A stretch of 64,000 nucleotides of DNA from Polytrichum commune (lineage: Eukaryota; Streptophyta; Polytrichopsida; Polytrichales; Polytrichaceae): contig OX485809.1 of the NCBI GenBank assembly GCA_950295325.1, positions 4,836,001 through 4,900,000 on the forward strand. Direction: 5' to 3'. Made by a program: the position numbers and the translations under genes. The notes beneath the pieces are model-generated. The model saw only the letters and a program-made list of their open reading frames with translations. It did not search any database and had not been told where the DNA came from. Below are positions 1-64,000 of the stretch, in pieces; position 1 is the first letter of the stretch; each line of letters opens with the position of its first letter.

Positions 1-228
1 TGATCACTGGTCATGGGAGTTCATGGCCAAAGGTTTGGACTTTGGACTTCGCCTTTGAGGGCTTCGCCTTTGAGGACTTCACATTGTCCTTGGCCAAAGG
101 CTCCCATTCCTATACTTTATTGGCTATGTATTTTCAACCCATTTCTTTGGACTCTTAACAAAGTTTGGCCATTCAATCCCACGGCCTCTCAACTTGGACG
201 GCCATAGTGTGAAGCGGCCCTGAGCAAC
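1..228. repeat. Partial foldback-type repeat at window edge
   Basis: The stretch ends in GTGTGAAGCGGCCCTGAG, which matches the right terminus of the foldback element at 54851-55357 (GTGTGAAGTGGCCCTGAG). It also contains internal direct repeats of the type GCCTTTGAGG and CCAAAGG. It is probably the right part of another member of that family, cut by the window edge. No gene is visible in it. Confidence 0.4.
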
Positions 229-361
229 GAGCAACAAGAAGGGGCGGTCACTCAACTTGGAAAGCTCGAATTAGCGGCACACATGGGACCGAAATATTTA
301 TTACCTGAAATAGAATGAGAGCTTGTGTTCACACCTGACTCAAAATAAACATGTGATACAA

Positions 362-592
362 CCAATGATCGGGGAGAGCCGATAATTACTTACAAATGAA
401 CCGGTTGAGTTTGAGAAATAACCGGTTGAAGCGCAAGATTGCAGGAAAATTACCGATCATTTTAGAGGAATTTATGGAATATACCCCAAATTAACAAAGG
501 AAAACCGAAGGATGTCTACATGTAACCGGTTGGACTTGCAAACACTAGGAGGATCTCAACCGATTATGTCCTAAAATCTCCCCGATCACTGG
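362..592 (-). mobile_element. MITE, CCGGTT family, complete copy (231 bp)
   Basis: The ends are inverted: CCAATGATCGGGGAGA on the left, and TCTCCCCGATCACTGG on the right. Both sides are flanked by ATACAA (356-361 and 593-598), a plausible 6-bp target-site duplication. The inside carries several CCGGTT palindromes and AATCGG motifs. Related copies lie at about 7571-7808, 36739-36956, 39187-39365, 40891-40968 (inverted) and 52915-53812. It has no coding capacity. The superfamily is not clear from the ends alone. Confidence 0.7.
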
Positions 593-639
593 ATACAATG
601 CTCCTTTGATGAGCTGGCCTCGAAAAGAGGGCATTGCAA

Positions 640-1086
640 GCCCCCTCTTCCTCCCCTCCTTGAGACTTGTCGGTTTAACTTAACTCACATATATTGAAAT
701 GGACACCTGGCGGTAGAACGAACCTGTGAACAACGGTAACAACGATGGATGAAGTTACACATCCTAACTGGCACGTGTTCATCCATTTTTCCCGTTGCTC
801 ATTAAACAGAACTGCTTCCTTTACTTCACGGCGAGCACGAAGCTCGCCGTAAACCCTAATTGTCAATATCGGATTGCAAACCCTAATTGGAGAGGATAAC
901 TCGGTCGATCGAGAACCAAAATGTAGTTGTTCGGTAGAGGCTCGATTAGGGAACTGGCTGGAAAATTATTTGATTGAGAAGGCGATCGAAACTTATTTGG
1001 ATCGATAGAGGTTTATTGAGGAGGTGGTTGCAATTTGAAGCTTATTTGGTTCGGTAGATCGAGTTGATAGAGGAGCTGGTGCAGGG
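640..1086 (+). promoter_or_regulatory. Promoter and 5' leader of the MYB4R1-like gene, two telo-boxes
   Basis: Two exact telo-boxes, AAACCCTAA, lie at 851-859 and 878-886, about 230 and 200 bp before the start codon. In plants such boxes are common near transcription starts of growth- and translation-related genes. Downstream is a purine-rich leader with repeated TCGGTAGA/GATCGA motifs and no convincing TATA box. The exact transcription start cannot be placed. Confidence 0.5.
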
Positions 1087-4000
1087 ATGGCGGTGCACGG
1101 CTCCTCTCGCAGGGATGCGGAAGAGGAGATAGAGGACGGAGAAGATGATGACGATGATGATGATGAGGGGTTTGATGAGGAGTTCATGAAGCAGATGGAT
1201 GCCTTGAAACAAGCTTGCCAGATGCACGCTGAGTCTCGGCCGGGTGGAGAGGTAAGACTCAAGAGCTCAACCCTAGGAACCAAGTTTGGGAAGGAAGAGG
1301 GAGAAGAAGATGACCAAGAGGACGATGATGATGATGATGATGATGCTCTCCTACTTTCCATTGAGCGCAGGTTCTTGAGGCGAGATGTGGCTTTTCCAAA
1401 ACCCTTGGCTAGTGCTCCCGCAGGTGTGGCCAGGCATTATCCCTGCGTGGCGGACGATGTTAGGAAGGAGAAGGAGAAGCAGCCGGTGCAGAGAGGAGGT
1501 TCTGCAAACCATGGGATCCATGTTGCCTCTGCTGTGCAGGGAGATGCATCTTCTGACGATGATGAGGACCTGTTGCGGTCGATCAGACAAAGTTGCGGGG
1601 CTTTGGACCTCATCAAGGCATGTAAAAATGCGAAAACTGTTACGCCGGATGCTCGAAGGGAGGTGGAAACCGTGCCGGATGATGTGGATGTGGAATACCC
1701 TGATGCATGTGGAATTGAGGAGGCGGAGGAGGAACCGAGGCTTGTGAAATCGGACGATAGAATTGAGCTGCAGGGTTTTCTTCCTTCGCAGCATGTCGGT
1801 GATGATTATGACAATTGGGATGGAGCTTCTGGTGAGCCAGTGGTTGAGGTCCCCGAGAATGTGCTGGCAGTTACGGATGCATTGAGAAAAAACAGGCTGT
1901 GTCAGCAAACCCTAAGGGATGTGTTGCGGCAAGTGGAGATCAAGTTGCAAGAAAATAAGGACATGCAGAGACGCGTGAACTCGTTGATTGAATTCCAGAA
2001 GGCGTGCAAGCGAAAGTTCAGTGGGTTCACAGAGGTGGCCAATCCATCCGTGGAGCTTATTGCAACGAAAACATCGCGGGCAAAGAAGACCGGGGAGTTC
2101 AAGGTGAAAGGTCCTCCGCACAATGTAGATGTTGAAATTTTTAGAAAATTGCAGTGCCAACTTCCCACAGAGTTCAATGTGAGGAAGTGGACGAAGAAGG
2201 AGATTGATTCTTTGGGGAAAGGTGTGCGGCAACAGCTCCAACAGATTTGGCTGCGGGTGGTTATGGAGGGTTGGGCTTCCGACAACGAGGAGCGAGATTT
2301 CAATGAGCAATTGCGACATATTGGAGAGGAAGAAGAGGAATTGAAGAAAGGACTCCCTTTTGTTGACTGGAAAGAGGTAGCACGCATCTATGTGAGCGGT
2401 CGGACGCCCTCGGATTGCAAATTGCAATGGGAGAACAATGAGAATCCGTCTGCAAATTTTGGAATTTGGACCAAAGCAGAGGACAAGAAGCTACTAGCTA
2501 TTGCTCAGGTCCATGACATGGCAGATTGGGCAGCGATTGCTGAGGAGTTGGGCACACGTCGAACCCCAGCACAGTGTGTCATACGCTTTCAACGCAGCCT
2601 AAATGCAACAATTGTTCGCAGTGCTTGGACTCCTGAAGAGGATGAGCAGCTGCAGGCAGCAGTAGAGAAATTTGGAGAGAAGGATTGGCAATCAGTGGCT
2701 GCCTGCATGGAAGGCCGTTTGGGTTCACAGTGTATGGCTAGGTGGACCAAGGTGCTACACCCTGACCGCCATCGGCGAGGGAGATGGCAAAAAGAAGAAG
2801 ATACACGTTTGAAGTGGGCTGTCTCAGTCTATGGACCTAAGGGCTGGAAAAACATTGCCACACATGTACCAGGCCGGTCTGATGTTCAATGCCGGGAGCG
2901 GTGGTGCAATGTACTGGATCCCTCGGTGAACATAGACGATTGGACTCCAGAGGAAGATGCAAAATTAGAAGACCTTGTAGTCAAGTATGGGCGCCATCGG
3001 TGGGCAGCTGTGGCAGCGGAGCTGGGTCGCACTGACAATCAGTGCTTCCGACATTGGAAATTGTTGCATCCAAAGCACAGAATGTCTTTCAAGAAAGATA
3101 TGGCTATTCGTCGGGCTGCTTTTGCATCAAACTTTGTTGGTCGGGAAAAGGAGCGACCTGACCTTGGACTCCAGGATTTCCTACCCCCTGAACTGGGGGA
3201 GAAATGCATCACAGAGAAGCCCTCGAAGCAGCCCTTGATGTGTGGATCTATTAAGAAGTCTAGGCTACGCGTGACTGCCCCAAGTAAAGCACGTTCTGCC
3301 AAGCGTAAGAGGAATGCACCTAGGAATGAGATGCCCAACGGCCAAGATAGGGAGGAAGATGATTCAGACACCGTTTCGGACATTGATTCAGACATTGGCA
3401 GAGAGTCTAACGTTCTTGAAAGCCCACATAGATGTCAAGTTCCGACACAGGTTGCGAGAGCTGGCAAGAAACGAAAGGCAGCCCAGCATGACTTGGTTCT
3501 CTATAACAAAGAAGGAGAGGAGGTAGAGAGGGCTGAAGCACCTGTAGCACAGATACCTATGAAACAGAAGTCGAAGTCTGCATCAGCTGCAAAGAGACAG
3601 AAGATAAATCCCCCAGTTGGTGAGATTCTTAGGACTGAGGGGGCTCAAGCAGCTGTTGCACTTAAGCCCACAAAACAGAAGGCGAAATTGGTGGCGTCTG
3701 GAAATAGACGTAGGAAAGACCCATCAGTCTCTGAGATTCATAGGCTTGAGGAGATACATGGGGCTGAAGCTGCTGCTGCTGCACCTGTGCGCAAAAATTT
3801 GAAGACCAAATTTACCCCTGTTGCAAAGAGACGTCAGGAAGTTCTTCCTATATCTGATAATCAAAGGGTAGAAGAGACAGATGGGGCTCAAGCACCTCTT
3901 TTGCCGGAGCTCACATCACAGAAGACAAGATCTGTCCCTGCTTCAAAGAGACGAAGGAAGAAAACTTCATTATCTGACAATCAGAGGGTGGAGGAGGTAG

Positions 4001-4776
4001 AGGGGGCTGAAGCACTTGTTGCACGTGAGCTAACCGTACGGGAAAAATTGAACACATCAAATGCAAATAGAAAAAGGAAAAATCCATTTTCTGACATTCA
4101 GATGGTGGAGGAGGTCGTAGAGGGGGCTGAAGTGCCTGCCTTACAGAAGACCAAATCCATGCCCGTTTACAAGAGGAGGAAAAATCCTCCTGTTTCTAAC
4201 ATTCTTAGGATTGAAGAGGTACAGGGAGCAGAGGCACTTGTGCAAAGATCTGAACCTGCATGTGTTGAGAGGCAGAGAGAAGACCCTCCAGTTTCTGACA
4301 TACAGAGGACGGATGAGATAGAGGGGGCTGTAGACCCTGTTCTGCTCGAGCCCTCATTGCCTAATTCTGGATCAGTGCCCGTTGCACAGGGACATGGGGA
4401 AAATGCTCCACTGTCAGACATTCTTAGAGCAGAGGATAGGGTTCCGGATAATGGTGGATACTCAAGCATTCCAAATAGCCAGCAGGAACTCAAAGTGTAT
4501 AAACGGCGGGAAAAGAAGATTGAGATGGCTCAAGCCTTTGATCTTGTTTCGGCATTAATTGAGCCATTGCAAGACGAGCAGGGATACAGGGTTGATGTGG
4601 CTCATCCTGTTTCGACATTAATTGAGCCTTTGCAAGACGAGCAGGGAGACAGGGTTGATGGGGCTGATCCTCCTACAAGCTTCGACATTATTACTATGGT
4701 AGTGCCCAAGCCGGTGTTGCGGAGACACAGGAAGAAGCTTCAGCTTCCCGATTTTGTATACGACAGAGGAGATTGA
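1087..4776 (+). CDS. MYB4R1: MYB4R1 / SNAPC4-like four-repeat MYB protein, intronless
   Basis: Uninterrupted 1229-codon frame; the start lies in a good context (GCAGGGATGG). The DNA-binding part is one half MYB repeat (about residues 425-450) plus four full repeats with first tryptophans near residues 461, 514, 567 and 619 (motifs IWTKAED, WTPEEDEQL, WQKEEDTRL, WTPEEDAKL), ending at HPKHR near 665. This half-plus-four layout is diagnostic of SNAPC4 and plant MYB4R1, the largest subunit of the snRNA-activating complex, which binds the upstream element of snRNA genes for Pol II and Pol III. The N-terminus carries two long acidic runs (D/E rich, about residues 12-36 and 68-88). The C-terminal 560 residues are basic and repetitive and are not part of the conserved family core. 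The protein looks longer than typical plant relatives. Lack of introns is odd: plant relatives are normally split (family knowledge), so intron loss or a retrocopy is possible. Family assignment is strong; SNAPc function is inferred. Confidence 0.93.
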   Translation: MAVHGSSRRDAEEEIEDGEDDDDDDDEGFDEEFMKQMDALKQACQMHAESRPGGEVRLKSSTLGTKFGKEEGEEDDQEDDDDDDDDALLLSIERRFLRRDVAFPKPLASAPAGVARHYPCVADDVRKEKEKQPVQRGGSANHGIHVASAVQGDASSDDDEDLLRSIRQSCGALDLIKACKNAKTVTPDARREVETVPDDVDVEYPDACGIEEAEEEPRLVKSDDRIELQGFLPSQHVGDDYDNWDGASGEPVVEVPENVLAVTDALRKNRLCQQTLRDVLRQVEIKLQENKDMQRRVNSLIEFQKACKRKFSGFTEVANPSVELIATKTSRAKKTGEFKVKGPPHNVDVEIFRKLQCQLPTEFNVRKWTKKEIDSLGKGVRQQLQQIWLRVVMEGWASDNEERDFNEQLRHIGEEEEELKKGLPFVDWKEVARIYVSGRTPSDCKLQWENNENPSANFGIWTKAEDKKLLAIAQVHDMADWAAIAEELGTRRTPAQCVIRFQRSLNATIVRSAWTPEEDEQLQAAVEKFGEKDWQSVAACMEGRLGSQCMARWTKVLHPDRHRRGRWQKEEDTRLKWAVSVYGPKGWKNIATHVPGRSDVQCRERWCNVLDPSVNIDDWTPEEDAKLEDLVVKYGRHRWAAVAAELGRTDNQCFRHWKLLHPKHRMSFKKDMAIRRAAFASNFVGREKERPDLGLQDFLPPELGEKCITEKPSKQPLMCGSIKKSRLRVTAPSKARSAKRKRNAPRNEMPNGQDREEDDSDTVSDIDSDIGRESNVLESPHRCQVPTQVARAGKKRKAAQHDLVLYNKEGEEVERAEAPVAQIPMKQKSKSASAAKRQKINPPVGEILRTEGAQAAVALKPTKQKAKLVASGNRRRKDPSVSEIHRLEEIHGAEAAAAAPVRKNLKTKFTPVAKRRQEVLPISDNQRVEETDGAQAPLLPELTSQKTRSVPASKRRRKKTSLSDNQRVEEVEGAEALVARELTVREKLNTSNANRKRKNPFSDIQMVEEVVEGAEVPALQKTKSMPVYKRRKNPPVSNILRIEEVQGAEALVQRSEPACVERQREDPPVSDIQRTDEIEGAVDPVLLEPSLPNSGSVPVAQGHGENAPLSDILRAEDRVPDNGGYSSIPNSQQELKVYKRREKKIEMAQAFDLVSALIEPLQDEQGYRVDVAHPVSTLIEPLQDEQGDRVDGADPPTSFDIITMVVPKPVLRRHRKKLQLPDFVYDRGD
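3562..4440 (+). repeat. Degenerate ~40-aa repeats in MYB4R1-like C-terminus
   Basis: About eight in-frame degenerate units of 35-40 residues (residues about 826-1118) share the pattern KRRRK-x-P-x-SD(I/N)-x-R-x-EE(V/I)-x-GAEA. Each combines a basic patch (KRRRK, KRRKNP), an SDIQR/SDNQR box and an acidic EEVEGAEA box. At DNA level this is an old coding minisatellite. It may give a multivalent tail; no known domain is recognised. Confidence 0.75.
4546..4671 (+). repeat. 63-bp coding tandem duplication (2 units)
   Basis: Two adjacent 63-bp units encode 21-residue blocks beginning VSALIEPLQDEQ and VSTLIEPLQDEQ. They differ at only a few bases, so this duplication is much younger than the repeats just upstream. 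The reading frame is kept because 63 is divisible by 3. Confidence 0.9.
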
Positions 4777-7570
4777 GGTCACGTGTGCTTTACGTGCAAA
4801 GAAGCAGAGCCAAGTTTAACTTTGGATGGACTTGATCTATTGTATTGAAAGTATATTTTGCAGTAGACATTATCCTCCTCCATATGAACATGGTTATGTT
4901 AGCATATTTTTGAATCTGGAGGATATTTGATGTAGACAGAGGAGAGTTGTCCTACTACGTTGTACCTGACCACCTCATTCTCAAACATTTGAGTAATTTC
5001 ATCAAGAAGGGGAATATGGTATGTCATTAATTCAGACCACCTCTACTATCCATTCTTTGATGTCTGACATTTCATGCTCTGGAGGCCAAGCGTTCCATAT
5101 CCTTTACCTCTTAGGGTCAAGTCACATGGACCTATTCCACCCAATCTTTTTCAAAAAAGAAAGGGTACCTGCCCCATTGATGGGACAGTCGCATGGACCC
5201 ATGTGGGTCCTATTCAATGGTATGTCATTTAATTCCAGACCACTGTGGGGCACTATTCAAGAGTTCTCCCTCTTCTTTTAGTAAGTTTCATCTGGACTCA
5301 CTATTGGAATGTATCTTCTTCAGGAGCAAGCTTATATGAACTGATGCCGGACCCTTGCAAGTTGGTACTGAATGAGGGTATGATAACTTCCCATTGTGTC
5401 AAGAAGCTCAAATCATGAGTATTGGACAACTTATGGCTGACATGACAGAGTACGTAGTCTGTGTTACAATTACATTCCTAAACTTCTTGCAATGTTTTTG
5501 CTCCTTGGTCAATGGCACCTACCAGGAAGGAAACTGTATGATGTTAGTACTGTATGTGCAGCAATGTTCTTTGGGTTCAGTGGTTTCTCCGTTCACTCTG
5601 ATTCAATGGGTTTGTCTCTGCATTTACATATTACACATCGGGGGAGATTGTATTTCTCAGTCCACATCTAATGATTCTCTGAGTGTATTAGGCATTTCCC
5701 TTGAGAGGAAGATTGAGTCAGCTTAAATTGTAAACTTGTACATAGAGAAAAAGTATTCGATATTGATTGCTTGCCTTGCTGAGCACTCATTTTTAGTAAT
5801 GTGCAATTGTGGACAGCTGTAACATGTTGGAGGGACCTTTTCAACAGATGTGGAGGACATCCAAGCAGAAAACATTAGCCCGCGGTTACAGCTTCTATTA
5901 TATTCAGCTTGTCCAAACTAGCCTGGGCGATGCAAAGCATTACGTGAAGTATATTATTCACCTCTGTTTCACGTGGCCCAGAAGTTTATGTTGAGTTGCA
6001 ACAATTTAAATGGAGAATGGGGAAGTTTATGTATAGTAAGGATGCAAAAAATTTAAGCATTCCAAAATTAAGTTTTTTGGGAATTGATGATGCCTGATTT
6101 ATTGATGCAGTATTCAGATTTTTCATCATCTCAGTCAACCTAAGCCTTTGAAAATAGATGCAGGTATGGGCTTAGGAAATTTGGCTGGTTTATGTGTTTG
6201 CGCAAGAGATTTGTGTGTGATTGCCAAAGTGTGCTGGCCCATCAATCACCTAGCCCAGTATGTCTTCAGTCTGTTGATTTTCAGTTGTGGGTAAGCCCTT
6301 CAAAGAAAGGTATTGGAGGGCTTCACACAGTGAGCAGCTGCATTGGGGCTGTATCTTGTAGGCTCAACTTCAAACCTTCTGTATAGGTTAGGTTGACCAA
6401 TTGTAAAAATTCACAACTACTGTAGTTTTGATTGTGCACATGATATTGAATTGGTAAGAACTGTAGTATGTTGACAATTTTAGCAATGATACCTTCCATT
6501 ATATCTTTCAGCTTGGCCTGAGCACAGGTGTAATGTGATTGGATGGTACGTGGGCAAATCATAGTAGGTACAACCTCCGCATATGAATTACAAATTGGCA
6601 AGATTTGTAGGCTAAATGTTTAGTTGGCTTTACTGAGTTTGCAGTGTGGTCCTGTCAATGGCACCTCACACTAATCTTTCAGCTTCAAAACAGTGATCAC
6701 ATAAGGTGCAAGGAATAGGCTAGTGCAAGTCAGTTATGTGTCATTAAGTTTTGGAATGAAAAATCCACACACAAGGCTAAAGGCCTCTCCCCACCAGACA
6801 GTACCCTAAGAGTGAGTGTATTAGAAAAAAGTCTTAAACCACTTGCCAATGTTAACTTTTCACATGGCAAGCTTGAACATGGGAGGTGCATGCTATTTTC
6901 TGGTACTTAACTCTCTGCTCACACATGTGTATTGTTTTAGCTAATACAAAGACACCTGCTAAAATACTCTGCAAAAGAATGTAACGCCTTCCCACCTCAT
7001 TTTAGCAAATACATGTAGTGCCGTGTGAACTTTGCCTCCTCCTCAAGCTTGCAGTTTGGCAGGAGAGAGGTCTCAGAGCCCAGAGTTCCAAGTCCACGAA
7101 GTTTTTCGCCACGATGAAGCCTGCACGTCAAGCTTCTCCTCAGACACTTCATTTCAATAATCACTTCACTCAGAGTCTTCATTTCTACCAGACAGCCAGA
7201 CTTTTGGGATTGAATCAGTTGAATTGCTAGCATCTCAAACCCCGCAATAGATTCTGCACGCTCCCACTGGCACATTCGGATACCATCCCCTCATAGTGAA
7301 GATTTTCACTAGTCTGCATCGAACCTGTTGAAGGTTTGAATCAACTCCCAGATTCTGCTAGACTATGCATGTTACAGATCCGGAACACTCAAGACTCGTA
7401 CAAAGATTACCCGCTCTGAATATTGAAGTCGCTGCCCTTTCAACTAGTAGTCTGCCTTGCATCAAGTCAGTAAACTTCCCGAACTCAAATTTCTGTAGTC
7501 TGCCGAAAATTCGCTATGAATGTCAAGTGTTTTGCGAGCATCTCATCCACCTGAGACTCTGCACACACCA
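4777..7570. other. 3' flank of MYB gene and gene-free spacer
   Basis: The first several hundred bases are probably the 3' untranslated region; no clear polyadenylation signal was fixed. A short direct repeat (GGTATGTCATT-AATT-CAGACCAC) occurs at about 5016 and 5219. Short open frames here lack codon-like composition or recognisable motifs. No gene is supported. Confidence 0.4.
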
Positions 7571-7808
7571 ACCAGTGTCCAGGCAGATTTTTGAGCATAA
7601 TCGGTCGACATCCTAGTGTTTTCAAGACCAACCGGTTACATGTTGGCATCTTTCAGTGTTTCTTCATTAGATTGAGGAATGTTCTGTAACCCACTCTAAA
7701 TGGGGATTGGCAATTTTCCTTGAGGTTTGAATCTGAACTGGCTATTTCTCAAACTCCACCAGTTCATGTGTAACTAGCGGTCAGTTCTCTCCATTCATTG
7801 TTCTTAGC
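7571..7808 (+). mobile_element. MITE, CCGGTT family, diverged copy
   Basis: This is an inverted relative of 362-592, sharing ATAATCGGTCGACATCCTAG, CCAACCGGTTACATGTTG and CTATTTCTCAAACTC in the same order. A shorter deletion derivative follows at about 7888-7948, where TCCGGGGAGATTTTTGAGCA is joined directly to the TTTCTCAAACTCCACC segment. Non-coding. Confidence 0.65.
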
Positions 7809-8031
7809 CGGGCGGCATGTCCACATCTCTTCTTTCTTACATGGCATTGCCACACAACTTGAGTGCAAGCTCAAGCTTGCAAGTTTGGTGCATTGTCCGG
7901 GGAGATTTTTGAGCATTTTTCTCAAACTCCACCAATTCATCTGTAACTAGTAGGTGTATTGTTGTAGCTAATACGTCGTTAGCTAATGGCCAACCTTAGG
8001 TAATAGTGGATGTTTGGCAACAATGGGTCAA

Positions 8032-8470
8032 TAGGACTGGACGGATTTTGGAGTATCTGAGGGGCTGATTGCACCGGCCAGTTTTGACACCATCCGTTGC
8101 CATCTCCGGCTGTAATAGTGTGAAAAGTGGTGGGCCAACATCTTTTTCTCAACATAGTCCCCATCCATTTCACAGCTGGAACTGAATGAAGTTTTTTCGT
8201 GTGATCGGGGCCCGAGGGGTTGATCACACTAGCCACTTATGACACCATCCGTTGACATTTCCAGGTGTAATAGTGTGAAAAGTGGTGGGTCACCATCTCT
8301 TTCTCAACATAATCCCCACCAATTGCACGGTTTGAACCGGACGGAGAATTTGATGTGATCAAAGCCCAAGGAGTTGATCACATTGGCCAATTTTGACACC
8401 ATCAGTCGGCATCTCCGGTTGTTATAGTATGAAAAATAATGGGCTAGCATCTACGGTTTCTAAGTTGAAG
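8032..8470. repeat. Tandem repeat, ~155 bp x 3
   Basis: The block GACACCATC(C/A)GT starts at 8086, 8241 and 8395, giving periods of 155 and 154 bp. The units share GTGTGAAAAGTGGTGGG, CTCAACATA(G/A)TCCCCA and TTGATCACA(C/T)T. The third unit is the most diverged. An adjoining run (TAAAAT/TAAAAC-rich, about 8508-8560) is a simple-sequence tract. Origin unknown. Confidence 0.8.
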
Positions 8471-9958
8471 AAAGTGTGTGGCCCAACAATTTCACAGCTG
8501 GGAAAAAAATTAAAATTAAAATTAAAACTAAAACTAAAAAATATATATATATAATAAATGATGTGATTAGGGCATGGGCTTCTTAATAAACAACCATTAC
8601 TTTCTCTTTGATACCAAGCTCAACAATTATGGGGTTTTTTTTTTGGCCTAATTTTAAGAGCTCCAGGTCATGGGCCACGTAACCTCGGGATACTGTCACT
8701 GTAATATCAGGTGGGTAGAGGCTATAAGAACATGTGAGTAATGAATTCTAGATGCAAGGGGAGTGACCAAGAATTTGGGAAATTTGAATGGTCTTGTCAA
8801 AAAATTCAACTCTCAAGGCTCTAGTGTCCGAATTTGTGGAGATTAGAGGTGAACTTGTTGAAGCTTTGGGATTTTGAATAAGTGCCAAATTGGATAGTGG
8901 GAATATCTTTGAATATGCGTAGCACCGTGAACAACAATCATTTGTGGCACTTTGCATTGACGTAATTTGAAGGCCGCAACAAGTTTATTATTTGGCATGT
9001 AGGTTTAGTGAAGGACATAAACACGTGCATACAATGAAAAGGAGAATATTTGTAACAAAAATTCGAAGCTTGGAGAACAATTTTAAACATGATTTTCATG
9101 TCTGATGATTGATGGACACTGATTATGTTCATTGAAATAGATACAGACAATGACCTACAAGATTGAGACATGAAGGTATGATGTTGAACAATTTTAGCAT
9201 CTCGTGTTGAAACTCGTGCTATTTGTTTTCCTTTAAGGTGTTAAAGAGAAGCCCATATGATGATTAATTTGACACCCCGATATTGACATTGTCAACTTAG
9301 GATTCATGACACTTATGTTAGAGGGTCCAACCACTTAACTACCCCAATTGGTTTGTGGTTGGCTCATCTCAAGCAACTTATAAACACTTCTCAAGGTCTC
9401 TAAATCTACTTATGGTTAGTTTAGCTAAAGGGAAAGGAAATATTTCTTGGTTGTAAGAGGTTCCCAATATTTTCAATTCAACTTAAGTGGATGCCATGAA
9501 TCATTAGCCAAAGCCAACTTACACATACGGTATTAGAAATAAATAGACATAAACACCTGCTAAGCACCAACTCTACAAGGAAGCAATCATAAATGTAGTC
9601 TCATTACTCACATGCTATTGCGACCTCATTTCATTGACATCAAGGGCATGAACTTATCTTTAAGAATGGTTTTTATTTTATTATTCTTTTTTTTGGGCGG
9701 GGGGGTACCAACAATGCCTTATTACAACCGACATGCAATGTCCCTTCAATAATCCTTACCCATGACTGCATGACCATGGGAAGTGTGGATTTGGCTTCAT
9801 GCCTACTTGTTAAGGTCTCATCACTATAGTATGTGTTGTGTAGTCCTAATTACAAGCCTCACCGTATAGGTGCTCCTTCAAATAGAGGTGTCATTTAAGA
9901 ATTGTGACCACATAAGGCCACATGTCTCATCCATGTGTGTGTTAACCCGAGTGAAGTC
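8471..9958. other. Gene-free AT-rich stretch
   Basis: Simple sequence (AAATTAAAATTAAAACT, then a short TA run) at the left, a T9 tract near 8637 and a T/G-rich tract near 9690. No frame with codon bias or a recognisable domain was found on either strand. Confidence 0.3.
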
Positions 9959-10262
9959 ATCCTCATAAACAAATGTGCCAAACACACATGCTCCAAAGAT
10001 TACTTTTGATTGGAATGCATCACCACAAAACATGGTAAGCTTATGAGAATGCGTTCCCCAATGGTTGCCACTAGAAGCCTAAAAAATTATTGTTGAATCC
10101 CCTAGGCATACATCTTTGCAATTGTTATGCTATTTTCCATTCTCCATTGCTTGTTGGGGTGTTGCACCATCGCTAGGGTTTCATTAGAGCCAAGTTTGCT
10201 TTGCATGAAAGGGATTGATCGATATTTGCGGCAACTCAAACATGTGCTCGCCACAAATGCTT
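9959..10262 (+). pseudogene. Decayed duplicate of the malate dehydrogenase 5' region
   Basis: Collinear with 11658-11994, the promoter, leader and first codons of the malate dehydrogenase gene. Shared blocks in order: ACAAATGTGCCAAA, TTGATTGGA-TGCATCACC, CGTTCCC, GCTAGGGTTTCAT, GGGAT(T/C)GATCGAT, and the start region. The start codon is lost: the position matching GTAATGGCAGCTC reads TTTGCGGCAACTC. Homology stops near GTGCTCGCCAC inside the transit-peptide coding sequence. It is a partial relic, not a gene. Confidence 0.7.
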
Positions 10263-10429
10263 TGACATTCATGTCCTTAAGAGACCAATTATCATATTAA
10301 GTATGTGCATATAATTCCTATCCCCTAGCAAGACCCATGACCCAAAAAAAAATGTGCAACAAATAAAATATGGCACCCTATATTAGGTAGATAACCTTTA
10401 TTCAGTTACTTCTCTTAATCAAACACCTA

Positions 10430-10740
10430 TATATTTGAGTACTATGTGGTTTGGTGTGGATCTCATAACGGATACCAATATGTGTTTAGAAGAGATTGGA
10501 CTAAATGCTAAAAAAATATGATAATTAATATAGGTTCAATAGTCAACATGATTGTGGGGACCTATATGACCTTCAAGGGGCATGGAAATATTTACTTTGA
10601 CAATGAATAAGATATTCACATGAGCTATGGAAATAATGAGGAAAGTGGCTACGACCTCATTTTGGAGTTGCTAACAGTCTTGTATGAATTACGTGGTTTC
10701 ATATCTTAGGAGAAAGTGGGCTAGTTGGAAGGGGTAATCA
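10430..10740 (+). repeat. Dispersed repeat, related to 54540-54830
   Basis: Shares with 54540-54830 the ordered blocks TTGAGT-CTATGT, GAATAAGATATTCACATG, TATGAGGAAAGTG and GGAGAA-GTGGGCTAGT. Weaker matches occur at about 48650-48790 and 32280-32370. In both main copies a foldback MITE lies just downstream. It may derive from an old retroelement; no protein homology is visible. Confidence 0.5.
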
Positions 10741-10810
10741 TTTAAGACTTAAGTACCTTATAGCCTTAAGTGTAGAAATGTGTGTCAACACAAGTCAAGT
10801 CCAACCTCAA

Positions 10811-11199
10811 GGCCGGTTCACATGGAGTCCCAAGTCCCAAGGCTCACTCATGTTAGCAAGTCCCAACATGAAGGCAAAGTCCTGACTTTTGAACCTCACA
10901 AAACTAGTAAATATATGGTTAATTATCATTAAAGTTGGATCTTGATTATTTTATGCATAAATATTTGCGGGACTTGTGTTGAGAGTTGGGTCTAACTTTT
11001 TGCTCGACCCAACTTTCAACACAAGTCCTAAGCCTCACCTTCAAAAAGTGTTGCCATGTAGACAACCATATCATACATGGGACTTGGGGACCCATGTGAA
11101 GTGGTGAGTCCCGAATTCCATGCTCTCAACGGTTGAGATTGCATAGATTGACCTCAAGTGACTTGGGACTTAGGAATTGGGACATGTGTGAATTGGCCC
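10811..11199. mobile_element. Foldback MITE (GGCC termini) with strong central hairpin
   Basis: The termini GGCCGGTTCACATGGAGTCC and the complement of GGGACATGTGTGAATTGGCC form an imperfect inverted repeat, flanked by CAA/TAA. The centre has a near-perfect hairpin: GGACTTGTGTTGAGAGTTGG pairs with CCAACTTTCAACACAAGTCC (about 10978-11030). A second, right-truncated copy lies at 17232-17510 and a third, more distant one at 54851-55357. TAA-type flanks and GGCC ends resemble Tourist/PIF-Harbinger MITEs. Confidence 0.65.
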
Positions 11200-11202
11200 T
11201 AA

Positions 11203-11653
11203 GGGCCTCTTAACACTAGAGGTGAGAAGCTGTGAGGACATAAATGACCTAGAAACCGCGAAGACCAAAGAATATCACTTTACACCCAAAAATTACAGCC
11301 CAAGAGACAGGAGGAGAAAATGACATGGACAACACTTTTGTCCTTTATGGCAGGAAAAGTGCAAATTATTCAAGGCCCTTGGATTTTGCATCAGGCCCAC
11401 CTCAAGAGGTGGGCTTGACGCAAAATTTGGGTGGCTGTTTGGCCAAAATTCTCACAACCAATCATTTTTTGTTTTTTTTAAAGAATATTTCAAAATGGCC
11501 ACTTCAAAAAATCAACACTTTATTTTTGTGGTCCCTTCTCACTTCGCACTATATCTAAAGGGCCATCAAGTTCAAAGGTTGGCTTCTCAAGGATGAGCCA
11601 TAGCCCTTGGGAGGTTTTCTCCACGGCATCTAGCCTCTAGTGTAAAGAGGGCC
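11203..11653. mobile_element. Tourist-like MITE with TAA target duplication
   Basis: Begins GGGCCTCTTAACACTAGAGG and ends CCTCTAGTGTAAAGAGGGCC, an inverted repeat of about 20 bp. Flanked by TAA on both sides (11200-11202 and 11654-11656), as in PIF/Harbinger-type MITEs. It abuts the element at 10811-11199, sharing its boundary TAA, and its right end lies about 280 bp before the malate dehydrogenase start codon. Non-coding. Confidence 0.75.
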
Positions 11654-11936
11654 TAAGTATTCTCATGAACAAATGTGCCAAAACACATGCTCAATGGAGA
11701 GATTCCTCTTGATTGGATTGCATCACCGCAAACACCTGGTATGGGGAACACGTTCCCTATTGGTTCCCCATGTGGTTCCCACAGCGCAAGCCCCAAAGAT
11801 CGTCGCTCCTAACCCCCTTGGGCCTGCGTCTTCCCATTTTCTCTCGCCATTCTTCCCCCTTGTCCGCCATTGCTAGGGTTTCATCGCTGCCTTTTTGTGT
11901 TGCACCGAGGGATCGATCGATCGATCGACATTTGTA
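11654..11936 (+). promoter_or_regulatory. Promoter and 5' leader of malate dehydrogenase
   Basis: A reverse telo-box CTAGGGTTT lies at 11873-11881, about 55 bp before the start codon. A GATC run (GATCGATCGATCGATCGA, about 11911-11928) sits in the leader. The proximal part is pyrimidine-rich (TTCCCATTTTCTCTCGCC), as in many TATA-less housekeeping promoters. No TATA box is evident. The same region is present as a decayed duplicate at 9959-10262. Confidence 0.5.
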
Positions 11937-14900
11937 ATGGCAGCTCGATCATCCGCCGCGGCTCTGTTCAAGCGGGCGCTCGCCACTGGCGCCAGCCAGC
12001 AGCAGCAGGTGCGATGCATGTCCAGCGAAGGACCCCGTCGCAAGGTGGCCGTGCTTGGAGCGGCCGGCGGCATCGGTCAGCCGCTCGGGCTCCTCATGAA
12101 GCTCAACCCCTTGGTCACCGATCTCTCGTTGTATGATATTGCCGCCACTCCCGGCGTCGCTTGCGACATCAGCCACATCAACACCGGTGCCAATGTGAGA
12201 GCACCTGCCTCGGATTTGCCGATTGTATATACTTTTTTGTCTTCCCTTCCGATTTAGCTAAGGAATGGTATTGTAGTTCAGAATGTTACGTGCTGTATTT
12301 GTGCTGAATGGTTGTTGAGCTTGGTGTGTGTCTTTGAGTTCTTGATTTGTAGTGGTCGCTGAGAAAAATGCAACGTCGTGCACCTTAACACCGGTGCTAG
12401 TGTGAGTGCCACTTGTGATGGATCATTGCTCAGCTTGATGTGTTTATTTTAGTACTTGATTTTCCACATGAGCACTGGTGCCAACGCGAGTGGTTGCCTC
12501 GGATTCGCTGGTTCTATATTTATTCTTCCCTTTCGATTTAGCTGAGAAATCTCCATGTAGTTCAGGGTGTACTATGTTTTCCTTGTCCTGAATCATTGTT
12601 CAGCTTTATGTGTTGCATTTTGTGCTTGATTTCCTACATGAACACCGGTGCCAATATTAGTGCCTCGGATTTGCTAATTTCATATTTGTTTACCCCTCTC
12701 GATTTAGTCAGCTGAGGAATGTTGTAGTTCAGGATGTCCTTGTGCCGAATCATTGTTCCAGCTAGATGTGTTTCTTCGATTTTTGGAGGTGGTTGAGGGA
12801 AATGCGATCTCGTACACATCAACACCGGTGTTGGTGCGAGTGCTTCCATTTTGCTGTTGCTCCTGTTTTAGCTTGGAGACTTCGAAGTTCGAACTGGACT
12901 CTCATACATTGGCGCTTTTATTTTAGATGCGGATTCTCTGGTCCAATCGCTTTGTTGTTTTTAAAGTTTTTGTTTGTGATGGTAGCTGAGAAGAATGTGA
13001 TGTGCAGGTGGAAGGTTATGCTGGAGAGGCTGATTTGGGAAAGGCCTTGAAGGGATGTGACTTGGTTATCATCCCAGCCGGAGTACCACGCAAACCTGGA
13101 ATGACTCGTGATGATCTGTTCAACATCAATGCTGGTATTGTGAAGACCCTCTGCACGGCCATTTCTGAACACTGCCCAGGGGTAGGTTGATATATCTCTC
13201 ACCTGAGTATTTCAACCTCATTGTAGAAAATCCAGAGTTTAAAACTTTTTAATAAATGGGATCTGCTTACTTAAAAATCATAACACATGTATATGCGGTC
13301 TTTCACGAACATGAAAGGTTTCGCTCCATGAATAAATTGGAGCGTAATTGAGTGTGATGTTCTAGTTTAAGGCCGATCTGCACTTGTCAAGAACCTCACT
13401 CGAGATAATTGTTCTCTCCAAATATTTTATCAATGTGGAGACCACAAACTGCTGCACCTACCGTTTAGTTACTTGCCAAAAAAATCGTAGACTGGCTAAA
13501 TACTTCTCTACACCGCATTTATGAAGTTGCTGTAATTTATAATGGTAGATTTATTGGATGAAGGGTATGGGACGCTTGATTAATTGCCTCTCTGCAGATA
13601 TTTCACAGAAAATGTACAGTAGCTTAATACATATCTAATAAGCATGCCTATGAGAGTTCAGGACTTAAATAATGCCTGTCGTCATGAGGATTATGTATTC
13701 CTACAGCTTCCAGCTCTTTCGAAGTGCAGTCATGTAGACGATGGTGGTTATTTGAATGACTTGTGCACTTCTGTTTCAAGTACTGAATATGATTGTGTCT
13801 TCAGCAATAGTCTTGCACTTTGTAATACTAATATCAGACGTAAATACACAATTTCCATGATATACATATTGTTTTACACTGTTGCCTTGAGGTTAACTGA
13901 ATGTCGTCTTGTATCGAGGCTAATGAATATGATGTTGCAGGCGTTAGTGAACATGATCAGCAACCCAGTGAACTCAACTGTCCCAATCGCAGCTGAGGTA
14001 TTCAAGCAGTATGGTACTTATGATCCTAAGAAGCTATTTGGTGTGACCACTTTGGATGTGGTGCGAGCAAGGACATTCTATGCCTCCAAGAAGGGTCTAC
14101 GTGTATCAGGTGTGCTGTTATCTCGTTTCACTTGCTAGTTGGTACATGCTGCAGTGCTAACTAGATTCATGGATACACACTCTTTCCAGTCAATGCGAAA
14201 TGCATATTACAGAAGAGAATATCTTTGGAATTTTTTCTTCTTCTAAAGGGACAACATTAGTACTTGTTGTAGTATGCTCCAGGATAGTGATGATGGAACC
14301 ACCTTTGTAGAGATATTCTAGCAAGTTATTTGTGGTCAAAATATAGAGAACGCACATTGGAGGTTTTTGATCTTTTGTGTGGTTATACAGGTGTGGATGT
14401 CCCTGTCGTGGGAGGCCATGCAGGCGTCACCATTCTTCCACTTTTCTCACAGGTGATTGCTCATGTGCCAGCTCTGAAGTACATTGGTAAATAAATAAAA
14501 CTAATGAGATTAGCTTTGGAAACAATGGACATGGTTACTGCATTGTAGGGTGTGGGCAATTTACTGATGTGTTTTTAAAACGGAACCTGCTGGCAGGCCT
14601 CTCCATTGGAGAAGTTGACTGACGAAGAGATTGAGGCTCTTACCAAGCGCACACAAGATGGTGGCACTGAAGTTGTGCAAGCCAAGGCTGGGAAGGGATC
14701 TGCCACTTTGTCAATGGCGTAAGCACCATGCTAACTTCCTATATACTTAAATTGTAGAAATGTAACAGTGGCTGATGAAGTGGTTGCCACCATCTACAAC
14801 CATTCCTGAATTAATATGTACTTGCTATATTTTGAAGCAGTTCCTCTGGAAGGCAGTTTTGCTCCTGAATGGGGTACTCAATGTGGTTGTGGCGAGTTTT

Positions 14901-15364
14901 TGGCTGCTGAATGTCCTGTGGAGATGACAGTGTGGACTTTGATTCTGCAGGTATGCTGGAGCTCTTTTTGCCGAAGCTTGTTTGAAGGGCCTGAACGGAG
15001 TAAAGGATGTTGTGGAGTGCAGCTATGTCCAATCCACTATTATCCCTGACTTGCCTTTCTTCTCATCAAAGGTAATAGTTAGCATCTTATATGTGGATTG
15101 TGCCAGCTGAAGTTCCGTGGATGGTTTTGTTTCCTCAATTATGGCTTAATGCAGGTAGCCATTCTTTGTGACTGCCTGGAAGTTGCTTTCAGTAATGAAC
15201 AATGATTTGTTGTATGACAGGTGCGTCTGGGTCCTAACGGTGTTGAGGAGATTTTCGGTCTTGGTAACCTATCTGACTACGAGCAGAGGGGCTTGGAAGC
15301 GTTGAAGGAGGAATTGCACTCTTCCATTGAGAAGGGTGTCAATTTCGTGAAGACAAAGGCCTGA
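11937..15364 (+). CDS. mMDH: Mitochondrial malate dehydrogenase (NAD), 7 exons
   Basis: Exons read from GT/AG borders and frame: 11937-12194, 13008-13181, 13941-14109, 14391-14452, 14597-14718, 14951-15071, 15221-15364, giving 349 residues, close to the usual length of about 340. The enzyme interconverts malate and oxaloacetate with NAD in the TCA cycle of the mitochondrial matrix. Residues 1-30 ([20 protein letters not shown], then RCMSS) form an Arg/Ala/Ser-rich presequence. The NAD-binding motif is [14 protein letters not shown], the substrate loop is [13 protein letters not shown], then ISNPVNS, and the catalytic histidine lies in [10 protein letters not shown]. The start codon follows GTA and begins the presequence; a frame-compatible ATG at 11895 is less likely. 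All introns start GT and end AG. Intron 1 (813 bp) contains a tandem array of exon 1/intron 1 junctions. A peroxisomal isoform is less likely because no PTS2 nonapeptide is visible. Confidence 0.96.
12174..12850 (+). repeat. Tandem copies of the exon 1/intron 1 junction in malate dehydrogenase
   Basis: The exon 1 end CACATCAACACCGGTG (12174-12189) recurs exactly at 12815-12830 and in diverged form at 12381, 12465 and 12635. Each is followed by intron-like sequence sharing CCTCGGATT-GC, TTCGATTTAG(C)TGAG, TGTAGTTCAG and AATCATTGTTCAGCT. Spacings are 207, 84, 170 and 180 bp. Several units end in a block like GCTGAGAA-AATG(C)-GTGCA, which also forms the real 3' splice region (ending at 13007). 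The first extra copy keeps a good donor (GTGAGT); later copies have lost or altered theirs. Confidence 0.85.
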
Positions 15365-16506
15365 TTTTGATAAGAACCTCACCCACTTTCTAGGCCTATC
15401 AAGTTTTGGAGTTGGGACTGACAGAGGTGTATCCTCCATCGTCCATTTACTTTTTTTGATCTTTGAAGCTAGTTTCTTTACGTTTCAATTATTGGTCTAG
15501 GGTAAGATAATAAGGCTCCTTTGAATGCTTGAGACAAAGGAAGCCAAGAGGCCAGGTTACCATTTTGGCAGCCTATAGGTAGTGTCTTGTTGCGAACATA
15601 ACTAAACAGAGTTGCAATGCAATTATGACGCAGTGAGAGTATCATTCCTGACCCTTCAGAATATGATGTTTGCTTCCACTACATCTTGCACTGGAGTTTG
15701 AAGTCATTGCATTTTTTCCTGGGAATGGTTCCCACTTATTTGGTGCTATGCTGTTGTGTAATTTGAATCAAGTGACATAATTGTTAATGTTGAGAAAGTC
15801 CTAATAGATTTTAGGGAGGGTTCTATAGGAAGAACTTAGCATCTGTACCAAAATTAATAAGCCTGTGTTTCCATATCGAGACAGGTTTTGGTGAGCATTC
15901 CCACATTGCTAATTAGGACAGTCTAGGCATGACTAATTTGGACTACCAAGCACAAAAAGGAACAGAATATATGATTGTATGCAACAGTAGTGGTCAAATA
16001 TACAACTGATAAGAGGTTGGTGTATGGTATAGTTTCTGAATCATCAGCTCATAGCAATAATGATCGACTCTGGAGGGCCACAGTAGGTCTCTCTGGAATC
16101 TTCAACCCTTGAAGCCTTCAGGCCATTTACCGAATAGCCCATTTCTTCTTAGATATGAAACATTCGATTAGAATAGACAAACATATTTCCGTTAACTGAA
16201 GCGATTTCGCAGAGGTGTGATATTAGGGCAATTTTTACAGGTCTGGAAATTGACATTAGTAAAAACAATCACAATTTAGTTTCAAGTCTTGAAATTACTG
16301 TAAATTTTCAAGACTAAGATTCTGCACCAAACCATGTTCACAGCAATAGTTCGACCTAAGTTTGATAACTTGGAGACGAAAATTTCAGTAAAATAGTGCT
16401 ATTTTCAAGGAACCCAAAGCTGTGCCCTTCTAAGTCTTTTTTTCCCATCACACTAAATGTGATGGCTACATGTGTGATTTCTCTTTATTGGCTCTGTCTG
16501 TCTGTA
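15365..16506. other. 3' region of malate dehydrogenase and spacer
   Basis: The first few hundred bases are likely 3' untranslated sequence. No further gene is visible; open frames are short and without recognisable motifs. Confidence 0.4.
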
Positions 16507-16637
16507 GGACAGAGACTATGCATCAACTTCTTTGTTTCAAGAGAAAATTTCCTAACCACTTTGTGTACACACTTGGACGTTACTTGTTCTTGTTATTTTT
16601 GGTCCACTTTATGTAATGTGGATGTTAACTATAGTTT
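16507..16637 (+). repeat. Dispersed repeat shared with 50178-50317
   Basis: Shares CAGAGACTATGCATCAA, TTGTTTCAAGAG, AAATTTCCTAACCACTTTG and AATGTGGATGTTAACT in the same order and strand with the segment 33.7 kb downstream. Similarity is high and no coding frame is shared. Its nature (LTR fragment or other element) cannot be told. Confidence 0.7.
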
Positions 16638-17231
16638 ATATATATATACAAGTGCTCCCTAAAATGCATTGAAAGAAATCTAGTTAACTATAGTTATTTT
16701 GACAGTTCTTGATTATTTATTTTTAAAATTTTGGGCGATAAATGAGTAGATTCAATCCTTGACCCGTATTTGAGAAGAAGGTGCACAAAATCCAAGAAAG
16801 GTTTGGTATAGTGAATAGCCATGCATTGGCATGAGCAAAGTAATCAACTACAATTGTAGTCTTTCATAGCAAAGGATCGAGCCTCACGGTTCTACCGTTT
16901 TCTTGTTTTTCTATCACGTACAAAATGATGATTACGTGTGGTACTTGACAACTTTAGGGACTATGTATTAAGATTAGGGGTTATCAGAAATGGGTATGTC
17001 TGCCCTTGACCCCCTAAGTATATTGACTAATGAGCCTACAATAGTTAATATAATCTGAGCACGTAAGTTAGTACATTCTCTTTCAAATGTGTTTTTAATA
17101 TCCATTCTTGGAGCCACATGGGTACGTCTAAACACATGCCACTCATAGGTGTCCAAGTGTGATAAGTAACTGAAGTAGGCATGTCTACCTTATCTATACG
17201 GGATATGTGACAATTTGTATGAACCCATTAA

Positions 17232-17510
17232 GGGATGTTTCACATGGTGTCCTAAGTCCCAAGTACTAAATTAACTTACTTATGTTAGCAAGTCTCAACT
17301 TTTGACCCTCAAGTAAGTTGACCATTAAAATATGGTTAATTATCACTAAAGTTGGATCTTGATTATTTTATGACAAAAAATTGCAGGACTTGTGTTGAGA
17401 GTTGGGTCTGGCAAAAAGCTAGATCCAACTCTCGACACAAGTCCCAAGCCTCACCTTCAAAAAGTGTTGCCATGTAACTTAGGGACCATGTCATACTTGG
17501 CCATGCATAA
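17232..17510. mobile_element. Foldback MITE, right-truncated relative of 10811-11199
   Basis: Left end GGGATGTTTCACATGGTGTC preceded by TAA. It shares GGTTAATTATCA, TAAAGTTGGATCTTGATTA and the central hairpin (GGACTTGTGTTGAGAGTTGG against CCAACTCTCGACACAAGTCC) with 10811-11199. Homology ends after GTGTTGCCATGTA; the right terminus is missing or diverged. Confidence 0.6.
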
Positions 17511-18520
17511 GCTTATGAGTTCATAATTGTTTGCGATTCATTCCATGTATACATATGTTCTGAGTAGAATAATGTATATACTAAACTTCTTAATTTTTAG
17601 ATATGGTCACTTTTGACACTTTCAACTAAACTTATCAACACCTAATCCTAAGTGACCGTGGCATTCCGTATGATATCGTGAGGCCCAAAATGGGCCTCTC
17701 ATACCTCTAAGGGTTAAGGGTTAACTTACCACCTCTTGAAGTCAAGAAATTCAATTTTCTGCAGTCAATATCCAAGACTACGAAGAAAAAAGAAAAAAGA
17801 AAAAGAATTTTTTTTATTCACCGATTTTAAAGTGAACTTCCATTACATAAAGCCATAGCCATAGCGATAAGGTGATTCCATTACATTATTTGCAAGGCTG
17901 TCAAAGATGTGGCCAAGCATCAACGGTACAAAGACTCGGTGGTCTAGCCCCGACTCATCCTTACAATCCAAAGCTTCAAGGAACTTCCCCTCCATTCCAT
18001 GAAAGTCAAAAGGTGACATTATTGCATTGGAGAAACGAGTGGGTGCAATAGAGTTATTTGTGAAGTAAAGCATATGAAATCATGTGAGGTTAGCCCCAAA
18101 CCCTAAGTTTATGCAAATTAACACAAAATCACTCAGGTTTTATTGATGTTCAAATTATCATACATAAAGAGTGGTGTTCGGCTATTAAAAAAACTGGTCT
18201 TCAAGGTTGTCCTACTAGGATGAGTGGGTTAAGCTAGTCTTGTATAAGCCGATCCGGGATTCAGGATAGTGGGTCTCATGTGCATACCCTAGTTTAGATC
18301 CTAAAATTACTTCAAAGTTTGAGTGGTGGAAAGAGGAGGTCTCAAAATTTTTACCCCATTTTTAAAATAGACTTCGAAACACGACGAGGTATCGAGTTCT
18401 TAATAGGAAGTCACCTCAAAAAAGGATCAAACCCACAATTTTGTCCCTCTTTGAGAGACTTTACGGATAAGTCTAATGTACCCCATGGGCAAGAGGGAAT
18501 GGCTAGAGCTTTGTGGAGAA
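17511..18520. other. Gene-free stretch with purine tract
   Basis: Contains an AAGAAAAAAGAAAAAGAA tract near 17785 and no recognisable gene on either strand. A 102-aa frame starting at 18319 overlaps the MITE at 18521 and is not credible as a gene. Confidence 0.3.
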
Positions 18521-18734
18521 AGAGAATTGTTGTGTACAAGTGTACCTCTCATCCATCCAACGTTAAAAACTTGACCCCCCCCCCCCCAAATGACCTCAAG
18601 CAAACCAATTATGATGTCAAATTTTGACTAAAAACATAATCGTTGGGTTGCATATTATTTCATGATTTTTATGTTGGATGAATGAGAGGTACGCTCATAT
18701 CCAATAATTCTCTCTCTCTCTCTCTCTCTCTCTC
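18521..18734. mobile_element. MITE, GAGAGAATTAT family, with (TC)13 at its end
   Basis: Left end AGAGAATTGTTGTGTACAAG continuing to CCTCTCATCCATCCAAC; right end GTTGGATGAATGAGAGGTA continuing to CCAATAATTCTCT. The two ends form an inverted repeat of about 40 bp. The right terminus runs directly into (TC)13 at 18709-18734. Relatives are at 48840-49122 and 50941-51162; a lone end is at about 19381-19419 and another near 49280-49310. A C13 tract (18575-18587) lies inside. Confidence 0.7.
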
Positions 18735-19528
18735 CGAGCTTTGTTGTGCCTAATGTAAACTCATCCATTGTGGACGAAGGGGCTCTAAGTAAAAATATGA
18801 TCTCTTATAGGTTGACGTTTGATTCATTTGCAACATAGGAAATCAAGTATGTGATATTATTTTCTAAGTTAATTTGTATAACAATATGAAAAATTGGTAG
18901 TAAATTAGTGCATTGTGTTTTCATCTTCCCTTATATGAGTTTATGTAGACACCACAAAACTATAATCATCATGAATTGTTGCATACTTCCCATCTATCTA
19001 TGTTTAAAATTTGTTTTCTTACAAATCGTTGTTAGATACTCAACACACATTCTCAATTGATGTAAGCTTGGAAAGAAGCGAGTGTTGGTCTCAATGCGTT
19101 TGTTTTTCAAATCCCTCCATCCATTTATTGAAATAAGCAGTAAGTCACTTCTTGTGCACCCCATGGAGGTGAACAAACGTTGCACGTTAATGCACTACAT
19201 TGGCATTCTTATTTTTTTTCCTTCTTCTTTAAAAAAATGTTCCCTTATAGGCTTGTAGTCGACTCATTTGAAATGTAGAATTCATCAAGTTTAATTCGAG
19301 GTATTTGAAGGTGATTTTATTGTGAAATTATCTAAAACAAGCAACCTATGACCTACTTATTACTCCAAGGCCTTTTTGTTAGATGAACGAGAGGTATAGT
19401 TGTTCACAATAATTCCTCCAAGTTGTCTCCATGCACTTGCAACAAAAAATTTGTGAGTATGGACACATTGCTCATAAATTGTTAGGCTTATGTGGCTTCT
19501 ACCTACTTGAAGAGTGTTATGTAAACTT

Positions 19529-19748
19529 GAAGGTTTTAAGCCTTCAATGTCCCAAGGGGTGTATCCCAATTCAATGATATAGAAGAAAATATGACACACA
19601 ACTTCAAAAAAGTCATGGAGACTGAAATGTGTACTACTAAAGGTTTAAAGCATTCAATGTCCCAAGGGGTGTATTCCAAGTCAATGATATAGAAGAAAAT
19701 ATGACACAAAACTTCAAAAAAGTAGTGGAGGGTGAAAAGTGGACTACA
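19529..19748 (+). repeat. 110-bp tandem duplication
   Basis: Two adjacent units with a 110-bp period share TTCAATGTCCCAAGGGGTGT, TCAATGATATAGAAGAAAAT and AACTTCAAAAAAGT. The second unit ends at the left edge of the MITE at 19761. Non-coding. Confidence 0.85.
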
Positions 19749-19760
19749 TCCATATATTAG

Positions 19761-20114
19761 TACTACACTAAATAGTCCTATTATTGTGGGTCATAATAAT
19801 TTTGCAGAGTCCATGCTAATTCTCATGATGAGAATTAATGTGGACCACATTAATTTCCAACCTATGCTAAATTTCCAGTAGTAAAGTAGCATGGGCCACA
19901 ATATATGTTTTCCTAGAAAAGTAATGTGGGTGATTATTTTATTTTTGTGCTACTTTATTCTACAAGTAATATCCAATGTGTTGGTCAAAAGTATTTATGA
20001 AGGCTTAGGGGAAGACCCAAGGTCTTGGACCCACGATAATCCCACCTTGACTAGAAAATTAGTGTAGCCCACGCTAATATTCCACCCACACCCATAGGAC
20101 TATTTAGCGTAGCA
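19761..20114 (+). mobile_element. MITE, CTAAATAGTCCTAT family (354 bp)
   Basis: Left end TACTACACTAAATAGTCCTA and right end TAGGACTATTTAGCGTAGCA form an inverted repeat of about 21 bp. An inverted relative of about 360 bp lies at 37789-38150 and shares ATTAATGTGG, AAATAATCACCCACATTA (complement) and CTTGACTA/CAAGGTGG blocks. No clear target duplication. Non-coding. Confidence 0.75.
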
Positions 20115-20489
20115 ACACTGTCATGTATATGAATCTTAAGAGTAAAACCATCGTGTTAAAAAAACCAAAGTCTTTAGAATAAAAAAAAAGTTCTCCTTTT
20201 CATTGGTTGCTTTGCATTGAGAACTATGACTTTATGAGTGTTCGATCTTCTCAAATCTTGTTGAAATAGATAGATTCTCCTCTTCTCAACTTTGTCATAG
20301 AATTGGCTGCCACATACAACTACCCAACTTAAAAGATGATGGTATTAAGGTAGATGGGGTCTGAAGTGGCTCATTTAACCCCGATATTTGATTGATACGC
20401 GGTTCGTTAAAGATCAAAGAGCAAACATCGTAAAGACACATGTTTAAAAGAGATTGGGTTACGTCTTCAAATATCAATAACTATTGTAC

Positions 20490-20710
20490 ACTCAATAGAG
20501 AATGCAATTGGAAGGACCTATGTATCCAATTTAAAAATCAACAAACATGCACTTCTGATAACCATAACTAAATAAGGGGAGGTCTGAATTTCAATCCAAC
20601 TTTTGCAGATGTTTCATGAGAGGCTTGCTAATGCAACACGAGTTTTGTTGGTAGAAGTTGGAGAACATGAAAAAGGAACCAAAATAACACCCACATACAT
20701 TAGTGGATTC
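20490..20710 (+). repeat. Dispersed repeat with inverted and direct relatives
   Basis: Shares AATAACCATAACTAAATAAG-GGAG, TTTCAATCC, TTGGAGAACA and AACACCCACATAC with 22135-22370 and 40290-40520 (same strand) and with 22525-22625 and 41805-41980 (opposite strand). Probably fragments of one old element. A (TTG)n microsatellite (about 22234-22259) has arisen in the second copy. Confidence 0.6.
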
Positions 20711-22134
20711 AAACGCCCTCGGCATCAAAGGTAGGCAATGTGAGATTTCCAAGGTCCTAAATGCAGTGAAAACGCCGTTTTAGGATCCAAAGTCCGATGG
20801 CCATAATCCCTTAACCTTATTAATTAAGCCATCAAACTCCGTTTCCAAGACAATGTTCTCAAACGCACATTTCACGCGAAATGACAAGTTACTTAGCAAG
20901 TTACTTTCTTTATTAGAGTAAAGGTATTCCTAGATGCTAGGGTTGGTCAACACCATCAATGCTCACCAACATGTGCCCTTGTTGCCTACTTGCCACTTGT
21001 AACCCCTTCCACCAATTCAAATGACCCAATCGATTAACGACAGCTGGCCACCATACGTGTCATTTTAATGGACACCATAACGTCACCTCTTTACATTCAT
21101 TTCTCTTTGAAGGATTTGGGCGAGCCAACCCATACACTCGTTCCTTGTTGGATGCCTAAACCCTTGCCTCCAAGGAACTAGGGTACGGGTTGGTTCGCCC
21201 TAGCCCTCTTTGAAGCTTAGCATGTAAGAGTCGAGTTGCACCACTTAGCGAGGAGAATTAGTTAATGATATGAGGTAGTGAAAAATCAACTGACCCATAT
21301 GTCAGCTAATTGATCGCATGGCTGCACATCCCAATGTTCAACTGACCAAATGTTGACCGATTGAAGAGAGAAGTTAAGGTTGACCATCTGATGGTTTGTT
21401 CAATTCATCCAAGTTTTGAACATGACACTGATTATGATACATTATGATTTTGTGGCCTACATCATTGTGTATCATTATGATTAAGTTGAAAACATATTAT
21501 TTGTAATTATATCTAAATAGTGTCATTTTGCAAATTTGGACATTGAAAATGATGGTTTAATCATATTAAATATTATTCATAAAATCAATGTATGTGCTAA
21601 TTTAGGACAATGTAAGTAATATTGTGGCCCACCTCCTAGTGGAACGGAGAAGAGATGGAGAAAATGACAGGTGGGCATTCAAGAAAAAAACTTGGGCTAA
21701 TCATTTGAGAAGGTTACTTAGCATTAGGGGTGTGGATGAGTTAAGATTTCTCCACCAAAACATGGTCCCAAAAGTTAGCTAACTTCTAGTTTGAAAGCTT
21801 ATATTTAAACCTTAATTTTAACTTGGTGGTGCAGTCGTGAGATAGATTAGCTCTCGTATAGGTTAGCTACCTCATATGTCAGTTGACTCTCTTAACCACA
21901 CAACGTGGGCACAATATAGCTCATTTGAGTGGTTACACAATCTAACTAGAGCCTTAACTGGGACATGTTGTTGGACCCAAAGTTAGGCACTAAGTTATGA
22001 GTCAATGGGTCCAGCCAATAAGGTATGCATGTGGTTTTTGGCTACTTTTTGTTGACCGGAACCCTATATTTGAGTGATGTGTGGATAGGGGAGGATCTAA
22101 GAATAATCACCACAACGTACACATGTCTGAAAGA
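20711..22134. other. Gene-free stretch
   Basis: No coding frame with recognisable motifs was found on either strand. Short stretches resemble the flanks of the dispersed repeat at 20490-20710. Confidence 0.3.
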
Positions 22135-22625
22135 CATACGTTTCCAATTGGGAGGACTTAGATACTCAATCGAGGAATCAACAAATCTGCATTTCCAATA
22201 ACCATAACTAAATAAGTGGAGATTTGTTTTTGATTGTTGTTGTTGTTGTTGTTGTTGTTTCATCGTATCTTTGCTAATGCACCACAATTTTACAAATGTA
22301 AATTTGATCAACTAAAGATGGAGAACAACAAAAACAAACTGAATAACACTCACATACCTTAGATCTTGCACTTTGTCATGGCATTTGCCACACGAGATCA
22401 AGTGAATGAGAAAACTTTCACTTCATACACCACATAGGGTTGCACACGGTTGGTGCAATGGGAGGCCACATATGTTGCTTGTGGCGTGGTTGTGGATGTA
22501 ATTACTCCTCAAATGGAGAACATGTAAGGTATGTGGGTGTTATTTGGTTTATATTTCGTGTTCTCCAACTTCTACCCATTATATTTACATGATGAAAACT
22601 TGTGGTGTATTGATAACTATGCGTT
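22135..22625. repeat. Two further copies of the 20490 repeat, head to head
   Basis: The copy at 22135-22370 is direct and includes a (TTG)n run; 22525-22625 is inverted and carries GGTATGTGGGTGTTATTTGG and TTCTCCAACTTCTACC. The arrangement gives a loose inverted repeat. No gene is visible. Confidence 0.55.
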
Positions 22626-22673
22626 GAAGCACCATCATAACATTAAGTAACAAGCCCATAATGACCTTCTCAA

Positions 22674-22711
22674 AAGAGCATCAAACCGGTGTGTGCCGGT
22701 TTGATGCTCTT
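22674..22711. repeat. Perfect 16-bp hairpin
   Basis: AAGAGCATCAAACCGG (22674-22689) is perfectly complementary to CCGGTTTGATGCTCTT (22696-22711) across a 6-base loop TGTGTG. It lies alone, with no gene immediately beside it. A small-RNA precursor, a terminator-like hairpin or a young palindrome are possible. Confidence 0.9.
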
Positions 22712-23104
22712 CCAAGAGCAAAGATAGCGCTACCTCTAAGTTTTACGTAGGTTATTTTTCATATGTTTGGGTAGTTACTTTCAATGCTCTAAATTAATTA
22801 TGTCGGTTTCTAGGACAAAACTAATGCCAAGTGGTGGTAAAGGTTCTAATCTAAATTAAATTATGATTTAAACAAATTTAAATAACTATTAAGAAACAAG
22901 AAAGTTGGCGAGATCAAAAAGATAGTTGCACTTTTTGGAAAAGTCTCCCAACATACACATTGGAAACCTTTACGATACCTTTTTAAGGCTACTATACTTT
23001 ATTAATGATTCATTCATTCACCCTTGCTTTGCAAGCTTTTCTCTTATTGTTGAGGTAATATTGCCAAGTGAGTTAGTGTAAGCCACACTAAATCAGACAT
23101 TTTG

Positions 23105-23330
23105 ATCCACTTCTCAAGTGGATGCCACGTAACCCAATTCGAGTGCCACGTGCGATATTGGACGGGTGGGGGCAATGGGAGGCTCTGATGCTCTTGTGGC
23201 ATGACCTAATAGCCCGTCCATGCAAATACTCCTTAAGAGAATGCCACGTATGAAGGACTGAGTGCCACGCAGGATTTGTGACGTGTCTACCCAAAGGGGA
23301 GGCGGACTCGATGGCGCTTCTTGTGGCCCG
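23105..23330 (+). promoter_or_regulatory. Duplicated G-box/ABRE-like region upstream of the membrane-protein gene
   Basis: Two diverged direct repeats about 115-125 bp apart share ATGCCACGTA, GAGTGCCACG and a GGGAGGC-GACTC/CTCTGATG-GCTCTTGTGGC block. They supply four GCCACG motifs, a palindromic G-box CACGTG at 23147-23152, and TGACGTGTC (23279-23287) containing the ABRE core ACGTGTC. Such motifs bind bZIP factors in plants. Whether they act here is unproven. Confidence 0.5.
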
Positions 23331-23599
23331 GCCTTACCGCAGATGTTGCCGGCCATGGTGGTCCGTGCTTGCTTCGCCTCCCTGGCTATGGCGCCTCTCT
23401 TCAATCATCGTTCACTCGACACATTTTCCCCCCTCCCGCCTTCGCAGCACCACCGTTCTTCAGCATCGCAGCCACTCCTCCGACAGCGGCTCATTATCAC
23501 CAGGCTCACATTCCTCGAATCGTCCTTCACGATGGCAAAAAGTCCTCTTCAGCGACTTTTGGCGCTCCGACAGATTCATCGCACAAGGGTTTGACTTTG

Positions 23600-23951
23600 C
23601 GCTGCTATTTGGGAAGTGGGTATTTAAGCCTGCAGATTGCGGGATAGGAGCGGGGCACTTAGGGTTAAATCCAGGGATATATGCGTGTAGATGGTGCGGG
23701 TCGCCATTTTTTAGGTGATCTTGTGGACGGACTTTTCTTCATCATCGGCAAAAAAATTCCTGTGGCGATGGTTTTGTGAGGGGGTGAATTCGATGAAGGC
23801 CGAGCCAACTCTACGGAGGGAATAGCGGTGAGGTTTCGGTGTTGTGAATGTGGCGGTTTCGGTAGTGTTGGGAGGATACAGGTTGAGGAGATCTGCGGGA
23901 TTTTTATTTTTTATTTTTGGTTTTGATTTGAGGGGATTTTTGGAGGCCATA
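23600..23951 (+). promoter_or_regulatory. Core promoter and 5' leader of the membrane-protein gene
   Basis: A TATA-like TATTTAA lies at 23621-23627, followed by a telo-box-like TTAGGGTTA at 23659-23667. If the TATA-like box is used, the leader is about 300 bases and contains an upstream in-frame ATG at 23844. GC-rich sequence before 23600 carries several overlapping frames that are not supported as genes. Confidence 0.4.
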
Positions 23952-26900
23952 ATGGCGAGGGAGAGGCCACAACTGCGGGAGGAGAGTATTGCAAGCTTGT
24001 TGAAGCAGTCATGGTTCCTATGGCGCTCTTGCTTGGTTCCTGTCCTTATCTTAGCCCTAATTTCTAGCCTGTACTCCTACGCATTGGAGACTTATGTCAG
24101 TCCTATGGCACTTTCTCATATGGACGGAAACGGAAACTCGACACAGAGTAGGAATTCTTCTTCATCATCTCTTGCTGGTCTTGCTGGTGCTCGTGACGCT
24201 CAGGATCTGAAGATGGCCAGAGAACTGTTTGAAGGTGGTGGTGGCCAGATTGAGGATAAGGACAAAGGATTTGTGGCACGCTTCATGGCCGCGTTCCTCG
24301 CTTCGTTCGATGAAGCTTTGATGGAGGGTCTGGCGGATTCCAGGGAGAAAAAGATGTCTGTGTATGATTACGATTCCAGAGGTGGCACGGAATCATCCAG
24401 GAAGGCCGCATTGAATTTGGAATCTTCTTCACATCCGAATTACGATGTCGATGTAAGTGTGTCCCAGCCCAACCTGTCCTCTCTTGATTTTTTCCATACA
24501 CACACAGCAGCTTCAAAACTATATTGAGTTGCTATTAAGTGTAGAACTCTAACTCATAATGAGAAATGGTTATTATATCCTGGGGTTGAATTTGGAATCT
24601 TCACATCTGGATTATGATGTCGATGTATGTCCCAACCTGTCTATGTATCTCTTTTCTAGTGTTGGCTTAACATACAGAGCAGCGTTAAAACCACCTCGAG
24701 TTGCTTTTAAATGCAGAAGTCTATCTCATAATGAGAAGGGTTGTATAATCCTGGGGTTTTAAATAAATACTCCTAATTGCAAGGATGGTGGAATGTTAGA
24801 CAATGATAAGTCACGTTCATACCTTATGATTCATTTGACATTTATGAAACTCACGCTCCAACATTGTGGATCTTGCAACTATAAAGTATCGAAACAAAAG
24901 ATTAAAAATTGCAACCGATGTATGTCTCAACCTGTCCTCTCTTATCCATCGGTGGTATACACAGCAGCTTCGATACCACTGTTGTGTCTTATACTCCATC
25001 ACTATGCGGGAAAATTGCCTTGAGTTGCAAGGCATTTTGCATAATGAAAATCGTTATGTTATCCTGGGGTACCCTAGTTGCAAGGATGGTGGAGTGTTAG
25101 AATTTGATAGGTCGTTTTCAAGATTTTCCCGAAGTAGCCAATGATTTATTCAATAGTGATCCAACTTATTTTTCAATCTTTGACGTCTTGCAACTGTGAG
25201 AAATTTAGAACATTAAACAAACGATGAAAATCGCAGCCCTAGGTTTGGTAGGCATTGATTAAATGTGGCACTTGGATGTGGTTGAATCAATTTGAAATTT
25301 GTGTTGATATGTGATTGCCTCGAGTTGCTGTCAAACATTGTAGTTTGTCTCATAGTGAAAAGCGATATATTATCCTGGGGTACCCCTAATTGCATGAGTG
25401 GTGGAATGTTAGAATTTGATAGGTCATTTTCAAGATATTGCCAAAGTAGCTAATGATTCATTCAAAATTGATGCAACTCACAATATAACCTTAGAGGTCT
25501 TGCAACTATAAAATGTATAAACAAATGTTTGTAATTGTAATTGATTACCGGTAATTGTTATACTTAGATGTACTTGAATCAAAGTACATCAGTAGTCAAA
25601 GCCGTATGGTATTGCTGCAGCTTGTTTAGAAGGCACAACAGAGAAGAATGCTCCTTCGAGACATTCTGTGGATATTTTCTTAATAGGAGATTACAGGAAA
25701 GTGGGTATGGCTGAATCTGGCTGGATATATTGTGGTACTTTTCAGGATTTTGTTTAGTGAACTTGAAATGTTTGTAGCGCTGATCATTGGTTGTGTTCTT
25801 TTTCAGGGTGCCACCACTACCTCTGATGCCACATCTGAATCAGGATCAAAGGAAGCATTGTTAAAGATAGATGGTGTCAGTGAGACAGAGCCCATTCCCC
25901 AATTTTCTCTCAAATTAAGATATCTGCGGAAGAATGAGAGTACTGAAGCAGAGAACTATCACGAGGAAAAAGTTGGGATTGGGATGCCTTCAGCTCGGCT
26001 GATGGGAGGAAGGAACCTGGACAGAGGTGCTAGGCCTCATGTAGGACTCACACTGCTCTTCGTGTTGAGCATGTTACTCGGTGTTTTTGCAGCGTCTTTT
26101 GCCATCGTCATGTGTCAACATGCTGCTCTTTTAGGAACCATCGCGTACAGTGTTGTCAGTACTTATGTAGGAAAGCGAGTAAGCACTGTTCGTGCAATGA
26201 AGGCTGGTGTCAAATTAGGTCTGATCCGGTTGGTATGGCTCGCTTTTCTGCATGTAACTATTAGGGATTTGATGTGCCTCTTCATTATGAAGACCCTAGT
26301 CGGCGGAGTGTTGGATCCAGAGAGAGCTGATAAACTTGTGCTCCGGCTTTCATTTATGCCCTTCTCAGTACTTGCACCCTTTAGGGACGCTGAAGCCACC
26401 AGCTTGGAAATGGCTTTTCGAATTGGGGGTTTTGTGAGTCTGGACTACCTTTTTGATGCAGCAATCTCATGCATCTATATTGTGGCATGCTGGGTAACTA
26501 TCATGGAGAGACAATATTGGGGTTTTTCTGCTTTGACACGTGGGTGGAAGTTGATCTCCGGCATGCAAAGTCAGGTTTGTCCTGTTTTAAAGTTCTCAAT
26601 CAGATTGTGTAGCTTGCTATTGTCTTGCAGTGTCTCAAGCTGCATGTGTTCATCATTGATGAGATAGTTAGGCCGTACTTGTTTCAATCTTAGTATAAGT
26701 GATTTCTGAGTATGCTCAGTACAATTATCATAGATGTATGTTGGAGTGTTATTTTCGGAGTACATTTGGATTGGGAACTCACTCGGGATGGTTATTTGGA
26801 CTAACATATTTTCATGTGTAAGCAGGTAATTGCACTCAAGGTAATAGAGGGTGTCTTAACTGGAAGGAGTGCTCGCTGGATCCTGCAACAGTTTATGGGC

Positions 26901-27047
26901 CCCTTCCTCTCTTTGCTTGTTGTTTCAGCAGGCCAGATGTACTTCATTATATGCTGGCTAGTGTTGTACTTTTCGGCACGCTTCAAGCAGGAGAACACTC
27001 ATTTTAATTCCAGAATTTTGGAGGACTTTCTAGACAGGCTTAGGTAG
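23952..27047 (+). CDS. Multi-pass membrane protein of unknown function, 3 exons
   Basis: Exons 23952-24452, 25807-26574 and 26826-27047 join in phase 0 through GT-AG borders into 496 residues. The start at 23952 has a strong context (CATAATGG); an in-frame ATG at 23844 would add 36 residues in a poor context. Hydrophobic stretches: about residues 25-45 (CLVPVLILALISSLYSYALE), two in the middle of exon 2 (LTLLFVLSMLLGVFAASFAI and LGLIRLVWLAFLHVTIRDLM), one near its end (AAISCIYIVACWVTI), and one in exon 3 (PFLSLLVVSAGQMYFIICWL). A Ser/Asn-rich and acidic linker follows the first segment. The C-terminus ends in a basic tail. I cannot name the family; the pattern fits an integral membrane protein of the endomembrane system. 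The full-length open frame and good splice sites argue for a live gene. Intron 1 (1354 bp) holds a tandem array of exon 1 junction copies. Confidence 0.85.
24411..25440 (+). repeat. Tandem copies of the exon 1/intron 1 junction in the membrane-protein gene
   Basis: The exon 1 end TTGAATTTGGAATCTTC through GATGTCGAT (24411-24452) is repeated at 24586-24624, again followed by a donor-like GTATGT and CCCAACCTGTC. A weaker copy, CCGATGTATGTCTCAACCTG, is near 24915. The downstream block GAGTTGC...CTCATAATGA...TATCCTGGGG occurs four times, starting near 24525, 24697, 25022 and 25322. Units also share GCAAGGATGGTGGA and GAATTTGATAGGTC. Most of intron 1 is thus a decayed concatemer. Confidence 0.85.
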
Positions 27048-29550
27048 GAGTGATGGGAAGCTCCAGTTTCTGCAGGGCATGAGTTACTTGATGACCGGGT
27101 ACATATTGGAAAAGGAAATATCATGCTATACTGCCCCGCCTTTGATAACTACTGCAATATACTGGAGTCAGACCTGGTGCAAGTTGTGAGATCGAATGCC
27201 GTCCTGTTTTTCAGAAGGGATCAACTTCACCACTGTTGACCTGGGGAGTGGTGTGGAGTTCTCTAACCAAGAGCTAAGAACGACATGTTCACTGGGTGTA
27301 CACTACTGGCCGTGGAACTGCAAAAGTGCTATCTTCTAAGCGCTTGGTCCTGTGACAGTTCACATTCTGTACATATCTGATTGTTACCCTCACATCAGTT
27401 TTTGGGCACCAGAACCATGTGATTCTAGAGGTCAGCCTTTTCCATTATAGTGCAGAGTTTTCCAGCCTTAGGATATTGTATTGATACTGGAAGGTGATAA
27501 GGAAATCTGAGAAGTTCAGTTGCATATTACAGAACAGGCGTTTTGCTATCATTTTCACCCTGCACTATTCGAAGTTTGAAGGGGTTACTTTTGAAGGTTT
27601 GAAGGGCCAACTTCTTGCTGTTTCACAAAGTCAGCTTGCAGGACATGAATTTTTTGGTTCATAAAGCTGGATACTGCAGACATTCTTGCATCTGAAGGTG
27701 CACTTCTTTTTCAAACCTTGCTACTCATCCTGAGTGTGTTGCTTCAAATGCAAGTTTAGTATTTGGAGGAAGTTTCCCAGCAATATTTTGACTTAACCCT
27801 TAATAGCCTAAATGTTCCCCAAATGTCAAATTTGCATTAAATCTCTGAGCAATTTGTTTCCTCAGACACAGGTATTGAAATTTGTCTGTAACCTCCAAAA
27901 GCTTGATCATTTAACTTCATGAAGTGCTCACATCTCAATAGGCAATGATAACTACAAGATCATAATATGCTTACAACTTTCCACCAATCTATATTATCTG
28001 TATTTTCAGCCAATCGTATCAAGTTTTTCATCAAAACAAGGACATTTGTGATTCTGACGAATTTTTAAAGTTTTTACTTCTAAATTCGTTGTTGGAGGAC
28101 GAGAGGCCTTTAAAGAAAAAATCAAAAAATCTGTGGATGTGATCCTGTAATGGTGCCTTACAAATTACCGTTCTGATAATTTTCAAGAAACCCTTTGGCT
28201 TGCGCTACTATTTACAGTGCATTATGCTTAATACCTATTGTTCTAAGTATCCATATCTGGGCATATTTTAACTCCTTTTTTTTCAAATGGGGAAGCACTT
28301 CTCGCTTAGATGATGATTATTCAGGTACTCTGTTCAATGTGTGCAGGGCTTCAATAATGGAGAGAGCACTGTATTTCGATGACATGCATATCTGGAGCAG
28401 ATGAGGGAGAGATAACATTCTATCTTTTTAAAATAGCAAGTTAGTTAGTTATTGCTAGTAGATGAGTTGTTAGTCCTGCCCCTTAAAAGAGGAAGGGTCA
28501 TGCATTATGTGGAGTTCTATCATAATGTGCATAGGCCTTCCTTTTTTGGTGATTGCATACTTCACATCCTACTTTCCAGTCTTCAATTCAAGAAATGATC
28601 TGGGTGAGAATAAGAGGGTCCTGGGCAGGGAAATGTCTGAAGAAGGTTCTTATGTGTCAGCCACGCTGCAGGGGGTTAGTGTCTGATTATTGATCGTGGG
28701 AAAGTCTGATGTCATCCTTGCCTACCCATATTGGCAAGATTGCAGTGTTAACTGGTGGGTCGTTATTTGAAAACATATAAATAACATCACTGTATACATT
28801 CATTCTTTAAAGTATGAACCTGTCAAAGCATGATAGAGTGTGGTTTCATGTCTTGCTTCTGTACCATAGGCATTTTTTGAGAGTGAAAGCTGACTTTGGG
28901 TGCTGTCTGGCCTCTGGCTGGAGGGTGTACCGGTTACTAGATTTTGAGATGGGTAGTTGAGAGTTGCGACCTTACTCCTGCCCGGATTTTAATAAATGAT
29001 GTTGCGATTTCTTTAGCTTTTTGGCTAGTTGTCAGTCAGGAGATCCTATTATGTGGGCATTTTGGTGGACGTACAAGTACATGTAGTAAACAATGACAAG
29101 CCTTTGCAACCTCCTGTGATGTTTGATCACTTCTGTAATGATACATTCTTCTTCATTGCTTTAATTTATCCATGATGTCATACCTCAAGCTTTTCTTTAG
29201 CTTTGTTACCCCGATTTTCATCAAGTTAAAAGTACTCAGCATGGGACTCGTGACATGAGGTCCTCGGCTTGTCAGGGCTGTGATTCAGAGAGTCTTCAAA
29301 GTTATTGAATTGATGCAATTCTTGAGCTTGGACCTAGTTTGTTGTGATTGTTGGTGATGACAGAGTGTGGTGGACTTCAGCTACTGCTAAAGGTTTTGTG
29401 ACTCTCCTTGGGGCATGGTTGAGTATTAGTTTCTAAGGGACTAAGAGATGAAAAAGAGGAATTTGGTTGATGGTCGAGTCTTACTGCAAAGTTACTCTCA
29501 TAACATGTATAAAAAGTTGGACGGGGATTATGACATCACCAAGTGTTTGT
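27048..29550. other. 3' region of the membrane-protein gene and spacer
   Basis: Base composition stays gene-like for the first several hundred bases, which probably hold the 3' untranslated region. No further coding frame is supported. Confidence 0.4.
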
Positions 29551-29756
29551 ATAATCATCAATTAGTGCATGCTACTTTTCGAAGTTGTGGAGTGCTATAA
29601 ATAGTTCACGAGAATGTGATATATATACCGAGCAAAGTCATTTATGTTCTATAATGTCCAAACAATCTATTGAACTTTTGTTAGTAAAAATTGAACCTTT
29701 GAGCAAGACACTATTGCATTGTATAACTCCAAATAGTAACACACTAATTGGGATCA
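29551..29756. mobile_element. MITE, CCCAATTAGTG family, copy 1
   Basis: Ends ATCATCAATTAGTGCATG and ACACTAATTGGGATCAT, an inverted repeat of about 40 bp. Shares AGCAAAGTCATT, TTCTATAATGTCC and TATTGAACTTTTGTTAGTAA with the copies at 32479-32690, 55442-55650 and 61837-62043. About 206 bp, non-coding. Confidence 0.75.
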
Positions 29757-32478
29757 TCAATGTACTCAAAATGTCATAAATGAAATCTCCCTCAATGACT
29801 TAATAAAGTGTTCTTTTGATAAGAAAAAGCAAGAAATGGGAGAAACTACAAGTTTGGGATACATATTTCTATTTGTGATCTATTATGGACACCTTAAATC
29901 AAGGTTGTACTATATTTGGACATGAAATATATGTTAAATGATCCTCTTAAAAAATAAAACCAAGTGGAGACATATATGCACGCATAGCAAGTCTACAGTG
30001 TAGCTTTGGGACATGGGCGAGTGAATGGAGGCTCCAACATAAGTCATCCCATGGATTAGCCAGTTTTACAATTGCAATGAACTATATATAGGGCATTGAT
30101 AATAAGCCTAGCACGTAATTTGTGGTCCCATATTCTCACAATCATGAGTTGCTAGGGAAGTTCCTAATAGCTTATTTCAAAGAAGCATTGTATCCCATGC
30201 AAAATGCGGGGCATCTCCAAGATGGGTAGCACAAATGGATGCTCCTATGTGATCACAACGGGTCATCAATAGTTTTCATTGAGAGTTTCCATAAGAAATG
30301 GAGACATGATTCAAATATTGTTAATCCAATGACCTAATCAAAATATAAAGTGGATCACTCTAAGTGCCTAAACTCGCCGAAGTGTTCACAATAGGTGAAG
30401 TTACCTAACGGTTCTTGAGACGATGACTTAAATTCTAAGTTCACCATGTTATGTAAATGACATTCTTTGAATCTTAAGAGAAAGTTCAACCTTTATTGGG
30501 ATTAAGATTACCAATTGATTTAATTTTTTGTGACGATCTGTGATAAAAATAAAAATAAAATAAAAATTGTTCCAACAATATAGACATAGTCCAACATTTA
30601 TCTTTCAAAACTCTCTTTTGAATTGAACCAACTTAAAATTAGGTCTTCGAATCATACTCTACAATACAATTTTAATATGACATCAACCTACCATGCCTTT
30701 AGGGGTTAACTTGTTGTCTAGCCATGGTTAACTTGGAACTTGCTTTAAGAGCGTGTCTAATGTCGACTATCCCCTCCAATTTTATTTGCTAACATCGGCT
30801 TCTAAGGTTTTAAAGGTACAAAGACGTTCTTCTCCCTCGGTCTAGAGTTAATTTTTTGTTGTGTTTAAGGGCTTTATATTATTAGTATTGCTTAGGCCTA
30901 TTTGCAATAAAATTGGATCCATGTGTGGCAAGTTACTATGATGGGGGGATTCACATTGGGATTTTTTTTAGTCATAACACATGGAATACAAAAATAATTG
31001 CACTTTCTAATACACATCTAAATATGGTAACATATGTATCATGTTTCTTTCACGACTAGTTATTATACATGATGCTTATTACATAGGAAAAATCGGTAAG
31101 CAACTTTGGTGATCTCTTCATTGGACCACACATATCAGTTTTAACACACTATTTTCTTGCATGATGATGTGTGATGTGAGCCATACTATAAGGTTACCTA
31201 CAGTAAGCCACATCATGCATATGCCTACATTGTAAGAAAATAAACTACAAGGATGCATATAACTACACTAAATGACATGTATTTAATGTCATATGACATG
31301 TATTTAATGTCATGTGGCATTTATGTCATTGTGGTAACTTTTTTTAGTGGCACTTTCAATGAAGAAGTTTAGAAATATTGTCATCCCAACTTACTTCCAT
31401 TTCATCCAAATTCCAATTATTGAAACAAAGATTGGTATAATTTGCATCCTCACAAAATTGTGATGAAATATTGTCATTGATGATTGAAATTTGGATGAAT
31501 AATCACTTCGTAAGTGATAGTAATCAAAAAATTGTAAATCTTTAATCCCCCAAAATTTTTGCAAGGAATGACAAATAATGTTGGGTTAACATTTACTTTT
31601 GGTGACACTACACTGGGGTTTACAATTAGAATGGTGACACTAAATACAATGTTTAGTGTAGTTGTGTCAAAAGGATCCTAACAAAAATCAACTCATTGAT
31701 CAAGTGCATTACAAGAAATAAATTAATACCTTAATGCAATTGATGGTTTGGGTTCTAACACACAACCTTGGTGCCCTTGGATGCAAATGCATGTTTAGTA
31801 TCTTGATCATCAATGTGGCTTATGTCTATGTTTTAGTTTTCTCCTTGACATAAGATTATTGAATAAAGTTTCAAACCCATAATATAAAGAAACTTGATTC
31901 TAATACTTGGTGAGGACTGGTAGACATTCTATATAGAGGTTTTACTCTGAGCCCCTTAGACCTTTGAGGGTTAAATTGGACTGTACACTTGAATATTTAT
32001 ATGTTTTGTACCCTAGAAAGGTACGTGGGCTTGGTCCGAGATGACTTTAAATTACCGGATGATAGTGGAGAGGTACCCAAAGCAAATGGAGTGGTTGATG
32101 GTTCGATTCCCAGCTGTGAAATCGTTTCTACTTGATGGAAAAACTAGCTAGGTGGTCAAGAACCTCCTCTGTCCCCCCCCCCCCCCCCCCCCAAAAAAAG
32201 AAGAAGAAGGCATGTGGACCTTGTACTTAATCGGGTTGTATATGGCAAGGTTTGTAGTTAATAATGGAAGCCAGAATAACATGTGTTATGATCTAGTATG
32301 AGATTGGACTTTGTGCGCAAAATATATTAACCATTATAGGTTCAATAGTGAACCTGATTGAGAGGGCCATCATGATTGTTTCAAGCGAGAAACAATCTTC
32401 ACTTTCGACTTCTTTACGTTTTGCATCTCCACCCTTATTTCCTACAATTTGAAATCATAATATCGGCGTTGAAACTGA
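29757..32478. other. Gene-free AT-rich stretch with small repeats
   Basis: Contains a tandem pair of ATGACATGTATTTAATGTCAT units at about 31272-31315, a repeat segment at 31750-31990 related to 34780-34980 and 47580-47820 (shared CTTTGAGGGTTAAA-type blocks), and a C20 tract at 32173-32192 followed by AAG repeats. GGTTCGATTCC at 32099 resembles a Pol III B box, but no tRNA fold was found. No gene is supported. Confidence 0.35.
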
Positions 32479-32690
32479 TTATCCCAATTAGTGCATGTTA
32501 TTGTTCGGAGTTGTGCAATGCTCTAACCATATAATGAGCATTGTAATATTTCACCAAGCAAAGTCATCCATTCATGTTCTATAATGTCCGTACCAACCTA
32601 TTGAATTTGTGTTAGTAAAAATCAAACTCTTGAGTAAGATGTTAGTGCACTGCATAACGCCAAATAGTGACACGCACTAATTGGGATAAT
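32479..32690. mobile_element. MITE, CCCAATTAGTG family, copy 2 (best ends)
   Basis: Begins TTATCCCAATTAGTGCATGT and ends ACACGCACTAATTGGGATAA; the inverted repeat extends about 42 bp through GTTCGGAGTTGTGCAATGC and GCACTGCATAACGCC. About 212 bp. The TTA/TAA edges fit a TWA-type target, but an exact duplication is not seen. Non-coding. Confidence 0.8.
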
Positions 32691-35600
32691 CATTGTAGCA
32701 ATCATTAAATGAATGAGAAAGTTTCCAAGCCAATCTGAGTTTCCAACATTATAAAATGTATGTGGAGTTGGAAGCAACACTTAATGAAGCCACTTACCTT
32801 AACACAAAATCTTCGTGCAACCAAATCCAACCATATTTTAACCTTTGAAGTTATGGATGGGAGGGTTAGCTTAAGTGGAATGAGACAAAATCTCAAATCC
32901 ATTGCGAACTTAGGGAACCCTCTAGGAACCTTTTAAATCCCACACAAATGCTCTCATAAGATGGGATGAACAATCAACTCCTTCATCTTGCAAACATTGA
33001 ATTTTCATTCACCAAAATTTCATCCGTTGGAAGTAAATTTCGGACTGCCCGAGTAGTTTCGTGGTCCGTAGGATGGGGCTTTGTGAGTTGATGGCTTAGA
33101 TGTGGTCTGCCCACGACCACACACCCTCCAATCACATCACCTCAGTGACATGGGTAGGGAAGGCCTCCTTTTATCTACTACACATAGTTACTATTTGCTT
33201 GAAACATATACATAATTAATTATATCCTTTATTTTCTTGAGTGAATTCTGCGTCCTTGTTGACTTTCTTTTCAAAAGTGGAATGTTTTGTTATAGCTCCG
33301 ACATGTGATTAATTTTGTTGGAGAAATCCGTAGCTTGAAAGCACATAAGTGTCTAACTTCTTTCACAAAAACTTGCATGCTCCGGTATACTTTGTTATAA
33401 CTCTTACAAATCCTTGAAGCTGGATTCTTATTATATATTTAGTTTATATGGACATTTAAAAAAAAGTCATCCACAATTTTGTAAGAGAGAAACAATTCTT
33501 TAGAGACTTAACATTCAAATTCCTCAATTGATTTACAAGAACAAAACAAATGCTTGAGCATTTAGGATTGGAAGATCAAACACTAAACCCTAATCTTCCT
33601 TCTTTGCAACCTCAACTGAATTACTCCACAAATGCACACCTCAAGATCAGCCCTTGCAGTAGTGTTAATAATATAGGCGAATTTAAAGATATGGTGTCGT
33701 TTATAGTTGGCAAGTAAAAACTTAAAAAAACTTAAAGAATCTAATAACACATGGTATTCAAACATGAAAACGAAAAATGATTCTTAGAATTTGTGAACTC
33801 TTTAGAGATACTAACTATACTATTCCTTAGACCCCCCCCCCCACGCCTCGATGCACACGCTCTTAGCTCTTAACCCGATGTAAGTCAAGTTGCGATGGAT
33901 TATTTTCACTTTCGCCAACGGCCATCATTCGGCCCATTTGGATACCAACAACAAAACTCATTGAAAGACTTTGTGATGATTGGCTTCCTTATGTGATGAT
34001 GGTAGAATGTGCAAACTACATGGAATTTTTCTCAATGCCAACGAACTTCAACGTGGTGGCAATCCTTTAGTGAAATTCCAATGATGGAGTTAGAATTTTG
34101 TCGGGGAAAATGCCATCATCAACTTCGATGCGTGGAAGCTAATGGTAGGTGTGGTTGGTTGCAAGCCAATTTAGTTGCTTCCTTGTGAAATGCTCTCGAG
34201 ATTCAAGTGAGATTCATGGTAACTCATTTTTAGGAGGTTAAATAACAAAGCTTAAGAATTAGGTTAGCATAGAGCATTATGAAAACTAAGTAATGGGCTT
34301 TTGGGAAAACTTGGGCCAAGTCTCGGGTAAGGACTAAGTTCATAGACTTTGTTTGCATTGTTTATGGTTGACTACCGGATGAGGGATGGTTTAAATTAAG
34401 TTGGTGCTTCTAACTAATGGGAATATTCCCTACTAAAAGAATTTTTCGGTGCTTAAAGATGGTGAGTAAAGAATAAGTGGCAACGAACAAAACTAAAGAT
34501 GATAAGAATATGATGGGATGATTTTTTTCATGGAGAAAAATTAAGCATAGCAAGTATATAAGCTCATCATTGTTGGTGAAGCTTGGCATGTCAAAATATT
34601 CCCAACGGGATTTTGAGAGGTCGTATTCGGACCTCTTCATGCGCAAAATTGTATGTTTGAACTATAACATACTTTCATTATTAGCTAAGTGCTTCAAGTG
34701 GACTATATCTAAAAGCTACTCATTCATTCATTCATGATTAAGTGCATTTTTTTTTCATAATCAGTTAAACATCTTAATAGAGGTTGAGGGTTAAATCAGG
34801 TTCAAACATACATCATGGATGCCTTTGGATGTAAATACATACTCAATATATGGATCCTCAATCTCACACGAGTAGATTTGTACTATGATTCTAAGACCTA
34901 GTATGGACTATTAGGAAGTACGTATATAGGTTGTCTTGTGAGCTTTGTAAACCTTTGAGGGTTTAACAATGTTATTAACATATCAATACGATTGCTCCAT
35001 AAATTTATTTGTGATTAACTTCATGTTCAATATAAGCACACAATTAGGACTATTGTAGATCATAAGCAAGTTTGGCACTTCTCTGTTGACACACTAATTT
35101 TTGAGGTGACACATGGAATCTTGTAGAGATTCCAACTAATCAAAAAGTGAGACATGGAACTTTGACTAATCAATTTATTTAGAACCTACCCATCATCTAG
35201 GTACATGCCTTAAGGGACAATCAATAAATGTGACAAACACATTGTTAAAAAGTACCTAATTCATGAAAGTAATTGACCGTGATTGTATCATGAGAACAAA
35301 AGATTATCTACAATAATGTATATTGCTCAATCAAATACTCCATCAGTAGAGTCTTTGCCACCATAACATTATTCAAATCCATAATAATGTAATGTGGGAC
35401 TTACAATATTCCACGTAGTATTCCTAGATATTCCCCACATTCAAACTGAACATTGTCATGGATCTGAATAATGTTATGAAGTGTAACTTTGATCAACATG
35501 CTTTGTCAAGTGTACCTTAACCATTAAAATGTTCATGGGTCCCATAGTGCGTTGCCACCTAATATTCAAGGCCAAAACCCCAATTTTAGACTTGGCTTCC

Positions 35601-36738
35601 ACCTTGGATCAAAGCTCTTCATGATTGGGATCTTCATGGGGAGTATGCGGGAGGCAAAATCACGAAGGTGTAAAGTCATGTATAAGTTTCACTTCAAGAA
35701 TTTGGAACATATTGTCCTTCGCATCATAAGTCATAAATCACATTATCATGTTCTTCATTTGGTTGGAATTGAAAGTGTACTCATGTAATTTTGATTTTAT
35801 TATGACACCGCTACATATATTGAAATGTTCAAAGTCTCTAAGGCATTGTTTGAGTGTTGCCCCTAAATGCCATAAGGTTGATTTACATTAAAGATGGACC
35901 ACAATGAAGAAACTCCATATATATGACTTGTCTAGCCCCAACACGTAGATCGAACCGTTCACATGGTTGTGTGTGTGCGGGTGGGTGGGGGGGGGGGGAT
36001 CCACTCCATGTGCATTAAGAAATTGCATGAGGAAAACAAATTCTACTCTTGTATTATATGTAGTAATTAATTGACATGATTTGAAATTTTTACTAGAGCT
36101 ACCAAAACATTGACATCATATTCTATGTGTATATTTTGAATAGTTAGAATAATAATAAATGGTATTTCTTTGAGTTGAATAGTGATCATTCATCAAGTTC
36201 ATTCCAAAAATAGAGTTGAAAGTCTTTGAAATGCAAACTAGTTTCAGGTTTTATTGCTACCTGCAACATGGAACTTGGACGTCAAAAATTGTGAATTGGT
36301 ATATAGTGTGCACATATTTATTTAGCTCAAATGTTTGTACTATGGAAATAATCTCAATAGTGTGGCCCACGATATTTACCACAGTGTTGTTGAAGTGAAT
36401 CTAAGTGAAAAAATACAATGTATCAGTGGAATCCAAATGTACATGTGTTTGTGAGTTCGAATAATGAAAAAAAGGAGGAGGTACTTCTTAAACCCTACAT
36501 TGTAGTTGCCTTTGTGATTGAATGCTCATTACAAGGATCATAGGTCATTGCCACTTCAAGGTGCTTTTTGGGTATTCATATATGTTACACATATAGAATT
36601 GATATCTACATTCTACCTCGTAGTGGCAAAGAACCAATGGAAACAACCCGTGATCCTTGTAATGAATTCTATGTTGGTTTTTTATTATTTCATTATTAAA
36701 AAAATCAACACTTGGTTCATTTTTAAATAAAAATTCTA
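32691..36738. other. Gene-free stretch with G/C tracts
   Basis: Holds a C11 tract (33832-33842), a GT run leading into G12 (35987-35998), and a repeat segment at 34780-34980 shared with 31750-31990. Short open frames on both strands show no recognisable domain. No gene is supported over about 4 kb. Confidence 0.3.
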
Positions 36739-36956
36739 CCAATGTCCGGGGAGAATTTTGGACATAATTGGTCGGGATCCTAGTGTCTCCAAGTCCAATT
36801 GGTTACATGTTGACATGATTCGGTTTTCCTTTACTAAATAGGGTATATTCTATACATTCCTCTAAAATGATTAGTTATTTTCAGTCTTGACCTTCAACTG
36901 GCTATTTCACAAACTCAACCAATTCATTTGTTAGTAGTGGCCAATTCTCCATGTTC
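36739..36956 (+). mobile_element. MITE, CCGGTT family, broken by a younger insertion
   Basis: Starts CCAATGTCCGGGGAGAATTT and carries CATAATTGGTCGGGATCCTAG, TTGGTTACATGTTGACAT and CTATTTCACAAACTC in family order. Its right end is interrupted at 36965 by the G-rich-ended element, which duplicated ATTGTATT on insertion. This gives a relative age: the CCGGTT copy is older. Confidence 0.65.
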
Positions 36957-36964
36957 ATTGTATT

Positions 36965-37309
36965 CTCGGGGGGGGGGGGGGGGGGCAGTGTGTTAAAAAG
37001 TTAAGGATATAGGTGCGAACAACCACTATTTTATAGGGGGGTATTGCTTTCAATTTTTTTTTTCACATGCTATCATTATGTAAATTTCTACTTTGGGTTA
37101 ATAGAAAAATGGCTTGCATTACTTATAATTCCAAATTACCTATTATTCCATACCCTATAGTACTTTAAAGATGTCCAGTGTCATTTTTGATACCCTATAT
37201 TACTTTTAAGTCCATTTATAATTTTTTGCCCCCATGTTTTTAAAATACCCTATCATTTGTTCACACGTATATTGCTACTCCAACCAATGACTACCCCCCC
37301 TCCCCGAAT
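36965..37309 (+). mobile_element. G-tract-ended MITE, copy A (345 bp)
   Basis: Begins CTCGGGG with an 18-base G tract and ends with a C-rich run and CCCCGAAT. The subterminal parts are weakly inverted (AGG-ATATAGGTGCGAAC against the complement of GTTCACACGTATATTGC). An exact 8-bp duplication, ATTGTATT, flanks it (36957-36964 and 37310-37317), as in hAT-type elements. Highly similar, inverted copy B is at 41998-42346. No coding capacity. Confidence 0.85.
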
Positions 37310-37788
37310 ATTGTATTCTACTTTTCAAAACAGCCTAGAAATAAACAACGTATGAAAAGTTTAATTTGTGACAAGTATGAAGGATGGATAGCATTACTCA
37401 ACGATGTGGACCGTCAAAATATAATAGTCACATTTTGGTAGTTCAACCATAATTTGAGTCTCCTTATGCAACTTTTCGAGCATCCCACTGTTATATTATG
37501 AGGGTCCACAGAATGTGAGATGCATGCTACGTAATGAAATCCACCCTATTATACCTTTGACAAAATCAGATACATGCGGCCACTTGGCAACCTTCATCCA
37601 CATGGATGGGATTTTGTTTTATAACACCTACCAATGAGATTAGATGAATGATTTTGTTTGCTCCACCCATAGGCAATGTTTGTTCATTTGACAAAATTTT
37701 GCCAAATACTTACCTCAAAATATGAGGAGTGGGATAAACCGCTTCCCTATGCATAAACCTGGGCATATCACTAACATTCATATGAAAT

Positions 37789-38150
37789 TGCACTTAATAG
37801 TCCTATTAGTGTAAGTTGAAAATTAGAATGGAGATATTTAGCATGGGCCACAAAAATTTTGTAGTCAAGGTGGAATTAACATGGGTTTTGAATTCCGGGT
37901 CTTTCCCCAAGTCTTCATGAAGACTTCCGACAAACACATTGAATGTTACTTACAAGACAAAAGTAGCACAAAAATAATCACCCACATTAATTTTCTAGAG
38001 AAACAATTATTGTTGCCCCAGCTAATTTTCTACCAGAAATTTAGTGTGGGTTCAGAATTAATGTGGCCCACATTAATTCTCATTATGAACAGCAGCGTGG
38101 GCTCTAGAATTTTATTATGGCCCATAGTAAAAGGATTATTTAGTGTACAC
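37789..38150 (-). mobile_element. MITE, CTAAATAGTCCTAT family, second copy
   Basis: Inverted relative of 19761-20114, starting TGCACTTAATAGTCCTATTA and ending AAAGGATTATTTAGTGTACA. The internal order of GGGCCACA, CAAGGTGGAATTA, TAGCACAAAAATAATCACCC and CACATTAATTCTCAT mirrors the first copy. Similarity is moderate, so the copies are old. Confidence 0.7.
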
Positions 38151-39074
38151 CTTTCACATTTATTATTGTGGGTTTGAAAGTTATCAGAGGTAAAAACATG
38201 TTGTGGTGCAATACACTCTATGTGTGGGTTGAAAATAAAGGTGGCTTATAACTAAATCTACATCTATAAAGTAATCAAGATTCTAATACTAAAGGATAAA
38301 AATATTGATACTATATTCAATCTAGAATGATTCATGTTTGTGTTAAAAAATATATATTCTATATTTCTAGTTTTGATATGTATATGTTAATGCAGCCTAG
38401 AACTTGGCATGAATCACGAAATTTACATTGACCAAAAATATAGTTACATGTCAAAAATTATAGTAGGCCACACTTACAGGTGTGAAAGGTGTACCACATG
38501 CAAGACCAATGAGATGGGCCAGGGCTAGACACCCACGTCTTTGAGTTGGGCCCCTACTGCTTATCTACCAAGGTAAAGGAGACATGGTAAAAACCTGACC
38601 CCATAGACTTTTGGTTAATTCTTCTGAAGCGGATCTCTCTACACTAATTCCAGGTGTACGATGCCGATTCCGTAAGCGAAATTGTGCTTAAAATTTTGTA
38701 AATCTTGAACCATAATATCATTGGGTACATTTTCACCTCGGGCAATGGTGGCAGGGCCCACCTAGAAGAGGTGGGCCACGTCAAAACCCCGGGCCAATGA
38801 GATGAAGGCTAAATCCAAAGCAACAAGGAACTAGGGTCGTAAATGGCCTTCTGCCATGCACTCCCGGGGTTTCCAATAAGACACCGCCCCAAAACAAGAG
38901 AGAAAATCTAAAGCTCTCCATTCAAGTGTTTAAGGCTATGAGAGCCGGGCAGCCTGGAGGCTTTATGACCCAACGATTTGTAACAAGGCATAAAGAAAAA
39001 TAAACTCTGTCGAGGGCCACGTCCGGACTGTCATAATGTGGGGGGAAAAGGCCGAGGTAACTCAATTTTTAAGG
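38151..39074. other. Gene-free stretch, locally GC-richer
   Basis: From about 38460 to 39040 the composition is richer in G+C and CpG than around it (blocks such as GGGCCCACC and GAGGTGGGCCACG). No open frame with recognisable motifs is present. It could be a young insertion or an old regulatory or LTR sequence. Confidence 0.3.
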
Positions 39075-39980
39075 TGTAATTTTTCACTTTTATTCAAAGC
39101 ACGCGGGTCACGGGCAGCTACAAAAATGTTTTTAAAATGTTTAAAAATAATTTCTAACAACCTAAGATTGTCACTTGTATCAGTGGCCATAATCGGTCAA
39201 AATCCTAGTGTATCCAAGTCCAACCGGTTGCATGGTGTCATCTTTCAGCGTTTCTTTTGTTAATTTGAGGTATAATCTCTAGATTCTTGTAGAATGAATG
39301 ATAATTTTCCTAAAGACTTGAACTTCAACCGGTTCATGTGCAATTAGCGGAGGAGGGAGGGAGGTGGGGGGGTAAGGTGTCATGGTGTCTATGTAAGCTC
39401 ATCCATTGTGGAGAAAAAGGGTTCAAATAAAAAGAATCCCTGTATGGGTTTGGGGTCGATTCATTCAAGTTGCACCTCACTAGATTAATTCAAGGTATAA
39501 TCTATCATTTTTAGAATCATATTATCTTAAATAGTCATCTTCATGGTTATTACGTAGTTCATTGCATTTTCACCTCCCTATTGACTGAGTTTTTTTTTTA
39601 AAAAGAAAATAAATTTAAAGCACATGGGTCACATGTAGCTACAAAAAGTTAATACTCAAGGAAAACCTCAAGAGAACATCTAAAATTATCCCTTAATTTT
39701 ACGAGTATAGATGGGGGGTTTTGATGGGTAGGGAGTTGGGCTTGGGGTTCGTGGTGTATGTGTAACCTCATCCATCCTGAATGAAAGGGCTCAAATACAA
39801 ACAAGTGCCATACATGTTTGGAGCTGGTTAATTCCAGTTGCATCTCACTAAACTAGTTTGGGATATTTGATGTCATTTTCATAGTCACATTTTGATAGTC
39901 ATGTTCAGGATATCAAGTGTTGCGTTGTGTTTTCACACTCCTTTTGGATGAGTTTACATACTAGACATCACAAATCCTTG
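39075..39980 (+). repeat. ~520-bp tandem duplication, two diverged units
   Basis: AAAGCAC(G/A)(C/T)GGGTCAC and AGCTACAAAAA recur at about 39098 and 39618; CTCATCCAT and TTGCA(C/T)CTCACTA recur at about 39399/39768 and 39460/39838. A CCGGTT-family MITE (39187-39365) sits only in the first unit. Part of the unit also matches 18750-18970 (CTCATCCATTGTGGA, GCATTGTGTTTTCA). Confidence 0.6.
39187..39365 (+). mobile_element. MITE, CCGGTT family, diverged copy
   Basis: Family order is kept: CATAATCGGTCAAAATCCTAG, then CCAACCGGTTGCATGGTG, TAATTTGAGGTATA, AATGATAATTTTCC and AACCGGTTCATGTGCAATTAG. The termini are degraded. A short inverted fragment of the same family is at 40891-40968. Confidence 0.6.
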
Positions 39981-41997
39981 GCCTAGAGATGTTTGATGTC
40001 TACAAAGACTCAACCATTGGAAAGATGAAAACGCAATGGACTATTTTGTAGCCTACAAACGATTATGTGTAGATAATTTGACTCTGGAAATGGCATCAGA
40101 GGCCCTGAGTTTATCTCATGAAAATGGCACACAAGTCTTATTTGGATATTAATCTCAAATAAACTTTTATTTAAACTCTTATGAGTGGTGTGTGGTTAGG
40201 GTAGATCTATGAAGAAACTCCAACAAAACTCCAACATGTTCACAAGAGAATAGACTATGTACTAAAGTAAATTATCAACCATTGTGGACTCAATAGTCAA
40301 TAGAGTCGGAAGGACCTGAATATTCATTCAAAAAATCGACATACACGCATTTCCAATAATCTTAACTATTGAATAAAGGGAAGCATGATTTCAATCCGAT
40401 TTTGACAAATGCTTCATCATAGATTTGCAAATACCTCACAAGTTTCTTTGCAAATTTCAAGTTGGAGAACATGCTCAAAAATGAGCCACTTTACTTCCAC
40501 ATACCTTAGAGCCCCTTCCTCCACGATGGATGTGCCTCTCCATTCTGCAAGATTTGTGTTAAGATGTTATGAAATTACAAATCAACTACAGTGTTTGTGG
40601 TATTCATGTCACATGAGTACTACTATCAATTACCTTCTAATGAGGCCTATGCTAGATTAGCTCAGTGATGCGTACCATGTAACAGAGAATTTCTTTTCTT
40701 TTCTTCAAACCTACTATCTTCAGCCATAGTAATTGCCCTTTCTTGCTTTTCTGAACCTTTGACTAAAATACCAAGCACTAATGACCAACAACTTGACTAG
40801 TAGTGTCACCTCATGACACTTGATGTTAGTATGTTTAGTAATATATTGACATTAGTATGCCCAATAATATTATGAGGTCTATGCAATTAAGTTGTCAACA
40901 TGTAACCATTGGGACTTGGAAAGACTAGGATCTCGACCGATTATGCCCATAATTCTCCCGGGACATTGAATATGTGTGACACTAAATACAATGAACGGTG
41001 TTTCGACTCACAAAAAGTGAAAAGCCGAGGTAAAGTTAAAAATTAATTTTGGGAAAAAAAAATTCAATGAGCACGCAGATCACGGATGGCCATAAATAGT
41101 ATGTTATTCATGGGGCATTGAAAACCATGTGAATCCTTTTACTTCTCGCATAAATGCCACTTGAAATGCCAGCTTTGTAAGTCATGCCCATGAGACTCAA
41201 CCCCAAATTGGCCCCGACCACGATAATTACAAGTTAGCGGTTCGTTCCGTCCAAAAAATTTCATCCATTACACATACTCTTTCATCCCCCATTTATTGCG
41301 AAAGACTCCAAACATGGTGGGTGGCAATCATGGCGAGTTATGGCATTCTCTCAATTTCTTTGAAGACACTCATGAGATGCTTCGATACGAAGCTCGACAC
41401 TCCCTTCTATGAGTGCGACTCGGAGGCCGGGAAGATCCCAACACCATGTGGATGGAGGGATGGATGAAAGGAGGGATGGATGTGGATGAAATATCACCAT
41501 TCATCCACATGGTTGGGCCCCTTACAAAGTTCATCCAATCAATAGTTCGTCAACATGGGCCATGTCCGTGTTCTCCTTATAACGATGAATCATTTGCAAA
41601 CGCTCATTCCAATGCCTCATAAATATCAATCATGTCATAAAAGGACTTGCCACCGACACCACATGATGCTTCCACCCCGTTGACATTATAACCAATAATG
41701 TGGAGGCATATTTCCAAGCCGTCCCCGTGTCCATTGGGGTGTGTGTGACTCCTCTATTGTATGCCTTAGTGGCATTATATCTCTTGTTATTGTTCACCTC
41801 TAGGGTATGTGGGTGTTATTTGGTCCAACTTCTATTAATTAGTGTCACACAACAAATCTAGCATGAAGCAATATAAAAAAAACGGATTGAAATTCGAGCT
41901 GAGCCTGGTTTAGTTATGGTTATCAGAAGTGCATGTTTGTTGATTCCTAAATTGGATACCTAGTTCCTCCCAGTTGTGCTTATTATTAAGTGTGGAC
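39981..41997. repeat. Repeat-rich stretch with fragments of the 20490 family
   Basis: Direct copy at about 40290-40520 and inverted copy at about 41805-41980 of the 20490-20710 repeat, and an inverted CCGGTT-family fragment at 40891-40968. Between them no coding frame is convincing; a 69-aa frame at 41413 shows no domain. Confidence 0.5.
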
Positions 41998-42346
41998 CTC
42001 GGGGGGGGGGGGGTAGTCATTGGTTGGAGTAGCAATATACGTGCGAACAAATGAAAGGGTATTTTAAAAACATAGGGGCAAAAAATTATAAATGGACTTA
42101 AGAGTAATATAGGGTATCAAAAATGGCACTGGACATCTTTAAAGTACTATAGGGTATGGAATAATAGGTAATTTGGAATTACAAGTAATGCAAGCCATTT
42201 TTCTATTAACCCAAAGTAGAAATTTGCATAATGATAGCATGTGAAATAAAGAAGAGAATTGAAAGTAATACCCCCCTATAAAATAGTGGTTGTTCGCACC
42301 TATATCCTTAACTTTTTAACACACTGCCCCCCCCCCCCCCCCCGAG
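41998..42346 (-). mobile_element. G-tract-ended MITE, copy B (349 bp)
   Basis: Inverted relative of copy A (36965-37309), starting CTCGGGG (13 G) and ending in C17 and CCCCGAG. A perfect 8-bp duplication, GTGTGGAC, flanks it (41990-41997 and 42347-42354). The inner sequence is nearly identical to copy A, with a few substitutions and small indels, so both insertions look recent compared with the other repeats here. Confidence 0.9.
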
Positions 42347-42354
42347 GTGTGGAC

Positions 42355-43821
42355 TGGTTAATAATATCTAAAGACATAGTGCAATCTCATTGAAACTTGT
42401 GTCTTTATGGTATTCGTTCTTTGATCCTCACCGAACTTCACACCAATCAAATATGAGTGTTCATTTAAGAAGAATGACCAATTTACACCCGCATAACTTA
42501 CTTACTATGAACCCCCCCCCCCCCCCACTCGATTGTGCTACGCCGTTTATGGTAAGTAGTGTCACATGCAGAATAGTGTTATGTACCCTATTTTGAGATG
42601 TATGCTAAGTTGCACTAATTATCAACAAACTTCAGCACTCGTGTCACTTGATGACACTTGGCGTTCAAGTGTGCTTCCTAATATCTTGGCATAAGTATGT
42701 TCAATATTGTTATAAGATGTATGCATGTGTTACACAATGGCTTACATGCTAACTAAAGCGTACACAAATGACACTTGGAATTTGTATGCTCAAGAATATC
42801 TTCCTACTACATGCTAAATTGTAAATACATGGAACTTGCCATGAGTAAGCTCAATAGTATACTCTCCTTGCCTATGAAAACACAATACTATCCTCTCAAG
42901 TATTCTAATATGCTATGCTAATTATCCTAATGTAAATAAAATTTTCACTTCAAAAATTTCTTATATTGACAAGTAATAACATGTCGACAATTAGCGGAAG
43001 TGACACTTTGAAACCTCTAGTAATCTAGTTCAAAACCTTCACAAATAGTGCATGTGATACTAAATATTATGAATAGTGTAGCGGTCTCCATAAACAATAC
43101 CCCAAGTATATAGAGAGAGAACGTAAAATTTTATAGAGATTCCAACATTATTGGAAGAATGACTACATGTAGACTAATAATAGAAACCCTACCTTCCCAC
43201 CTTCCCTCCCAACCTCCCTTTCCTTGTAATTGTCTCCTCTCCCTCTCCTTTGCTTCTTTGCATTTTTTGATGCCTTCATTGGAGTCAAGTACATATCCCA
43301 AGATTATCACTAATGTGGGCAACATCATTGTCGACACAAATCAACTCAAATTTTGAGTAATATATCACATGTCACTCATAAATTATTCGGATTCTCCACT
43401 AAAATCTATGTGTCACCTCAAAAACAACAACATTTTGGTACCAAAGTGTTAAACACGGTTATCACATATGGTTTTGTTTCAAGGAAAACAATAGCGGGGC
43501 ATCCATGATCTATGAAATAACCAAGGCGAAGAGACATGGAGTTGCTATCTAGCATGATATATATTATATTGTCAACCTTGAATATCCAATGCACCCTTGT
43601 GTTTTATTTAAGTGGTTGTTATTGTTCAAGGAACGCGCACATGACCATATTGGTCTTGACCCCAATTGGTTAGCTTCTATACCCCTTTGCTGGCTCTTGA
43701 CCTAATTGCTTGTTGCCACTCAATTTTTACATTTTCACCGGGTCCCAAACTATTGACCTAAAATAAAACAAAGCTTGTGCATAGTGTACTTTTGTGTAAA
43801 ACCTCATACGTCAAGAGACAA
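42355..43821. other. Gene-free stretch
   Basis: Contains a C15 tract at 42512-42526 and a pyrimidine-rich stretch near 43190-43260. No coding frame with recognisable motifs. Confidence 0.3.
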
Positions 43822-44138
43822 CACTAGTAGAAAACTATGCCCCAAAAAAACCGCTGCCAAAATTGGTTGCAGTTCTTTTGACCAACCTCATTTGCAGTGG
43901 CTAAACGACTACATTTTTTTGATTGCAATTTAGTAATTTGAGGACGTGTAATATATCATTGGGAAGGTATTTTCAAGACCTTTCTAATGATATATCACAC
44001 GCCCTCAAATTCCTAAAAATACAGTCGCTAAACCAAAAAGACAAATATGCAATCTTTTAGCGATTGTAGATTAAGATGGTCAAAAGAAACGCAACCAATT
44101 TTGGCTGCAGTTTTTTTGGACATAGTTTTCTACTAGTG
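43822..44138. mobile_element. CACTA-type foldback MITE (317 bp)
   Basis: Begins CACTAGTAGAAAACTATGCC and ends GGACATAGTTTTCTACTAGTG; 3-bp flanks are CAA and CAG. The CACTA(G)TAGAAAA terminus is typical of CMC/CACTA DNA transposons. The arms pair over nearly the whole element (inner blocks CCAAAATTGGTTGCAG, TTTGAGG-CGTGT-ATATATCATT), leaving a short loop, so a transcript would fold into a long hairpin. Non-coding. Confidence 0.85.
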
Positions 44139-45644
44139 CAGGGTGTTTGAAAATATCACTAAACACTTCATAAGTTGATGATGTTTGCGGTGGCCTCACC
44201 TAAGTGCAATGAGAGGAGTTTCACCTAAAAATATCTTCTTAGGTCGTCTCGTGACACTCAACAAGGTTGATTGTTTTTACTATGACCTACACAATACTTC
44301 TTACAAGCCTCCAATAAGTATTAAGGTATTATTTACTTGGTGTATGAGATTGGAACTATATTTAACATGACCTACTACAAATAGGTCACGGGATTACAAT
44401 CAAATGCAACTCATATGATAAGAGATACGTTATGTGTATTTGTATCTAGATCAAAGTCCAAATCATTCCATGTTTCTACTTACACGTATGTTGCCTCCAA
44501 TTGGAAGAATGCAATTAATAAATGTGGGAGCCGATTGAAATGGGTCTTTTTAAAGGAGGACATTAAATACCCCCCCACGAACTTTTCGGGGTGTTAGATC
44601 CAGGCTGGGGCAGCCGCCCGTCCAGAAAATCTGGATTTTTTGGACACGACCGAAAACTTGTGCTTGCCCGCCCGATTTTGAAAAAACCACTACCCTTGCA
44701 TTCTTGAAGGCCACTTACTCACAAATCCCATATTGAGTGCACTTCACCTTCAAGGGCCAAAATCCAATATATATGTTCACTTCCATTGAGTAAATAAGCA
44801 ATTGATTGGGGTTTCATTATCAAAGTGAAACCGTCAATAAAACATGTAATTAACTTGGAAGTCAAAAATATTACAAAACCCTCACTAGCACTGAGGTTAT
44901 AATTTTTGTGACTCACAAATTGAAATTGTCTTTGTCATTCTAAAATGACACTTAAATTTAGTGTGCTGATTTAGTATGTGTATTTTATAATATTTTAGGT
45001 AATGCCGTCTACTTTCACAAGTATTCATACGCATTCAAATGAATCAAGTGTGATTAAATATAATTAATTCATTGGACGTCCCCCCTTTTTAAACCTTTTC
45101 CAACTGAAACATGATTTTCTTTTTTCTTTTTTCAATGTAGATTCCGTTGGAACCAATTTTTTCTTTTCTTTTTTTCTTTAAGATAAACGACCTACTATTG
45201 GAAAACTTAGACATAACATTGTTAAGTAGTGGGGACCTAACCCATTTGAATATGAATAGGATGTAAAATGGCATGCATGCTTGAGTTCTCAAGAGTTTGT
45301 TCATTATAAGCCTTACCTCGGTGAGGAATAACCCATTATTTATTCTTGGGTTTGAGGGCCGTTATTCCTTAGGAATGGATCCCACCCACATGGGCTTAAA
45401 CCTTAAGGGCAGGGGGTGGTATTTGCACAAGATACTTAACGATTATTCATCGCCTCCAGGAAATATGGAAATAATTATGATATTCATACTAAATACCTAG
45501 GACAAACTACAGAAAAGAGGAAGTGAAAATAAAATCATATGCAACAATGTCAATTAGTTACATGTTATGTGAATTTTAGTTGAAGTCATTTATATGAGCT
45601 CAAAACTCTTTATAATTCAATTAAAATACATACACATGCGCACA
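44139..45644. other. Gene-free AT-rich stretch
   Basis: Short frames on both strands have no recognisable domain. T/C-rich simple sequence occurs near 45115-45180. The right edge is the target site of the LINE at 45645. Confidence 0.3.
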
Positions 45645-47341
45645 TGCACATAAAATAGAATAAAATAAAAGCAACGTCTGGGTTTCGTTTACCCTGACGT
45701 GAATGGGAGCCCGTTCTACTCTACCGTGATCATGTTTGACCAAGCGTCACTGTAGGGGTACTTCCTCTCTTTCAGGAGGTGGGCTCCTTTAGTTTACCCA
45801 TCGGTTCAGTTCCTAGCCTCTAGGGGGGATCGACATGTGATTGTTTGTTGTCTAGTTTTCTTTTGTTTAATATCAGGTATGTTAGGTACTTAATGGCTAT
45901 TTGGTGTAGTTGCTTCATAAGTATTTTGATTTCTCTTTTGGGTATTTTAAGGTTTTCTAGCTCTTAAATTGGTTGTTCATGGATAGCCCCTCTAACTCCG
46001 GTTGTGATAGTGATGAGGGGTTGACTTGCCACCCAGCTATTTTGAGTGTTTGGATGAGTGGGTTGTACTTCTCGGTTTTTTCCCTTTTGTGCGGTATTTG
46101 GGAATCTGTCATGACAGTATGTGAATTCAATGAATTGTATGACGTTTGATTGGGTTGGCGTTAGGGGAGGGTGCTTTCGGAGGGAGCACGTAGCACGCAT
46201 AGTATGTCTGGCCTGAGTCTAGCTAGACATGTGCATGGTGTGGTATGACATGAACATTGGAGTAGCCATGTTGGGACTGTGTTGTCTTGTGGTCTGAGAT
46301 TTTGGTTACCTGCATTTATAAGGGTGTAAAATCTTCTATGATTGCTTGATTGTAATGTATGTACTATTTGATGAACTGCCTTATTGTGTCATGCTTTACG
46401 CAATCCCTTTAAGTGTGGGTTTGAACATGTGGAGAGTAGGTGTGGCCATGTATCTAGGGCATTATTAGGGCATAGTGTACAGTTCGGGTTTGGGTATATA
46501 TTGGGCCAAAATATATGTTTACGGTGGTTACCCATGTATTGGGCGTATCAGAATTTTAGAGTTTGTGTAATATGGGCGTCTGTTATTCCATGGTTTTTCC
46601 AGAATTGGTTGGAAAGTTTAGGGTTGATTTGGCCGTTGGATGTCCATTTATCTATGTATGTGAATTTGGATTGGGCCCATTTTAATTCTTGGCTTTTGTG
46701 TTCTTTGTTAACGTATGTTTGTAGGTTCCGTATGGCACCTGTGTGTGTTCCAGTTGGGACCCCGTTGAGCCAATATGGAGTAGTATGGGCCGTATGTATT
46801 CTAGGGGTGTTGGTGGGTTTGTCTAGGAGAGCACCGTTGTTTGCTAGTTGGTCCGCGATTTCATTGCCTATTATTCCTATGTGTGCCCATACTTTTTGAA
46901 TTGTGATTTTGTGTGTGGATCATGTTATGTGGTTGATTATGGCGGAGATGAGTAGCTTATCTGGGTGGTTATGTTGGGATGATGGATGTCGTATATGGTT
47001 GTGTATTATATATATAATGTTAAGGTTGTCTGTAAATATGTGTGTATCTTGTGTGTGTTGATGTGTTTCTTGAACTACTATAAGGAGGGCGTTTAGTTCA
47101 GCTCTAAGGATATTTTGTAGGCCTGGTAGTCTCTTTGCGATTCAGAGGTTGTTGGCGGGGCAATATACGCTTGAGCCACCTTTGTTCCCGACGCCATTCT
47201 CATCTGGAGGGATAAATGATCGGTCAGCGTACATGCATTGTTGGGGTTTGAATTTAAGGGGGTGGGTGTTGGTATAGTTCTATTGGTAGTTGTTGTGTTG
47301 AGTGGGTGCTTTCCTGGTGTTCATATATTGGGGCTTTATGC
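45645..47341 (-). pseudogene. 5'-truncated LINE with RNase H and CCHC motif, decayed
   Basis: The minus strand encodes, from about 47237 downward, an RNase H domain: YADRSF (first Asp), GGSSVYCP, RAELNAL (Glu), IFTDNL (Asp) and VWAHIGIIGNEIADQLAN (His and last Asp). It is followed by a C-x2-C-x9-H-x4-C motif in CTLCPNNALDTWPHLLSTC (46425-46490) and a conserved-looking tail with QFIEFTYCHDRFP and PLITITTGVRGAIHE in a shifted frame (45964-46170). RNase H followed by CCHC is the 3' end of ORF2 in several non-LTR clades. Four in-frame stops between 46389 and 47237 are all TGA. The 3' end is a T/A-rich tail (TTTTATTTTATTCTATTTTA). CATGCGCACA flanks both sides (45635-45644, 47342-47351), a likely target duplication. 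The reverse transcriptase and endonuclease are missing, so it is 5'-truncated and dead. Confidence 0.85.
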
Positions 47342-47343
47342 CA

Positions 47344-47507
47344 TGCGCACACACATGACTCAGTGTTGTGTGTTCATTTTGTGAGCCGTAAGAATTGGGA
47401 TATGGGAAGCTTAGTTTGAATCTAAGTCATCCCATAGTTATATTCCCAAGGCCCACAAAACAAGCACACAACGTTGCGTAGTCTTATGTGCATGTGTGTG
47501 CGCACAC
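47344..47507. repeat. Imperfect foldback beside the LINE
   Basis: Two arms of about 70 bp are imperfectly inverted: GCGCACACACATG, GTTGTGTG, TTTTGTG-GCC and GGGATATGGG-type blocks on the left meet CCCATAGTTATATTCCC, GGCCCACAAAAC, CACACAAC and CATGTGTGTGCGC on the right. Its left arm contains part of the LINE target duplication, so the LINE probably inserted at the end of this foldback. Confidence 0.6.
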
Positions 47508-48839
47508 ACCCATATAAATAATGCATATGATTGGGATAACTTTATTTTTGATGCTTATCTACCTTAAATTATCAAGATGTAAGCTTATACCCTGCATATG
47601 ACACTTGGAAATCCACAATGGGTCTCTGTAAACTTTGAGGGTCAAATTCTTATCCGAGCTACATACTTTCAATTCTATCTTGTTGTGTCACAAACAACCC
47701 GATCCAAAATCAACTTGTTTCTCAAGTGCACTTTTCAAATCGGTTAAATACCTTGACGTTATTGAAGATTTGAGTTCAAATCCGCAACCTATGTGCTTTC
47801 GGACACAAATATATATGTTATATGTTGATAACGTAATATTATTTAGCACTACCACAAGATTTTATTCCAAAAATACCTTGTGTCTTCAATGTAAATAAAA
47901 CTGGGAGTGAAATAAATAAACTCTGGGGTGGTAACATTTATTGTCTGTCAACTTGGTGCGGCCCAACAAGTGCCCAACCACCATTGTCGTTTTCTCTCTT
48001 GTGATGCATGTTCACAAGACAGCTCATCAACATGAGCCTTTTGGCAGATGGAACCCACCAATATACTATCATGCACATTTGTGTCAAACGTGTATAGCAT
48101 GCAGAATTCACTCACGCCGTCCAACATATTTTTCTCCGGATCAAAATCTTGCAACAACAATCCTTAGCTAGGCATAGGCACTATGAATTGGGAGGGTCTC
48201 ACCCTATATACGGGAGCCCCACCAAAATTCGGAGTTCCAATCGGTCTATCAATTGGTATGTAAGGAGATGGAAATCCATGATCACCACTCCGATTGTCCA
48301 AAGATTTCGTTCCCCCTTGAAAATGAACCTAGGGCAATGCGTCAAGTGGATTTGACATAAAGTCATATAATTTGATGGGCTTGGAATGAATATCAACAAC
48401 ATGTGGAGAGGATGGGAAGGAGAATGGTGGCACATTCACCGGGATAGGTTTGCATTTGTGTAAGAGAAAAACCCGTGGAAGAAGGTGAACTTGCATCCAA
48501 ATGAAATGCGGTCTCAAAAGAGGGGGGGGGGGGGGGGGGGGGGGGCAAACAAGCACCAACTGCATCATTTTTTTGAGGGGCGTGGCGTTGTTGTGAAAAT
48601 CAAGGTTACGGTCCACGAGAAGGAGGGGGGGGGGTCCTATATGGCCTTTTACTGAGCACTTTGATAAAGAATAAGATATTCATATGAGCTCCAAAGATTA
48701 TTAAGCAAATGGCTACATGTATGATATGGATTTGCAAACTCAATCATCTCACACTAATTCCCTTTTTTGTCATATCCTACAAGAATAAAGTGCTTAAAGA
48801 AAAATTATCCAAATTACACACATCTAGTACCTTAGGCAT
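47508..48839. other. Gene-free stretch with long G tract
   Basis: Contains a segment at 47580-47820 related to 31750-31990, a 24-base G tract at 48522-48545, a shorter G-rich run near 48625-48635, and a weak relative of the 10430 repeat at 48650-48790. No gene supported. Confidence 0.35.
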
Positions 48840-49073
48840 GAGAGATGAAATTATCGTATATGAGCGTACCTCTCATCCATCCAACATACAAAAAAAACTC
48901 CCTTGAAATAGTATGCGCCTTGGAAATTACGAGCTCTTACTTGATTTGACATGGAAATGAGTTTTAAAGATCCCGAATTAGTGTACTCAAAATCATTTGA
49001 GACGAATTGGCCACAAACTTATAAGGGGGTCAAATTTTAATGTGGATGGATGAGAGGTAGGCTGGTATACTAT

Positions 49074-49122
<49 letters not shown>
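48840..49122. mobile_element. MITE, GAGAGAATTAT family, with (TC)23 at its end
   Basis: Left end AGAGATGAAATTATCGTATA through CCTCTCATCCATCCAAC; right end GTGGATGGATGAGAGGTAGG through ACTATAATTCTC, continuing into a 46-base TC run (49077-49122). The inner part shares AGTATGC, TTACGA and TTAGAG/TTTAAAG blocks with 50941-51162. Non-coding. Confidence 0.7.
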
Positions 49123-49125
<3 letters not shown>

Positions 49126-50421
49126 GCCTAAAGCATACATGTGTTATTTGGTATACATTTTTCCCATCTGCACTCACTTCTTGCAATATACGAAACACGC
49201 AATTAGTGTGAGATGGTTTAATTAGCATAATCCTAATCGTACCCGTGACCCTTCAGAGCTCATATGACTATCTTATTCATTATCATATACAATAATTCCC
49301 TCTCGCTCTCTCCCCCCTAACGCAAGCCACTTCCGAACCCGAAGGTGCACATGCAATGCAATGTTTTGTGGGGAGCCAATTAAACAAGTGTCCCGGGTGG
49401 TGAAGAAGATTGCCATGCTGGCAGCAGGGGGCGTGGAGCCTGCCACACGCCAACCTACCTGGCAGGGCTGACATGTCATCGTACTATTCGGTACACCCAG
49501 CCACACGCCGGCAACAACAAGCACCCCTGAAACTCATATAATAATGACCCGGACGGACACCGCAGTATAGCACACCTACATCACGGCCTCCCTTTACTAG
49601 CGGTAATTAATTGGGGGGCCAAAGGACTCGGCCGGGGCGGGGGGGGGGGGGGGGGGGTTAGTAGAATCTTCTTCTTCTTCTTCTTCTTTCCGATCTCGGT
49701 CATTCCATTAACCTATCTCGCTTGCAAATAGCGTTTGGCCGCACTCGTTCCGGTGCTAGCTCTTCAATGCACGTAGACACTTTCATCGACACCAAGGAAC
49801 GAATCTATTTAGTGCCGTATGTGTATTTTATGTTGCCGTGGTACCTCTTCTAATCCCATTTGTTGTGAGTAAGGTTACAATTCATGTCATGCCGACTCAG
49901 ATAGATAGATACAAACTCCGGTCCCTGGGGTAGGGGCCGGCGTGAATAAAGTGTCCGTTCGTAATGCCAATAACCCGATGCCCACATGACAAAGGGAAAT
50001 TGGGGCTATACTACTCTCCCCTTTCGAGGATGGACACTATAGTAGTCAGAAACCGAATAAAGAAAGCTAGTTGCAGCTGGCAGCTGTTTACTGTTGTTTT
50101 GTTGGTGTTATAAGGTGTGATTTTGTGGCGTTGGTGTTTGCCAAGTCATGTTTCCTCGGTTGGTTGAGGGAGGATGTTATCAGAGACTATGCATCAAGTT
50201 CGTTGTTTCAAGAGCAAATTTCCTAACCACTTTGCGTTCACACTTGAACGTTACTAGTTCTTGGGTGTATTTGGTTCTATCTTTGGTCCATTCTATGTTA
50301 ATGTGGATGTTAACTGTAGTTATGCGTTACTAGTTATTGGTCTATTTGGTCTCATGCCGACTCACTTTTAGTTCATCGACGGTTTAGTTGGGTGTATTCT
50401 ACATACTAGCATTTTGGTGTG
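49123..50421. other. GC-richer gene-free stretch
   Basis: From about 49310 to 50060 the sequence is richer in G+C and CpG than the surrounding DNA and includes CCACACGCC direct repeats (49443 and 49501), a G19 tract (49639-49657) and a (CTT)n run (about 49671-49687). No frame of gene-like length is present. At 50178-50317 it contains the second copy of the 16507-16637 repeat. Confidence 0.4.
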
Positions 50422-50809
50422 TTGGGCTGGATCACATCTTCATTCGGCTGGGTTTTGCCCCTCCCACGCCTCCTTCACTGCCTGGTTTTCCCATCCGCAC
50501 CTGCGTGGGAGCTCTTCCTTATTGGGAACCAATGTGACAATATTGCCGCGTCACTAAAGCCATTCAACGCCCGGTCACATATGCCATTAAGCTCCTTCAG
50601 CATGTGAAGAGAGCTCTGTGGATTAACTTGGGAATAATGAAAGTGAAGTCGACTTGAGTGTTTGTGATTTTGACCGGGTATTGTCACATTGGTTCCCAAC
50701 GAGGAAGAGCTCCCATGCAGGTGTGGGCAGGGAGCATGGGGAAGATCAGGCAGTGAAGGAGGCGGGGGAGGGGCGGGGCCCAACTAAATGAAGATGTGAC
50801 CTAGCCCAA
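50422..50809. mobile_element. Foldback MITE with ~120-bp arms (388 bp)
   Basis: Begins TTGGGCTGGATCACATCTTC and ends GAAGATGTGACCTAGCCCAA. The arms pair over about 120 bp, including CTCCTTCACTGCCTG against CAGGCAGTGAAGGAG and GGGAACCAATGTGACAATA against TATTGTCACATTGGTTCCC. The outer arms are GC-rich. No clear target duplication. No protein is encoded; a 102-aa minus frame is only the foldback read through. Confidence 0.85.
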
Positions 50810-50940
50810 AGCCATTGCATGCCAGGTGGTTCACAACTAGTTTTGAGCTTGAGACAAATAAAAATTGGTGGTATTAAATATACATTATTAAGGTGTAGCG
50901 TGATTCCTAATAGGTAATAGTACCACAATACCCACAATGG

Positions 50941-51162
50941 AAGAGAGAATTATCGCATGCAAGTGTGTACGCTTCATTAACCAAACATAAAAGCCTTGAT
51001 ATAGTATGCAGCCCGAATGTTACGAATTTTTGTTGATTTCACACCCAAATTAGCTTTAGAGCTCATGAAGCGGTCTAGTCCATGTCATTTGAGATGCCTA
51101 ATCCACAAACATATAAGCATACAAGTTTTATGTTGGATGGACAAGAGGTATTCTCCTCTCTC
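50941..51162. mobile_element. MITE, GAGAGAATTAT family, copy without microsatellite
   Basis: Left end GAGAGAATTATCGCATGCAA; right end TGTTGGATGGACAAGAGGTA followed by TTCTCCTCTCTCC. Inner blocks ATATAGTATGCAGCC and TTACGAATTT match 48840-49078. Here the terminus is only a few CT units long. Confidence 0.7.
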
Positions 51163-52914
51163 CATTACCATTAGTGACTTAGGATCGCTTTCACACACAT
51201 ACCAAGAGCCGTGACCATGGAACCTAAGGACCTTGAAAACCATCCAAAGGCCGTATCATTTTCATCTTAATAAATACATGCACAATATTTAATAATAAGA
51301 TTAGGATGTTTCTTTGAGATTCAAGAAGCGAAAATTATGGAGTGTATGATTAATAAGAGAATTAGACAAAAATAGGAAAAAAGAGTGATGAAAACCACGG
51401 CTTTATCTTGTCATGGGATGGGTAGGTGGAAGGGTGGCTTTATTTTCCTGCTTGTTCACTTAGTTGTACCAAATCATGCACCCCACGAATCAATCAACGA
51501 TCCCAACAAGGTTCAAACCTGGACCAACAACATGGTAGATGGATCTACTTCGCCAACCTTATTCCCATGATTTGGCGATCAAGGTGAAACTCGCGGTTTC
51601 CTTAGACCCATTGTTACAATTCTTTTCCAATTAGTTGACAAGTTTTTGTTAGGTTTGGTTTGGTTTTATTTCTTTTTGAAATTTCGTTTCCATTAAGTTA
51701 AATATTTTGCCTCTAAAGTAGAACATAGAAGTAAACATGTAGAAGGCTTGCATTAATACTTGGCAGTGATCAAGTCTATATAGAGATAAGTCCCCGGGAT
51801 AAGTCAAAGTAATCTAAAAGTTTTGACGTGAAAAGTTGGGAATCATCGTTGCACAATTAATGCAACCATTCGAAGGAAAACCCTTATGTGGTTCTAGAGG
51901 AGAAAATTTTGACCTAGTAGTTAGTATAAGTTGGAGGAGAATGGACTTGGGAATGGAGTTATGTAAATTATTTATAGGAAGAGAAGAGGGAAAAAAAGAA
52001 GAAAGAAAACATGAGTGCAATTGAACTAGTTTTGATTGTTGGAAGTGTGACATGGACATATATTTTGCTTATACATATCTTGTGTTGGATGGTGAAGTTG
52101 AAGTGTTGAGTTGGTATGAATTAGTGCTAGAGTAGTGCAAAAATGTGCTTTAATAATGTCTAATAAGCATTGATTTGGTCAATGCTGCTGATTGTTTTCT
52201 ACATGCATGTTGGAATAGCGAAAATGATATAGATTTGTACTTAATGTGCCCCCAGATCATCACTTGGTGTTTGGGGATAATATTGGGGCTAAAGTTTCAT
52301 TCTTTGATATGTAGAAATGAAGATTAAGTAAGCAAAATGAATCTAGTGAAGCTCAACATTGAACTAGAGAAAAATGAAGTTGCTAGATGGTCCAAAGAGT
52401 ATTTAGTGATGTAGTTTATTGTTGTTAGGACCTCAAACATACGTGAAAAACCAAACAATTTATAGCCAAGTACCATGTGTTCCTCTAAAGTGGTTTATCC
52501 TACCTAACACCATCATATGTGGGAAATAAAGTGGAAAACAGAAATCCAACTGTGCAATCGATGAGCCCTCATGCTTAGTGTAAAGTAAAAGTGGATTATG
52601 TTGAAGGACTGCAACATATATTCATGTTGTGGTCGATCACAAATTAAAGTGATCACCACAACCCCTAGGTTTAAATGCAGTATCATGTACACCATGAAAC
52701 ATTATTCACTTGTTGCCATGTAGAATGCCATGTAGATTTTTCATCCATTCGAACTCTTTTTGTGAATTTTGCTTGGGTCTAGTGTAAAGTGAACTTGGGC
52801 ATTCTTTGCCTTTTTGACCAATCACATAATTGTGTTTCATGGGTCAAGGGCCCTCAACCTCTAGTGTAAATTGGGCCCCTAAGTATTAACAAGCTCTTGG
52901 AATCACTGCATGGG
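51163..52914. other. Gene-free stretch
   Basis: No recognisable coding frame on either strand. Near 52840-52885 CAACCTCTAGTGTAAATTGGGCCCC resembles one terminus of the Tourist-like MITE at 11203-11653, suggesting a solo end or truncated copy. Confidence 0.35.
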
Positions 52915-53041
52915 AAGTGTTTGGGCATAGTTGGTCAAAATCCTAGTGATTCTAAATCCATGTTACATGTTGACATCTTCCGGGTTTTCTTTATTCATTT
53001 GAGGTATATTCTTCCATAGATTCTTCCTAAAATGATCGGTA
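52915..53041 (+). mobile_element. MITE, CCGGTT family, left fragment
   Basis: Carries GGCATAGTTGGTCAAAATCC, GTTACATGTTGACATCTTC and TTCATTTGAGGTATATTC in family order, then stops at GATCGGTA where the pogo-like element begins. The family sequence resumes at 53763, but about 46 bp upstream in family coordinates. Confidence 0.65.
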
Positions 53042-53762
53042 CAGTCTAACCTCCTTAAAACGACACACGTTTATATGACACCCTCGATATTATGACACAT
53101 TTTTGCGCGACCAAACTTTTCAGTTCAAAACTCCCTCTTTTATACGACTACAACATTCTATAATGCGACATTTAGAATCTCCATTTTGTCTTATTAAAGA
53201 GGTAGTTAATGCTAAAATTCCTTTCATCTATGTTATGTACATCTAAAATACATGCATTTTCACTTGGAAATTACTCTGGAACTTCACTTATTATTGGTAA
53301 CTTAATGAGAATTAGGGTTACTAGTGTAGATGTGGATGATTTTGCTTCATCTATAGTAAAACTTAGTGTTGCTAAACGGCATGCATCATTGTTGTCTCTT
53401 ATTAGAGAACTCTTTATATTTTAATGTTAATGAAATTATTAGTTTTCAAAAGTTAGTAGGGAATTTAGATAAGATGACAGTTGCTAACTTGGGTAGGCAA
53501 CACCAAAGAACTTTGGACTCCTGTTTCAAGACTTCTTGAAAATATTCGTATTCATGTGGAATTATAATTGATTATTTCACACCATCTATATTGCTTAAGC
53601 TCGTTGTATATATTTTTAAGCTCATATTTACTTACGTTTTTGTACTCCCTCAATAATACGACAACTTTTCGCCATTTGTCATATTAATGAGAAGATGACA
53701 CCTCACTAATACGTCTTTTTGTGTGTTTCCCAAACATGTGTCATACTAAGGAGGGAGAACAA
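53042..53762. mobile_element. Pogo/Emigrant-like non-autonomous element (721 bp)
   Basis: Begins CAGTCTAACCTCCTTAAAAC between TA dinucleotides (53040-53041 and 53763-53764); the right end complements to TTGTTCTCCCTCCTTAGTATGACACATGTTT-like sequence. CAGT...CCTC termini with a TA target are characteristic of pogo/Tigger elements and the plant MITE Emigrant. CCCTC-x-TAxTAYGACA motifs recur inside each end as subterminal repeats. A 71-codon frame at 53209-53424 could be a transposase remnant, but this is unproven. Confidence 0.75.
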
Positions 53763-53835
53763 TATTCATTTGAGGCATCCTATAGATTCCTCTAAGATGA
53801 TTCGTAATTCTCCCGAAGTCTCCAACTTCAACTGG

Positions 53836-54279
53836 TTATTGTTTCTCAAACTCAACTGGTTATTATTTCTCATACTCAACCGGTTATTTCTCAAACTCAA
53901 CTGGTTATTATTTCTCAAACTCAACCTGTTATTTTATCTCAAACTCAACCGGTTATTATTTCTCAAACTCAACCGATTATTTCTCAAACTCAACCGGTTA
54001 TTTCTCAAACTCGACCAGTTATTATTTCTCAAACTCAACCGGTTATTATTCCTCAAACTCAACTGGTTCTTATTTCTCAAACTCAACCGGTTATTTCTCA
54101 AACTCAACTGGTTATTATTTCTCAAACTCAACCGGTTATTATTTCTCAAACTTGACCGGTCATTATTTTTTAAACTCAACCGGTTATTATTTCTCAAACT
54201 CGACCGGTTATTATTTCTCATACTCAACTGCTTATTATGTCTCAAACTCAACCAGTTATTAGTTCTGAGACTGAACCGG
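53836..54279 (+). repeat. 19-unit minisatellite (24/21 bp) grown from a MITE
   Basis: Nineteen head-to-tail units: fifteen of 24 bp (TTATTATTTCTCAAACTC-AACCGG) and four of 21 bp lacking one TTA (units 3, 7, 8, 12). The array sits inside a CCGGTT-family MITE copy, at the place where other copies have one such unit (CTATTTCTCAAACTC). Because 24 and 21 are multiples of 3, long frames run through on both strands (191 aa on plus, 116 aa on minus). These are by-products and not genes. Confidence 0.95.
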
Positions 54280-54850
54280 TTCACCTGTAAGTAGCCGCCG
54301 GTTCTCTCGGAGCATGGCTTCGAGAGTAAGCAAATCTAAAGTAAGATTACCAACCAGAGGCCCAGCAAAGCTGTCCTTGTATGGGTACCGGACTACTTTA
54401 AGGATTGGGACCTTGCAACGACTTATTATTAGTGTTGGCAGTGGAATGTTAAATTTGCACTTTCACATTTTAAGTACCAAAGCATCCATTGTTCATTTGT
54501 ACATGTACCCAATTCGATTGCTCATCTTAATTGGACACCTATATTTGAGTGGTATGTATGTGGCTAAGTGTGGCTCCAAAAACATATATCAGAAAGACAT
54601 GTGTTAAAAAGAGATAACCATTCTAAGTTAAATAATGAACATGACCTATATGATCATTTATTTGACGAGCATGAGAATGTTCACTTCGATGATGAATAAG
54701 ATATCCATGTGGACTCTGAAAATTATGAGGAAAGTGACTATAGCCTCGATTTGGATTGGCTATTCCTCTTATACTAATGGTGTGTTTTACTATGTCCTGG
54801 GAGAAGTGGGCTAGTGGGAAAAAACAACCACTTAAGAGCCGCTACCTTAA
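54280..54850. repeat. Dispersed repeat (54540-54830) and MITE right end
   Basis: After the end of the CCGGTT MITE (about 54310), 54540-54830 matches 10430-10740 (GAATAAGATATCCATGTG, TATGAGGAAAGTGACTA, GGGAGAAGTGGGCTAGT). No gene supported. Confidence 0.5.
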
Positions 54851-55357
54851 GGCCACTTCACACACAAGACTGAGAGCATGTGACCATTACACTTCAAGCA
54901 CTCTCGTTGGTGGGGAAGGCGGAGCCGGTCCAAGTTCACTTCACACTACGCTTGAGGGACCAACGGAGTATATAAGTGAATGCAAGATGGATGTAAGGTC
55001 TACATGGATTCCTACATGGCAGCTAATGGATTAGGTTTCATGGTCACTTGGACTATTTTCAAAAAACCACCTCTTGGAGGTAGGTAGGCCTGAGACAAAA
55101 CTGGAAGACCATGGCACTCTGAACGCTCACAACCGTTGATTTATTCTATTTTATTATGTGTGAGGACTTGGATGAATAAAGATTCATCGAAATAGCATTT
55201 GGTTGAGGTCCCGGTCACATATGACTTCACACTACACTTGAGGGTCCGTGACCACACTACATGATTTCGGAGGTGTGTCGAGACGGCCTTTGGACAATTT
55301 CTTTTGGGATCTCAAAATTTCATGGTCATGGCTCTTGGCTCATGTGTGAAGTGGCCC
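54851..55357. mobile_element. Foldback MITE (GGCCACTTCACAC termini, 507 bp)
   Basis: Left end GGCCACTTCACACACAAG, right end CTCATGTGTGAAGTGGCCC, flanked by TAA/TGA. Internal copies of TTCACTTCACACTACGCTTGAGGG-type sequence occur at about 54938 and 55224 (GACTTCACACTACACTTGAG), so the element itself contains a direct repeat. Related ends occur at 205-228 and 10811-11199. Confidence 0.7.
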
Positions 55358-55441
55358 TGAGGTGTCCGTGAAGCCTACACATGGTTGGCACTATAGGTTG
55401 TTAACTATAAGTATGTAGGTCAACATTTTAGTATCTACACT

Positions 55442-55650
55442 AATTGTCCCACTTAGTGTGAGTTACTAATTTAGAGTTACGCAGTGCTATAATTGTTTAA
55501 TGAGGGTGCAATATTTTACCCAGCAAAGTTATTCATGTTATATGAATGTCTGAACAACCTATTGAACTTTCGTTAGCAAAAATTGAACTCCTAAGTAAGA
55601 CACTCTTGCACTACGAATCTCGGAAGAGGAACACACGCTAATTGAAATAA
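55442..55650. mobile_element. MITE, CCCAATTAGTG family, copy 3
   Basis: Shares AGTTACGCAGTGCTATAA, CCCAGCAAAGTTATTCATGT and CTATTGAACTTTCGTTAG with the other copies; termini are partly decayed (TAATTGTCCCACTTAGTG, ACACGCTAATTGAAATAA). Non-coding. Confidence 0.7.
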
Positions 55651-57784
55651 CCAGAGTAGTAACCATTTTTCCTATGATGCTTTTGTTTATCAATCAAGTG
55701 GCACCAATGAACTAGAGAGTGTAATAATTTCATCCATATTCTGACTAACACCATCATAAATGGATGAATAATAAATAATATGGATGGTGTTTCCACAATT
55801 TTCCTTTCAAGCTTTGGTGTGAATTTTGCCAAAAAAAGAGGATAATAATAACATTATTTTTTTTCTTGCTTTTTGACTATAATTATTCCACTAAAGAAAT
55901 CATGGGTAGCTAGGTTAGGGTTAGGTTGGTAGGTGGGTTGTAAGGATGGTAGGCCCTCCCACATGGCATAGCATATCATGACATATGGCGTAGCATATCA
56001 TGCCACTATATCACGAGGCTTTAGTTCATCTTACGGGAAATAAATTTCCACATACACTAACTTAAAAAGCTTGTGGAGATATCATGGTAATTAGTACGTA
56101 GGTCTTGGATATATGGGATGGTGGATTGTAGTCCCAAGGCGGTTTTAGGCAAATCGTTATTGGATAGAAAATATATTTTAATAATGTTTTAGATAAATAT
56201 ATTTTTAAATATATTTTCACTTTTTCTTTGACAAAAAAGATAGTATTTTGCAACACATTTTTTTTCCAATTTTTTCCTATTAATCCCCAGACATGATAAT
56301 TGACATTGAAACCGCCATGATACTATGGTATGTAAGTTTTGCATTTAACAAATTCTTTATGCAATTTAGATAACAATGAAAACCTCAAACCCCCGGTAGC
56401 CACTGAACATTCCTCCCCTCCTTAGTAGATATCAAACTACCTCCTAGTTCAAAGCCTAGCTTGGTACCATTTAGCTATTTGTGGAATACATTTTTTGATT
56501 GTTTTCAGTCAAAATGGAAACGAAATGTAAAGAAGGGTAAAACAGAACTAGTTAGGTGACTCCGGTGTGAAATGACAGGCCATAGTCTAGGAGATATAGA
56601 AAAAGGGAGAATTGTGGAGATTATGGTATGATAGGAAGAGTTGTCACCTTTGTAGTGAAAAGCATATAAAAGGCTGGGGAAAAGAGAGTAGTGCTGGCCG
56701 GGATAGCCCCATGAAAAACTACTATTTATCCTTGGGAACTTTGTGCCTCGTAATTGCTGAAGTCTTTTGTGAACATATGATTATTGTAAAGTTGAATATC
56801 TGTAACCAGGGTGAATGCACTGGGAATTAATCTTACCGTGAGTACTTCTGTGAATAATTTCGATTGGGAGTTCTGTGTGGAAGAGAAGTTACGTCTGAAG
56901 CAGTGTGATTTCATTGCAGTCTCGGATTCTGTGACACCAAGTCTTTATCTCGTGAGAAATCGGCAATGGTTTGGTAGTGTCGGATTGAATGCCCTGTACC
57001 TGTGAGATTCAATGTTGATAAAGCTTCGGGTTCTCATTATCTAAGTAAGGTCGTCTTAACAGTATGATGGCGAGATCACAATGTGGCATAATCTGGTGTT
57101 AGAAATATTATTATCCTCCTGAATGAATTACTGATTCCAAGTATGAGAATGTCTCTGATTGTGAGAGGAAGATCTTTATTCGAGTAATCAACATGATAAT
57201 GTCACCCCAGAAATGATGAATTGATGTCAACACTTCTTATCACAATCTTGGTGGAGGGGAATTACAGAATTAGAGACGAGGAAAATCAGGCTTCCTCAGG
57301 AAGTAGTGATTGTTATGTGAAATGATAATTATTGAGTTTATTATAAATATATGTGTATTACCACTGACACAATTTATAACAAAAGAACAGTTGATTGCCG
57401 ATTCTTTTGTGATGTCATGAGGGAGTCGTAATTGAAGACTGATGTTGGACTGTTCATCTGTACTGCGATAATTTATTTGAAAGTTTAATTGAGGGAACGT
57501 GAGTAATTAATTACTTGATGAAAGTTGATCTCGTACTTTATAAGATGAGTCATATGTTGGAAATGCGTACAAGCATAATGTTTTTCTTCCGAGAAACTTC
57601 TGTTGTTTCTTTCTATGGCTATGGCAGGAGAAGGTTGTTGTGGCGTAAATAAAACCTTTGGCCACGAAGGGTTGAGAGATTGTTCAACCGTTTCATTTCA
57701 GCATAGACTGGTAAGGCTTGTGTACCCATGACCTTGAAAATGTGCGCATAATTAAATGAATTTGGTACGCAGCTCTCTAGCTAC
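55651..57784. other. Gene-free stretch, possible LTR-like promoter
   Basis: A TATA-like ATATAAAAGGCTGGG at about 56665 is followed by sequence of more balanced composition to about 57050. This resembles a solo LTR promoter, but terminal repeats and a primer-binding site could not be shown. No protein-coding frame is recognisable. Confidence 0.3.
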
Positions 57785-58180
57785 ATTAAAGTTGAATTAA
57801 TTAACAAGAGGCTATTGCAATACCAAAGTGGCCTTGGCTTTGGAAATGAGACGGATTCGAGTTACTTATACAAGACTATGGACTATGGCTGTGCCCATGC
57901 TTGTGCACCGCACTTGGTCCAATTAAAATGAACTCACTGCCAGACAATTGACTGGGATAGTAGAGTGAGGTGAGAGACTGTCACATTTGCATGTACTGAC
58001 ATCGAGTGGTTTTTAGCGTTTTTTATCCCGTACCCGTAACCCAATTATCACACCTACCTTGAAATGAAATGTTATAACCTGGTGTTTTACCTAACAAACC
58101 TTGTCTAAGACACCTAGATGTTATATGAATCACCTTTTGAGTCTTCCCTGATTGTTTCCCTGGGTTTTGTTTTGTAACCA
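57785..58180 (+). repeat. Direct repeat, left copy
   Basis: Collinear with 61030-61395: CAAGAGGCTATT/CAAGGCTATT, TTGGCTTTGG, GGTTGTGCC/GGCTGTGCCCATGCTTG, AACTCACT-CCA, ACACCTAGA and TTTCC(C/A)TGGGTTTTGT. Roughly three quarters of bases match. The two copies lie 3.2 kb apart in the same orientation. Confidence 0.7.
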
Positions 58181-61029
58181 AAAAGCTAACTACACTATTG
58201 CATGTCAACATTGGCAACTCATTCCACTAGAAGAAAGCTTGTCCATTAGAACCGTATGTCGTGACTTTGTCATTGTAACTCATGGCGAGAGAATGCACAA
58301 ATAAAGCATTTTGGATGTCAACCAGAGGGTTTCAATTGTGAAGTATCCAAAAAATTTGCAACCAAAGACTTTCAGTTGACAACTAGAGTAATTTATTTAT
58401 GGCATTTTTGCGCCATGAATGGCAATGGATAAGTTTTCTTCTAGTGTTGGTGATGGAACAACAATTACGAAGATGGTTGTGGACATTAAAATGATTCCAT
58501 AGTCATATTTTCCATGTCACTTGGTTTTGGTTGAAGTCAATATCCATCCACAACTTTGAATGACTCCCATGATCTAGTTTGTATGTATCATGAAACAAGC
58601 AGCGAGTCGCAAGAGTGCACATGCGACAAATTTCAATTGGTTGTCCAACCAAGACCAAACCGTGGTCATATTAGAGACCACTACACATTAACAACCAAAT
58701 GTAATTACACTAGAAGAGCGAGTTACTAACACCATATGTGATCAGTTTTGAAAATTGACTACCAAACTTTGGCCCATTTCAAAAACCACCCCCAAGTCTC
58801 TTCCCACACAGTAGAACCAATAAACCCCCCCACCATGAGGAATCGCCAAGACATCATGGTAGAGGTGTGTTAAATCTTAAATGTTCGTCCATTTTAAACA
58901 AGGATATCCACATGTGAGGCTAGTACTTATGCCATCCCATGTAGTACATTTCATATGTCATGGAGATTTAGCCAAGCGTATTCATCATGTGCGCGTGTCC
59001 AAGTCGTACCTCATTGATTACTTGGTCCAACAAATTGTGACATTATAATGACCTCTATTTACACCATCTTTGAGATCATGTGATTGTGGTTGGAGAGCTC
59101 ACATGCAAGGAATGCTTACAAGGTGTGTGGTCACTTTTGTATAATCGGACGCTTAAAGCGGAGAATTAATGTCATGGGCAACCACTTTGGCTACCAAACA
59201 AGCGTGGTTGGGTAGCCTTTTTTGGGTTGTCTACCAGTAGACGTTGTCCTTAATCATTTCTGACATACTAAGATGGTTGGTTATTGGCCATAATTGTTAA
59301 TGTGGCCTTCTTAAATGTTGTGAACAACTTGCAAATGCATGTCAGAGGGGAAAAGAATGGCGAATGTTCATGTGGCATCAACGAATATGGTAGAAGATAA
59401 CCATATTTTGGTGATTTTTCTTTCTGAAACATGATTGTTGTACATATATGGCAAAGCCTATAATGATGAACACGCACCAGAAGATCATAAGATTTACAAC
59501 GGGCAATGTGGATGGAGATAGTGATAGTGTTGAGGTTGTCACTCCACGATTCTTGATTGTTTCAAACATGGCAAATGGAAACAACGAGGCGGCAAACATG
59601 GGACTGGGCTTGGACCATGATTTCAAGATTTTGAGAAGTAAGGAAAAATACTATAACTTGATAGGAAGGGATTTGAACTTTGATATCTACACATGTGCTT
59701 TAAAGCTATATGGCTAAGAGCATCCAAAGAAGAGGGGATATATATATATATATATATTTGTGTGTGTGTGAAAAGGGGAAGGCCCTTGTTTCCTTCTTGT
59801 TTGTGATTTTTTATTATGATTCTTATATATAGCAGGCTATGAGGGATTTATAATTGCTAGGCTATTGTTTGACGATGAAATAATCAAAGGATATCCATGG
59901 TGTTTGTACTAGATTATCAATCTCAATCTTTGAAATTCCTTTTCTATTATGATTTTTTTTGCGAGTTTCTAGAAGAGTACTTCATTGAACTAAAATATAG
60001 ATTTGCTTTGTAAGACATAAATTTGTCGAAAGTTCAATCCAAGCGATTATCTTTGTGTATGTAAATTGACTGTGAGCGCTCGGAATAATTGGCTCGTATT
60101 TAGGGTTGTATTGCACGAGATTTATTATCTTATTACAATAGTGGAGAAGGAAGATGGATCTTTGCTATGAAATTGGAATGCTGGAAAGGTGGTTAATAGT
60201 TTACAGCACTTGATTCACAAAGTGAATGATATTTTATTTTCCTTAGAATGGTTGTGGAACTACAAAGATTATCATTCTAGATGCTAAAGGTCCAATTTTA
60301 GTAGTCAACTACTTGCATAAGATGTAAGGTGGGATGATTGAACTATGGACTTTGAAAGTTAGTGTTTATTAAACATTTGAAATTTGTGGAAATAGGATTC
60401 AGACTTAGTCTTCACTTGATTGAGTTTAAGGACAAGGAACACTGTTTCTTGTTGTAATATGTGCTTGAAATGGTAATAGCCCATTAGTGTGCCGTTCCAT
60501 TGTGATTAAAAGTGTGAAGGTACAAAATTGATTTATGTCTTTGCCAATTGCTTGGTTAAGACGAGACATTGGGATTCTGAAACAATGAGGAGTGTTACTT
60601 GATCGGTATCTGATTAACAAATGGGATTATTTGTTTGAAGGTGTAGGCTATTGTCTAGTTGTTTTTTTTGCGACCGATGACCTTCACTTACAAATGTAGT
60701 ACAATTGCTTGATGAGTTGCATAACTATGAGTATAAAATTTGAAGAGGCCATAGAATTCCATAACTAGGGACTATTGGGTTTTATACATTTCTAATTTTT
60801 GGCACACTGGACATTGAAAGGATGGATAGGCGAGACTATTGCCTATGAAAGGTAAAGCGATCCCTAGTGACATAAAATTTGATCCTTTAGCTCTGAACAT
60901 CAGCAATGTATACTTACCTTCGTGATTGATAATGAGGTTAAGACATTGCTTAATAACATCATTAGATTGAGAATTAATCAAGGACAAATAAAAACACTGC
61001 AAGGGTGACTGCACTGCCAATTCAAGTTA
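58181..61029. other. Sequence between the direct repeats
   Basis: Could be the inside of an old LTR retrotransposon if the flanking repeats are LTRs. However, no gag or pol motif is recognisable in six frames and no primer-binding site was found. An 89-aa frame at 59448-59717 has no recognised domain. A TA/TG microsatellite lies at about 59740-59770. Confidence 0.35.
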
Positions 61030-61395
61030 CATTGAAAAGACTAATCAATTCAAGGCTATTAACCACACCAAAGTGTCATTGGCTTTGGTAAAATAGACAA
61101 AAAAGGGATGCGTATTGCAATATTATTGACAATGGTTGTGCCTATGCTTGCACATTGCACAAGATATCAATTAAAATTAACTCACTACCAAATTATTGCA
61201 TGGGAAAATAATGTAAGATTAAGACATTGTCATCAAATGCATGTATTGTGGTTATGAGACTTCTACCTAAAATCCCAAATAACCTTAAACAAATCTAATA
61301 TTATCCTAATAAAACTTATCTCAAACACCTAGACAATATAAAGATCACCTTTTAATTCTTCCCGGAGTGTTTCCATGGGTTTTGTCTTATCTAAG
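61030..61395 (+). repeat. Direct repeat, right copy
   Basis: More AT-rich than its partner at 57785-58180, with many C-to-T type differences, and lacking a block of about 30 bp near the middle (CCCGTACCCGTAACCC). Consistent with a longer history of decay. Confidence 0.7.
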
Positions 61396-61836
61396 ACTTG
61401 AACTACATTGAGCAAATCCAATAACTATAAATTCTTATGGAGATATGGTAATAGGACCATATACCTTATAGGAGGGTAAGAAACGCAATGAAGTCTCTAA
61501 ACTCTATATTTGTTTCCATCTTATTCAATGCCATAGTTAGGATCATAGGTCCAAGTTCTCATGTGAATGGAGCAAATTGACCAATTTTGTGTCATAACCC
61601 CTTCTTCAAATTATGTAATGTAGATGCTACACCATTTATTTTAATTAGTGTGGACTGCAGTTTGAAATTGCAAAGTACTTCAACTTCTTACAAAAAATGT
61701 TACATTTTAGTATCAATGTTTTGTTATGTTCTCTAAAGCGCATGTTCCTTAGTTGTAAAAAAATTGCATCCTCAGTAAAAACTTATAGCACTATGTAAAC
61801 ACAAATGGTATTTTGTACCCAATCCATATTACATCA

Positions 61837-62043
61837 ATTATTCCAATTAGTTTGTGTTACTATTCGGAGTTATCTAGTGCAATAACGTCTTATTCAAGAG
61901 TTCGACTTTTACTGAGGAAAGTACAATTGGTTGTTTAGACATTTTATAGAACATAAATGACATTGCTTGAGAAACTATTACATTCTCATTAAATAGTTAT
62001 TGCATTATGTAACTTTGAATATTAACACACACTAATTGGGATA
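61837..62043. mobile_element. MITE, CCCAATTAGTG family, copy 4
   Basis: Begins TTATTCCAATTAGTTTGTGT and ends ACACACACTAATTGGGATAA; inverted ends include TATTCGGAGTTATCTAGTGC and GCATTATGTAACTTTGAATA. The inside is rearranged compared with copies 1-3 (AGTACAATTGG... replaces AGCAAAGTC). Confidence 0.7.
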
Positions 62044-64000
62044 ATTAGTGCAGTCGATTGAACCCTTGACTTCCCAAGCCTATGAATGGGTTGTTTGGAG
62101 TGAATTTCACTCAATGTTGGTTTTGGAATGTTCATGGACAAGTTTTAAGATTAAATGGGACTTATCCATAGTATCTTGAAACATGGAGTTGAGCTATTTT
62201 GAGGGGATAAATGAGCATGAATAAACCTTTGGATTTTTAAAAATTAGTAATTGAAGAAGGGGTGCACAAGGTAATGTCATGAATTTGACTCATCAAATTC
62301 ACTTGGGAAATCAACGGGATGCTTATGTGATTTGGAGCTAGACAGGAACAACGCAATAATTGAGCAACTCCATGTGTTTAAATGCACCGACCATAATAGG
62401 CTAGCCACCTTGCATTTGGAATGTGTAAACTGTCCCAATATTTCCGACCACGTACATGCAAAGAATTCCTCAAAAATCAAAGAGTGTCCAAATGTCAAAT
62501 TGAACGGCTAGAAGTGAGCACAAAGGCTGTGTTTTATCATAAACATCAAAAAACATTTCACTTTTGTTAAACTAAACATCATTGATGTTCATGCGAAGTT
62601 TGCATTAGAATGGACACCATTGATTGGAGTCAACACCCTCACATGAACTCCCAACACAACATAAACATGACCATTACTCACTGTCACCTTTTTCTTTCCA
62701 CATTCTAATACTCTCCATATTGCAAGACTCGTGTACCTTATTGGATATCAATAAGACTAGAGATAAGATTGCACAAGCATATAGACATACACAAAAGACA
62801 TATGAATAATGCTTGAAGTGAGATGGTCTTATGCTCTCCTTGCTTTGCCTTTTGTTGCTTTTCTTCTTTGCATTGGTTCGTACAAACAATATGGGATAAC
62901 TCTCATCCCTCTTCAGACTATCATTATAGCCTTATTGTAACCTCGTTACTTCTCATGCCTCTTTCATTATATTTTTTTATTGACTATGAGCAATCTAATG
63001 CTCTACCTTCTACATATCTCTGGGGTAAACATCCATGTTGATTTGGTGTTTATAATTATTTTGATTGAGGATGGATGAATTAAGTGGGGTTAATGTAGGG
63101 AAAAAATCATCCATCAACTAGAAATGGGTTGCTTGGGAAGTTAGAGATTGAAGAATTAGCTATTTCATGAACATGTCTATGGATGTAGTATAAACTTGCA
63201 ACTGCTCATTCCCAACTACTAGGTCACAAGCATGGGGTCACTATGAACTTGATTGTAGTCTCTAATTTTGATTGTGATGTGAAAACCACTAGGAGATGAC
63301 AAAATTATTCAAAGTTCAAATGACCTCATTTAGCAATGGCTTCTATTGTGGCAAGGGCATTTTACACTACGTGGCTTTTGGTCACGAGTTTGTTGTTTTG
63401 CATTCAACACCTTTCACGTTTAATAAGTTTTTGGTGCATGTTTGAAGGTAGTGTGGAGGATTGAACCGATGTTGCACTAGTAATCTCAATTTTGTATACC
63501 ACTCGGATATCTATAATGAGGTTTCCACATTTTTCACGACACTATTTGGATACGGGTCTTTTATTTGCGTTACCATTATAGTTTATATATCATGCAAGTA
63601 CCTTCGTGCCTATGTTAGATTGTTTGGAACACTATTGAACTAATAATAGCTCATGTATCCAAAGATTCTCTCACCTACCAAATTCCAATATTTGACTAGT
63701 CTTACACCAACCGGTAGATTTTTTTGATACCATTATTGATGGTTACTATTGATACTAGGCATTCACCTATATACTATTCCAACATTGGTTTGAACAAAGA
63801 GCTTTCTAAATTGGTTTGATGGAGGTCTAAAAACTTATTTTCACATGCCGTAACATGTTCAATCGAGTTCACTCCTTGATGAACCAAAAGAAGTCACTCT
63901 TCACTCAAATTCAAGAATGATCTCTACGCATGCACCGCAAATGAAAAGAAATGATCAATTTCACATGCAAAATGCTCTTGGGCAACACCATTATTAAGAA
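62044..64000. other. Gene-free right end
   Basis: Short frames on both strands (60-73 aa) show no domain, signal peptide or codon bias. Nothing beyond AT-rich unique sequence is seen. Confidence 0.3.

Follow-up and report, generated by a model that had tools for sequence, protein, structure and literature searches.

Intron gain by tandem duplication is treated as an accepted route in the relevant passage of PMC3443670. In a potato case, a duplication that spans an acceptor is described as having created a new intron, and a second, 83-bp duplication within the first intron as having left the gene structure unchanged (PMC4974935). The section of PMC7031445 that concerns olive FAD2-2 describes duplications in the first intron, where the pentamer CGATT occurs twice.

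The 64-kb window analyzed here (the whole stretch of 64,000 nucleotides) contains two genes in which the first intron is largely composed of tandem copies that include the tail of exon 1 and the donor, as the first-pass annotation had proposed. Head-to-tail copies which hold exon and intron sequence together are present in the first intron of a gene for a DUF7813 protein and in that of a malate dehydrogenase (MDH) gene located 12 kb upstream of it. These are like the potato case (PMC4974935) in that a tandem duplication reaches from exon into intron sequence, or the reverse, and takes splice signals with it. Unlike the potato case, where the acceptor was crossed and a new intron arose, the donor is crossed here and an old intron has been lengthened several times, with no new intron. 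There is also a likeness to the internal duplications cited in PMC4974935 and PMC3443670, which are said there to be common and in some cases to include entire introns. As cited, the interest there is in new or multiplied introns, whereas the intron number is constant here; this contrast is drawn from the citing papers, and the cited study itself may include cases like the present ones. The olive FAD2-2 5′UTR intron is likewise a plant first intron enlarged by duplication, and its authors discuss motifs of intron-mediated enhancement (IME). However, in the section cited, the olive duplication is intronic, has no exon tail and forms an insertion that varies between cultivars (PMC7031445), whereas the arrays described here are old and contain the exon tail. 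A plain report of intron lengthening by duplications that cross the donor was not evident among the open-licence papers searched, which is no proof of absence. The single steps by which an intron lengthens are rarely visible where transposon insertion is not the cause. The exon tail within the unit marks the direction of copying, at least in the MDH gene, and thus the order of events is partly readable.

The reading that we favor, with a probability of about 0.75, is that both first introns were lengthened by tandem duplications of an ordinary kind that span the 5′ splice site, together with a selective filter. The copies, their order and the junction sequences are read directly from the DNA, and the gene models come from homology and open frames (Table 1).

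Table 1. Gene features and repeat copies in the two loci; positions are counted from the first letter of the window.
Feature	Position	Strand	Description
Exon 1, MDH gene	11937..12194	+	Seven-exon model; ends AAT/GTGAGA (the slash marks the splice site)
MDH unit m1	12162..12368	+	Last 33 nt of exon 1 and 174 nt of intron (207 nt)
MDH copy m2	12369..12452	+	Internal deletion; 84 nt
MDH copy m3	12453..12622	+	170 nt
MDH copy m4	12623..12802	+	180 nt
MDH copy m5	12803..13007	+	Tail copy; middle without significant match; intron end 12965–12997 matches the m1-m2 boundary
DUF7813 gene	23952–27047	+	Three exons; open frames and splice signals were used for the model, which was built by eye
Exon 1, DUF7813 gene	23952..24452	+	Start codon to putative donor GAT/GTAAGT; gene model
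DUF7813 copy u1	24411..24585	+	Last 42 nt of exon 1 and 133 nt of intron
Intron 1, DUF7813 gene	24453..25806	+	1354 nt, of which about 1.15 kb is array
DUF7813 copy u2	24586..24911 (end approximate)	+	Exon-tail copy 24586–24624; donor-like GTATGT at 24625; block GAGTTGC..TCCTGGGG; extension of about 150 nt not in u1
DUF7813 copy u3	24912..25312 (ends approximate)	+	Last few nt of exon tail only (CGAT); GTATGT at 24920
DUF7813 copy u4	25313..25600 (ends approximate)	+	Intronic part only: GAGTTGC block and extension
Exon 2, DUF7813 gene	25807..26574	+	Gene model
Exon 3, DUF7813 gene, to stop	26826..27047	+	Gene model

The spliced product of the DUF7813 gene is 496 aa in length and displays a match to Pfam DUF7813 (PF25105), which we take to be a plant family, at residues 237–489 (E 1.3e-45). 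The exon-1 tail is outside of this match. The best PDB match of the protein has only an E-value of 0.31. Judged by eye, the product appears to be a membrane protein, as it was labeled in the first-pass annotation. The donor of exon 1 is placed at 24453 (GTAAGT) from the nucleotide sequence.

The exon-1 tail of this gene was noted previously as being repeated 175 bp downstream with the donor-like GTATGT after it, and alignment bears this out. Unit u1 and the adjoining sequence (24586–24756) are identical at 134 of 162 aligned positions, with 22 gap columns, and self-BLAST of u1 against its direct repeat gives E = 8e-21. The sequence TTGAATTTGGAATCTTC is the same in the exon-1 tail and in its intronic copy, at a spacing of 175 bp. 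Both of the intronic donor copies (24625 and 24920) read GTATGT. The four GAGTTGC...TCCTGGGG blocks listed in the first-pass annotation are also found in intron 1, starting at 24526, 24698, 25022 and 25322; the second one ends AATCCTGGGG instead of TATCCTGGGG. The blocks are the middle part common to the longer units u1–u4, and the array reaches to about position 25600. The final 206 nt of intron 1 display a weak similarity to the array, which is equaled by 6 of 1000 shuffles. Intron 2 of the gene has no significant similarity to intron 1 (158 of 1000 shuffles are as good).

The exon tail differs from its copy at 3 of the 39 sites compared, against 25 of 123 in the intron part (P 0.089). The lower divergence of the tail is in the direction that constraint on the real exon alone would give. 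The 39-nt tail copy at 24586–24624 was considered as a cassette exon and rejected, as it is not directly preceded by an acceptor AG.

The MDH gene has seven exons in its predicted model, and all of its introns are GT-AG. The best solved structures that match the MDH protein are labeled glyoxysomal and chloroplastic; these labels and the family of the DUF7813 protein suggest that the two genes are plant-like. The end of exon 1 is placed at 12194/12195 because the spliced protein then fits the solved MDHs without insertion. An alternative donor at 12225 (GTATAT) was rejected; it adds ten residues that are not in the solved MDHs. MDH and DUF7813 are different Pfam families.

Four copies of the exon-1 tail are present in MDH intron 1, at 12369, 12453, 12623 and 12803. 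The copied tail encodes residues that align with DISHMDTGAV of a solved MDH, and therefore the exon is the source. For the DUF7813 gene the same exon-to-intron direction is assumed by analogy with MDH. The end of MDH intron 1 (12965–12997) matches the boundary between m1 and m2 (12337–12370) with a score of 41, the best of 1000 shuffles scoring 38. Taken at face value, this match places the end of the unit about 10 nt short of the acceptor; the duplicated unit probably consisted of 33 nt of exon and of the intron up to that point. The ancestral MDH intron 1 may thus have been perhaps 186 nt long, as estimated by addition of 176 and 10 nt. The remaining five MDH introns are 759, 281, 144, 232 and 149 nt in length, i.e. 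four are within 144–281 nt. The same intron end compared with copy m5 is not significant (98 of 1000 shuffles are as good), nor is the middle of m5 (12900–12962) compared with the MDH array (222 of 1000).

Divergence of the exon-derived and intron-derived parts was compared among the MDH intronic copies in the pairs m3/m4 and m2/m5 only. Copies m3 and m4 differ at 4 of 22 sites in the exon-derived part and at 19 of 119 in the intron-derived part (Fisher P 0.76). Copies m2 and m5 differ at 8 of 33 exon-derived sites and at 7 of 30 sites in the adjoining flank. The MDH tail copies display no sign of constraint in these two pairs.

The exon tails, 25 and 40 nt in length, were compared with their own introns against 500 shuffles. 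The test set is the eight introns of the two multi-exon genes modeled in the 64-kb window, a count from which introns of other genes may be missing, as gene finding was by coding scan and by eye. Copies of the own tail beat 500 of 500 shuffles in two of the eight introns with both tail lengths, and both are first introns (DUF7813 and MDH). The own-tail pattern is absent from the five other MDH introns and from the one other DUF7813 intron. In the two first introns the own tails score 35–50, and tails of other exons score 16–19. The highest score of any unrelated exon end in these introns is 27, which belongs to an exon head in DUF7813 intron 1. The own tail in MDH intron 2 is borderline at 40 nt (12 of 500 shuffles) and gives no signal at 25 nt (216 of 500); the tail of another exon scores higher there. 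The head of the next exon does not exceed the shuffles in its own preceding intron in any of the eight introns, and acceptor-side duplication was rejected on this result.

Five junctions between copies were inspected. The three that are readable by eye share TT, C and TG, i.e. microhomology of no more than 2 nt. The DUF7813 u3-u4 junction has no clean parents, and ATTGCCT is common to both of its sides. The MDH m2-m3 and m3-m4 junctions have zero shared bases; the m2-m3 type may be a deleted form of the m1-m2 type. For the founding events this fits end joining or template switching better than it fits an exchange in which long repeats recombine. An origin of the end-joining type had been suggested previously, and three of the five junctions are consistent with end joining or template switching. 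The copies are old (K2P 0.18–0.45 for the intron-derived parts), and the junctions are blurred because of this. The duplication start points relative to the donor are –42 and about –4 in the DUF7813 gene, and –33 and perhaps also –22 in the MDH gene.

Ordinary tandem duplication with a selective filter would account for these arrays in the following way. Small tandem duplications of about 175–310 bp would have occurred repeatedly in both first introns. Most of the duplicated segments would start just inside exon 1 and end in the intron, and at least one would be wholly intronic. The fresh copy of the exon tail would fall within the intron, and splicing of the original upstream donor to the unchanged acceptor would give the same mRNA, which would make the event nearly neutral. 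Reading beyond the donor reaches a stop codon after 60 nt in the MDH gene and after 72 nt in the DUF7813 gene, and because of these stops the downstream donor copies would be unable to yield the protein. Donor-crossing duplications would thus survive because they are spliced out and do little harm, and selection by itself would favor their survival. The founding joins would have been made by end joining or by replication template switching, and later rounds may possibly have been by unequal exchange between existing copies. Surplus copies would decay by drift, and the intron would only lengthen. We infer from sequence which donor is used, that the events were neutral, in what order they occurred and by which repair pathway. 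The account does not require a mechanism directed at donors, and chance together with selection may explain why the arrays cluster at first introns.

The first-pass annotation had also suggested a recurring mechanism of intron lengthening in this genome, such as slippage or end joining near 5′ splice sites, and the placement of arrays in the window does not establish a special mechanism of this kind. Direct self-BLAST pairs with an offset of up to 700 were merged by hand into nine local direct-repeat arrays, one of which is a single 33-nt pair; the MDH and DUF7813 arrays were extended by hand to 12162–12997 and 24411–25600 before counting. Tandem arrays are thus frequent in the window, and the nine cover 4840 of 64000 bases. 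Seven of the nine are not at donors, and two of these are inside the coding region of a Myb-domain gene. In 100,000 random placements, at least two donors are covered by different arrays in 8.2%. The value is 13.7% when donors and acceptors are counted alike; both first donors are covered in 0.44%, and two array starts are no more than 45 nt upstream of donors in 0.10%. These percentages were obtained post hoc and from a null model without selection. Selection removes duplications that alter the protein, and the null does not include this; therefore general duplication plus a filter is held to be the best reading.

A recurring donor-linked mutation is the alternative that survives best, and we consider it unlikely. 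Duplications would preferentially begin between a few and about 40 nt upstream of the donor, initiated by breaks or by switching of the polymerase in the vicinity of the first 5′ splice site, e.g. at promoter-proximal R-loops. The observed start points support such a process, as do the values of 0.10% and 0.44% and the occurrence of donor-spanning arrays in genes from different Pfam families, and the 0.10% value leaves room for a donor-linked bias. However, only two loci are concerned and the test is post hoc, most arrays (seven of nine) are elsewhere, and at least one of the DUF7813 duplications is wholly intronic. In addition, the MDH start at –22 may represent the –33 junction after about 30 nt had been deleted, and a similar pattern results when selection acts against duplications that lie in exons or span the entire intron. 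The general form of this proposal is unlikely to the same degree: first introns in this genome would lengthen by recurrent donor-anchored duplication whose starts lie no more than about 45 nt before the first 5′ splice site, and dead donors would remain as a stepwise “intron ladder”. Donor-crossing duplications are easily counted genome-wide, and acceptor-crossing and wholly intronic duplications provide an internal control for each intron.

The Myb-domain gene is a single long reading frame with five Myb domains, which presumably resembles SNAPC4. It displays tandem repeats at 3517–4341 and 4541–4671, one with an offset of 111 nt and the second array with a unit of 63 nt. Local duplication therefore occurs in coding sequence as well.

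A still less likely alternative is that the extra copies were kept because they multiply IME signals of the first intron, or because they act as decoy donors that direct a share of the transcripts to nonsense-mediated decay. CGATT is an IME-associated pentamer, as stated in the part of PMC8157754 that deals with such motifs. It occurs five times in MDH intron 1 (12220, 12250, 12534, 12700 and 12777), and none of 300 shuffles has as many; however, the shuffle control ignores joint copying of motifs. The excess of CGATT over MDH intron 1 (12195–13007) is at least partly multiplied with the duplicated unit. The motif TTNGATYTG, with one mismatch allowed, is without clear excess in MDH intron 1 (28 of 300 shuffles have as many), and neither motif is in excess in DUF7813 intron 1, where CGATT is entirely missing. 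An IME signal was rejected as the general cause, since the CGATT excess is restricted to MDH. As to decoys, the donor copies at 12402 (7/9) and at 24625 and 24920 (6/9 each) are close to the real donors (7/9 each) when compared with a donor consensus. However, of the four MDH donor copies only one keeps GT, two having changed to GC and one to AT. The absence of constraint in the MDH tail copies also stands against this alternative.

An origin of the repeats as a mobile element or satellite that happened to insert in the introns is highly improbable: dispersed repeats are abundant in the window, but no convincing copy of either unit outside its array was found in the 64 kb (the best other matches have E-values of only 0.22 and 0.41, and none of the DUF7813 unit is below 0.2), the units follow each other head to tail and in direct orientation, each with the exon tail of the gene in which it lies, self-BLAST gives no match between the two arrays, and this origin was rejected as unsupported within the window.

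Other features were observed in the window. Nothing was matched in Rfam at the gathering threshold or by a tRNA scan run in its bacterial setting. A 155-bp unit is present in 2.4 tandem copies at 8059–8452, where the coding scan recognized no gene. A minus-strand open frame at 46548–46919 resembles, by eye, the RNase H part of a retroelement. A dispersed repeat family is found at four places and in both orientations (29559–29764, 32474–32706, 55435–55667 and 61830–62053); some of its members display inverted similarity between their ends and appear MITE-like by eye. Positions 36969–37305 and 42002–42343 form an inverted pair with 95% identity over 342 columns and about 4.7 kb between them, and this is a young repeat pair.
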